Shown here piece by piece: positions 1-41,598 of a DNA stretch of 41,598 nucleotides. The translations under genes were made by a program, and so were the position numbers. The stretch is taken from the NCBI GenBank assembly GCA_003159495.1, contig PLPI01000030.1, positions 11,523 to 53,120 on the forward strand, written 5' to 3'. Positions within the stretch are counted from its first letter, which is position 1. Each line of letters begins with the position of its first letter. This stretch comes from a candidate division FCPU426 bacterium (GTDB taxonomy: Bacteria > Oederibacteriota > PGYV01 > Palsa-1178). The notes under the pieces were generated by a model, which had not been told where the DNA came from, did not search any database, and saw nothing but the letters and a program-made list of their open reading frames with translations.

Positions 1-61
1 CCATTCCGTTCTTTCTGTCTTCAATTCTTGGTTTTAACTTTTAAATTTTAAATTTTCCAAC

Positions 62-349
62 TCATTCCACTATTGCCAGCACGTCATCCTGGGTCATAAT
101 AAGGTATTCCACGTCGTCGATTTTTATCTCGTTCCCGCCGTATTTGGAATATATAACCTTATCTCCGGCCTTAAGCTCCATGGGGGCCTTTTTTCCGTCA
201 TCGAGGGTTTTCCCGGCGCCCACGGCGATGACCTCGCCTTTAGACGGTTTTTCCTTCGCCGTATCGGGGATTATAATCCCCCCTTTTTTCACTTCCATTT
301 CTTCGAGCGGTTTTACTACAATGTGGTCTCCAAGCGGTTTCAATTTCAT
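62..349 (-). CDS. groES: GroES co-chaperonin (Hsp10)
   Basis: This 95-residue protein has the full length and sequence of a GroES co-chaperonin, the seven-fold lid that caps GroEL during ATP-driven folding in the cytoplasm. It begins MKLKPLGDHIVVKP, followed by the mobile-loop region with GGIIIPDTAKEKP (about residues 23-35), the GEVIAVGAG strand and the YSKYGG(N)E motif near residue 68. The ATG at 349 is preceded by an AAAGGAGG ribosome binding site about ten bases upstream, which fixes the start. It lies 45 bases after dnaK on the same strand and is probably co-transcribed with it. A groEL gene would be expected beyond the left edge but is not in the window. Identification is secure. Confidence 0.97.
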   Translation of the reverse strand: MKLKPLGDHIVVKPLEEMEVKKGGIIIPDTAKEKPSKGEVIAVGAGKTLDDGKKAPMELKAGDKVIYSKYGGNEIKIDDVEYLIMTQDDVLAIVE

Positions 350-394
350 CTTTCTGATGCCTCCTTTGATTCTATTTTTATTTCATTTCTGACA

Positions 395-2329
395 TTATTT
401 CTTTTTCTTTTTTTCCTCGTCGACGACTTCATATTCCGCGTCCACAACATCGTCGCCGCTTTTTTTCTGCTCCTGCCGGGCATCGGGCCCGGGCGACTGT
501 GTTTCCGCTCCCGGCGCGCCCTGCGGGTTTGCCGACTGGTACATCTGCGACGATACCTTGTGCCATTTCTCGGTCAGTTTTTCCGTCTGCTTTTTTATCT
601 CTTCCGCAGGGGCGTTGTTCTTTAACAGCTCCTTGAGCTTGTCCGCCTGTTCCTGAAGCTCTTTTTTATCCGCCTCGGGCACCTTATCCCCGGCGTCTTT
701 CAGGGTTTTTTCGGCCTGATAGGCCAGGCTTTCCGCCTGGTTGCGGGTGTCAACTTCTTCCCTTTTTTTCTTGTCTTCCTCGCTGTGTTTCTCGGCTTCC
801 TTCACTATTTTATCTATCTCGTCCTTGGCAAGCCCCGACGAGGCTGTTATTGTTATCTTCTGTTCCCTTGCGGTGGCCATATCCTTTGCCTGGACGTGAA
901 GTATGCCGTTCGCGTCTATGTCGAATGTAACCTCAACCTGCGGCACGCCCCTCTGTGCCGGCGGTATGCCGTCAAGATGGAACCTGCCTATTGTCTTGTT
1001 TTCATTTGCCATTGAGCGTTCGCCCTGAAGCACGTGTATTTCCACGCTTGTCTGGTTGTCGGAAGCCGTTGAGAAAACCTCCGATTTTTTCGTCGGGATG
1101 GTTGTGTTGCGCTCGATGAGCCTTGTAAATACCCCGCCCAGGGTTTCAATTCCGAGCGAGAGCGGCGTCACGTCGAGCAGAAGCACGTCTTTAACCTCTC
1201 CCTGAAGGACTCCGGCCTGTATTGCGGCGCCCACGGCCACGACTTCATCCGGATTTACACCCTTGTTCGGTTCTTTGCCGAAAAGTTTTTTGACCAGCTC
1301 AACCACCGACGGCATCCTTGTCATTCCGCCGACAAGCACAATTTCGTCTATATCCTTTGCCTCGAGCCCGGCGTCTTTAAGGGCTTTTTTGCACGGCTCA
1401 ACCGTCCTCTCGGTCAGATCCGCAACGAGCTGTTCGAGTTTCGCCCTTGTCAGGGTTACCACGAGATGTTTCGGCCCTGTGGCGTCTGCCGTAATGAACG
1501 GAAGGTTTATTTCCGTCTGGGCGGTCGAGGAGAGTTCTATCTTTGCTTTTTCAGCTGCTTCTTTGAGCCTCTGCAGGACAACCCTGTCGTTGCGCAGTTC
1601 AATCCCGTCCGATTTCTTGAATTCATCTGCGAGCCAGTCTATTATTTTCTGGTCGTAATCGTCCCCGCCGAGGTGCGTGTCGCCGTTCGTGGATTTAACC
1701 TCAAAAACTCCGTCGCCTATTTCAAGTATGGACACGTCAAATGTGCCGCCGCCGAGGTCGTATACTACAATTTTTTCGTTCTTTTTCTTGTCGAGCCCGT
1801 ATGCGAGCGATGCCGCCGTGGGTTCATTGATGATACGCAGCACTTCAAGCCCCGCTATCCTTCCGGCATCTTTTGTGGCCTGCCTCTGCGAGTCGTTGAA
1901 ATAAGCCGGAACAGTGATGACCGCCTGGGTAACTTTTTCCCCCAGGTATGCCTCGGCGTCAGTTTTTAATTTTGAAAGTATCATTGCCGATACTTCGGGC
2001 GGGCTGTAATTCTTTCCTGAAATTTCCACATGTGCGTCGCCGTTTTCCGAAGGAGCAACCTTAAAAGGATATTTTTTTGCCTCCTCGGTCACTTCGGAGA
2101 ACTTCCTGCCCATAAATCTTTTTATGGAAAAAATAGTGTGCTCGGGGTTTGCCACAGCCTGCCTTTTTCCCGGAAGCCCGACAACCCTTTCACCCGTCTT
2201 TGTAAATCCGACCACTGACGGCGTGGTCCTGTTCCCCTCTGAATTTACGATAACTTTTGGCTCTCTGCCCTCCATCACCGCAACGCAGGAGTTTGTAGTT
2301 CCCAAATCGATTCCTATTACTTTTGCCAT
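395..2329 (-). CDS. dnaK: DnaK molecular chaperone (Hsp70)
   Basis: This 644-residue protein is a standard-length DnaK, the ATP-dependent Hsp70 chaperone of the cytoplasm. Visible landmarks are the N-terminal phosphate loop [14 protein letters not shown], the second phosphate motif [14 protein letters not shown], the adenosine motif [10 protein letters not shown], the interdomain linker [15 protein letters not shown], a substrate-binding beta domain, a helical lid rich in Lys/Glu, and the C-terminal [14 protein letters not shown] tail. The frame is open eight codons further upstream (to 2353). The ATG at 2329 is preferred because an AAAGGAG site lies about nine bases before it and the protein then begins [10 protein letters not shown] like its homologues. 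No grpE, dnaJ or hrcA adjoins it; groES follows it instead. Downstream lysines at the extreme C-terminus are a minor oddity. Confidence 0.97.
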
Positions 2330-2388
2330 ATGCACCATCTCCTTTGCTTTCAATATATTATTTAATTTTTAACTTCATCATTCATAGG

Positions 2389-2419
2389 TATATAAAGCAA
2401 TAGGCGTGCCAATAGGCAA
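2389..2419 (-). promoter_or_regulatory. possible promoter of dnaK-groES
   Basis: On the minus strand a TTGCCT hexamer (2414-2419) and a TTGGCA hexamer (2407-2412) lie upstream of TATATA (2389-2394). The TTGCCT-TATATA spacing is 19, longer than ideal, so this is only a candidate sigma70-type promoter. I saw no CIRCE inverted repeat in 2330-2516. Confidence 0.3.
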
Positions 2420-2472
2420 AATCCTTATTTCATTGATGTTTTTTAGGGTGGAATGTTTGTGAGTGTTTTAAT

Positions 2473-2492
2473 ATGAAACGCTTGTGTTTCAT
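2473..2492. other. perfect 7-bp inverted repeat between the sulfatase-like gene and dnaK
   Basis: ATGAAAC (2473-2479) and GTTTCAT (2486-2492) form a perfect inverted repeat with a six-base gap, 25 bases beyond the stop codon of the sulfatase-like gene and upstream of dnaK. There is no T-run after the stem on the minus strand, so it is not a convincing intrinsic terminator. It could be an operator for dnaK or a weak 3'-end hairpin. Confidence 0.3.
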
Positions 2493-2516
2493 GCTTCTGT
2501 TTCAAAACAATACAGT

Positions 2517-4103
2517 TTATTGCGTATCTTTTGTCTTATCTATAAAATCAAAGGGCTTTGACCATCTGCAGAAGTATGATTTATCCGGAAGAAGCCCGAT
2601 TTTTTCATTGAAATACGATTTAAGGATTATCCTGAAATTATTTACAGGCGATATGGAAGGATAAAGAAGTTTGGCCCCGTCCCCCGGCATATAATATGCC
2701 AGAAATATGGAGAGCCTCTCCCCGAAATCGGTCTTGGAAAGGTCCTCCCAGTCAAGGTTCGCCCCGTCCCCGTGGTCGCCGTGTATGATAATAATAGAAT
2801 TACTTTTCATCTTTTCTTTGAGCCTTTTCACCGTCTGAAGTATCATTTTGTCGACGAACATAACCTGTTGCCCGTATTCGGTTATATATTCATCATGCGG
2901 TACGCCGCAGTGGTCCCCGTCGGATAGGTCAATGGGCCCCGTGTTTTTCACATCATTGCCGTTTTTGTCAAAAATAAAGGGCGGATGAGGGCAAACTATA
3001 TAATCGAGCACAAACTTCGGCGAAGGCATAGCAGCCGCTTCCGGCAGTTCGTTAAAATCATAGAGTATGGTTTTTCTTTCGGCGGCGTATTCCGGCGGCT
3101 CGCCGTTGCCAAGCGCTGCCATAATCCCGGAAAATGCCGTGGTCCTTGAAAGTATCTGCTCAAACTCCGTGGGATTTATCCCGGACGGCCTCATTATAAT
3201 ATCCGCCCCCGCCTTCATGGCGTTGGTGGTAAAAGCGCTCGGAAAAATAATGAAGGTGTAGCCTTTGTCCTTAAGGTACTGAATGCCTTTCTTGGCCTTG
3301 ATATCGTCTTTTAGCACCACAAGGTCGCCGGAGTTTTTATCAAGTTTGTTTATCGTGTCAAGATAGTCATAATTCAAAAAGGAGGCAAAGCTTAAAAGCG
3401 TGGCCGGATAATTTGAATGCGCCTTTTCGGGAATATAAAACCCCATTGCCTTAAGCTGGTTTTTAAAATCCGTATCGTCGTAACCGAAGACTTTTTTTAA
3501 ATAATCCGAGCGCGAGTGGGCGTCGACGACAATATAATAAATATCCGGATAATTTTCGTCCGCAACGGCCGGCGCCGCTGCCAGTCCGGCCGGCATATCC
3601 TGTTTTTCATGTGTTATGACGCTCATGGCCGACTGCACGCCGAGCAGGAAAACCAGCGAAAAAGTTACATAGTTCACCCACATATTGAGTTCTTTCATCT
3701 GTCCGGCTTCTTTTTTTCCTGTTTTAAGTATGACAAATACCGCGGCTCCGGCAATCAGCAGTGTCGCGGGAAGCAGAAAATAATGGCCGTGGACCCCGGC
3801 GTTCTTCCCCAGCAGCCCGTATATGCGGCCGTAGGAAAAAAACCACAGTATTATTATCGACGACGTAAACCCGGCTTTAATGACGTTCCTTACCGCCGCC
3901 AGGGAGGCCGCAAATATAAGCGCCGCCAGCAATACGGCCGCGGCCGCCGATGGAAGCAGGGCAGAAAAGTACATTTCTTTGGAATTAACAGTATAAAGGA
4001 AGATTACCGGAAAGAATGCCAGAAAAAGCACATGCAGGGGGAGCGCGGATGCGTCAAATTTATTTTTGGCCGGGATACGCGCGGTTTTTTTTCTCTTTGC
4101 CAT
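2517..4103 (-). CDS. membrane-anchored sulfatase-like (alkaline phosphatase superfamily) hydrolase/transferase
   Basis: This 528-residue protein has about five hydrophobic segments in residues 22-165, followed by an exported catalytic domain of the alkaline phosphatase/sulfatase fold. Visible landmarks are PDIYYIVVDAHSRSDY (D194 a likely metal ligand), SNYPATLLSFASFLN (230-244, T235 the candidate nucleophile), CPHPPFIFD (371-379) and the second metal site IIIIHGDHGDG (437-447). There is no Cys-x-Pro-x-Arg sulfatase signature, so a phospho- or glycerophosphotransferase-like reaction on an envelope glycan is as likely as sulfate-ester hydrolysis. The ATG at 4103 lies three bases after the methyltransferase stop, and a GAGGGGGG site overlaps the end of that gene, so the two are translationally coupled. 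The substrate cannot be read from sequence. Confidence 0.8.
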   Translation of the reverse strand: MAKRKKTARIPAKNKFDASALPLHVLFLAFFPVIFLYTVNSKEMYFSALLPSAAAAVLLAALIFAASLAAVRNVIKAGFTSSIIILWFFSYGRIYGLLGKNAGVHGHYFLLPATLLIAGAAVFVILKTGKKEAGQMKELNMWVNYVTFSLVFLLGVQSAMSVITHEKQDMPAGLAAAPAVADENYPDIYYIVVDAHSRSDYLKKVFGYDDTDFKNQLKAMGFYIPEKAHSNYPATLLSFASFLNYDYLDTINKLDKNSGDLVVLKDDIKAKKGIQYLKDKGYTFIIFPSAFTTNAMKAGADIIMRPSGINPTEFEQILSRTTAFSGIMAALGNGEPPEYAAERKTILYDFNELPEAAAMPSPKFVLDYIVCPHPPFIFDKNGNDVKNTGPIDLSDGDHCGVPHDEYITEYGQQVMFVDKMILQTVKRLKEKMKSNSIIIIHGDHGDGANLDWEDLSKTDFGERLSIFLAYYMPGDGAKLLYPSISPVNNFRIILKSYFNEKIGLLPDKSYFCRWSKPFDFIDKTKDTQ

Positions 4104-4106
4104 AAC

Positions 4107-5468
4107 TTATTCCCCCCTCATAAGGTAAATAACCCTGCCGCTGCCGGCTATTTTTTCCTGTTTTATGATTTCAAATTTTTTCTCAAATTCCCTTATAAAG
4201 TTTTCCCCGCTGTATCCGGTAAAAATGTCCTCCCTGGAAAAAAGGAGCCGTTTTACCTGCGAATCTTCGCGCGGCACAAATTCAATTATAAGGTTTTTGG
4301 CGATCCTTGCAAAAAATGATACCGCCTTTTCCATCGGTATATTTGCGGCTATACACAGGTGGTGGATCAAAGCCAGCGCCATGACGCATCCCGCCGTGCC
4401 GCGCCGCGCCGCCCGCATCCTTTCATTATTATCCCATCCAATATCAGGCGAAGGGTTTGTCAAATCATAAACCAGCGGCAGAAGGTTCGTTTCCTTTTCA
4501 GAGACGGCCTGCGCGTAATTTTTTGCGGCTGCTCCGTAATCCGAGTCGAAAGCTACGGTATAATTGTTTTTTTGCGACGCTATCCTGGAAAAAATACCCG
4601 TATTGGCCCCCAGGTCCCATACCAGCTCCTGCCTGCCCGCCATATCGAGCATTTCCGAAACCGTCTTTTTTTTGTCCTCAAAACCTTCTTTCGAATAATT
4701 ATTGTCCACATAATAATCATTCCACTGCGTGGAAACCGGGGGCGGCTTTAACCCCCTGACAGCGGATTCAAGGCTGTCGATAAGGGCCAGCAGGCCAAAC
4801 TTTGATACTTTCATCCCGCCGAGGTTTACTTTCCGGTTATCCGCGTGGCTGACGCGGCTGGCCGCGTGCATGTGTATGTGCGCCAGTATCACGGGGTTGA
4901 GCCTGGAAGATACGGGAAGCATTTTTGCGGCCAGATCCAGCGGTATCCCGTCCGCGTATTCAACCGCCATTTTCCCCAGCCTGGAATCCTTATATGACAT
5001 CAGTGCAAGCGGGGCGAGAAAATGGGAACAGAACTGCCCGTATGCCACCCAGGGCCTGCCCGGAATATGTTTTTCAAATGACAGTGTGTCTATAAATACG
5101 GGAGAATAACCTGTGAACTGTACGTTATACGCACTGGCATCTTTTAAAGACATACCCTTTTCAAGGGCCCTCTTTTGTATATCAAGCGTCAACAACGCCG
5201 CCGCCCTGTATTGTTCAAAACACCATTCATACGGGTATGAAATAAAAGGGATTTTTTCGGGTTTCAGGGTTTTATAGGCGCCCGGCATTGTTTCAGCCAC
5301 GGTGTGGCTTGCCAGGAGTTTTTCATCCGTTAACTGCGCGTATAACCCGCTGGATAAAAGCATCTCATAATTCCCGGCGTAAGATTGGTTTACCTGCCTG
5401 AAGATATCATTCCCCTCCGAATAAACAAACCCCGAAGGGTCCCTGAAGGAAGATCCGTTTACATCCAC
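4107..5468 (-). CDS. NoeA-like protein with C-terminal SAM-dependent methyltransferase domain
   Basis: This 453-residue protein has two parts. The N-terminal half carries the run FRDPSGFVY, the strongly conserved-looking IPFISYPYEW (73-82), SLKDASAYNVQF (107-118), FIDTLSF (125-131) and PWVAYGQFC (139-147), which I associate with the NoeA nodulation-protein/methyltransferase family. The C-terminal half is a class I SAM-dependent methyltransferase with motif I VWDLGANTG (283-291), an acidic strand end near D308-D310, an ALIHHL segment (366-371) and an EFVPREDSQ segment (396-404). The start is a GTG at 5468, five bases after the stop of the small membrane gene and without a clear Shine-Dalgarno site, which suggests coupling. 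Together with its neighbours it probably acts on a surface glycan. The acceptor substrate is unknown. Confidence 0.75.
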   Translation of the reverse strand: MDVNGSSFRDPSGFVYSEGNDIFRQVNQSYAGNYEMLLSSGLYAQLTDEKLLASHTVAETMPGAYKTLKPEKIPFISYPYEWCFEQYRAAALLTLDIQKRALEKGMSLKDASAYNVQFTGYSPVFIDTLSFEKHIPGRPWVAYGQFCSHFLAPLALMSYKDSRLGKMAVEYADGIPLDLAAKMLPVSSRLNPVILAHIHMHAASRVSHADNRKVNLGGMKVSKFGLLALIDSLESAVRGLKPPPVSTQWNDYYVDNNYSKEGFEDKKKTVSEMLDMAGRQELVWDLGANTGIFSRIASQKNNYTVAFDSDYGAAAKNYAQAVSEKETNLLPLVYDLTNPSPDIGWDNNERMRAARRGTAGCVMALALIHHLCIAANIPMEKAVSFFARIAKNLIIEFVPREDSQVKRLLFSREDIFTGYSGENFIREFEKKFEIIKQEKIAGSGRVIYLMRGE

Positions 5469-5473
5469 GGCCG

Positions 5474-5698
5474 TCAGCGGTTCTTTGTTTTTCCGAATTT
5501 GTCGGAAAAGAATTTTACTATATTCTTCCAGAAAACTTTTATCCCGAATATCGCGCCGGCGGCAACCGTAACTATAACCTGGAATATGTAGCTTCCTGTG
5601 CCGGGGTCTATATAGGCCATAAGGCTGCCGCTGTAAAATAAAAGCACGCCCAGAGCCATCGCAATAACGCTTATTTTCCTGATGATGTTGTTTGTCAT
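5474..5698 (-). CDS. small YIDPGTGS-motif membrane protein
   Basis: This 74-residue protein has two hydrophobic segments flanking the motif AYIDPGTGSYIFQV and ends in a basic tail (FFSDKFGKTKNR). I recall small proteins with this YIDPGTGS signature beside NoeA-like methyltransferases and sulfatase-fold genes, which is the arrangement here; their biochemical role is not known to me. The frame is open to an ATG at 5704. I chose the second ATG (5698) because a TTGATT-N17-TATATT promoter ends only about nine bases before it, so the predicted transcript would begin at or near this codon. Neither ATG has a recognisable ribosome binding site. It is the first gene of the three-gene cassette. Confidence 0.7.
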   Translation of the reverse strand: MTNNIIRKISVIAMALGVLLFYSGSLMAYIDPGTGSYIFQVIVTVAAGAIFGIKVFWKNIVKFFSDKFGKTKNR

Positions 5699-5706
5699 AT
5701 ACATAT

Positions 5707-5735
5707 AATATAGGATTAATCCGTGATTAAATCAA
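5707..5735 (-). promoter_or_regulatory. promoter of the small membrane/methyltransferase/sulfatase cassette
   Basis: On the minus strand TTGATT (5730-5735) and TATATT (5707-5712) are separated by exactly 17 bases, a good sigma70-type match. The expected transcription start is around 5698-5700, which coincides with the second ATG of the small membrane gene and predicts a leaderless message. Confidence 0.6.
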
Positions 5736-5780
5736 GTTTTAAAAATTTTCAGGCCCCCGCGAATCCGGCTGTGAACGAAT

Positions 5781-5837
5781 TTACAGCCTCTTGTACTCAT
5801 CGTACCATCCGCCTTTTGCAGTTTTATGCAGAATCAC
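5781..5837 (-). pseudogene. possible orphan C-terminal coding remnant
   Basis: Just past the glycosidase stop, in another minus-strand frame, an open stretch ends in a TAA at 5781. It reads VILHKTAKGGWYDEYKRL and could start at GTG 5837. The composition and the GGWYDEYKRL ending look like a genuine protein C-terminus rather than noise. There is no matching upstream coding sequence, because the frame runs back into the glycosidase gene. It may be the tail of a lost gene or a chance open frame. Confidence 0.25.
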
Positions 5838-8800
5838 CTTATAATTGCAATTTTCCCTTTTTTTACATCGGAGCCGTTTGAAATAACATATATATAAATT
5901 CCCGCCGATAAGGAGGAACTTTTTGGCCGCCCCGTTATGGCCACACACATAGTCCCGCCGGTATTATCGCTTTCATCCGAATAAACAAGGCTGCCATCAA
6001 TGTCGTAAATGGCCAGCTTCGCGTGGTTTGTAAGCCTGTAAAAACATATATTATTATCCCCGGCATTCCGGTTAAATGCCGTTGGGTATACATAAATATT
6101 GTCCAGATTGCCCGCCGCGGTATCCGCCGGAGCGGTTGCGGTTGCCGTCGGGGTCTGCGTCGCCGTTGCGGCAGGCGTGGATGTTTGTGTTGCCGCGGGA
6201 GTTACAAAAACAGTCAGTGTCGGTGAAGGCGTGGCAGTAGGCGTGTTTTTATAAAATCCCACGTAATCAACATCCAGTTCCCTGTAGGCGCTGCTTCCCG
6301 AATATGCCCCTCCCGGCTGAAACTGCAGGGCCTCTATGTTTTTTGCCGTCCATGTGCCGGTCTGCGCCCCAAATGTGGCATGTGTCAGCGATGAAAAAGG
6401 TATCGTGTAATATACCCATCCGGTGGTATCCGGAATATTCACCCCGTAATTTGAATCCGGCATGTCGCTCTGTACGAATCCCAGCCTTCCTGTGGCGCCG
6501 TCTCCCCTGTAATAGAAAAATACCCCGTCATACATCGAAATATCCGTACCCGTCCAGTTTGGATTGAGCGGACAGCTTACACCGAAACCCCAGCTGTTGT
6601 TTACAACTGTACCGGTTATATCCACATGGCATGAGGAACCCGCCGCGCCTAGTCCGTCACAGGTCATGCCGTTTAAAACCGACGGGTAACTTGAAATGGT
6701 GTCGCCGTAAATTTCCCAGTTGCCGCCCCAGTAATTACGCACCCCGGCATGCTCGCAGTCATCCACCAGCACGCCCCCGTTTGGAAGCGCTGTTGGGGCC
6801 GGCGTTGATGTGGGCAGCATAGTCGGCGTTGATGAAGGCACGAGCGTCGCCTGCGAAGCGTCGTACATGGTTATCATTTTTATGGAATAAGGCTCCACGC
6901 TGTAGGTAAAATTATTTGAAACTCCGGCAAGCGGCGAATGTTCCGGAGGGTTGTCGGGCGATGCGTAGGACTGGGAGCCGTTTGCCACCCATGAATAATC
7001 GCCTGTATCGTATGAAGCAAGGTCGGCGGACGCCATAGGCGTAAAGCCGTTTATCGTTATGGACGCGGTTACCGTGTTTGAGTTGTCCGTATTTACGAGG
7101 GCAAGCGATAGTTTCCTGTCGCCCCTCCTGTTTGCGTAGACCTTAAGCGCCCCGTAGTCCGATGATGCCGCAACAATCGTATTGCCGAAAGAATCTCCTG
7201 CTGAAAAATCATTATAGAGCATATCCAGTGCGTAAAATGATGAACGCGGCTGGTACATTTTGCCCTGCAGTGATCCGGAGAGCCCCCCGCCTTCAAGGTA
7301 TCCGAAATCGGAAAATATTGTCTTGTCGTTCTGGCCGGGCCCCGGCGTCCCGAAAGTCACAAAAAAACAGGTGTAATCCCCGCCGTTTTTTAAATAATTA
7401 AGAAGAAACGAGGATACAAACAGGGAATTGTAAAAATGGTCGGTAAACCCGCTGTCAATGCCGTCATTGCATTCGGTCAGGTAGGTTTTTACCTGCGCCG
7501 GATTTGGGCAGCGGTTATTTACCCATGTTTTTAAAAGCGGCAGGTCGTTGTTCCACAGATCCACCTGCCCGAGCGCCACGGATTCGGAAGCAGGTTCATA
7601 TGTGGGGTATTTATGAACCGAAATGCCCTTAAAATTCGCCAGTATGTCGCTTCTTCCGGCGTTCGCGATATATTTAAGGAAAGTATCAATGTAATAATCG
7701 CTCCCAGCAGGATTGTTGGAGGCGTTCATTGTAATGTTGCACGGGTCGGTTACGGAATTAAACTGCGGGACTATGCTGATGGTATTGTCAACCGCTATCA
7801 TGGCGTCGTAAAACATAATATACCGCCTTGCGTAGGCCCCGGGAAGAGACGGCCCGCCAGCCTCCCAGTTGCCGGCGTTCTCATTTCCTATTTCCCAGTT
7901 CTTGATGGCGTATCCCCTGTTTACATTCGCGTAATAGACCCAGTCCGCGGCTTCCTGCGTCGTGCCTGTGTAAAAATTGATCGTTATAAGCGGAGTTGCC
8001 GCCGGCGTCATGGACTTACAGGCCGACATGAACTCCTCAAAATCCATTGTGTCCGCTATCTGAAAATTATCTCCGAGCGCCACCGATGACGATACGGACG
8101 GCGTCTGGCCTACATCCGCCTCATTTTTTGTTATCTGCGTAGTTCCATTATAAACCCTTATTTCATTTATCGCGTACTGGTTGTGCGTACTCGAGGATGA
8201 TAACATCAGTATCCTGACATATTTTGCCGTCACTGAATTGAAATTTACGGTTGTTTCGCCCCCGGATCCCGTCACGGTTCCTGCCGAGGTATCGGTCCAC
8301 GCGGTGTCATTATATAACCACTGCCCCAGCCCGTTCCAGTTGCCGTTGCTGTACTGCACTTTGAACTGCGCGGCATAAGGCACTGCCCAGTCTATAACAA
8401 TGCTGTTAAAAGGGACGCCCGCGTAAGCGGCTGTTTCAACATCAAGATATATCCACTGTTCAAACGGGTCGTCGGGATAGGACATCCAGTTTGTGGCCAG
8501 GTTGCCGTCGGTAACCATGGCCCATTTTCCGTATCCCGCCGACAGGGAACCCCTGTGTGCTGAAAGGTTATAAAATCCGCGGGAAAAAGATGTTACATCC
8601 GGGCTGCCGGTATTGTTCCATATCTTGTTTGAATCGTAGGTTCCATTTCCGTTCCAGTGGTATTCGTTGGAATTTGAGCCCCCGGGAAAACGTAAAAAAC
8701 GCGTCCCTGCCTGCTGAAAGCGGTAGATGTTGGCCTTATAAAGTGAATAATCGCACCACTCGCCGAGGAAATTTATGCCGAACGCCGAATCGCGCTGGTA

Positions 8801-8908
8801 AGAGTGCAACGGGGATGTGTTATCAACCGATACATTGGCGGTTATGGCCAACACCGCCGATGATACAAAAAATAGTAAAAAAAATATGAGCCCGATTTTT
8901 GGTTTCAT
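5834..8908 (-). CDS. secreted clan GH-A glycoside hydrolase (arabinofuranosidase-like) with F5/8 type C and CBM-like modules
   Basis: This 1,024-residue exported protein starts with a signal peptide (1-22). A TIM-barrel glycosidase begins at about 42 with RFLRFPGGSNSNEY (70-83). It is interrupted by a discoidin/F5/8 type C-like domain (about 110-255) and resumes to about 520. WEIGNEN (338-344) supplies the likely acid/base E343 and YLTECNDG (476-483) the likely nucleophile E479, as in GH51 and related clan GH-A families. A beta-sandwich domain follows (580-685), then a Pro/Thr linker (690-710), a CBM11/CIA30-like carbohydrate-binding domain (712-887), a second Thr/Pro/Ala linker (889-930) and a FlgD/T9SS-like tail (937-1024). 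It probably cleaves plant or microbial polysaccharide outside the cell. Exact family and substrate are not certain. It has its own promoter and no ribosome binding site. Confidence 0.75.
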   Translation of the reverse strand: MKPKIGLIFFLLFFVSSAVLAITANVSVDNTSPLHSYQRDSAFGINFLGEWCDYSLYKANIYRFQQAGTRFLRFPGGSNSNEYHWNGNGTYDSNKIWNNTGSPDVTSFSRGFYNLSAHRGSLSAGYGKWAMVTDGNLATNWMSYPDDPFEQWIYLDVETAAYAGVPFNSIVIDWAVPYAAQFKVQYSNGNWNGLGQWLYNDTAWTDTSAGTVTGSGGETTVNFNSVTAKYVRILMLSSSSTHNQYAINEIRVYNGTTQITKNEADVGQTPSVSSSVALGDNFQIADTMDFEEFMSACKSMTPAATPLITINFYTGTTQEAADWVYYANVNRGYAIKNWEIGNENAGNWEAGGPSLPGAYARRYIMFYDAMIAVDNTISIVPQFNSVTDPCNITMNASNNPAGSDYYIDTFLKYIANAGRSDILANFKGISVHKYPTYEPASESVALGQVDLWNNDLPLLKTWVNNRCPNPAQVKTYLTECNDGIDSGFTDHFYNSLFVSSFLLNYLKNGGDYTCFFVTFGTPGPGQNDKTIFSDFGYLEGGGLSGSLQGKMYQPRSSFYALDMLYNDFSAGDSFGNTIVAASSDYGALKVYANRRGDRKLSLALVNTDNSNTVTASITINGFTPMASADLASYDTGDYSWVANGSQSYASPDNPPEHSPLAGVSNNFTYSVEPYSIKMITMYDASQATLVPSSTPTMLPTSTPAPTALPNGGVLVDDCEHAGVRNYWGGNWEIYGDTISSYPSVLNGMTCDGLGAAGSSCHVDITGTVVNNSWGFGVSCPLNPNWTGTDISMYDGVFFYYRGDGATGRLGFVQSDMPDSNYGVNIPDTTGWVYYTIPFSSLTHATFGAQTGTWTAKNIEALQFQPGGAYSGSSAYRELDVDYVGFYKNTPTATPSPTLTVFVTPAATQTSTPAATATQTPTATATAPADTAAGNLDNIYVYPTAFNRNAGDNNICFYRLTNHAKLAIYDIDGSLVYSDESDNTGGTMCVAITGRPKSSSLSAGIYIYVISNGSDVKKGKIAIIR

Positions 8909-8915
8909 AATATTA

Positions 8916-8944
8916 ATTATATCACAAAAACCGGGGTTTTTCTA
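8916..8944 (-). promoter_or_regulatory. promoter of the glycosidase gene
   Basis: A perfect TATAAT (8916-8921, minus strand) lies 17 bases after TAGAAA (8939-8944), which matches the -35 consensus at four of six positions and overlaps the TAG stop of the upstream gene. Only seven bases separate the -10 box from the ATG at 8908, so transcription should start at or beside the initiation codon. Confidence 0.55.
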
Positions 8945-9595
8945 AAATTTCGAAAAAGGATTTTTCAGTATTGCGGCAAAAAAACACTGTATCAAGAACG
9001 CGGTGTAAAACATTCCGGCATGGCCCGCAAGGTTCTTTTCCATGGTGTAATATTCCAGCGGCTCTGATTTGCGCACCACAATGAAAACCGCGCACAAAAA
9101 CGAGACCGGCGCCGATATCCACGGGGTCAGGCGGCCAAGGACCGAAATTTTCATAAAAAAAGCGGAAAATATCATTAGAAAAAAGGCCGGGTAATAATTC
9201 CCGCCGTTTAAAAGCGCGCCATAAGCCGGCGGAATCATCAGCAGAATAATAAAAAAACTGCCAATAAATATATAAGGGATGTAAGGCCCGGGGGAAAACA
9301 GAAGAAACGACGCGGCGGCGGCCATGAACAAAAGTTCATAAATAAGCACCCCCGGCGAGTAATCCCCCGTCAGCAGATTAAAGCAGGCAATAACGAGCGC
9401 CCAGGACGCGGGAAAATACCACTGAATAATGGCCGGCGCCGTATGCTCCGCCAGGATGGCGCCCGCGGTTAGCAGAGCTAAAAATACGGAGACTGCCGCA
9501 GGAATTTTTTTGGGTTTTATTTTATAGCCGGTGCCGGAACGTTTTATAAAGGCAAATACGGCGGCCGACGCGGCAAAAACCGCAATGTCGCCCAT
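8942..9595 (-). CDS. polytopic membrane protein of unknown function (217 aa)
   Basis: I do not recognise this protein. It is 217 residues long and almost entirely hydrophobic, with about seven or eight membrane segments (roughly 3-18, 30-48, 57-76, 83-100, 105-125, 134-152, 158-175 and 195-212). Loops are short, and a few charged residues sit near residues 176-185. It is the last gene of a five-gene run of membrane proteins: its ATG at 9595 comes one base after the stop of the 53-residue gene, with AAGGAC a few bases upstream. The next gene has its own promoter overlapping the end of this one. The tight packing implies a membrane complex with its neighbours. No catalytic motif is visible. Confidence 0.7.
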   Translation of the reverse strand: MGDIAVFAASAAVFAFIKRSGTGYKIKPKKIPAAVSVFLALLTAGAILAEHTAPAIIQWYFPASWALVIACFNLLTGDYSPGVLIYELLFMAAAASFLLFSPGPYIPYIFIGSFFIILLMIPPAYGALLNGGNYYPAFFLMIFSAFFMKISVLGRLTPWISAPVSFLCAVFIVVRKSEPLEYYTMEKNLAGHAGMFYTAFLIQCFFAAILKNPFSKF

Positions 9596-9596
9596 A

Positions 9597-9758
9597 TCAT
9601 TTGTCCTTTTTGAAATTGTCCGCGAATAACAGCAGGTTCAGGACAAACGCGCCGGCCATAAATATGGAGGTAAAAGAAAACGGCGCAAAGATAAAAGCTG
9701 CCACGGTAATTGCGGCTATGCAGAACAGATATATGAATGTTTTTACTTTTAACGACAT
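9597..9758 (-). CDS. small membrane protein (53 aa)
   Basis: A short gene fills the gap between two larger membrane genes. The ATG at 9758 follows the TAA of the upstream gene by four bases. An AGGTGG ribosome binding site overlaps that stop, seven bases before the ATG, and the TGA ends one base before the next start. The 53-residue product begins MSLKVKTFIYLF and has two hydrophobic segments (about 7-22 and 26-45) and a charged tail ending ADNFKKDK. Its tight placement with a ribosome binding site argues that it is real. It may be a small subunit of a membrane complex formed with its neighbours. No family was recognised. Confidence 0.7.
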   Translation of the reverse strand: MSLKVKTFIYLFCIAAITVAAFIFAPFSFTSIFMAGAFVLNLLLFADNFKKDK

Positions 9759-9762
9759 TTTA

Positions 9763-11031
9763 TTACCACCTGTAAAAAAGGGCGGCGGTCAGCCCCCCGT
9801 ATAATATCAATTTCAGCGCGCTTTCATTAAAACTTAATTTTAAGCGCGTGTCAACTCTAATAAGCCGGAGCGCTATGGAGGCCGCGGCAAATATCCTGTT
9901 TAAGACGGCCGGCATGTAAATAACAACGGCGATTATGGCCATTGCCTGTACGGCCGGAATGGATGACATGCCGTTTTTTATCCCGGCTATCAGGATTATT
10001 TCGACTCCGAGATTTATAAGCTGGGCGACAAGCCCGGCGGGGCTGTTTTTAACCTTTAAAGGGCTGAGTTTAAGCGTAGTGACCGTGATATCCGGCCCGT
10101 TCGCCCTAATCAGTTCATATGATGCCGCCGCCGAAAGCAGTATGCCGCACGCGGCTATTGCGGCTGTTTTTTCATCCGGCCCGGCGCAGGAAAAATACAA
10201 AAGCGCGAGAAAAATCATGTTTGCGAAATCCCTTACGGCGTATGACATGTATGATTCCTCGGTTATTGATTTGAACATCGCAAACCCAAGGATTATGCCG
10301 GCAAAAAGGGTCATATATACCGGCGACCAGCCGGGTGTTTTCATAAGCGATGAAATTATCACTATCTGCGCCCCGGCCGTCATTGACTGCAGGAAAAACC
10401 TTGACGGCGCGTATTTTACGGAGAATGGAGCGGGTTCCCTTTTGCTGAAAGTATAGAATGTGAACGGCGATGAAACCACGAGCGCCGAAAGCAGTCCCGT
10501 ATATGCCATGCCAGCCCCCCTGCCGGACGCCGTAAGGTAGAATTCAAGCATAAAAAAAGAGGCAAAAAAGAATATAAAGACCTGCGCGGCCGCCTCCGGG
10601 GACGGCCCCGTTTTCTCCCTTATATCGCTTCCCGAAAAGACAAAGAAAAATGCCCCCGTAAGGCAGAACAATATTGAGCCGGTGGCCGGATCGCCGAAAG
10701 CCGACGCCAGAATGACGGCTAAAAACATTCCCGCGGCCGGAAAGTAAAAAAGTTTATCCTGCCGCCCGTAAAGGCATAAGGGCGTTATAACCAGCGCCAT
10801 TATCGTAAAAATTACCGCGCTTCTTCCCGCGCATGCGGGGAAATGGCTGTTGCCGGTGTACAGGTATAAAAATCCAAAAGAAAGCGCCGACAGGGCCGAT
10901 ACCGCGGAAAAAATATTTTTTTTAAGGTTCCCTGTTTGAGGCGCAAGGACATGGAGAGCCGCAAAAACAACAGCGGCGGCACCGGCCAGCACCGCCGGAA
11001 AATAAAAAAAGAACCGTTCTACATTCATCAT
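9763..11031 (-). CDS. large polytopic membrane protein of unknown function (422 aa)
   Basis: This 422-residue protein has about twelve hydrophobic segments spread over its whole length and no soluble domain. A central stretch (about 200-225, KYAPSRFFLQSMTAGAQ) faintly recalls the APS..SA helix of proton-translocating NuoM/HyfF/Mrp-type subunits. The conserved lysines and glutamates of those pumps are not apparent, so I do not assign it to them. The start codon overlaps the stop of the upstream propeller gene by four bases (ATGA at 11028-11031), showing translational coupling. The TAA is four bases before the 53-residue gene. It is likely the main membrane subunit of the cluster. Confidence 0.65.
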   Translation of the reverse strand: MMNVERFFFYFPAVLAGAAAVVFAALHVLAPQTGNLKKNIFSAVSALSALSFGFLYLYTGNSHFPACAGRSAVIFTIMALVITPLCLYGRQDKLFYFPAAGMFLAVILASAFGDPATGSILFCLTGAFFFVFSGSDIREKTGPSPEAAAQVFIFFFASFFMLEFYLTASGRGAGMAYTGLLSALVVSSPFTFYTFSKREPAPFSVKYAPSRFFLQSMTAGAQIVIISSLMKTPGWSPVYMTLFAGIILGFAMFKSITEESYMSYAVRDFANMIFLALLYFSCAGPDEKTAAIAACGILLSAAASYELIRANGPDITVTTLKLSPLKVKNSPAGLVAQLINLGVEIILIAGIKNGMSSIPAVQAMAIIAVVIYMPAVLNRIFAAASIALRLIRVDTRLKLSFNESALKLILYGGLTAALFYRW

Positions 11032-12269
11032 CTGTAACCATTGACCGCGATGCGCGCTATCACCCTTGACTGCTGGCAGGCGGCAAAGAGCGTCCTGCCG
11101 TCTTTTGACAGGCAGAGATACTTGGGCAGGTAGTTTTTAAGGCTCATGGTAAAGACCGTTTTTCTCTGCTTTATATCCACAAAAATTATCTCGTCTTTGA
11201 GCGGAACCGAGACGTAAAGGTATTTTCTTGATTTTGACAGCACAGCGTCAAATATGCCGCCATCGACCATTATGTCATATTCCATTTTATAATTTACCCT
11301 GTCGAACAATATTATTGAACTCTGGTGGTTGAAAGCGTATTCCCACTCATTAATAATGGCGATATCCCTGCCAGAAACCGGCACGAACCGCAGCGGTGAA
11401 ATTCCTGTGTCAATCCTGGTAAAAACGGGCTCGTCTTTTACCGTGTCTATAACCTGCACCGTGTTCGTGTATTTACATAATACGTAAAGATAGCGCCTGT
11501 CCGGGGAAAGATAAAGCGCCGAGGGCCATTTTCCGACCGGAATTTTTTCCTTTACCCTGATATCCGCGCCCTGCAGGTTTATTACCGATAAGTTTGAGGA
11601 ACCGGTATTTGCGGCATAAAGCAGACCCCGTGCCGGGTCAAGCGCCAGAGCGCACGGCGCTTCTCCTCCGCTTGCCGCCTGTATGCTTTTGCCTGTTATC
11701 ATGTCATGGACCGTTATTGAATTCGATGACTTGTTCGCGATATAAAGCTTGTCGCGGTTAAATATCATATCAGATGGCATATAACCCGCCGCTATGGCCG
11801 ATTTCTTCCTGAAACTGACGGAGTCATAAATATAAACCACGTTCCCCGTTTCGGAGCCGGTAAATATCTCCGCATTGTCCCTCATTGCTATTTTTGACGG
11901 GACGTAATCAAGGTTTAGTTCCCCGGTAAGGGCGGGCATTGCGGATTTTTTATCCGCGCAGCCGCTTGAAAAAAGCGCCAGAAGCATCATGGCCGCGCAT
12001 AAAACGACAAAACCCCTGATGTTTTTTTCAGCCTTCAAAGAACTGGAAAGCGCTGTTATAACCGCGGCCGCCGCCGCAAACGCGCAGAAATATATCCACA
12101 GTCTCGGGTTAAGCGAAAATCCTTTTGATATCACGGCCCAGGCAACCGCTCCTTTTACCGCGATCAGCCCGGTTATAAGCGCGCGTTTCATATCGGTTTT
12201 AACGGATACAAAATATGCAAAGGCAGCCGCAAGGAAGGATTCAAGGATAAAAAAATAGGCGTCAGTCAT
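11028..12269 (-). CDS. membrane domain fused through an internal lipobox-like segment to a YVTN-type beta-propeller
   Basis: Residues 1-80 of this 413-residue protein form three membrane segments. A basic stretch and hydrophobic core (84-103) then lead into FSSGCADKK, which looks exactly like a lipoprotein signal with C104 as the lipid-accepting cysteine. Residues 120-413 are beta-propeller repeats of the YVTN/surface-layer type, with blades such as LYIANKSSNSITVHD (175-189), LLYAANTGSSNLSVINL (216-232) and YLYVLCKYTNTVQVID (260-275). No Met codon is near residue 84 and no ribosome binding site supports a separate start there, so it appears to be a fusion. It overlaps the upstream gene by eight bases and the downstream one by four. 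The propeller would sit outside the cytoplasmic membrane as a binding or sensing platform. Confidence 0.7.
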   Translation of the reverse strand: MTDAYFFILESFLAAAFAYFVSVKTDMKRALITGLIAVKGAVAWAVISKGFSLNPRLWIYFCAFAAAAAVITALSSSLKAEKNIRGFVVLCAAMMLLALFSSGCADKKSAMPALTGELNLDYVPSKIAMRDNAEIFTGSETGNVVYIYDSVSFRKKSAIAAGYMPSDMIFNRDKLYIANKSSNSITVHDMITGKSIQAASGGEAPCALALDPARGLLYAANTGSSNLSVINLQGADIRVKEKIPVGKWPSALYLSPDRRYLYVLCKYTNTVQVIDTVKDEPVFTRIDTGISPLRFVPVSGRDIAIINEWEYAFNHQSSIILFDRVNYKMEYDIMVDGGIFDAVLSKSRKYLYVSVPLKDEIIFVDIKQRKTVFTMSLKNYLPKYLCLSKDGRTLFAACQQSRVIARIAVNGYR

Positions 12270-12681
12270 TTTTCCGGGCCGCGCTTTCTTTGATGATAAA
12301 ATACCCCGCTGTAAAAAGCATGCAAAAACAGATAAATATGACCGTCGGAGCGGCTGTGATGGGTTTTATGGAGGCGGCCCTGGCCGACGCCGCGGCCGCT
12401 GATATTGCCGCAATAGCCGCGGCCGCCATAAGGGCGGCGGGTATTTCACGCGGTGAAAATGACATTTTTTCAAGGGGTGCAAGGATGATTATGACGGTAT
12501 TCATGACAAACCCGGTTATGATAAAAAATACTATTGAAGGCGCCTGAACGCCTGATAAAGCCATAAGGCCGGCGCAGGCGGAATCAATGATAATAAGCAG
12601 CCCGAAACGCAGGATGTGGTTTTGCATATAAGCCGCGGCCAGGCTCAGGCCGATAATCAAAGGCAGTAATTCTGCGGCCAT
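12262..12681 (-). CDS. small polytopic membrane protein (139 aa)
   Basis: This 139-residue protein has about five hydrophobic segments (5-20, 24-42, 47-69, 82-98 and 108-130), an unusually alanine-rich stretch between 84 and 104, and a basic tail. Its size and layout recall NuoK/HyfE/MnhC-type subunits of ion-pumping complexes, but no diagnostic acidic residue could be matched, so that likeness is only a lead. A GGGGTG site lies eight bases before the ATG at 12681. It follows secF by 25 bases with no visible terminator between, so the five-gene membrane cluster may be read through from secDF. Its stop overlaps the next gene by eight bases. Confidence 0.65.
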   Translation of the reverse strand: MAAELLPLIIGLSLAAAYMQNHILRFGLLIIIDSACAGLMALSGVQAPSIVFFIITGFVMNTVIIILAPLEKMSFSPREIPAALMAAAAIAAISAAAASARAASIKPITAAPTVIFICFCMLFTAGYFIIKESAARKND

Positions 12682-12706
12682 ACAACTACACCCCGATTAA
12701 TAAATA

Positions 12707-13630
12707 TTATTTCCCGGTCCTGTTCTTTCTTTCAAAATTCTCCCAGTCAACGATTATGGGCGAGGCAAGAAAGTCCGAGGAATATGTTCCAACAACAACT
12801 CCGATCACCATTGCCAGGGAAAATGTATGAAGGACATTTCCGCCGAACAAAAACAGGCACAGGGCGACCGAAAATGTGGTAAAAGACGTGATTATTGTCC
12901 TGCTTAAAACCTCGTTTATCGATACATTAACCAGGTCGTGATAGCTGACTTTTAATATATGTTTCATGTTCTCCCTTATCCTGTCAAAAACAACCACGGT
13001 GTCGGTTAGTGAATATCCCGCAATGGTCAGAAGCGACGTGATGACGAGCATGTCAACTTCCTTATTTAAAAGCATGAGTATGCCGAGCACGGCCAGCACG
13101 TCATGCAGAGTGGCTATTGTGGCCGCGACCGCAAACTTAAACTGGAACCTTATCCATATATAAACAAGTATTCCCAGAAGGGCCCAGAATACGGCGTAAA
13201 AGGCGGTTTCTTTTAACTGTGAACTTACAAGCCCGCCTATTTCGTTTTGTTCCTGCACCACCATATCGGGATCCCCCATGCCGGTCTTGAGCACGTCGGC
13301 AAGCGATTCGGATGCGTTTGCTGTCTTTAAATCCTGCGTTCCGACCCTGATAAGAAATATTTTGTCCTCCGGGGTTCCTATCTGCTGGATGACTGCGCCG
13401 CTTATTTTGGCGTTGTTGAGCGCACTGCGGACGTCGTCGACCTTAACATCCTTTTTAAACTGGACCTGAACGCTGATGCCGCCCGTAAAATCCAGCCCCA
13501 TTTTCGCCTGGCCCGAGGCTATCTTGTAAACCGCCCATAAGCCGTTCAACACGAGTATAATGGAAATCACGTAGGTAATTTTCCTGGCCCCTATAAAATT
13601 TAACTTGGTGTTCTTTATTATTTCAATCAT
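12707..13630 (-). CDS. secF: SecF protein-export membrane protein
   Basis: This 307-residue protein is a typical SecF, which with SecD uses proton motive force to pull exported proteins through SecYEG. It has an N-terminal membrane helix (about 18-36), the GLDFTGGISVQVQF segment (45-58), a periplasmic P4 domain, and five C-terminal helices containing LTIAGYSLTDTVVVFDRIREN, the hallmark of SecD/SecF transporter domains. A GGAGG site sits six bases before the ATG at 13630. It lies 12 bases after secD and is certainly co-transcribed with it. Length and motifs are normal. Confidence 0.97.
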   Translation of the reverse strand: MIEIIKNTKLNFIGARKITYVISIILVLNGLWAVYKIASGQAKMGLDFTGGISVQVQFKKDVKVDDVRSALNNAKISGAVIQQIGTPEDKIFLIRVGTQDLKTANASESLADVLKTGMGDPDMVVQEQNEIGGLVSSQLKETAFYAVFWALLGILVYIWIRFQFKFAVAATIATLHDVLAVLGILMLLNKEVDMLVITSLLTIAGYSLTDTVVVFDRIRENMKHILKVSYHDLVNVSINEVLSRTIITSFTTFSVALCLFLFGGNVLHTFSLAMVIGVVVGTYSSDFLASPIIVDWENFERKNRTGK

Positions 13631-13642
13631 CGTTTTCCTCCG

Positions 13643-14983
13643 TTATATGCTTAATGTCTTGTATTGTTTTCTGAGGTCAAATACCGACTGCGTTATGAAA
13701 AACGCCGTAAAGAGGGATATCACAAGCCCCCAGAAAAGCGTTACCGCGAAACCGCGTATGGCGCCCGTGCCAAACTGGAAAAGAATCGCCGCTGTTATCA
13801 ATGACGTTATGTGGGAGTCAAGAATGGTGAGCCACGCCCTGTGATAACCCGCGTCAATTGCCGCGCGTATCGTCTTGCCGCCGCGCATTTCCTCCCTTAT
13901 CCTCTCGAATATAAGCACGTTTGCGTCGACCGCGATGCCTATCGTAAGGGTCAAACCCGCTATGCCGGGAAGTGTAAGCGTCGCGTTTAAAGCCGCAAGT
14001 ATTCCGAGAACGAATAAGACGTTGAATATAAGGGCCAGATCGGCGATAAGACCGGAAAATCCGTAATAAAAGGCCATAAAACATATTACGACAAGCGCCC
14101 CGATAACGATGGATTTCTGTCCCTTGGCTATGGAATCCGCGCCGAGCGAAGGCCCGACCACGTATTTATTAATTATTTTCACGGGAGCCGGAAGCGCGCC
14201 CGCGCGCAATACCAGCGATAGATCCTTTGCGTCGTCAAGGTTAAAATTCCCCTCGATGATGCCCTCGCCGCCGGAGATCCTTGTCTTGATGACCGGATCT
14301 GAATATACCTTGTCATCAAGGATGATGGCGAGTTTTTTGCCCACGTTATCTCCCGTGAGCTCGGCGAATTTCCTGCCGCCCTCCGGAGAAAACTTGAACC
14401 ATACAACCGGTGTGCCGTATGTTCCCATCTGCACCTTTGCGTCGACAAGATCGGCGCCGGTTAAAAGGTCTTTTGTAAATATCGGGGTCCTGTTCCCTTC
14501 CTTGTCGGCTAAAACCATAACACCCTCGGGTATCTTTGAGGCCACCGTGTCGCCGGCCGCGTCGGTCATTTCAGATATCTTATCGCGCTCGTCAACCATC
14601 TTAAACTCAAGCAGCGCCGTCTTTCCTATTATATTAAGCGCCCTCTCCGGATCCTTTACGCCCGGAAGCTGCACCACGATTTCCTTGTCGCCTTCCCTTG
14701 TGATAAGCGGTTCGGCGACGCCGAGCGCGTCAATCCTGTTGCGCAGTATCTCAAGGGCGCGCGAAACAGCCTCTTCAAGTTTTACATTGGCAGGCATTTT
14801 ATCCGTATCAATGGCAAGTTTTAAATACATGCCCCCCTGAAGGTCAAGGCCGAGCTTTATCTTGCCCTTTTCAAGCACGTTGCCCTGGCTGTCCTTTTTG
14901 TCAAATGGCGGGTTTAAACTCACAATTGAGAACACCAACAAAATAAGAGTTATTATTGCCGTTATTTGCATCCTTCTCTGCAT
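13643..14983 (-). CDS. secD: SecD protein-export membrane protein
   Basis: This 446-residue protein is SecD, the partner of SecF in the proton-driven step of Sec-dependent export. It shows a first membrane helix (8-24), the IKLGLDLQGGMYLKL motif (41-55), a periplasmic region with the ALEILRNRIDALGVAEP segment, and five C-terminal helices bearing GLTLTIGIAVDANVLIFERI and AGYHRAWLTILDSHITSLIT. An AGGAGG site lies about six bases upstream of the ATG at 14983. The 116-base gap to the transketolase gene (14984-15099) has no convincing promoter or terminator. Export of the large secreted proteins elsewhere in the window would depend on this system. Confidence 0.97.
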   Translation of the reverse strand: MQRRMQITAIITLILLVFSIVSLNPPFDKKDSQGNVLEKGKIKLGLDLQGGMYLKLAIDTDKMPANVKLEEAVSRALEILRNRIDALGVAEPLITREGDKEIVVQLPGVKDPERALNIIGKTALLEFKMVDERDKISEMTDAAGDTVASKIPEGVMVLADKEGNRTPIFTKDLLTGADLVDAKVQMGTYGTPVVWFKFSPEGGRKFAELTGDNVGKKLAIILDDKVYSDPVIKTRISGGEGIIEGNFNLDDAKDLSLVLRAGALPAPVKIINKYVVGPSLGADSIAKGQKSIVIGALVVICFMAFYYGFSGLIADLALIFNVLFVLGILAALNATLTLPGIAGLTLTIGIAVDANVLIFERIREEMRGGKTIRAAIDAGYHRAWLTILDSHITSLITAAILFQFGTGAIRGFAVTLFWGLVISLFTAFFITQSVFDLRKQYKTLSI

Positions 14984-15099
14984 GAAAATCCTCCTGAAAA
15001 TAATAAGGCGGTTTTTAGCCGCTATGATTTACATAAAAATAACGGGATATGATAACATATATATAAGGAGGAATACAAGGCTTTTTATCTTAAAAGCGC

Positions 15100-16047
15100 C
15101 TATTTGCCGTTTTTGGTTTTAAGTACGTTCAGAGCCTCTTTCGCCAGATTTTTCCCTGTAAGGCCGTATTTTTCGAACAGCGCCTCGGGCGTGCCGGACT
15201 CGGCAAAGGTGTCATTGATGCCCACCCTTTTAAGTATAACCGGATATTTCTCCGAAATTACCTCGGCAACCGCTGACCCCAGCCCGCCTATTATGGAATG
15301 CTCCTCAACAGTCACTATTTTACCCGTCTTTTTTGCCGAAGCTATTATCATTTTTTCATCGATGGGCTTTATCACCGGCATATGGATTACTTCGGCTGAA
15401 ATATTTTTTGACCTGAGTATCTCCGCGGCTTCAAGGGCCTGAAATATCATTATACCCGTCGATATAATGGTAATATCCGTTCCGGGCCTTATGATGATGC
15501 CTTTTCCGAACGTGAATTTATAATCCGGCCCGAATATAACATCTGTGGTCATTCTGGTGAGCCTGACATACACGGGAGAATCGTAATATTCCGCCAGGTA
15601 TTCGATTATTTTTTCCGTCTCCACGGAATCCGCGGGCGCCACAACTTTCATGTTTGGAATGGAGCGCATTATGGAAATATCCTCGCATGCCTGGTGCGTG
15701 GGGCCGTCCTCTCCCACTGAAATCCCGGCGTGTGTCACAACTATTTTTACGGGAAGGTTCGGGTAGGCAACGGAGTTTCTTATCTGCTCCCACGGCCTCC
15801 CCGAGCCGAACATCGCGAAGGTCGAGGCGAACGGATTCATGCCCGCCGCGGCAAAACCTGCGGCCGTGCCTATCATGTCCTGTTCGGCTATGCCCATGTC
15901 AAAAAAACGGTCCGGAAAGGCTTTGCCGAATTTTCCGGTCTGTGTGGATTTTGCCAGGTCGGCGTCAAGCACCACTATGTTCTTATTTTTTGCCCCTAGT
16001 TTTACAAGGGTCTCGCCGTAAACTCCGCGCATCGATGTTTTTGCCAT
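15100..16047 (-). CDS. transketolase C-terminal subunit (pyrimidine-binding plus C-terminal domains)
   Basis: This 315-residue protein is the C-terminal half of a split transketolase, which moves two-carbon ketol units between sugar phosphates in the pentose phosphate pathway. It has the Pyr domain with VVLDADLAKST, DRFFDMGIAEQDM (the glutamate that activates thiamine diphosphate) and THAGISVGEDGPTHQ, followed by a transketolase C-terminal domain from about residue 190. The ATG at 16047 comes one base after the stop of the partner subunit and is preceded by GGTGAG, so it is my chosen start. A GTG at 16056 in the same frame would add three residues. It forms the enzyme with the N-terminal transketolase half encoded by the preceding fusion gene. 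Confidence 0.93.
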   Translation of the reverse strand: MAKTSMRGVYGETLVKLGAKNKNIVVLDADLAKSTQTGKFGKAFPDRFFDMGIAEQDMIGTAAGFAAAGMNPFASTFAMFGSGRPWEQIRNSVAYPNLPVKIVVTHAGISVGEDGPTHQACEDISIMRSIPNMKVVAPADSVETEKIIEYLAEYYDSPVYVRLTRMTTDVIFGPDYKFTFGKGIIIRPGTDITIISTGIMIFQALEAAEILRSKNISAEVIHMPVIKPIDEKMIIASAKKTGKIVTVEEHSIIGGLGSAVAEVISEKYPVILKRVGINDTFAESGTPEALFEKYGLTGKNLAKEALNVLKTKNGK

Positions 16048-16048
16048 G

Positions 16049-17830
16049 TCACTCACCGCATCCCAGTTCTTTTAAAGCCCGCGCCTCTTCGTCCTGCGTC
16101 GGCGCGACGCCGTGGTATTCAACCTTTCTTTCCATAAACGATATTCCCTTTCCCTTGACCGTCCTTGCTATCACAATGCTCGGCAGCCCCTTTACCTGTT
16201 TTGCCGCGTCAAATGCCTCTATTATCTGCTCGTAATTATGGCCGTCGATTTCAATGACGTTCCAGTTAAAGGCCTTCCATTTTTCGACGAGCGGTTCGAG
16301 CCCTGATTTCACCTCGCCGATTGAGCCGTCTATCTGAAGGCCGTTGTAGTCGAGTATGGCGCAGACATTATCAAGCCGCCTGTGGTAGGATGTCATGGCC
16401 GCTTCCCATATCTGCCCCTCCTGCATTTCCCCGTCGCCCATCATCACATAAACCCTTGTTGGCAGTCCTTTTAACTTTGCGGCGAGCGCCATTCCGTTTG
16501 CCACGGAAAGCCCCTGCCCGAGCGAGCCGGTTGTCATGTCAATGCCGGGCGTCTTTTTCATGTCAGGGTGGCCGGAAAGGCCGCCCCCTATTTTTCTCAG
16601 GTTCCAGAGCCTCTCCTCGGGGAAAAAGCCCGCTTCCGCAAGCGCTGCGTACAGCGCCGGTGCCGCGTGCCCTTTTGAAAGGACGAACTTGTCGGCCCCT
16701 TCCATTTTGGGTTTTGCGGGGTTCACATTCATTGTGTGAAGATAAAGCGTCGATATCACGTCTATCGCCGAGAGCGAGCCGCCCGGGTGCCCCGATTTTG
16801 AACAGCCGAGCATTTTTATTATGTTAACGCGCATCCTGTTGGTGCGTTTTTCAACCATCTTTATGGTTTTGCTGTAATCCCTGTAATGGCCTCCGAGGCC
16901 GCTGCGGCCCGCGAAAAATTTGTCCAGTTGGGCCCTTGTCGGCATGCCCTCCTGCGCGCCGGTGCGTGTGGAGTTCATCGCGCCCGAAGCGTTGGCGTAT
17001 TCCACCGCGTCCTGCATGGTTTTTCCGTCAAGCAAAGCCACGGCCAGCGCTCCGGCAAATGCGTCCCCGCCGCCTATGGTATCCACCACATTAACTCCGT
17101 AACCGGGAAAAACCCCGGCGCCCTTTGAATTTACGAGAAGAGCCTCGCGCCCCATTGTTATGATTACATTTTCCACGCCGTGGGCAAGAAGCTCCCTGCC
17201 GGTTAAGCATCCCGTTTCCATATGTGATATCACCCTGTTGGAAAGGTAGCCGCCCTCTTTTTCGTTCATTACTATCAGGTAACAGCCCTTAAGCAGGGAC
17301 ATTACATCTTCCCTTTTTTTGCCGGTGAGCGCGCCCACACTGACAATGACTTTCTTTTTGTTTTTAATGCCGAGTTCGACCGCTTTTTTTACGGTGTCAA
17401 GGGGCAGTTCCGTGCATACGAGCACCATCGAGGAATTTATAATGGCGGCTTCCGCCTTTTTGATATCGGCCGGGGTCAGGCTGTTGTTTGCGCCGGTGTA
17501 CCACGTCACCTTATTTCCCTTTTTTCCGGTGGTGTTGACCATGGCAATGCCGGTCTTTAACTTTTTGTCTTTTATCATATATTTTAAATTAATGTTCGGG
17601 TGCGAAAGATTTTTAAGGGAATTTCCCATTACAGCATCTTTGCCGATTTTCGCGACAAAATTCACCTTCTTGCCGAGCCGCGCTATTGATACCGCCTGGT
17701 TGGCTCCCTTGCCGCCGGGAAGGAAATAAACTTCGTCGCCGGATATGGTCTCGCCGCGCTCCGGCATGGAAAGAGTCCTTACAAGAATGTCAAGATTCAC
17801 GCTTCCGATAACAGCTACTGTGTCTTTCAT
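16049..17830 (-). CDS. fusion of a PfkB/ribokinase-family sugar kinase with the transketolase N-terminal (TPP-binding) subunit
   Basis: This 593-residue protein joins two enzymes. Residues 1-308 are a PfkB-family kinase closest in style to ribokinase: VIGSVNLDILVRT (7-19), the PGGKGANQAVSIARLG motif (38-53) and the catalytic DTIGGGDAFAGAL (250-262, D256 the likely base). Residues 318-593 are a transketolase N-terminal domain: SGHPGGSLSAIDV (346-358), SKGHAAPALYA (385-395), TTGSLGQGL (433-441) and the thiamine diphosphate/Mg motif GDGEMQEGQIWEA (465-477) to DYN (494-496). Catalytic landmarks are present in both halves and no stop or frameshift separates them. A CAGGAG site precedes the ATG at 17830. 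The likely role is to phosphorylate ribose or a similar sugar and feed it to transketolase. Kinase specificity is inferred. Confidence 0.9.
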   Translation of the reverse strand: MKDTVAVIGSVNLDILVRTLSMPERGETISGDEVYFLPGGKGANQAVSIARLGKKVNFVAKIGKDAVMGNSLKNLSHPNINLKYMIKDKKLKTGIAMVNTTGKKGNKVTWYTGANNSLTPADIKKAEAAIINSSMVLVCTELPLDTVKKAVELGIKNKKKVIVSVGALTGKKREDVMSLLKGCYLIVMNEKEGGYLSNRVISHMETGCLTGRELLAHGVENVIITMGREALLVNSKGAGVFPGYGVNVVDTIGGGDAFAGALAVALLDGKTMQDAVEYANASGAMNSTRTGAQEGMPTRAQLDKFFAGRSGLGGHYRDYSKTIKMVEKRTNRMRVNIIKMLGCSKSGHPGGSLSAIDVISTLYLHTMNVNPAKPKMEGADKFVLSKGHAAPALYAALAEAGFFPEERLWNLRKIGGGLSGHPDMKKTPGIDMTTGSLGQGLSVANGMALAAKLKGLPTRVYVMMGDGEMQEGQIWEAAMTSYHRRLDNVCAILDYNGLQIDGSIGEVKSGLEPLVEKWKAFNWNVIEIDGHNYEQIIEAFDAAKQVKGLPSIVIARTVKGKGISFMERKVEYHGVAPTQDEEARALKELGCGE

Positions 17831-17887
17831 GGTGCTCCTGGTCGTTTTACGGGCGAATTTCCCCGGTATTATGGTGCGCGTTAAAAT

Positions 17888-17912
17888 AAAAAAAGGCCGG
17901 TAAGCCTTTTTT
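17888..17912. terminator. bidirectional intrinsic terminator
   Basis: A nine-base A-rich arm ending in GGC (17889-17897), a six-base loop and the complementary GCC plus T-run (17904-17912) form a classic intrinsic terminator. On the minus strand it lies about 55 bases beyond the stop of the nucleotidyltransferase gene and should end that transcript. The ribokinase-transketolase gene downstream then needs its own promoter in 17831-17887, where I see only a poor CATAAT-type box. Confidence 0.8.
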
Positions 17913-17966
17913 ATAAAACGTTATAATTTAACAAATTTCCGGCCATATTTCTATATGTTTTTTACG

Positions 17967-20474
17967 CTATATCTTTTCCACGAACCTGCCGAGGAATTTT
18001 TTATTTTTTTCAAGCAGGGCCTTTGCCGATTGTTTGGTCTTTGCCTCGACGTATATCTGAAAAACGGGCCTGTCGTTGTCGGGTATAATAAGCACCCTGG
18101 AGCCGCCGTCGTTGAACTGGATGCCCTCGATGTCGCCTTCTGTATTGTTGTCCTTTAAGGCGGCCAGTTCCATCATAACATGGCCCCGTTTTTCCCACGG
18201 CACTACGACAGAATCCACAATTTTTATATAAGATGGTATTTTTTCCACAAGTGTCGAGAGGGGTTTGCCGTAAACCGCCAGAAATTCAAGGAATTTCACG
18301 GTGGACATCATGGCGTCAAAAGCGGGCTGGAAAGAGGAGAAAATAAACCCGCCCTTTTCTTCCATTACGAAATCGGCTTTTTTCGTGTTGGCCGCGGTCA
18401 TCATCGAGCGGTAGCTTGTCCCCACCCTTATGACCTTTCCGCCGTCCGCCTCTATAACCCTGTCAACCGCCGTGGCCACATTAACAGGCACAGCTATAGT
18501 GGCGCCTTTGTTCGACATTAAAAACAGCTTTGCCATGACGAGCAGGGCGTTGTCGTCAATAAGAACACAGCCGGAATCGTCGACTATGAATATTTTCTGC
18601 GCGCCCGCGTCAATCATGATACCCGCGTCGGCCTTTAATGTTTTTACCATCTCGCCGATTTTTTCGAGGGAGGCCTCGAATTTTTCGTTGGACCTTGTGA
18701 GTTTTTTCTCGTCGTTATAGGCGTTAAGGGCTATGACCTCGCAGTTCAGTTCGCCGAGTATGGACGGGAAAATGTTAAGGGCGTTGGAATAAGAATAATC
18801 TATTATAATCCTGAACCTGCGTTTTTTTATCTTCTCAAAATCGACGGCCTTCATGAAGCCTTCATTATAATATTCCAGCGCTCGCGGCGGGTATGATATC
18901 ACCCCGACCGAATCATTCTCCGCCCTGCGGTATTCCTCCCTGAAAAAATAGTTCTCAATGGATTTTTCCTGGTTCAGGCTGATATCGAGGCCGTCGGAAT
19001 CAAAAAACTTTATATCAACCATTTTTTCGTCATAAGGCGATTTCCTAATATGAAGGCCGCCGGCAACCTTTAGTGTCTTTGCCACGAATTTCGTCACGGG
19101 AAGCGGCATTATGCGGAAATCGTAAATATTGACCCCGGTGGAAAGTATGCCGGACATTATCGCGCGCTCTATCATAAAAGAGGCCCTGTGATAGTCGCGC
19201 GATATAAGAACGTGGCTACCTTTTTTCAGCGTGGAGCCGTAGGCCGCGCCTATCCTGGCGCCGATCTCCGGCGTAAGCTCGATATTTGCCATTGATGTAA
19301 TGCCGTAAATGTCAAAAAGCCTGTTTGACCAGCGCTCGCCCTGTATCATGGAGGAAGATACCACGGAAAAATCATCAACCTTTTTATTCGGCCAGAGTTT
19401 TACTTCCGGTTTGATAACGGCTTCCTTGCCAATAAAACAATTGTCGGAAATCACCGCCCCGACGCCTATATAAGCCTTGTAGCGTATTTTATTGTTATTG
19501 CCTATTACAGCCTCTTTTATGTCGACCTCTTTTTCAATCGTGTTATTGTTCCATATTATAGAGCGCACTATTTTCGCGCCGCTGTCTATGTAAACGTTGT
19601 CGCCTATTACGGAGTTTGCAATCTCCGCCCCATCCTCAATGGTGACATTGTTTCCCATAACGACGGAATCCTTTAATTTTGCCTTGGGGCTTATTTTTAC
19701 GTCCTTTCCCACCCAGACATCGCGACCTATCTTGCCTTTTCTCTCTCCCTTTATATCGCAGTCTATCTCGCCGTTCAAAATATCCTCGTGCACCTGGCGG
19801 TATTCCGCAAGCGTGCCTATATCCTTCCAGTAACCCTCGCCGGTAAATCCATAAAGCCTTTCCCCCTTTGCCAGCAGGTCGGGAAAGAGCTGTTTGGAGA
19901 AATCATAATCAACGCCGGATGGTATAAATTTAAAAACCTCCGGGGAAAAAACGTATATTCCGGTATTTATTGTGTCGGAAAAAACCTCACCCCAGGATGG
20001 TTTTTCCAGGAGTTTTTTAACGCGGCCGTCCTTTTCGGTTATGACAATGCCGTAACGCAGCGGCTCCGTCGTCTTTGTAAGGACTATCGTGCCGATAGCG
20101 TTGTTCTTTTTGTGAAAATCAATTGCCTCAGCGAGGTTGAAATTGGTGAGCACATCGCCGGAGACTATGATAAAAGAATCATCTTTCATACTTTCTTTTG
20201 CCAGCGTGATGCACCCGGCGGTGCCCAGGTCGCTGTCCGAGGTTAAATAGCTGATTTTAACCCCGAAATCCGAGCCGTCCCTGAAATACCCGGAAATGAC
20301 GTCAGGCTGGAAATAAAGCATCATGGTGATATCGGTGATGCCGTATTTTTTTATGAGATTGATGATGTGTTCGAGCATGGGCGTGTTCATTACCGGAGCC
20401 ATTGGTTTAGGGATATTTGCGGTCAAAGGCCTCAACCGGGTTCCGAAACCGCCTGCCAGAATAATAGCTTTCAT
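17967..20474 (-). CDS. sugar-1-phosphate nucleotidyltransferase fused to a degenerate phosphomannomutase-like domain
   Basis: The N-terminal 235 residues of this 835-residue protein are a nucleotidyltransferase of the mannose-1-phosphate guanylyl/glucose-1-phosphate thymidylyltransferase type: AGGFGTRLRPLT, PKPM, VSGDVLTN and an EKPSWGE segment. Hexapeptide repeats form a left-handed beta-helix from about 249 to 370. Residues 395-835 have the layout of an alpha-D-phosphohexomutase, but the usual TASHNP phosphoserine loop is replaced by HIRKSP (475-480) and the DGDGDR metal loop by DAGAQK (622-627). Mutase activity is therefore doubtful. The ATG at 20474 is used because GGAGGG lies four bases before it; a TTG at 20477 is also in frame. 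The gene is flanked by its own promoter and terminator. It probably makes a nucleotide sugar for surface glycans. Confidence 0.85.
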   Translation of the reverse strand: MKAIILAGGFGTRLRPLTANIPKPMAPVMNTPMLEHIINLIKKYGITDITMMLYFQPDVISGYFRDGSDFGVKISYLTSDSDLGTAGCITLAKESMKDDSFIIVSGDVLTNFNLAEAIDFHKKNNAIGTIVLTKTTEPLRYGIVITEKDGRVKKLLEKPSWGEVFSDTINTGIYVFSPEVFKFIPSGVDYDFSKQLFPDLLAKGERLYGFTGEGYWKDIGTLAEYRQVHEDILNGEIDCDIKGERKGKIGRDVWVGKDVKISPKAKLKDSVVMGNNVTIEDGAEIANSVIGDNVYIDSGAKIVRSIIWNNNTIEKEVDIKEAVIGNNNKIRYKAYIGVGAVISDNCFIGKEAVIKPEVKLWPNKKVDDFSVVSSSMIQGERWSNRLFDIYGITSMANIELTPEIGARIGAAYGSTLKKGSHVLISRDYHRASFMIERAIMSGILSTGVNIYDFRIMPLPVTKFVAKTLKVAGGLHIRKSPYDEKMVDIKFFDSDGLDISLNQEKSIENYFFREEYRRAENDSVGVISYPPRALEYYNEGFMKAVDFEKIKKRRFRIIIDYSYSNALNIFPSILGELNCEVIALNAYNDEKKLTRSNEKFEASLEKIGEMVKTLKADAGIMIDAGAQKIFIVDDSGCVLIDDNALLVMAKLFLMSNKGATIAVPVNVATAVDRVIEADGGKVIRVGTSYRSMMTAANTKKADFVMEEKGGFIFSSFQPAFDAMMSTVKFLEFLAVYGKPLSTLVEKIPSYIKIVDSVVVPWEKRGHVMMELAALKDNNTEGDIEGIQFNDGGSRVLIIPDNDRPVFQIYVEAKTKQSAKALLEKNKKFLGRFVEKI

Positions 20475-20542
20475 CAAACCCTCCGAATATGGTTCATGGC
20501 GCGCGGTGAATGGGCCATGATGGAATCAAAACCTTTAAATTG

Positions 20543-20571
20543 ATTATATATTAAGGATTTTCGGAAGTCAA
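20543..20571 (-). promoter_or_regulatory. promoter of the nucleotidyltransferase gene
   Basis: TTGACT (20566-20571) and TATAAT (20543-20548), read on the minus strand, are separated by exactly 17 bases, an almost perfect sigma70-type promoter. Transcription would start near 20536, giving a leader of about 60 bases before the ATG at 20474. Confidence 0.75.
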
Positions 20572-20673
20572 ACAAGAAAAGGGTAAAGGCATAAAGGCAA
20601 ATACCCGTCAAGTAGTGACAGAATTATTGCTCGCAATATGATTAAGCACGCACTCTATTGAACTAATAATCCC

Positions 20674-21708
20674 CTACGGCGCAAAAACCTGCACCCTGTT
20701 GTTATTCATGTCAACTACATATATATTTCCCGACGAATCAACTGCCACGCCAACAGGGCCGTCAAATTGCCCGTAATTTTTTCCGTATTCCCCCCATTGC
20801 GCCAGATAATTCCCGCTTGAATCAAACTTTTCAATCCTTGAATTACCACTGTCAACGACGTAAACATTGCCATTTGTGTCAACAGCAATCCCCGCAGGCC
20901 CGTTGAATTGGCCGTTTTCGGTTCCCGTGCCTCCCCATTTTAACAAAAAATTAAATGATGGATCGAATTTTTGCACCCTGTTGTTATTCATATCAGTAAC
21001 ATATATATCACCGTTTTGCTGAATTGCCACGGCAACGGGCACGTTAAATTTTCCATCTCCGGCCCCCAAACCACCCAATGTTTGCATGTTCGCCTGTGTG
21101 GAGTCGAGTTTTACAATTCTATTATCACCTGTATCCGCCACGTATAAATTATTATTCATATCTGTTGCGAGCCCGTTCGGATTTAAAATCAGAACACAGT
21201 TTCCCCATTGTTTAATAAATTGATTGTTGGAATCGAAAACTTCTATCCTGTTGTTGCCATTATCAGCAACATAAACATTGTTGTTGCCATCAATTGCAAT
21301 TCCAAACGGTTCATCAAATTTTGATTCACCGGTTCCGCTGCTTCCCCACTGGGATAAATATTGCCCGGATGAAGTAAATTTTTCAATCCTGTTATTTTTC
21401 AAATCGCACACATATATATTATCGTTTTTATCAATTGCAATTATCACAGGATGATTAAACTGCCCATTTCCGTTGCCCGGATGCCAATAGTCTGTGCCAA
21501 TAACCAGAATAGGCTGTTTCGGCGTCGGCGTTACAGTGCACGTGGCTGTCACGGTGCATGTGTCAGTTGCCGTGAACGATAGCGCTATCGTCGTCATGGT
21601 GGCATTTGGCGTATCAGTAGGCCCCGGCTGTGTCGGCCCCTGCTTTTTGCAGGAATTAAGTATTACAATAAATGAAATGATTAAAACCACGAAAACTGTT
21701 TTTTTCAC
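20674..21708 (-). CDS. NHL-repeat lipoprotein
   Basis: This 344-residue protein has a lipoprotein signal (VILNSC, lipid-accepting C20), a Thr/Pro/Cys-rich linker (24-66) and six NHL repeats that should form a six-bladed propeller. Each blade carries a variant of IYVxDxxNNRIxxF, for example IYVCDLKNNRIEKF, VYVADNGNNRIEVF and IYVVDMNNNRVQVF, with phrases such as GNGNGQFNHP between them. The start is a GTG at 21708 with a GAGGAG site seven bases upstream. It follows the giant gene by 31 bases and is probably the last member of that operon. NHL propellers usually bind proteins, glycans or RNA. Its location on the membrane surface suggests a binding rather than an enzymatic job, and the ligand is unknown. 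Confidence 0.85.
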   Translation of the reverse strand: MKKTVFVVLIISFIVILNSCKKQGPTQPGPTDTPNATMTTIALSFTATDTCTVTATCTVTPTPKQPILVIGTDYWHPGNGNGQFNHPVIIAIDKNDNIYVCDLKNNRIEKFTSSGQYLSQWGSSGTGESKFDEPFGIAIDGNNNVYVADNGNNRIEVFDSNNQFIKQWGNCVLILNPNGLATDMNNNLYVADTGDNRIVKLDSTQANMQTLGGLGAGDGKFNVPVAVAIQQNGDIYVTDMNNNRVQKFDPSFNFLLKWGGTGTENGQFNGPAGIAVDTNGNVYVVDSGNSRIEKFDSSGNYLAQWGEYGKNYGQFDGPVGVAVDSSGNIYVVDMNNNRVQVFAP

Positions 21709-21739
21709 TGTTTACTCCTCAATCAATTATTATATATCC

Positions 21740-24700
21740 CTATCTTATCAGCGCCATCTTCATTATAACCCTTTTATTCACAGTTTTCACCTCACAAATA
21801 TATATTCCTTCCGCGGCTCTTTCGCCGCTGTTATTCACTCCCGGCCATGATACATAGTTTATCCCGGCTTTAACGGCCTCAATGTTTTTCTTCCATACCA
21901 GCGAGCCGTTCATGTCATAAATCCTGACGCATACATCCTCTGCCATGGCAAGGGAGAAGCGTATCGTCGTCTCCCCGCTGAACGGATTCGGGTAATTGTA
22001 TGTATTGCTCTCGTTTAAATCCTCATACTGGCTTTTTGCCGTTTTCAGCCGCGTAACTGAAAGCGCTCCCATACCGCCCGGCGCATTTCCCCATATCAGC
22101 GCGCCGTCAAGGTAAACAGTCATATTGTTCCACACCGAATAATCCTGGAAAACCGTAAAACTCCAGTCATTGCCCTGGTCATAAACACTCCAGTCCGTTT
22201 TATTAAACCTCGCCTGAACCTCCGCGTATTCACCCGGATTTATGCTTCCCGCTCCCGCCGCAAAACCTATCTTTAAATACCTGTCCTGCGAACCGAAACT
22301 GCCGTCAATTATCTGACTGCTTGTAAAGTTTTCTATATGTTCCCCGGAAACCATCTTAAAGGCCGCGTCGACACATGACTGTTCGGACTGGTTTGTCCCT
22401 TCAAACTTATACCAGTATCTTATCTCAATTGCGCTTAAATCCACCGCGGAAGAACCGTTGTTGTAAATCCTGAACCACGGGTGGGGGGAATTTGTGCTTA
22501 TATCATTTATGGCGTCTTTGAACTCCAGCGTTATGCCGTATGTATCCGGCGTGATTGTCGGCGTAATAGTTGCGGTTGATGTCATCGTTATTGTATTAGT
22601 CGGGGTAAAAGTCGCTGTTTTTGTCAATGTTTTTGTCGCGGACGGCGTTATTGTGCGGGTGCGTGTGCGTGTCGCCGTATAACTCGGAGTTAATGTGGCG
22701 GTTGTTGTGAGAGTCGCGCTGTTAGCTGCCGTTCCCGTGGCTGTGGATGTTGTTGTTACAGTTATGGTTGCCGTGGAAGTTTCAGCGGCGGTATTTGAAG
22801 GTGTGATATCCGGCGTTAATGTTTCCGGGGTTGCCGTGCCCGTCGCCGTAGTCTCTGCCTGCTGTGTCGCGGTGCCGTTTATAGTCATGCTTTCTATCGG
22901 CGTCACGGTGCCCGTCATTACAGCCGTTAAAGCACTGGTTTGCGTGACGCATGGCGTCATAGTGGCTGACTGCGTATTTGTCAATGTCGCTGTGATGGCG
23001 GGTGTATTCGTAAAACTTGGCGTAATTGTTGCCGTATAAGAAGGCGTTGCAGCCGCGCTTGATACCGCCGTAGGCGACGTTATAGGCCCGGCAGTGCCCG
23101 GTTCAATTCCCCATATCAATACGCCGTCATAATAGACAGTCACCTGGTTCCACACCTGAAAATTCCATGTGTTTAAATAACTCCAGTCATTGCCCTGATT
23201 GTACGCGCTCCAGTCGTTCTTGTTGAACCTGCCGTCAACCAGCAGTGAATCCCCGGGCTGTAAATACCCCGCTCCGGCGCCGAACGAAACCGACAGATAC
23301 CTGTTTTGCCCGCTGCCAAAACCTCCGGTTACGATGGACGCCTCTGAAAACTGTGTCAGGTTTGTTCCCGCGTTCATCCTGCCCGCGTAATCGATTACCG
23401 CCGTTTCAGCCTGTCTGGTTCCCTCATATTCATACCAGTATCTTATCTCGATTTTACTTGCATCCAGGGTAAGCGCGCTTATATTGTCCAGCTTAAAGTC
23501 CGGTTTTGGTGAATTCGTGTTGTTATTGTTATCCCCGGATTTATATTCCAGTTGTACGGGTATTATCACATAAAGCGCAAGCGACCCGGCGTTTTCCGTA
23601 TTTGAAACCATGTCAACGGAATAATAACCCAGGTTGTAAATTCCAGGTGTAAGCGTAACAGGCGACGCGTATTCGCCGAAACTTCCGCCGTTCATGCTGT
23701 AATAGGTTTTGTATATTCCCGAAGGTATTGATCCGTTATCCACCGCATTGAGTGAAAAAATACAGCTTTCCGCCGTTACTGTCAGCGCGCCCGCGGAAAC
23801 CGTCACGGTATTGCCGCCGTAAACAATCGAAGCCGTGGTGGACGGCGCCCTGTCGTCAACCACAAAACGCTCCAGGTTGCTGCCATAACCTAAAAACGCC
23901 CTGTTGTTTCCAACATTGTCAACGCCGGTTGTCTCGATTGTATGCATTCCCTCCGCAAGGTATGTCACGCCAAAAGGGGCCGCGTTAATCGTGCCTGACA
24001 TAAAAGTCTGCGGCGCGGATGCGTCTATTCTGTAATCTATCTCCTTTACGCCGGAGCCGCCGCCGTCAAAAATATCATTCGCGGTGATGCTAAGTTTTGA
24101 ATAATTTCCGTTTATATAAACCAGCGAACCGGCCTGCGCCGTTGTTGTCAGGACCTTCGCGCTTCCGGTGTCCGCCGCCGTTACCAGTGACAGGTCATAT
24201 TTAATTTCATCATCCGTCGTTTCGGTTGTATTTAGCAGGCTGTCAACCATGGCAGGCGTAAAAATATCAGACGCGGTCGTTGTCAACTCCGCGACTATCG
24301 CCGCCCTGTCCCAGCTTGTTATGTCAGCCGGGAAAGTTACGCCAACGGCTGAAACCGTCCCTGTATCCCGCCAGTATGGCGCTATAATATCCAGCACCGT
24401 ATCGGGTGGATTTGTGTCCATAAACAATCCGCCGGATTTTACCGCCTCAGTGTTCCCGTTTTTGTCCGTTGACCTGAAATATACGGCCGCGGGTGTGTTT
24501 GAATACGGGCACACAAACGGCGTTGTATAATTATTGAAATACCCGGGGTCGGGATTGTTGAAATTATATCCGGTGTTATATACTCCGGAACTCTGCTCGC
24601 CGGCGGAAGACGCGTCCGACGCATTTAATTCTATCAGCGACCCGCTGTTAAAATATATGGCGCCCGATGATGCCGTATAACTGTTTCCAATTATATCAAG

Positions 24701-27700
24701 AACCGTCACCGGCGCGGCCGAATCCGGCATTATTGTCAGATACGACCCCGCGCCTATATTGCCGCTGCGGTCGACTCCGGCCACATAATATGTATGGCTC
24801 GTATCCGAACCAATGTCAAATCCCGTGCCTGAGAGCATGTCGGCATATGCGTTTATTGTTACCGGGCCGGCCGTTATCAGGACGTTATCCCTGTAGATAT
24901 TGTATCCCGCCAGATCGCTTGCCGTGGGTGTCAGCGAATCCCAGGATAACATGTTTCCTATATAATTCAAAGCGGCCGACGGTATGTTTTGCCTGTAACC
25001 CTTCAGGTTTTTCAGCTGATCCGGCGGCCGGGTATCTATTGTAAACGTATTATGCCCTGTCCCTGTATTTCCGGCAAGGTCATATCCCAGCACTTCCACT
25101 GTTATGCTTGAATAGACGTAAGTTGCCTTAACCTGCATTACTGCGTTAAAGACATCTCCGCCGCCGGTGACAGGCGCCATTACTGATTCCCAGCCGCTTC
25201 CATTGCCCGTCAAAGCGGAAATCTTTACCTGCGGAAGTCCGGCTATAGGCTCGCTTGCATTAATTATCATATTATAATTCCCTGTTCCAAGGGGCTGGTA
25301 ATTTGTAAGGCTGACGCCGAACTGCGGCCTTTTTGTATCAACGGTTATGGTTTTTGAAGCATAAACTTCCTGGCATGTATTATCACTGCACAGCGTAACC
25401 CCTGCCACGGCCTCAAGGAGCCCCTCATAATTGTCAAGTTCCGGCGGCCCGACAACATACTGGTATGTGCTCTCGCCTGTCAGGATGTTTGTCCCTGTCA
25501 CCACAATATTGCTTATTTTCGCAGGGTCAACGGTCAGGGTAACGCCCGATGGATATTTATAGAGGTTAATCGACGGCAGTTCGCCCTCCAGATTGGATTT
25601 TGCCGAAATTAAAAGAGTGTCCCCGAGTTTCGCAATGTCCCTGTCGGTGGTTATGGACACAGGAGTCATGCTTGTATTGATATAAAAATATCCCTGTCCG
25701 CCTCCGGTGTTGCCGAGCATGTCAACACCGGAAAAATCAACTTCGGCCTGGCCGGATACTCCGGCAGGCACGTTTGCCGCAACGCTGAATTCAGCCATGT
25801 ATTCGCTTACCGGCGCAAACATGGTCCACGGCGTATTTCCAATGGAATCCGTTACAACAACCGTATTTGACGATGCGTCAATAAGCGACGCGCTTACCTG
25901 AGCGCCGGTCATTTCATTGCCGGTTATCTGCACCCCTGCAAGGGTATATGTATTCGCGCCTATTACTATTGTCTTCCCGTTCCACCAGCTCACAGGCGGG
26001 AATGCAAGCGTCTGCCCCGGCGCCGTATTTATAAGCGTGAGGCCTGTTGTACAGTTGGTGGAAGTCGAAAGTGTTCCCGAATCATGATTGGAAGGATTCA
26101 TCGGGTCAATACACGACCAGTTGGTTGTTCCATTTATAATACTGTTGACGCTTATTTCATTGGATGTATTTCCCCTCTGGTCAACAAGGGTAATCCAAAA
26201 TTCATTAGACCTTGACTGATTTGACTTACTTATATCACTTGAATACGTCCCCGCCCTGTTTATATAATATGTTTTCGCAGGCAAGTTTGTTCCCGGGTAA
26301 CTGAAAACCACCGCCGTTCCAGCAAGCATTGTATTTGATTCCCCGTCACACGGCATGCCGGCGTCACCCACGTTACCGAGGATTAACTGGTACGGGTCAT
26401 AATCACTGTTAGTACATATTGTCGTAACGGATGTCGTACCGCTCATGTAGGGTTTTATCTGCCGGGTAAATGTCAGCGGCACTGTCCTGCCGTTTTTGTA
26501 TGTCACATTCAAATCAGGCAGGGTAACACTGCCTGTAAGATTTGTACCGAGTGTTTTGGTCGATTTGATATAAATATCCACAACGCTCTGCATGCCCGCC
26601 GGATCCGGCGATGCGCTGAACTGAAACGACGGCGGGTCCATGTTTGGTATCAGCTGTACCGTGGAAAAAGAGGTCAGTTCCGTGGTAATTACATGGTTTT
26701 CTTTGTCAACCAGAGACGAGATAAGCATTAGTTCTTCCTGCGTGCCTCCCGGGGGTATGTCAAGCTTATACAGCGACAGTGTGGACTCGTCATATCCGCC
26801 GAGCTGTTTCGGATCGTATGTAATGGTCAAAACCGCGGGCTTCGGAATATTGCCTAGAGAATCCATGGCAAAATCATCGGTTCTTAAATGGTCGCCCTCC
26901 GACTCGCCCGGATTTACAGCCAGAAATGAATATATCAGGGAAGCCGGTATCAAACTGCTCTGTAAAATCGGAAGTTCATTCCTTTTCAGCGGCGTTATTG
27001 TTATGTATTTATCCTGCCTTAACGCTCCGGCCGGGAAATACAAGAACGCCTGTTCGTAGGCGTCTGTTGCCGTTCCGCCGTCCTTTGCGGTTATCTGGTG
27101 GCCTATGTTTATGACCTTTTTTGACTGGTATGCCTCAAAATCACCGCTGTTATTTACAACCACCGACAACATTATGTCATAAGCGCCTATCTTATCCTTT
27201 ACCGGCAGGTACCCGAGCACGCCCTGAGCCGTCATCGTACTGCGCTTGAACTCATGATACACGTCATTTTCAGCAGAGTCGTCCATTTTATACGAAAGCG
27301 CGTAATATACGAGATTCGCCACATTTACCGTGCCGCTGATTTTAACATACGTTATGCTGTCATATGGGGTTGCCGAAGGCTCCCTTAATTTCAATGTGAC
27401 CTTGTCGATATTGTAATCATCGTATGTAAGCCCAATTCCAAAATCAGAATCCGCCGTTGAAGTGGCAGAACCAAAGCTTATTTTGTACTCGTTTGTAAGT
27501 GATGTCTCGGAAACGCCTCCCGCAAGCACTATATCATTGTCATATCCGGCGCCGTCAGGATACATCGGCCCGTTTATCGTCCACCCCGATGTATGTGGCA
27601 CAGAATCCGGCCCGGGGACCGCGCTGCCGGTTGCCGTCACCTGAGCGGCCTCGCTCTGGTTCGGGAAAGGGTTGATTCCGCCGCCGTATGTATTGTTTAA

Positions 27701-30700
27701 ACTCTGGAATATATTGACTTTCTGCCCCGTCTGCGTCCCGCCCTGGTTGAAAACAACCACATTATCCCTTACCGCAACGGGTGTTGGAATGGACCAGTTC
27801 TCCGTTAAATTCTGTGCGGTTACAGTTACCCCGCAGGTGAAAACATCCTGATTCCAGCTGTTATTTGAAATATCAACAGACAGCAGAGTGTTTCCTCCGT
27901 TATCCGCAACCGCGTAATAATCAGAATATGTCACGCCTGAAACTGTAAATATATATGCTATCGATCCATTATTAACACTATTACCTATAATTTTATTTTT
28001 AGCAGCTACTACCTGATCGTCAAGGTTTATGGTCTGGCCGGGTAATATATTTGTTTTGTTGTATTGTATGTCATCCGCATGAACGCTTATTGTATTGCTA
28101 AAATAATATATCGCATTTGTGTTAAATGAATTTGTTATTCCCACGGTAAAATCCTTAATAATTTCAGTAACCGCCATTGTTGCCTTTAAACCGGCGCTTA
28201 TATTAAAATTGGCGCTTTTGCCGTAGCTCAAATTTATTGTTCCCGACTGCGTCCCCTCATTTTTTTCATTTGCCGTGCCCGTGCATGTGGAACAAACAGT
28301 ATCGGTTACGGAATAATAATGTTCGCCTTCAGGTATCAGTCCTCCCCCTATTCCCGTTGCAGCGGAAGTTATAGCCGCGCAACTTACATTTATTAATGGC
28401 TGTCCAGTGGCTGCGTTGTTTGGATAAAACGGATTTGAAATAACTCCGTGCTGCGGTTCATCGTTCCAGTCTGATTTATTTTGAGCCGTAAAAGTGATTG
28501 TAAAAAAATCGGAGTTCTCGCGATGAGCATAAATTATATCTTTGCCCTGTATAGCGCCCGCTACTTTCGAATAACCGGAATCGTTATTTATATCATAATA
28601 TGCCATTTTTAATGCTGTCGTTTCTGATTGGATACAAACCTCACCTTCCTTCGCATTAACATTTCCGGTTATGGTATCCCCACGGTTTACAATGAAATTT
28701 CCTTCATCACTTCCAGAACCTGACTTATAGCTATTACCATTCCATGTTATTTCCCAATCTCCATTACCACATCCACTAGTGCTTGCGGTCCAGGCTAATG
28801 TCTGATTGTAAGGTACATAAAACTTAAAATTATCCGATGTATTACATCCCCAACAACTCGATGTTTTATTTAATGAAGGTTCTATTGAATGTTGATCCAC
28901 CCAGTTCTCCGTCGCGTAGCCCGTCACCGTGTATGTCACGGCCATCGGCTTGTCGTACATCCCCGCCCCTGTTGCCGTGAAATCAAAGAACGGCTTCGGC
29001 TCGCCGTACGCGTCCATGGTCACTCCCGGCATATCCGTTACCTGCGACGCATCGCAGGATGTTATATATACAATATTTTCCGACACAGGATTGCCGTTTT
29101 TCACGGCAGTCATACGTATGGGTACGCCTCCGATATTTATTACCTTTCCAAGATAATCCTGCCCGTCCCAGTATATCCTGTGGTCTCCGGCCTTTAAGTC
29201 ATCATCCGTTAATGTAAAATACATATAACTCGCCGGCGGCCCTCCCTGTGAAGCGCCCCACCCGGAATACAGCGTAACCGAATCGGCATCCTGATTTAAA
29301 GTGTAATCAATAGACAACTTCTCCCCGATACCCCTTACATACGTCTGCGGCGAGACCGCGAGCGTTGAGTTAAATTTAATATTTATCCCGTCAACTTCCG
29401 AAATTTCGCTGTTGCCCGCGGAATCTATGACAAAAAGTTTTATGTTCAGGTTGTTGCCTTTTATGCCGTTTATCGGGATATTCGCCAGCCAGTCGTTTGA
29501 CACGCTGTCCATGCTCCTGTTTACAAGCGTCCAGTCACCGCCGTCGGCCTGTGAATATACCTCATAATACTGCATTTTTACCGGCAATGTCTGCCCGTCG
29601 CTGTCAGTGACCCCGGCGCTTCCCACGACCGTAATGTCGCCGGTTACATCCGCCTTGGCAGCAGGCGATGTGATAGCCGCTTTTATATCGTCAGTCGAGG
29701 AATATTTCCTGATCTTTATATCTTTTTCAAACGTGTCCGCTGTAACGCTGACGGTAAAATATGAATCCGGCTGGGCCGACGCGTCCCATACTGCCTGGTA
29801 TTTAAGCCCCTGTATGTTCGTCCCGCTTATTTGAGCCAGCGTCACACCCGCGCTGTCTATAACCGTGAATGTCACCGGGCTGTAATCCGTGGTGTAGACA
29901 TCGGCTGTGAGCGTCACAACCGAAGCAAAAGGGTTCGGATTCCCCTGCAAATTATTTATTCCCGGAGGCGTCTGGACGTGGATGTTGTTTATGGTTGCCC
30001 TGTCGAGCACCCCGGTATTTCCTGAATCATCCGTGCCAAGGATAAAAAGACGCAAATCATAATCCCCGTTTACCATTGATGCCACATCAAGATCCGCGAG
30101 CGTCCCGTCGTTTATCTGGACATTATACGCCGTTGTTGTTACCGCCCCGGCGGTCGATAACAGCGGCAGGTTTATGTACGTATAGCCTTCGTCCGGGTCG
30201 TTCGAACCCGTATCCGATATATAATTTGACGGCCTGTATCCTATCCTGTAACCCTTGAACGCCTCGGCGCCGGTCGCGGTTCCTAAAACCGCCGCTATCC
30301 CGTCCGGCCGGTTCGCCGCGCTTAACGACATCCCGTCAGCCGCGGCTATCCCGCCTATCTGCGTTATCTGCGGCACTATCCTTCCTTTCACAACAAGCGC
30401 GCTTCCGGTCGTGCTGTTGCCGAACGGGTCCATGAGCGTTATCGCCGCGCGGTAAACCCCGTCCTCCACTATACCCTGTGTTCCGTCCCGCCTTGTCCCT
30501 TTGCCGTCCCATACTATGCCGTTTAGCGGCGCGGCCAGTATATTCCTGTAGTTCACGGTTTCGTCAAAATTATAAAAGTAATATTTCGTATTGTTATATT
30601 CGTCAATATCGCCGTATTTACCGGAGTATTTAAGGGTGATGGGCTGTTTGTTTTCAATGCCGTCGTACAAATCCCTCACAACCCTCGTGGAATTGTCGGG

Positions 30701-33700
30701 CATGATCTTGATGTCCGCAAAAACATATTTTGATGCCGCTGTCATGGGGAATATATAAAACGCCGTGCAGGTCCTGCCCTTAGCCTCCTCCTCGGGGTCA
30801 AAAATAAACGGCGAGGCAACCGTCGGATACCGCAAAATAGGGGCGCATGAAGCCGGCAGGACAAAATATTTTCCCTTTGCCCCGGGCTGTACTGTATAAA
30901 TTGTATATGTTCCCAGCGGATGCTCCGTTTTCAGCAGTTCCATTGCGGTCTTTGTCGCCCCTGTTGAATCCACCCCGTCAGTTTCCCTGTATATCCCCAG
31001 GTTCTGCGCTATTATATTTTCAGCCTTTGCCTTTTGATTGTCATAATCCGCGGCGCCGGCAAGGTCAAAATCGGCGTCAAAATTTTGTATGTAAAGGTCG
31101 TCGTCCGTGTATTTCACGGTTATTGTAAGCCCCGTTGAAGACGCGGCCAGCAGCCCGGAGTCCAGCGGCGGATAAATGCCGAATTTTGACGTCATCATGG
31201 CGTACTGGTCCGATTCAAATCCGTTTACCGGCCCGCTGTTTTCCGCGTATATATTGACATATGCGGTCTGCGTCAGAGCGCCCGCCGGGACATAAACCTG
31301 GAATTTCATGTACGGGTCCGTCACTATTGTTCCCGCCGTGTTTGAAACATCAATGGGCGTGCCGATGGTAAAATGTGCCCTGTCAACCTCGGCCGTACTG
31401 CTGACATAATAGTATCCCTCGTTATCGTCGTCCACGGTCGTCCTTATGGTATATTCCCCGTACAGCCGTTTGGACCATACATCCCATGAAGTCATCACAT
31501 TAAAAAGCGGTCCTGCTTCCTTATCGTTTGATATCACAATGCTGTTTGCCGTAAAGGAATTATCCCCCGCGTCGCTATTGAGCCATCCCGGCGCGTATTC
31601 GAGGCGCCATTGCCTGAAATTCATGGCGTCGGCCGCGCCCATAACCGTTACAAATGATTTTCCCGTATAAATATTCTTCAGCCTCATCTGGAACCTGCCG
31701 TCGGACGGAACCGTTGATATTATATTTCCGTTCACATCCACTATTTCAAGGTCCGGGTCCGCCGTATTGTCGGGATAAGAGACGCTGATTGCATCATTGT
31801 GCATTGAAGCGTCCACCGTAAAAATATCGCTGAGCGGCCTTTTGCCCGGATCCGCGTTAAGGTAATTTATTATGCCGCCGCCCTGCTTTAATACCTGCGA
31901 ACCTATCCCGGCAATGCCGTTTGACGACACTGTCCATATAAAGGAAGAGACCGGTATTGCCCTTGAGCCTTCCTGCGGAAATGATGTCCCGTCAAGGTAT
32001 GCGGTAAACTGCATGTCAACCCTGTGTCCGCCCGCGTTAATGGTCCATATCTTTACCGTATTCGCGCCGGCGTGCGGCAGGGGTATGTCAAGCGCCCAGT
32101 CAGCCTTGCCCTCTTTCCCGTCCGCAGTGGTCACAAGGGTTGTGTCGATTTTCAGCACGGTTGTGACCACTGGCCCGCTGTCCGCCTGCGCGTACACCTG
32201 CAAAAACTGCGGGAAATAATCCGCACCCCATCCTTCCGTATGCAGGACCGAGTTATTTGTCGTGACGCCGCATATTGAGCCGTTATAACTTGTCAGCGGC
32301 GATTTCGCGTTCCCGCTATAAGGATAAAATACCCCCACTTCACCGGGCTGGTCCACATTGTCGAGTATCTCACCCGGATTTAACTGCTGTCCCTTGCCGA
32401 AACTCAAAGAACCCATTACTTCATTTATCAAATCGCCGATAAAAGGCAGAAAATCAACATTTATGGGCAACGGAATATTAAAATTTGGGAAATCGCCTAT
32501 TTTTAATTCTTTGAATATTGCTGTCCCTTTTTCCGCAATCGCGCTTTTTAATCCCTGTATGGCGGGATTATTACTGCCGAGCTGATTTTCAACGGTGCTG
32601 AGCAGATTGCCGTTTGAAGTATTAAAAATGCTGACAATAATGGGGCCAATATTTGCTATGCCGCTTGTTATTGGTTCCGGTATAACGTGCAAAAGCTGTA
32701 ATACCTGACCGAGAGTTGACATCATCGATTCATTCACAGTAAGCGGGGAACTGCCGGAGCCGCCGCTGGCTTTCAGGGTCAAATTCTTTATCTTTGAAAG
32801 GTTGGAAGTTATGGCTGATATATCACGGTCCGCAAAATTTGTAAGCCACTTCCCACCTGATACAAGGTCATTTTTTGTCCCATCATAATTGTCTATATAA
32901 GTGGCAACCTTTGTTGCCACATCCATTACGTCATCCCACGAGATATTAATATTGTTCAGATCCGGCAGGTCCGAGTCGTTGGCACTGCACCCCATTATAG
33001 AACTTGCCAATGAACCGGAATTTATCAAATTCTTTAAACTGCTTACCGAGCTTTTTACACCGCCATATCCCGGGAAATTGCTCCCGCCCGGAAGCCTGTC
33101 AGCAATAGAATCAAGCTGTAAGTCGCTGATTCCCTTATCCAGTATCGCGTCTAATCCCCTGAAAGCGTAAGCTTTTATTGTCCCTTCGGCCCACGTCTTT
33201 ACATACCCCACTGCTCCCTGCAAAAGATACTGCCCGAATCCCGGATTGGATATCATCTGAATGCCGCCTAAAAGAGCCATTCCCACGCTTACGTCTTTTG
33301 CGACCGTTTGAAAATACATGACATCGTTAATGGCGTTCTGGTCAATACCGGTGCCGCTGCTTAAAAACGCGCCGGCTATGGCAACGCTTGTAAGGTCGTC
33401 CGCGATATGGGCATTGGTTGTATTTCCGAGGCCGGTTGTGGTGTTTGAGAGAAAATCAAGAACTCCATTGCCGCCCATGCCGTCGGCGGCAATCTTCGTA
33501 TTCCCGTTGCCGGTATCGCCGGGTTGTTTTATCGGCATCAATTCGTTCATAGCGCCGCTTATTCCGCTGTCAATGGCGCCGCAAAGGTTTCCCTTAGTCT
33601 GCCAGTCGCCCAAAGAGAGATTTTTTGCATTCATATTAATAAAAAGCAGTTGCGGCGGGTTTATTCCCCTGAAACCAAGAGATAACTTAAACATGCCGGC

Positions 33701-36700
33701 AAGGTATTTCCAGGTATCCGGTCCTTGCAGTTTATCCGGGAACCAGGCGATTTTCCACCCGCTCGTATCAAGTCCCCACTTGCACCCTTTCAAATCCGGC
33801 CGAGGCAGGTTTATATTTATTCCCGGTATTTTTACAGAGGGTATTTTAAACAGGTTTCCCAGCAACATACCCTTAAGCTGCGCGTCAAGGCAGGCAGGTA
33901 TTGTTATGTTTAATTTATTTTTAAGAAAATTCGAAACGGTCATATTGGATGTGATGCCGCCCGCCACCACATCGGCGCTCTGGAGGTTCACGCTCTTTAA
34001 CTGCTCGGTTTCTTCGGATGTAAGGCATTTAAAATCCAAATCCGGCAACAAATCTTTCAGCGCCCCGAGCAGGTCAAAACGGCTGAAATCGGGGATTAAG
34101 GATTTTAACAGGGTCGCCCAGTCAATGCCGAGGTCAATATCCGGCAGGGATAAAGAAACCGATGCCCCGTTTGTTACGTTAAATGCATTGGAATAGGATG
34201 TTTTTGTTGACGACGAATCATAATCGGCGGCATTAATAAATGACAATTCATGATATTCATCAGAATGTAATGTGCTTGTTATATTTGACCGCGCCGGGTC
34301 AACTATATAAAAATATCCGCTTCCCGGCGTGGCATTAATAAAAGTCTTTGTTATATCATTGTTATAGAAATTGTCGTTGTAATATTTGCTCTGCGCCGAG
34401 ACGCACACCTTCAGTGTGCCCGACTCTCCTGCTTTTAATACAAGCGCTGTATCAGCCTTGGTTAAATCCGTTTTGAATACCTGTGCGTATCCCTTCGTTA
34501 TATCCGGATCGGTAACCGGTTCAAGAATAAGAGGCAGGCTCTCAACTAGGGCGGTTGTGCTTACATTTTTAAGCATGACCGTATTTGCGCTTATTGCTTC
34601 CGAAAAATATAAGTACATAGTGGGATTATCCGCTATTTCAACCCCCTTCGGTATTACATTTGCGGTGCTTGAGAGCCTCACCGGTATATCCTGTCCCGCT
34701 TGAAATACCGCTTTATCCCATGCATAGTCATATGCTGTTTGTGTAGTTCCATCATTTGAAGCCGCTGTATTGCCGGCAGAATCAGCAGTGCCAACGGTTT
34801 GTATAACCTTCAACCGTTCAAGATATACCGGCTGATAATGAAATGAAAGGTTCAATATGTCCGATGCCTGCTTGGGGCTGTTTGTATCCGACGCCATTTT
34901 CATTGCTCCCCAGGCGCTCATTCCGATTTTCGTGCAATTTATCATATTATCAGCCTTTGTCACACTTGCTATATCCTCATCATAAGCCGTCTCGTGAAGA
35001 TACGGTATATATTCACCAATTTCTTTTTCGCTCTTATTTGTAACATGTTTTAATCCCGTCGCCTTGTCTATAAAAGGAAATATCAAAGTTTTAAGATTTG
35101 GCACAGTTGCGTTATCAACATCTCGTATATAAGTATTATTTGCATTGGTATTATCCAGCCAATATGCCTTTATGTAATAATTAATAGTTCCGTCGCTCGC
35201 CGTCGTCGTTACGGCTATTTCGGAAAAGGCCGTATCTATCGCGGTTTTGATACTTCCGGTGCATTTCGAATAATCTTTATATGGAATAAAATATTTTTGC
35301 CCGTCGGAATAGCCGTTTACAAGTACATCGTAGTTATTACCGGCGTTTATATTTTGTTCATGAAGCAAAAGAGTATATGCGGCTATTCCTATCGCCTTAT
35401 AACCCTCCTTAAATTGGGTCCCGGAGAAGTCCGCTCCGCATGTTGCTCCATACATTATTCCCTTGATATAATCCGCAACATTTACGTTTGTGGCGGCAGC
35501 CGTAGCCGGATAGTTAATGTTTGATGTGTCCGTCGGCACGGGTGTGGGCGTCCCGCCATCATTGGATATAAAAACGTCATTATCGCCGTTGGCTCCTTTA
35601 AAAATGACCGAACCTTTCGGTGCAATTACAAATTTATTATTTTTGTCAACCCCTCCCGTCTCTGTATCAGTTCCAGATTCACCGCTTAACACACTTTCGT
35701 AGCTGTTCCAGGCGCCGTTTGAAGTCCTGACTGCCGCTGTTGCCGGATTCCTGTCAAGTTTATCCTGCATCAGGCTGGTTGCATCAACCTCAATCTGATT
35801 TTCTCCAAATTCGCCTGCGTCATCGTTTATATCAAGCTGGCCGACCCACTTTGTGTATACATATCCCACATCCACTCCAATTTGATTGACCCAGCCGTTG
35901 CGAATTGCCAAAGAATTGTTAAAAAACCCGTCATTATATAAACCCTCTTCAAGAAATTTTACAGGCTGTTCCGCCCCTGTTTTCATATTTTTTACCGTTA
36001 CTGTTATATCCTGCCAATCAGCTTCGTATGCCCCGGCATATGCCGCCATAGCCTTTGAAAACTCAAGCACAATGTATATTTTTCCGGGCTCCGCGCAGTT
36101 ATTCAAACTCACGTTTTTTGTCCTGGTTGCGCTGTCAACATCACTCCACCCGGCGGCAAATTTTTTTATATGCGCAGGCGCTCCGTTTATCATATTATAC
36201 TGGTATATTGTAACTTTTTGGAGATATGGCGGGCTAAAACGACGGGGCTGGTATCCTGTACCTCCATCACTTCGCCGTATGTCGTCATCGCTTATCCATG
36301 TAAAAGTGCAATCCTTTACTCGCGGGTCTGCATTTATAGTTCCAGCTATTCTCACCGAATTTGGTGAGGCGTCAATAACATTTGCTACGTTATTGTCTTG
36401 ACTTGTTTTATTTATAAACAATCCAACATGCCCGTTTGTACCATCATTTTTTATAAATATATCACCTTCAGCAAGCTGGTCCCATGTTATGGCATCAGTA
36501 AACTGATTTGCTATTAAATCGACCGTCCCGGGATGCCATAACGCGTATGGATAATTTTGTCTCGGCAATATTGGAATTCCAACGCAGTTTTCCACAAATC
36601 CCGAACAGTCTATTCCGGTATAGTCGTGCCACTTAATACTAAATTCAATTGTATTGTCAATATTACCCGCTTTTACCCCGGCGGCCAATTTATTATTAAA

Positions 36701-37021
36701 AATATCTTCTGTTTCTCTTAAAGACCAAGCATACACTTCGCCTGTGTATTGGCCAGTTGCAAAAATCACGGAGCCATCAGGATTCTTTTTTATTGGTTCG
36801 CCAGCAGGAAAAAACGGATATTGAAGGTCATTGTCTGCCTCTATACCATCTGCATTTGTCGTCCGAGCATTTGCCTCGGTGCATATCCATGAGTAATCTC
36901 TATAATTTACAGCGTTATTTATTATTGTATTTCCACAATCGCAAAGCCCGCGCGTAGAATTTCCAATAAAAAATACAAAAAATAATAAGAAAGATAGATA
37001 CCCTTTTTTATTAACCAACAC
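21740..37021 (-). CDS. giant secreted multidomain protein (5,093 aa): NlpC/P60-like, SpoIID-like, Ig/FlgD/FN3 array, two CBM3, FlgD/T9SS-like tail
   Basis: One uninterrupted frame encodes 5,093 residues. A signal peptide (1-27) is followed by an NlpC/P60-like peptidase (about 90-240) with GIDCSG (C139), GHVGLF (H198) and D217 as a plausible triad. A SpoIID/LytB-like domain follows (about 510-715), with FKEGYKAIGIAAYT and GMSAWGAMKMA near its ends. Residues 957-1540 are hydrophobic, helix-like and unlike anything else in it. Residues 1560-4480 are mainly Ig, FlgD and FN3-like modules (one FN3 at about 3998-4100). Two CBM3 domains (4490-4641 and 4831-4983), both ending in a YYDG/YLDG-type strand and LIWG, flank a Thr-rich linker. 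The C-terminus (5008-5093) is FlgD/T9SS-like (YPNPFSGETTIRF). The GTG start follows an AGGGG site and lies 14 bases after the preceding gene. It probably ties the cell surface to cellulose-like material. Domain limits in the middle are approximate. Confidence 0.85.
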   Translation of the reverse strand: MLVNKKGYLSFLLFFVFFIGNSTRGLCDCGNTIINNAVNYRDYSWICTEANARTTNADGIEADNDLQYPFFPAGEPIKKNPDGSVIFATGQYTGEVYAWSLRETEDIFNNKLAAGVKAGNIDNTIEFSIKWHDYTGIDCSGFVENCVGIPILPRQNYPYALWHPGTVDLIANQFTDAITWDQLAEGDIFIKNDGTNGHVGLFINKTSQDNNVANVIDASPNSVRIAGTINADPRVKDCTFTWISDDDIRRSDGGTGYQPRRFSPPYLQKVTIYQYNMINGAPAHIKKFAAGWSDVDSATRTKNVSLNNCAEPGKIYIVLEFSKAMAAYAGAYEADWQDITVTVKNMKTGAEQPVKFLEEGLYNDGFFNNSLAIRNGWVNQIGVDVGYVYTKWVGQLDINDDAGEFGENQIEVDATSLMQDKLDRNPATAAVRTSNGAWNSYESVLSGESGTDTETGGVDKNNKFVIAPKGSVIFKGANGDNDVFISNDGGTPTPVPTDTSNINYPATAAATNVNVADYIKGIMYGATCGADFSGTQFKEGYKAIGIAAYTLLLHEQNINAGNNYDVLVNGYSDGQKYFIPYKDYSKCTGSIKTAIDTAFSEIAVTTTASDGTINYYIKAYWLDNTNANNTYIRDVDNATVPNLKTLIFPFIDKATGLKHVTNKSEKEIGEYIPYLHETAYDEDIASVTKADNMINCTKIGMSAWGAMKMASDTNSPKQASDILNLSFHYQPVYLERLKVIQTVGTADSAGNTAASNDGTTQTAYDYAWDKAVFQAGQDIPVRLSSTANVIPKGVEIADNPTMYLYFSEAISANTVMLKNVSTTALVESLPLILEPVTDPDITKGYAQVFKTDLTKADTALVLKAGESGTLKVCVSAQSKYYNDNFYNNDITKTFINATPGSGYFYIVDPARSNITSTLHSDEYHELSFINAADYDSSSTKTSYSNAFNVTNGASVSLSLPDIDLGIDWATLLKSLIPDFSRFDLLGALKDLLPDLDFKCLTSEETEQLKSVNLQSADVVAGGITSNMTVSNFLKNKLNITIPACLDAQLKGMLLGNLFKIPSVKIPGININLPRPDLKGCKWGLDTSGWKIAWFPDKLQGPDTWKYLAGMFKLSLGFRGINPPQLLFINMNAKNLSLGDWQTKGNLCGAIDSGISGAMNELMPIKQPGDTGNGNTKIAADGMGGNGVLDFLSNTTTGLGNTTNAHIADDLTSVAIAGAFLSSGTGIDQNAINDVMYFQTVAKDVSVGMALLGGIQMISNPGFGQYLLQGAVGYVKTWAEGTIKAYAFRGLDAILDKGISDLQLDSIADRLPGGSNFPGYGGVKSSVSSLKNLINSGSLASSIMGCSANDSDLPDLNNINISWDDVMDVATKVATYIDNYDGTKNDLVSGGKWLTNFADRDISAITSNLSKIKNLTLKASGGSGSSPLTVNESMMSTLGQVLQLLHVIPEPITSGIANIGPIIVSIFNTSNGNLLSTVENQLGSNNPAIQGLKSAIAEKGTAIFKELKIGDFPNFNIPLPINVDFLPFIGDLINEVMGSLSFGKGQQLNPGEILDNVDQPGEVGVFYPYSGNAKSPLTSYNGSICGVTTNNSVLHTEGWGADYFPQFLQVYAQADSGPVVTTVLKIDTTLVTTADGKEGKADWALDIPLPHAGANTVKIWTINAGGHRVDMQFTAYLDGTSFPQEGSRAIPVSSFIWTVSSNGIAGIGSQVLKQGGGIINYLNADPGKRPLSDIFTVDASMHNDAISVSYPDNTADPDLEIVDVNGNIISTVPSDGRFQMRLKNIYTGKSFVTVMGAADAMNFRQWRLEYAPGWLNSDAGDNSFTANSIVISNDKEAGPLFNVMTSWDVWSKRLYGEYTIRTTVDDDNEGYYYVSSTAEVDRAHFTIGTPIDVSNTAGTIVTDPYMKFQVYVPAGALTQTAYVNIYAENSGPVNGFESDQYAMMTSKFGIYPPLDSGLLAASSTGLTITVKYTDDDLYIQNFDADFDLAGAADYDNQKAKAENIIAQNLGIYRETDGVDSTGATKTAMELLKTEHPLGTYTIYTVQPGAKGKYFVLPASCAPILRYPTVASPFIFDPEEEAKGRTCTAFYIFPMTAASKYVFADIKIMPDNSTRVVRDLYDGIENKQPITLKYSGKYGDIDEYNNTKYYFYNFDETVNYRNILAAPLNGIVWDGKGTRRDGTQGIVEDGVYRAAITLMDPFGNSTTGSALVVKGRIVPQITQIGGIAAADGMSLSAANRPDGIAAVLGTATGAEAFKGYRIGYRPSNYISDTGSNDPDEGYTYINLPLLSTAGAVTTTAYNVQINDGTLADLDVASMVNGDYDLRLFILGTDDSGNTGVLDRATINNIHVQTPPGINNLQGNPNPFASVVTLTADVYTTDYSPVTFTVIDSAGVTLAQISGTNIQGLKYQAVWDASAQPDSYFTVSVTADTFEKDIKIRKYSSTDDIKAAITSPAAKADVTGDITVVGSAGVTDSDGQTLPVKMQYYEVYSQADGGDWTLVNRSMDSVSNDWLANIPINGIKGNNLNIKLFVIDSAGNSEISEVDGINIKFNSTLAVSPQTYVRGIGEKLSIDYTLNQDADSVTLYSGWGASQGGPPASYMYFTLTDDDLKAGDHRIYWDGQDYLGKVINIGGVPIRMTAVKNGNPVSENIVYITSCDASQVTDMPGVTMDAYGEPKPFFDFTATGAGMYDKPMAVTYTVTGYATENWVDQHSIEPSLNKTSSCWGCNTSDNFKFYVPYNQTLAWTASTSGCGNGDWEITWNGNSYKSGSGSDEGNFIVNRGDTITGNVNAKEGEVCIQSETTALKMAYYDINNDSGYSKVAGAIQGKDIIYAHRENSDFFTITFTAQNKSDWNDEPQHGVISNPFYPNNAATGQPLINVSCAAITSAATGIGGGLIPEGEHYYSVTDTVCSTCTGTANEKNEGTQSGTINLSYGKSANFNISAGLKATMAVTEIIKDFTVGITNSFNTNAIYYFSNTISVHADDIQYNKTNILPGQTINLDDQVVAAKNKIIGNSVNNGSIAYIFTVSGVTYSDYYAVADNGGNTLLSVDISNNSWNQDVFTCGVTVTAQNLTENWSIPTPVAVRDNVVVFNQGGTQTGQKVNIFQSLNNTYGGGINPFPNQSEAAQVTATGSAVPGPDSVPHTSGWTINGPMYPDGAGYDNDIVLAGGVSETSLTNEYKISFGSATSTADSDFGIGLTYDDYNIDKVTLKLREPSATPYDSITYVKISGTVNVANLVYYALSYKMDDSAENDVYHEFKRSTMTAQGVLGYLPVKDKIGAYDIMLSVVVNNSGDFEAYQSKKVINIGHQITAKDGGTATDAYEQAFLYFPAGALRQDKYITITPLKRNELPILQSSLIPASLIYSFLAVNPGESEGDHLRTDDFAMDSLGNIPKPAVLTITYDPKQLGGYDESTLSLYKLDIPPGGTQEELMLISSLVDKENHVITTELTSFSTVQLIPNMDPPSFQFSASPDPAGMQSVVDIYIKSTKTLGTNLTGSVTLPDLNVTYKNGRTVPLTFTRQIKPYMSGTTSVTTICTNSDYDPYQLILGNVGDAGMPCDGESNTMLAGTAVVFSYPGTNLPAKTYYINRAGTYSSDISKSNQSRSNEFWITLVDQRGNTSNEISVNSIINGTTNWSCIDPMNPSNHDSGTLSTSTNCTTGLTLINTAPGQTLAFPPVSWWNGKTIVIGANTYTLAGVQITGNEMTGAQVSASLIDASSNTVVVTDSIGNTPWTMFAPVSEYMAEFSVAANVPAGVSGQAEVDFSGVDMLGNTGGGQGYFYINTSMTPVSITTDRDIAKLGDTLLISAKSNLEGELPSINLYKYPSGVTLTVDPAKISNIVVTGTNILTGESTYQYVVGPPELDNYEGLLEAVAGVTLCSDNTCQEVYASKTITVDTKRPQFGVSLTNYQPLGTGNYNMIINASEPIAGLPQVKISALTGNGSGWESVMAPVTGGGDVFNAVMQVKATYVYSSITVEVLGYDLAGNTGTGHNTFTIDTRPPDQLKNLKGYRQNIPSAALNYIGNMLSWDSLTPTASDLAGYNIYRDNVLITAGPVTINAYADMLSGTGFDIGSDTSHTYYVAGVDRSGNIGAGSYLTIMPDSAAPVTVLDIIGNSYTASSGAIYFNSGSLIELNASDASSAGEQSSGVYNTGYNFNNPDPGYFNNYTTPFVCPYSNTPAAVYFRSTDKNGNTEAVKSGGLFMDTNPPDTVLDIIAPYWRDTGTVSAVGVTFPADITSWDRAAIVAELTTTASDIFTPAMVDSLLNTTETTDDEIKYDLSLVTAADTGSAKVLTTTAQAGSLVYINGNYSKLSITANDIFDGGGSGVKEIDYRIDASAPQTFMSGTINAAPFGVTYLAEGMHTIETTGVDNVGNNRAFLGYGSNLERFVVDDRAPSTTASIVYGGNTVTVSAGALTVTAESCIFSLNAVDNGSIPSGIYKTYYSMNGGSFGEYASPVTLTPGIYNLGYYSVDMVSNTENAGSLALYVIIPVQLEYKSGDNNNNTNSPKPDFKLDNISALTLDASKIEIRYWYEYEGTRQAETAVIDYAGRMNAGTNLTQFSEASIVTGGFGSGQNRYLSVSFGAGAGYLQPGDSLLVDGRFNKNDWSAYNQGNDWSYLNTWNFQVWNQVTVYYDGVLIWGIEPGTAGPITSPTAVSSAAATPSYTATITPSFTNTPAITATLTNTQSATMTPCVTQTSALTAVMTGTVTPIESMTINGTATQQAETTATGTATPETLTPDITPSNTAAETSTATITVTTTSTATGTAANSATLTTTATLTPSYTATRTRTRTITPSATKTLTKTATFTPTNTITMTSTATITPTITPDTYGITLEFKDAINDISTNSPHPWFRIYNNGSSAVDLSAIEIRYWYKFEGTNQSEQSCVDAAFKMVSGEHIENFTSSQIIDGSFGSQDRYLKIGFAAGAGSINPGEYAEVQARFNKTDWSVYDQGNDWSFTVFQDYSVWNNMTVYLDGALIWGNAPGGMGALSVTRLKTAKSQYEDLNESNTYNYPNPFSGETTIRFSLAMAEDVCVRIYDMNGSLVWKKNIEAVKAGINYVSWPGVNNSGERAAEGIYICEVKTVNKRVIMKMALIR
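22555..23080 (-). repeat. degenerate Thr-rich linker repeats between the two CBM3 domains
   Basis: Residues about 4647-4822 of the giant protein are made almost only of Thr, Ala, Ser, Pro and Ile in short degenerate repeats such as TATITPS, TNTPAITATLTNT and TRTRTITPSATKT. The DNA shows matching purine/pyrimidine periodicity. It is a flexible, potentially O-glycosylated linker that would let the two cellulose-binding modules move independently. Confidence 0.85.
27794..27805 (+). repeat. direct repeat, left copy, bordering an AT-rich island
   Basis: CCAGTTCTCCGT occurs here and again at 28901-28912, exactly 1,107 bases (369 codons) apart and in the same codon phase. Both copies encode TENW on the minus strand. 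Between the copies the composition falls sharply, which suggests an in-frame insertion. Confidence 0.7.
28901..28912 (+). repeat. direct repeat, right copy, bordering an AT-rich island
   Basis: This is the second copy of CCAGTTCTCCGT, at the sharp boundary where GC-rich coding sequence resumes (for example 38 of 60 bases in 28921-28980). In protein order it encodes the first TENW, in TGYATENWVDQH; the other copy encodes the second, in NLTENWSIP. Confidence 0.7.
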
Positions 37022-37035
37022 TCCAACCCCTTGTT

Positions 37036-38307
37036 TTATTTCTTAGATTTTAACTTTATAACTCTGATTTGTCCTTCATACTTTTTATCCTTACTACAAA
37101 CATACTGAAATAAATAAAGGCCGCCGTCTTTTGTAAAAAACTCACTGTTTTCAATGTTGCTATTTAATGGCTGTGGGTCTATTTTGCATTCATCTTTCCA
37201 GTCGTTGCCATACCAATAAACCCAGTCATTTATTTCAGCAATCAAAACGCAATTAGTCGAAACTTTATAGAAACCACTTTTTGGTCCTTTAACATCTTCA
37301 ATATAAATATATTGATGTTTTTCAGAATCCTGATAACGGTCTTCTATTACGCTTATCCCATCTTCCGGTGATTCAAATTTTATATTACATCCATTTACGG
37401 TTTTCCATTTTTTTTCTTTAACTGCATTTCTTCTATTTCTTCCGGCACGCCATGGTTCATTATTCAACATGCTTGTTTTTACAGTATTATTATTGTCTAT
37501 GTACATATTTGCAAAACTCATATCGCCGCCATCTATCGTCATTCTCATTTTTTTTGTATTTTTTCCTCCTATTTTATCAGGTATATTTATTGTCCCTTTT
37601 ACATTACCGTTTTCATCTATTTGTTCAATATTGTTTTTCATTCCATTCCTGACATATATTTTTCCGTTCGTTGCCGCTATCTCATTCTTTAGATCTTCCA
37701 CAACCCATTCTTCCTTCTCCCTGTACTCATTTCCTGCAATTTGTTCATTTACTTTTTTAATCGATTTTTTATACACATTTTTTATCGGGATATTCCTTGA
37801 ATGTTTCCCGTTTTTATCAAACTCTTGTATCCTTCCGTTATATATGTCCAATATATATATATTTCCCTCCTCGTCTATGCTTGTATCATAATTTCCTTCT
37901 ATTCCACCCTCCGGCATGTCCAAAAACACTCCATTGGGTGTTATGTTTTCTCCCACTACCTCTTTTGTGCCGTATTTTCCAAATGTGGCAATTTTTCCAT
38001 CATATAATTCTTCATATTTTTCATATGTCGAATAATCTTTTTTGTTTTTTCTTATATACTTCTGTTCTCCCATAACTATCGGCGCTTCCAGGACCACTTT
38101 TGCCTCATACTGCTCCGGCAGTTTGCCCGCATCCACTTCCGACAGGTTTATAGTCACAGTCTTTGTTCCATCCGCCCCGATTGTGGACGTCACCCCGGGC
38201 ACATCCTGCGCCGCCTGCGCGGTCGTTGTCACATCGGCAAATGCCACACCGGCCATTGCAACGGTTATTATTGCCAGTATCATTATTCCTTTTTTCATCT
38301 TTTTCAC
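37036..38307 (-). CDS. secreted propeller-like protein (423 aa)
   Basis: This 423-residue protein has a signal peptide (about 1-24, ending VAFA) and then a beta-rich body. Two stretches resemble NHL/propeller blades: IDEEGNIYILDIYNGRIQEF (144-163) and ATNGKIYVRNGMKNNIEQI (212-230). The rest is Lys/Glu/Asn-rich and unassigned. The GTG at 38307 overlaps the previous stop by four bases; an ATG nine bases further (38298) is an alternative start after the AAGGG site. The first 70 or so codons have the window's usual composition, while the rest is very AT-rich (17 G+C of 60 in 37561-37620), as though a conserved leader had been joined to foreign sequence. It lies 14 bases before the giant gene, so it is probably a partner of that protein. 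Confidence 0.65.
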   Translation of the reverse strand: MKKMKKGIMILAIITVAMAGVAFADVTTTAQAAQDVPGVTSTIGADGTKTVTINLSEVDAGKLPEQYEAKVVLEAPIVMGEQKYIRKNKKDYSTYEKYEELYDGKIATFGKYGTKEVVGENITPNGVFLDMPEGGIEGNYDTSIDEEGNIYILDIYNGRIQEFDKNGKHSRNIPIKNVYKKSIKKVNEQIAGNEYREKEEWVVEDLKNEIAATNGKIYVRNGMKNNIEQIDENGNVKGTINIPDKIGGKNTKKMRMTIDGGDMSFANMYIDNNNTVKTSMLNNEPWRAGRNRRNAVKEKKWKTVNGCNIKFESPEDGISVIEDRYQDSEKHQYIYIEDVKGPKSGFYKVSTNCVLIAEINDWVYWYGNDWKDECKIDPQPLNSNIENSEFFTKDGGLYLFQYVCSKDKKYEGQIRVIKLKSKK

Positions 38308-39341
38308 TCACCCTTCTTTTTCGTTTTCATCCACGTAAAACTCACCGGTTCGTTTATGCTCGTGTTGTTTATCCTTGTCGTTGTCTTGCTGTCGCCCTGC
38401 ATTCCCGTCATTTCCGTCTCCATCTCCGACGCCATTTCATATGTTTTTCCGCTCTTTCTATCCTTCACATTCATCTTGTTTGTCACCCTGATATGCCCCG
38501 TCTTATCTCCTCCGGGATTGTACATTTCCTGCTCTTCCACCATCCCGGTTCTCATATTTATATGTTCCACCCTTTTTCCCATCATTGACTTCAACGCCTT
38601 ATCCTCATTGTCCTGAAACCATTTCAACGCCCTTTTCTTGTACTCGGCCGCTCCCTGATTTTTAGGCGTCGTTGCCTCTATTTTGGCTCTCGCCTGCTCG
38701 AACTTTTCCCTGGCGTCCTGCGTTTTTTTGCTGTCATATTCCACATCCGCCGTGTCATCCCCTTTTCCAATGCCGAATATCCCCCTGCCGTTGCCTTTTT
38801 TGCCCTTTACCGATATCACGGTGTCGTTGGTTTCCAGCCTGTCTGTATCGAGCTGGGTTTTATACGTGGCGTCGCTCAAAACATCCCGTTTCATCCCCAG
38901 CGCGGCATACAGGTTGCTCCTGCCCGGCAGGCCGTTGAGCCCGCCCAAACCCGCAAGCTGCTCCACCTGAGCCTTTACATCGGCCGACGCCGTCACCTTT
39001 TGCTGTGAACCGTCAGCCATAAGGAACGTGACAGACATGTCGGACGTATCCACCAGAAACTGCATGGCAAAAACCCCCTGCGTTGTCACCATTATTTTCT
39101 GGTTCCCCTGTGTATCCGTTGCCATCTGGTAGTCATATGCCAGCGACTGTGTCATGCCGTTGAATTGGGTCGTGGATGACACGCTCGCGGCTATGGAGGA
39201 TATATCGGAAGAAGAGTTATCCTGCGCAGCCGCCACATCGGATAATGTATACGAAGTGTCATCGGCATGGATATATGAAGAAATACAGAAAATCAAAGAA
39301 AACAACAATGACAATATCAGCGCTTTTTGGTTTTGTCCCAT
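38304..39341 (-). CDS. secreted protein of unknown function (345 aa), first gene of the giant-protein operon
   Basis: I do not recognise this 345-residue protein. A signal peptide (1-26, ending YIHA) precedes a Ser/Asp-rich start. A region of alternating strands (60-120) contains LAYDYQMATDTQGNQKIMV and MQFLVDTSDMSVTFLMADG, which distantly recalls LolA-type lipoprotein carriers. A charged, coiled-coil-like segment (215-270) and a basic C-terminus follow. An AAAGGGAG site lies eight bases before the ATG at 39341, and a consensus promoter lies about 50 bases upstream. The stop overlaps the next gene by four bases. Its position at the head of the operon suggests a role in exporting, anchoring or assembling the giant protein, which is inference only. 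Confidence 0.65.
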   Translation of the reverse strand: MGQNQKALILSLLFSLIFCISSYIHADDTSYTLSDVAAAQDNSSSDISSIAASVSSTTQFNGMTQSLAYDYQMATDTQGNQKIMVTTQGVFAMQFLVDTSDMSVTFLMADGSQQKVTASADVKAQVEQLAGLGGLNGLPGRSNLYAALGMKRDVLSDATYKTQLDTDRLETNDTVISVKGKKGNGRGIFGIGKGDDTADVEYDSKKTQDAREKFEQARAKIEATTPKNQGAAEYKKRALKWFQDNEDKALKSMMGKRVEHINMRTGMVEEQEMYNPGGDKTGHIRVTNKMNVKDRKSGKTYEMASEMETEMTGMQGDSKTTTRINNTSINEPVSFTWMKTKKKGE

Positions 39342-39393
39342 TTTTAGCTCCCTTTCCCGGTATGTCCAATCGGGTTACCTTATATCGAAAAAA

Positions 39394-39422
39394 ATTATAA
39401 AACTCCCCCGCGTGTTTGTCAA
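39394..39422 (-). promoter_or_regulatory. consensus sigma70-type promoter of the giant-protein operon
   Basis: TTGACA (39417-39422) and TATAAT (39394-39399), read on the minus strand, are separated by exactly 17 bases, a perfect match to the sigma70 consensus. Transcription would start near 39387 and give a leader of about 46 bases before the ATG at 39341. No other promoter of this quality precedes the operon's later genes. Confidence 0.8.
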
Positions 39423-39525
39423 ACAAAATTTGATTTATTTTATTTTTTCCAAAAAACGCCTTGTCCCTTTTTTATGAAATGGAAGCGTTGTTGATGTCCG
39501 AAAAAACCGGTTATAAAAAATTATA

Positions 39526-39553
39526 TTGACAAAATTCTCGGGCGTATTATATT
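39526..39553 (+). promoter_or_regulatory. promoter of the plus-strand lipoprotein gene
   Basis: TTGACA (39526-39531) and TATATT (39548-39553) are separated by 16 bases. Transcription would begin near 39560, giving a leader of about 50 bases. The -10 box lies inside the first copy of a tandem repeat. The promoter is divergent from the giant-operon promoter about 100 bases away. Confidence 0.7.
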
Positions 39554-39598
39554 GTTTATCAGAATTAAGGGCGTATTATTATTGCTTATCAGAATTAA
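39540..39598 (+). repeat. tandem direct repeat overlapping promoter and leader
   Basis: Two adjacent copies, 39540-39568 (29 bases) and 39569-39598 (30 bases), differ by one inserted base and one T/C change. Each begins GGGCGTATTAT and ends TTATCAGAATTAA. The first copy contains the -10 box and probable start site, and the second lies in the leader just before the ribosome binding site. They could be paired binding sites for a regulator or a recent duplication that provides a second -10-like TATTAT. Confidence 0.8.
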
Positions 39599-39609
39599 GG
39601 GAGGGTAAA

Positions 39610-41418
39610 ATGAAAAAAACAGTATTTTCTTTATTTGTTTTTATGTGTATCTTACTGGCCGCGGGATGTTCAAAGTACGCGTCTGTATCTTCGCCTGATT
39701 TAATTGAAACTTCCACCGCTGGCAGCTTCACGCCCGTTTCGATACAGGCTGCGGCTACGCAGACAGCCGTAATGGCCGTAACACTAACATACGTGGCGAC
39801 CGCCGGCTCAACAGTCCAGGCCGCCGCGACACAGACAGCCATTATAAAACAGACATTGACCGAAGTGGCTGCGGAACAGCAGGCCGCAAATGCCCAATCC
39901 ACCGCAACCGCCATAGCGGTTGCACTGCACGGCACTTCCACACCCACCATTAACACTACAGCCACGGCTCAAGAGGCAATAGCCGCCGCGACCGCTACCG
40001 CAAATGTCGCGGTAACCCTTACCTACGTTTTAACCGCCGGCTCCACAGCGCAAACCGCGGCCACGCAGACACAGACCGCCGTAATTGCGATTGAGACGGC
40101 AACAGTGGCGGCACAGCAGACCGCAAAAGCCGGGGCGACTGTAATTGTCATTTCGCCGTCCTATACCGACACCCCTTACCCTTCATATACCCCGACTTTA
40201 ACCGCCACTCCCACTCCTTTCGGCACACCGCCTGCCCTGCCTATTAATATACAAGCTTACATTTATTACGACGATTTTAGCACGCCTTCCACTTCATGCG
40301 ATTTATTTATATACGATAATAACTCTATGAACATCACCAATGCCGTTGTAACTGTAAAGAACCTTTCACAAGGAACCCGGATTAATTTTTCCGACGGTTA
40401 TTCTAATTTAGATAATTTTTTCGTTCCGGGAAACACTCTGGAATTGGATGTTTATTTCAATGGAACAACCTACACTGCAAGCGCCGTCGTTCCGGGAAAT
40501 GCCCAGTTGAGCCCTGACGGCAATACGGTTTCATGGCAATACACGGGAAACAGCGGTTCAATCTATATATCCGATCCCCGGAATAACAATATTTACAATA
40601 CTTCCATTAGCGGCAACACCGCGGACATTTCATCGTTTTATCCTGAAGCCGGCATATATGGCGATTATTATGTCGGATTTGATATGTCAACTGTCTCTTC
40701 ATTTTCAGGCGGAGCAATGGTAAACAGCAGTTTTAACGTGGGTTACTATTCCGGCTGGGATGTAAACGCTATTCTCGATTCAAGGTTCCCCGATTCCACT
40801 CCCACACCCGCTCCGGCCCCATCTGCCTTATCAATCGGCGCGTCAATAATAGCTTACGACCTGGAGGGCGGCGTATCTGTCCTTGACGGGGTTTATGTTT
40901 CAGACATTAACGGGAATCCAATCACGGATGCCGGAGTAACGATAAAAAATCTCACCGACGCTACGAGCGTCAAAGCGCTTTACACTTACGATCCCAATTA
41001 CGGCCAGGGGTATTTTGTTACAAACGGGACAAATTACGCTCCGGGGGATTCGTATGAAATTGACGTATGTGTTTCCGGAGTTACGTATACAGCGCGGGCA
41101 TACGCTCCGGCTGGAAGCGGCAGTTTAAGCGCAGACTGCGATACCGTATCGTGGCAGAGCAACGGCAATTATATGGAAATTTACACAGACGGGCCGGATA
41201 ATATCCATCAAACCAACCTTCCAGGCTCCAGTTATGATATTTCGCCGCTTTACACTTCCGCCGGAACTTATTCCATTTATCTTACACTGGGAAATATATA
41301 CGGCAACAGCACAACCGCCAATTTCATTTATGCACCCGGAATATTTACCGGAGCCTCTTTAAACAGCTATATCGCCGTTGGTTATCAGTACGGCTGGGAT
41401 GTGAACGTTACGTTCTAA
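39610..41418 (+). CDS. surface lipoprotein with Ala/Thr/Gln-rich stalk and duplicated C-terminal domain
   Basis: This 602-residue protein has a lipoprotein signal (CILLAAGC, C20). Residues 40-180 are a low-complexity Ala/Thr/Gln stalk in which AVTLTYVATAGSTVQAAATQ (55-74) recurs near 134 as AVTLTYVLTAGSTAQTAATQ. A Pro/Thr linker (183-210) is followed by two related beta-rich domains, 211-388 and 406-602. Both share NAVVTVKNL/DAGVTIKNL, YFNGTTYTA/CVSGVTYTA, NTVSWQ/DTVSWQ and a terminal GYxxGWDVN. The frame is open 28 codons further upstream, but the ATG at 39610 has a strong GGGAGGG site and a proper lipoprotein signal. It is transcribed divergently from the giant-protein operon. I recognise no family; an outward-facing ligand-binding or display role is inferred. 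Confidence 0.8.
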   Translation: MKKTVFSLFVFMCILLAAGCSKYASVSSPDLIETSTAGSFTPVSIQAAATQTAVMAVTLTYVATAGSTVQAAATQTAIIKQTLTEVAAEQQAANAQSTATAIAVALHGTSTPTINTTATAQEAIAAATATANVAVTLTYVLTAGSTAQTAATQTQTAVIAIETATVAAQQTAKAGATVIVISPSYTDTPYPSYTPTLTATPTPFGTPPALPINIQAYIYYDDFSTPSTSCDLFIYDNNSMNITNAVVTVKNLSQGTRINFSDGYSNLDNFFVPGNTLELDVYFNGTTYTASAVVPGNAQLSPDGNTVSWQYTGNSGSIYISDPRNNNIYNTSISGNTADISSFYPEAGIYGDYYVGFDMSTVSSFSGGAMVNSSFNVGYYSGWDVNAILDSRFPDSTPTPAPAPSALSIGASIIAYDLEGGVSVLDGVYVSDINGNPITDAGVTIKNLTDATSVKALYTYDPNYGQGYFVTNGTNYAPGDSYEIDVCVSGVTYTARAYAPAGSGSLSADCDTVSWQSNGNYMEIYTDGPDNIHQTNLPGSSYDISPLYTSAGTYSIYLTLGNIYGNSTTANFIYAPGIFTGASLNSYIAVGYQYGWDVNVTF

Positions 41419-41483
41419 ACCGCTGCCGCGCGTTGTTCCGGCTGATTAGACTGGTCAAGAAATAATAAAGGGATCATACAGCC

Positions 41484-41499
41484 GGTCCGGTGCCGGACC
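41484..41499 (+). terminator. GC-rich hairpin downstream of the lipoprotein gene
   Basis: GGTCCG and CGGACC with a four-base loop form a strong hairpin 66 bases after the lipoprotein stop. No T-run follows, so it may be a weak or factor-assisted terminator or an mRNA-stabilising structure. The remainder of 41419-41598 shows no gene. Confidence 0.35.
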
Positions 41500-41598
41500 T
41501 TGCATACATAGTGTGTTATTTAAAACGGAAAAGTTAAAGCACAAAATTAATAAGTACTGCCTGCAAATGAAGCCTATTTCCTGATTTTTATTAAAATC

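Follow-up and report, generated by a model that had tools for sequence, protein, structure and literature searches.

A divergent, predicted antiporter-fold operon with an unusual propeller subunit behind secDF in one order of the candidate phylum Goldbacteria

Five tightly packed genes behind secDF

What is encoded by a run of five membrane-protein genes packed directly behind secDF in a bacterium of the candidate phylum Goldbacteria, and could its products form a machine of the cell envelope? The window (the whole stretch of DNA analyzed, 41,598 nucleotides) comes from a genome of 3.0 Mb, and on its minus strand the genes are transcribed in the order secD-secF-A-B-C-D-E. SecD (13643-14983) and SecF (12707-13630), the latter heading the gene run, are identified by Pfam. 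Gene A (12262-12681) is an open reading frame for 139 aa, modeled with five predicted helices and carrying Asp33 in helix 2; gene B (11028-12269) encodes 413 aa with three transmembrane helices, an internal lipobox and a YVTN/Lactonase-type β-propeller; and gene C (9763-11031) encodes 422 aa, for which the model predicts 14 helices in a NuoN/M/L-type antiporter fold with Glu344 in helix 12. The run is completed by two further open reading frames, gene D (9597-9758), for a short, hairpin-like protein of 53 aa with two hydrophobic stretches flanking a conserved PFSFTS turn, and gene E (8942-9595), for a polytopic protein of 217 aa.

A gap of 25 bases separates secF from A, A and B overlap by 8 bases and B and C by 4, and gaps of 4 and 1 bases follow between C and D and between D and E, respectively. 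The coordinates of the five reading frames directly behind secDF agree with the preliminary description of this DNA, which had also put all overlaps and gaps at four bases at most; this is correct for the C-D and D-E gaps and the B-C overlap, but not for the A-B overlap. Its view of the genes as unassigned stands at the level of sequence, with the propeller of B the one family match above a cut-off: searches of Pfam and NCBIfam with single proteins, and of PHROGs with A, C and E, returned nothing else exceeding a cut-off, and in Pfam there are no matches at all for A, C, D and E. The propeller-bearing membrane protein that it described is B, which matches the Lactonase-type propeller PF10282 with 51.7 bits against a cut-off of 21.7. 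No description of such an operon was met in the literature searched.

The gene set is conserved within a single order

The block secF-A-B-C-D is retained in 12 of the 14 genomes of the order to which the window belongs; the two genomes without the set are 82% and 61% complete, and in one of them (G007) the contig behind secF, which ends soon after, has none of A-E. Of 45 phylum genomes, 12 contain B at a threshold of E ≤ 1e-40, every one of them within this order, and C is present in the same 12 genomes and in none of the 31 phylum genomes outside the order. Three further matches to C among 339 other genomes, with E values of 0.005-0.007 and alignments of 35-62 columns, look like chance and were discounted. 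Scans of genome contigs gave no match on the first occasion and 11 loci on the second, all from this genome group. Gene E is limited to two families of the order (f1 and f3), and for neither D nor E were relatives found outside it. Sixteen stretches behind secF elsewhere in the phylum (15 from outside the order, and that of G007) contain no homologue of A-E, with secF itself not called in three of them (L161, L162 and L164). Where secF was called in these stretches, different genes come after it.

The genes secF-A-B-C-D lie on one contig and in the same order in 11 of the 12 genomes, the set being split across contigs in the twelfth (G010), and homologues with the spacing seen in the window occur in other genomes of the order. 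In two pairs of near relatives, dN/dS for A-E and secF is 0.05-0.51 with no internal stops, where E is represented in one pair only, the pair L015/L016 comes from a single assembly, and the highest value (0.51, gene A) derives from few changes. All five genes are under purifying selection. Because the homologues keep order and spacing, and because dN/dS is low and internal stops are absent, the reading frames A-E are not chance; the gene set is real and old. The preliminary description had named a neighborhood not conserved among relatives as evidence against its reading, and within the order the neighborhood proved to be conserved.

Neighboring genes and the cell envelope

Gene A is directly preceded by secF in the 12 genomes bar three, and a gene of the Na_Ca_ex family is inserted between secF and A in three genomes (G001, G006 and G011). 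In four genomes (G001, G005, G013 and G008) the next sizeable gene downstream of the set is dnaK; in G001 a 127-aa reading frame separates the two. The location of the set behind secDF, with dnaK following it in these four genomes, suggests that its products act in the export or maturation of proteins. These cells likely have an outer membrane and lipoprotein processing, since signal peptidase II (LspA) is encoded in 14 of 15 genomes and Omp85 in all 15.

Protein C is predicted to have a 14-helix antiporter fold

The AlphaFold2 model of C (mean pLDDT 73.4, pTM 0.76), built from an input of 12 members, has 14 helices and a break in helix 7, with the long helix at residues 65-110 read by us as two helices. 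Its best match in Foldseek is E. coli NuoN (7nyh_N; E 1.4e-4, probability 1.00); NuoN, NuoL and MrpD are the best matches, and all 50 of those listed are antiporter-like chains of complex I, NDH, Mrp or MBS. VIA superposed the model on E. coli NuoN with a Z score of 25.2 over 390 of 422 residues (92%; rmsd 4.5, 10% identity), where helical models without a clear match typically reach a best Z of 14, and the 50 matches listed are chains of complex I, NDH or MBS.

A profile-profile comparison of C with 61 pooled NuoL/M/N/Hyf proteins scored 34.7 over 369 columns, against 17.3 for MurJ, 21.7 for MFS and 29.2 for the best of 34 reversed families; of the block-shuffled controls, 2 of 200 reached the score, and none of 40 did in an earlier run. 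Taken singly, four NuoL/M/N/Hyf subgroups scored only 21-22. Not one of the 12 members of C, which are 13-32% identical, matches PF00361 in Pfam at E ≤ 1, a PDB profile search with C did not find NuoL/M/N, and when NuoLMN, NuoJ, NuoK and Mrp profiles were run with hmmsearch on A-E members together with 88 controls, no clear match to C or A stood among the best eight listed per profile. The best match from the A-E members in that search was a B protein (L011) to a MrpA-C/DUF4040-type profile (E 0.0011). Among the controls, the uncleaned Nuo fragment L063 matched strongly, as expected.

We conclude that C is predicted to adopt the antiporter fold of NuoN/NuoM/NuoL with 14 helices; the model carries this assignment, and sequence comparison lends it moderate support. 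The preliminary description had felt reminded of ion-pumping complexes and had proposed profile comparisons with their families. For the 422-aa protein the resemblance is upheld by the predicted fold and by the pooled comparison, whereas single-profile searches gave no match for it and A, D and E are unassigned.

Key residues of the pump are partly replaced in C

Passages of PMC7419157 name as key residues a Glu of helix 5 and Lys residues of helices 7, 8 and 12, the lysines of helices 7 and 12 being described there as absolutely conserved and essential. The helix-7 Lys of complex I and Mrp is absent from all 12 members of C, which have V, L, I, G or A at this position as taken from the global alignment (local modes place it in a gap). 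The column aligned with the helix-5 Glu is not acidic, and an acid stands three residues further on in 6 of 12 members. At the helix-12 position nine members have Glu and one each Asp, Phe and Asn; two of four alignment modes pair Glu344 with the position of the helix-12 Lys. Invariant in C are Y58 and N378, and T257, E259 and F264 are nearly so. Canonical pumping by C is unlikely, because the helix-7 Lys is missing in every member. The earlier statement that pump-specific residues are not visible therefore holds for helix 7 but has to be modified for helix 12, where an acid is kept in 10 of 12 members.

Protein B joins a propeller to membrane helices and an internal lipobox

The propeller of B, closest to YVTN-type proteins, is the best conserved part of a protein whose members are 34-50% identical over the whole alignment and which contains many invariant polar residues, for example in the motif NEWEY. 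Lys39 in helix 2 is invariant (12/12), as is Cys104 of the lipobox, which is preceded by Gly in 11 members and by Ser in one. The lipobox follows a hydrophobic stretch and is internal, not N-terminal; its surroundings (e.g., LFSSGC, IFASGC and FFNGC) are similar to those of nearby N-terminal lipoprotein candidates (FSSC, ISGC and AAGC). If real, a lipobox placed inside a polytopic protein would give signal peptidase II an unusual task.

The start of B weakly resembles A (profile score 25.6), and comparison of B with NuoK or MrpC profiles gave no profile-profile support. The five-helix model of A is of low confidence (pLDDT 67), its members are 13-32% identical, and Asp33 is Asp in 10 of 13 of them. 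In a full-length profile alignment A scored 21.7 with NuoJ, against a reversed-null maximum of 19.8. Compared with solved structures the model reached Z scores of 6.7 for NuoJ, 6.6 for MrpA-C and 6.0 for NdhG, tied with helices of the nicotinic receptor at 6.3, and this comparison was therefore not counted. NuoK is missing from the matches listed there, which carries no weight either way. There is no profile-profile support for a relation of A to NuoK or MrpC; an assignment as MrpC, from a match below cut-off (E 1.5e-4) in one of 13 members, was rejected. PDB profile searches with A and E returned nothing useful. On these comparisons, A and the membrane-spanning region of B are possibly akin to NuoJ/NuoK.

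Weighing the possible functions

Among the genomes searched, then, the set is a divergent antiporter-fold operon with an unusual propeller subunit, found in one order only. The reading that we tentatively favor is that A-E are an inner-membrane module derived from complex I/Mrp, free of redox parts and equipped with a periplasmic propeller, with a role in export or maturation beside SecDF. The five proteins would form one inner-membrane complex built from complex I/Mrp stock, with C as the antiporter-fold subunit, and with A and the first three helices of B probably as small partners in the places of NuoJ and NuoK. Cleavage by signal peptidase II may separate the membrane part of B from an extracytoplasmic propeller that stays anchored by lipid. 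A changed path of charges, formed by the Asp in helix 2 of A, the Lys in helix 2 of B and the Glu in helix 12 of C, would most likely pass protons or another cation, and this flow would move or gate the propeller, which in turn might handle exported proteins or another envelope substrate next to SecDF. Asp33, Lys39 and Glu344 could make such an altered ion path, or could have a purely structural role. Of this picture, gene order, conservation, lipobox and propeller are observed and the fold of C is predicted, whereas assembly into a complex, the parts played by A and B, cleavage, ion flow and the tie to export are inferred. Stated in full, as a non-redox descendant of complex I wired to Sec, in which a rebuilt Asp/Lys/Glu relay powers a periplasmic propeller that signal peptidase II frees as a lipoprotein from a polytopic precursor, the proposal becomes unlikely.

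A possible but rather doubtful alternative is that C is an inert scaffold, an antiporter fold that has lost ion transport and anchors or orients the propeller and its partners. The uniform loss of the helix-7 Lys (12/12) would fit, as would the divergence of A and C to 13-32% identity against 34-50% in B; yet charges in the membrane have been kept (the helix-12 acid of C in 10 of 12 members, the helix-2 Lys of B in 12 of 12 and the helix-2 Asp of A in 10 of 13), and buried charges without use would presumably be costly. We regard as distinctly improbable that the set functions as a reduced version of Mrp, exchanging cations for protons and tuning Na+ or H+ for SecDF. Passages of PMC7419157 relate Mrp subunits to NuoJ/K/N, the Na_Ca_ex gene lies inside the operon in three genomes, and neither the genome of the window nor those of the order gave a match to the MrpC family at E ≤ 1e-8, such that a replacement is conceivable; against this, no Mrp subunit is found above cut-off among A-E, and of the lysines called essential in the same passages that of helix 7 is gone (12/12) and that of helix 12 is replaced by an acid (10/12).

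Very unlikely, in our estimate, is an arrangement like that of DAB, with the antiporter-fold subunit powering an enzyme that here would be the propeller, on the outer side of the membrane. Part of PMC13144422 describes DAB2 as a PF00361 protein coupled to a catalytic soluble partner, with a Glu at the helix-12 place, and B is rich in invariant polar residues such as those of NEWEY, but DabA is cytoplasmic whereas the propeller of B is predicted to be outside, and a catalytic motif was not identified in this propeller. That the fold match misleads and the five genes encode an unrelated membrane complex we consider scarcely probable: the profile evidence by itself is moderate and the model was fed by 12 sequences only, but a Z score of 25 across 92% of C is far from the best of 14 typical of models without a clear match.

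Redox pumps, Mrp exchangers and the DAB type of carbon uptake all use the antiporter-like fold. If the module reading is true, the fold would gain a further use, lineage-wide, beside SecDF and with a propeller on the outside, and the question would be raised of what powers the late steps of protein export. This question is open to direct mutation tests thanks to the invariant Lys of B and the Glu of C. Our observations suggest that old pump parts have been reused for work at the cell envelope.

Comparison with known systems

With NuoN, NuoM and NuoL of complex I and MBH (PF00361), C shares the predicted 14-helix fold and the break in helix 7, and its helix-12 acid is also like NuoM, for which an excerpt of PMC9271201 reports a conserved glutamate; it differs from complex I in the absence of a PF00361 match, the loss of the helix-7 Lys and an identity of 10%, and the set A-E has no redox or quinone subunits. 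The Mrp (CPA3) antiporters likewise have their antiporter-fold protein and its small polytopic partners encoded in one compact operon, whereas A-E have no MrpA-G subunit above cut-off, do not keep the key lysines and add a propeller. DAB2/MpsAB offers the likeness of an antiporter-fold protein with a non-redox soluble domain and a Glu at the helix-12 place, but A-E lack a domain of the DabA type (DUF2309), their soluble domain being a propeller that is predicted to lie outside. By sequence, B resembles the YVTN/Lactonase propellers of a surface layer protein (1l0q), Lp49 (3bws), the β subunit of hydrazine synthase and YncE, and differs from these in carrying, besides its propeller, three membrane helices and an internal lipobox.

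Genes around the secDF-A-E set

In four genomes of the order, dnaK lies downstream of the five membrane-protein genes A-E (stretches L013, L031, L032 and L035), so that the gene order there is secDF, A-E, dnaK. In three genomes, secF and gene A are separated by an inserted gene of the sodium/calcium exchanger family (L013, 10781-11785; L033, 7817-8815; L034, 9787-10782).

The secDF-A-B-C-D set is present twice in one assembly, G009, where the copies are located on separate contigs (L015 and L016); protein identity between them is 83-95% for the genes of the set with secD left out, and the two copies reflect either mixed strains or a duplication.

At 20674-21708 the window encodes a propeller of the NHL-repeat type that carries a lipobox at its N-terminus. 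An open reading frame of 5093 aa spans 21740-37021; among the 3093 residues searched, there was no Pfam match at E <= 1e-6. A single reading frame (16049-17830) combines a pfkB-type sugar kinase and the N-terminal half of a transketolase, with the C-terminal transketolase half encoded by the adjoining gene, and matches to this fusion, of 595-617 aa, occupy the equivalent position in other genomes of the order.

Follow-up and report, generated by a model that had tools for sequence, protein, structure and literature searches.

The window analysed here, a stretch of 41,598 nucleotides, is part of contig C62 in a 3.05-Mb Candidatus Goldiibacteriota MAG that is 97.8% complete. Its minus strand, on which all of the window's genes and features located below lie, carries a giant gene, P0001, whose frame runs without an internal stop over exactly positions 21740–37021 and encodes 5,093 residues, as the initial annotation had read it. 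The GTG start is found 14 bp past the stop of the preceding gene, and sequence inspection reveals a signal-peptide-like segment at the N-terminus of the product (aa 1–26; 36944–37021). P0001 belongs to a cassette with the order gene 1, gene 2, giant, which also occurs in relatives (genomes are denoted G and contigs C). The first cassette gene, gene 1 (P0003; 38304–39341), encodes a secreted protein of 345 residues without a known family, and homologues of it precede giants, or what remains of them, in G010 (C54, C62 and C136), G005 (C15) and, more remotely, G022. It overlaps by 4 bp with gene 2 (P0002; 37036–38307), whose 423-residue product carries a signal peptide, seen by inspection, and a weak NHL-propeller trace. 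Comparison of gene 2 with known immunity families gave no match, and a sub-threshold hit to the Pfam family 'Cytotoxic' (18.8 bits against a cut-off of 22) was rejected. The gene 2 product is a candidate for a periplasmic inhibitor of the giant's head, or for a partner to it; being NHL-like, it could also be a structural partner. Directly downstream of the giant, gene 4 (P0006; 20674–21708) encodes a 344-residue NHL-repeat lipoprotein-like protein, and a gene-4-like gene follows the CBM3-ended giant of G010 C92 (BLASTP segments, 27–32%); membership of gene 4 in the cassette is uncertain.

Elsewhere in the window, at 17967–20477, an 836-residue protein joins nucleotidyltransferase, left-handed beta-helix and phosphomannomutase domains, and at 16049–17830 one gene encodes a PfkB sugar kinase joined to the N-terminal half of a transketolase, the C-terminal half being encoded separately by the gene that follows (15100–16056).

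The initial annotation had proposed an NlpC/P60 peptidase at the N-terminus of P0001 from its DCSG and GHVG motifs. This head (aa ~60–262; 36236–36844), with Cys139 in DCSGF and His198 in GHVG, proved borderline in Pfam and firm at the profile level. Scanning P0001 in 600-residue pieces, we obtained a single-sequence Pfam score of 20.6 bits against a cut-off of 23, and a six-frame search gave 23.2 bits. When an alignment of five homologous heads was compared in hhalign with an NlpC/P60 alignment built from relatives' genomes, the match reached a probability of 96.7% (P = 3.7e-10), against at most 0.3% for four other profiles, the SpoIID-like one included. The Cys of DCSG and the following His are invariant across the five homologues, and the third position is the Asp of VIDAS in P0001 and D or E among the homologues. 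A PDB profile search with the NlpC alignment matched NlpC/P60 enzymes, but at E values of 0.03 or worse.

Further along, residues 505–745 (34787–35509) with a GMSAWGA motif at aa 700 form a domain that is likely SpoIID-like, albeit divergent, since the Pfam scan of P0001 gave no SpoIID match, yet profile-profile comparison produced a collinear hhalign signal (39% probability, P = 3e-4; controls 0.1–0.3%) and the family profile also picks up the canonical SpoIID of relative G013 (E = 1.5e-6). The earlier SpoIID call from GMSAWGAMKMA is thus upheld by the profile signal, but neither by a Pfam match nor by the catalytic residue: the Glu of the lytic transglycosylase is not conserved in the alignment of this domain, which therefore probably binds rather than cleaves. 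A PDB profile search with the SpoIID-like alignment yielded nothing beyond Piwi matches, which were set aside as chance. Structure prediction, suggested earlier as a check on the N-terminal segments, yielded models too poor to decide: AlphaFold returned a pLDDT of 60.7 for aa 25–760 without a decisive fold, and Foldseek on this model gave no match with an E value of 0.001 or below, most of what it returned being Ig-like folds. The best-modelled part was the beta-sandwich, Ig-like linker region that leads from the head to the SpoIID-like domain (aa ~262–480; 35582–36238), to which Foldseek matched Ig-like folds exclusively (E ≥ 7e-3).

The middle of P0001 is a mixture of Ig/FlgD-like traces, OmpL47-type beta domain repeats and a long stretch without a named family; the initial annotation had described an Ig/FlgD/FN3 array here. 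The OmpL47-type repeats (NCBIfam NF047446, 95.5 bits) occupy three stretches N-terminal of the first CBM3 module, at approximately 23557–25000. Closer to the head, residues 1058–2229 (30335–33850) constitute a conserved core with 42–52% identity to its closest homologues. The first part of the core contains a GxGxG elbow-like motif, ADGMGG, at aa 1179 (33470–33487), which aligns with GFSAGG of a G022 alpha/beta hydrolase; at the level of this motif, the start of the core is perhaps a decayed alpha/beta hydrolase within the stalk. AlphaFold modelling of aa 985–1700 (pLDDT 40.0) gave no decisive fold.

Towards the C-terminus, two CBM3 modules (copy 1, aa 4489–4645, 23087–23557; copy 2, aa 4830–4988, 22058–22534) flank a Thr/Ser/Pro-rich linker (aa 4646–4830; 22532–23086). 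Both copies exceed the Pfam PF00942 cut-off and match cellulosomal or cellulase CBM3 modules in the PDB by phmmer (E = 5.6e-31 and 2.2e-29), in agreement with the CBM3 pair initially described. The C-terminal domain that starts at YPNPF (aa 5010–5093; 21743–21994) was likewise correctly recognised and is a type-A T9SS domain, scoring 37.5 bits with TIGR04183 against a cut-off of 23, 40.4 bits with FlgD_ig and 32.3 bits with Por_Secre_tail (Pfam, NCBIfam). Giants ending in CBM3 are also found with the C-terminal domain, in G004, and without it, in G010 C92 and G013. The combined tail recurs on other ORFs, for example on a 2,801-residue ORF of G010 at 49% identity, and one protein of the window's genome unites glycoside hydrolase family 30, malectin, polysaccharide deacetylase and CBM3 domains. 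From its reuse on other ORFs and its presence across giants, CBM3 plus the C-terminal domain would seem to serve this group generally as a tail for docking to cellulose and for export.

Use of T9SS by P0001 is likely, judged from its C-terminal domain and the gene content of the genome, which holds 35 C-terminal-domain matches and 33 PorV-family matches, many of the latter above cut-off. Two SprA-model matches (75.7 and 74.8 bits) fall below the cut-off of 200, with E values of ~1e-21. They are located at the end of C21 (L140) and the start of C51 (L141), which may read as a single gene split by a contig break. A Pfam search of the genome for SprA_N, which had no positive control, gave no match, and a search for a PorU-type C25 sortase gave none either, with control genomes also silent. 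A PorV-family gene lies within 2.5 kb of 12 of the 35 C-terminal-domain proteins, around six times the ~2 expected by chance (G000 contigs, e.g. C45, C18, C139, C109, C135, C98 and C81), possibly as a dedicated shuttle for each cargo. Within the window, a 1,024-residue secreted protein (5834–8908) also combines an F5/8 type C domain with a T9SS-type C-terminal domain; its centre has the look of a glycoside hydrolase by eye and matches no Pfam glycoside hydrolase family.

The core was detected in 7 of the 45 phylum genomes searched, five of them with strong matches (the window's own included) and two with remote ones, and was absent from the remaining 38. A single-sequence search of the genome contigs retrieved nothing, but an alignment-based search did find the relatives; a scan of viral contigs found no relative. 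Residues 406–4206 of P0001 align with residues 80–3924 of a 7,010-residue G013 protein at 31.6% identity, and the G010 giant is 43% identical over about 1,950 residues. By these alignments, P0001 belongs to a family that is confined to the phylum and whose members are conserved over almost their whole length. The search for homologues with the same domain order that had been proposed earlier was successful, uncovering a phylum-wide family that includes the G013 protein (~32% over about 4,100 residues).

The relatives differ in their heads, some of which score below Pfam cut-offs and are assigned on motifs, in a sample of about ten cassettes from MAGs, several of them cut by contig ends. NlpC/P60 heads are present in the window, G007 C170, G010 C54, G010 C92 and G018. 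Those of G010 C136 and G007 C252 are of the M23 type, at 25.8 and 24.4 bits against a cut-off of 28.7, and keep the zinc-ligand motifs HxxxD and HxH in their sequences. The G022 giants, which belong to another, related family, have as heads an alpha/beta hydrolase that looks intact (GFSAGG) and, at a contig end, a partial subtilase (S8) (L050, L051). In G013, the head is a canonical SpoIID in an upstream frame, joined to the giant only across a frame change. The two frames (L022, 2153–3154 and 3064 onward) switch near an A-run, and the change may be a sequencing error, a pseudogene or a frameshift. The NlpC-headed giant of G010 C92 (L021, 3711–5081) is broken by a transposase-like ORF on the opposite strand.

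Two cassettes of the same genome, G010 C54 with an NlpC head and G010 C136 with an M23 head, illustrate the exchange. Their gene 1 products are 85.9% and their cores 94.6% identical in amino acid sequence, whereas their mature gene 2 products cannot be aligned and their heads are no more similar than shuffled sequence. DNA identity resumes at the SpoIID-like domain (57.5% amino acid identity) and reaches 89–92% in the core and the stalk beyond it. In the congener G005, the flanking genes and gene 1 of the orthologous locus are collinear, with 81–86% DNA identity as far as the gene 1 end, past which the M23 module is replaced by a gene 2 of the NlpC type and a remnant of an NlpC head. Gene 2 is homologous in all five NlpC-headed cassettes and in two orphan loci (22–45%), while the two M23-headed cassettes share with it at most its N-terminal part. 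Next to the swap, the SpoIID-like domain of the M23-headed G010 giant is 58% identical to its NlpC-headed counterpart in G010 and 37% to that of M23-headed G007, its relatedness in G010 going with the genome and not with the head type. Judged from these comparisons, head and gene 2 are exchanged jointly and the type of gene 2 tracks that of the head, so that a conserved body is combined with an exchangeable enzymatic module and a neighbouring gene that is exchanged along with it. The swap is seen in relatives, the window's genome having a single cassette. In the orphan loci, G005 C15 (where the 5' end of gene 1 is missing as well) and G010 C62, the giant is gone except for a head remnant of ~85 residues and gene 2 is intact, a situation like that of orphan immunity genes. 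The initial annotation, although right in its domain calls (with SpoIID as a likely, divergent case), had missed the cassette, the swapping of heads and the family that shares this domain order across the phylum.

An enzyme module that is exchanged with its neighbour, and a neighbour that is retained alone, form the pattern of polymorphic toxin and immunity loci (PMC3482391). We therefore favour, as quite possible if a little short of probable, an exported, cellulose-binding stalk with an interchangeable wall-hydrolase head that is co-exchanged with a candidate periplasmic inhibitor gene. What we infer for this system from sequence comprises its enzymatic activity, binding to cellulose, display at the surface, secretion route, inhibition by gene 2, target and antagonism. 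The Goldiibacteriota bacterium would export P0001 by Sec as a T9SS-type cargo, and the two CBM3 modules of P0001 would most likely hold the stalk on crystalline cellulose, and the cell as well if the C-terminal domain is anchored. The NlpC/P60 head would most likely cut peptidoglycan stems of neighbouring bacteria, and the SpoIID-like domain, without its catalytic Glu, would most likely bind glycan. Recombination would swap the head and the secreted upstream gene 2 between conserved flanks, formed on one side by gene 1 and the gene 2 signal peptide and on the other by the SpoIID-like domain and the core. A peptidoglycan hydrolase on its way through the periplasm of its own cell has to be restrained there, and the gene 2 product carries a signal peptide, which is why we favour a cognate inhibitor; the gene 2 product would most likely restrain the head in the cell's own periplasm during transit and protect against sister cells.

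Several points weigh against this polymorphic-toxin reading: the cassettes are few and several of them are cut by contig ends, gene 2 matches no known immunity family and its product could be a structural partner, subtilase and alpha/beta-hydrolase heads would also suit digestion, and the giants of G010 C92 and G013 stop at CBM3 without the C-terminal domain. The giant might instead gather bacteriolytic, proteolytic and lipolytic heads on cellulosic flocs to feed on dead or live biomass, its heads diversifying with diet and gene 2 acting as an accessory or in-transit inhibitor rather than as immunity. Besides the heads found in the related genome, the protein of the window's genome that joins CBM3 to glycoside hydrolase family 30, malectin and deacetylase domains is in keeping with such feeding, as is one relative that, going by its title, is apparently a sludge-digester MAG. 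Digestion predicts, however, neither the joint swap of head and neighbouring gene nor an intact gene 2 after loss of the giant, and we consider it unlikely, both as a role for the giant and as an account of gene 2.

Adhesion without important hydrolysis, with the peptidoglycan modules attached to the wall of the cell itself or of prey and CBM3 to cellulose, would suit the CBM3 pair and a SpoIID-like domain without its catalytic Glu. It is rather improbable given the invariant catalytic Cys and His of five NlpC homologues, the HxxxD and HxH motifs retained by M23 heads, the heads that are not wall modules and the export implied by the C-terminal domain. Of the functions initially suggested, a very large adhesin-hydrolase fits, but a tether between cellulose and the wall of the producing cell is less likely than the others: the type-A C-terminal domain and the SprA-like and PorV-family genes point to outer-membrane export, and subtilase or alpha/beta hydrolase heads would not tether peptidoglycan. 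The head could also open the cell's own peptidoglycan for assembly or passage of the giant and its partners, under regulation by gene 2. A 5,000-residue protein would presumably have to cross the wall, and the two genes ahead of the giant encode secreted proteins; since congeners differ in head type at an orthologous locus, and 38 of the 45 phylum genomes searched are without the core, we regard this own-envelope role as very unlikely.

If the polymorphic-toxin reading is correct, an uncultured phylum would gain a way of interacting with other bacteria that is concrete and can be tested, polymorphic effector logic would extend to N-terminal heads on T9SS cargo, and competition would be linked to attachment on cellulose. 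The pair of head and gene 2 is small enough for testing in laboratory strains. More doubtfully, these cassettes of Goldiibacteriota may constitute an interbacterial effector system of a new class, in which cellulose-docked giant T9SS fibres have an N-terminal hydrolase head that is exchanged with an upstream periplasmic inhibitor gene as one cassette, a polymorphic-toxin logic of reversed polarity.

P0001 shows clear sequence homology to cellulosomal and cellulase CBM3 modules (CipA, 1NBC, 4JO5), but unlike in their context, no cohesin, dockerin or cellulase catalytic domain was detected in it. Giant ORF proteins of predatory Omnitrophota (PMC10066038) are likewise very large, secreted or at the surface, come from uncultured bacteria and are proposed to act on target cells; they belong to a different phylum, reach 39,678 residues and have transmembrane helices, and the parts of that report drawn on here do not describe a swappable N-terminal hydrolase with a CBM3 tail. 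TANFOR polymorphic toxins of Bacteroidetes (PMC7073777) resemble the present family as large Sec-exported proteins of T9SS-bearing lineages with variable domains and linked genes, but their toxins are C-terminal and their immunity genes downstream, whereas the C-terminus of P0001 consists of CBM3 and a sorting domain; no TANFOR domain was reported in our family scans. Polymorphic toxin systems such as CDI and Rhs (PMC3482391) differ in that the module of P0001 is N-terminal rather than C-terminal, its paired gene is upstream and without a known immunity domain, its tail contains CBM3 and its antagonism is a proposal from sequence. NlpC/P60 domains are among the toxins of these known systems (Tox-NLPC/P60; Zhang et al. 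2012, PMC3482391), with which the cassettes share a long conserved delivery body, an exchangeable enzymatic module, a co-exchanged adjacent gene and loci that retain the small gene only.
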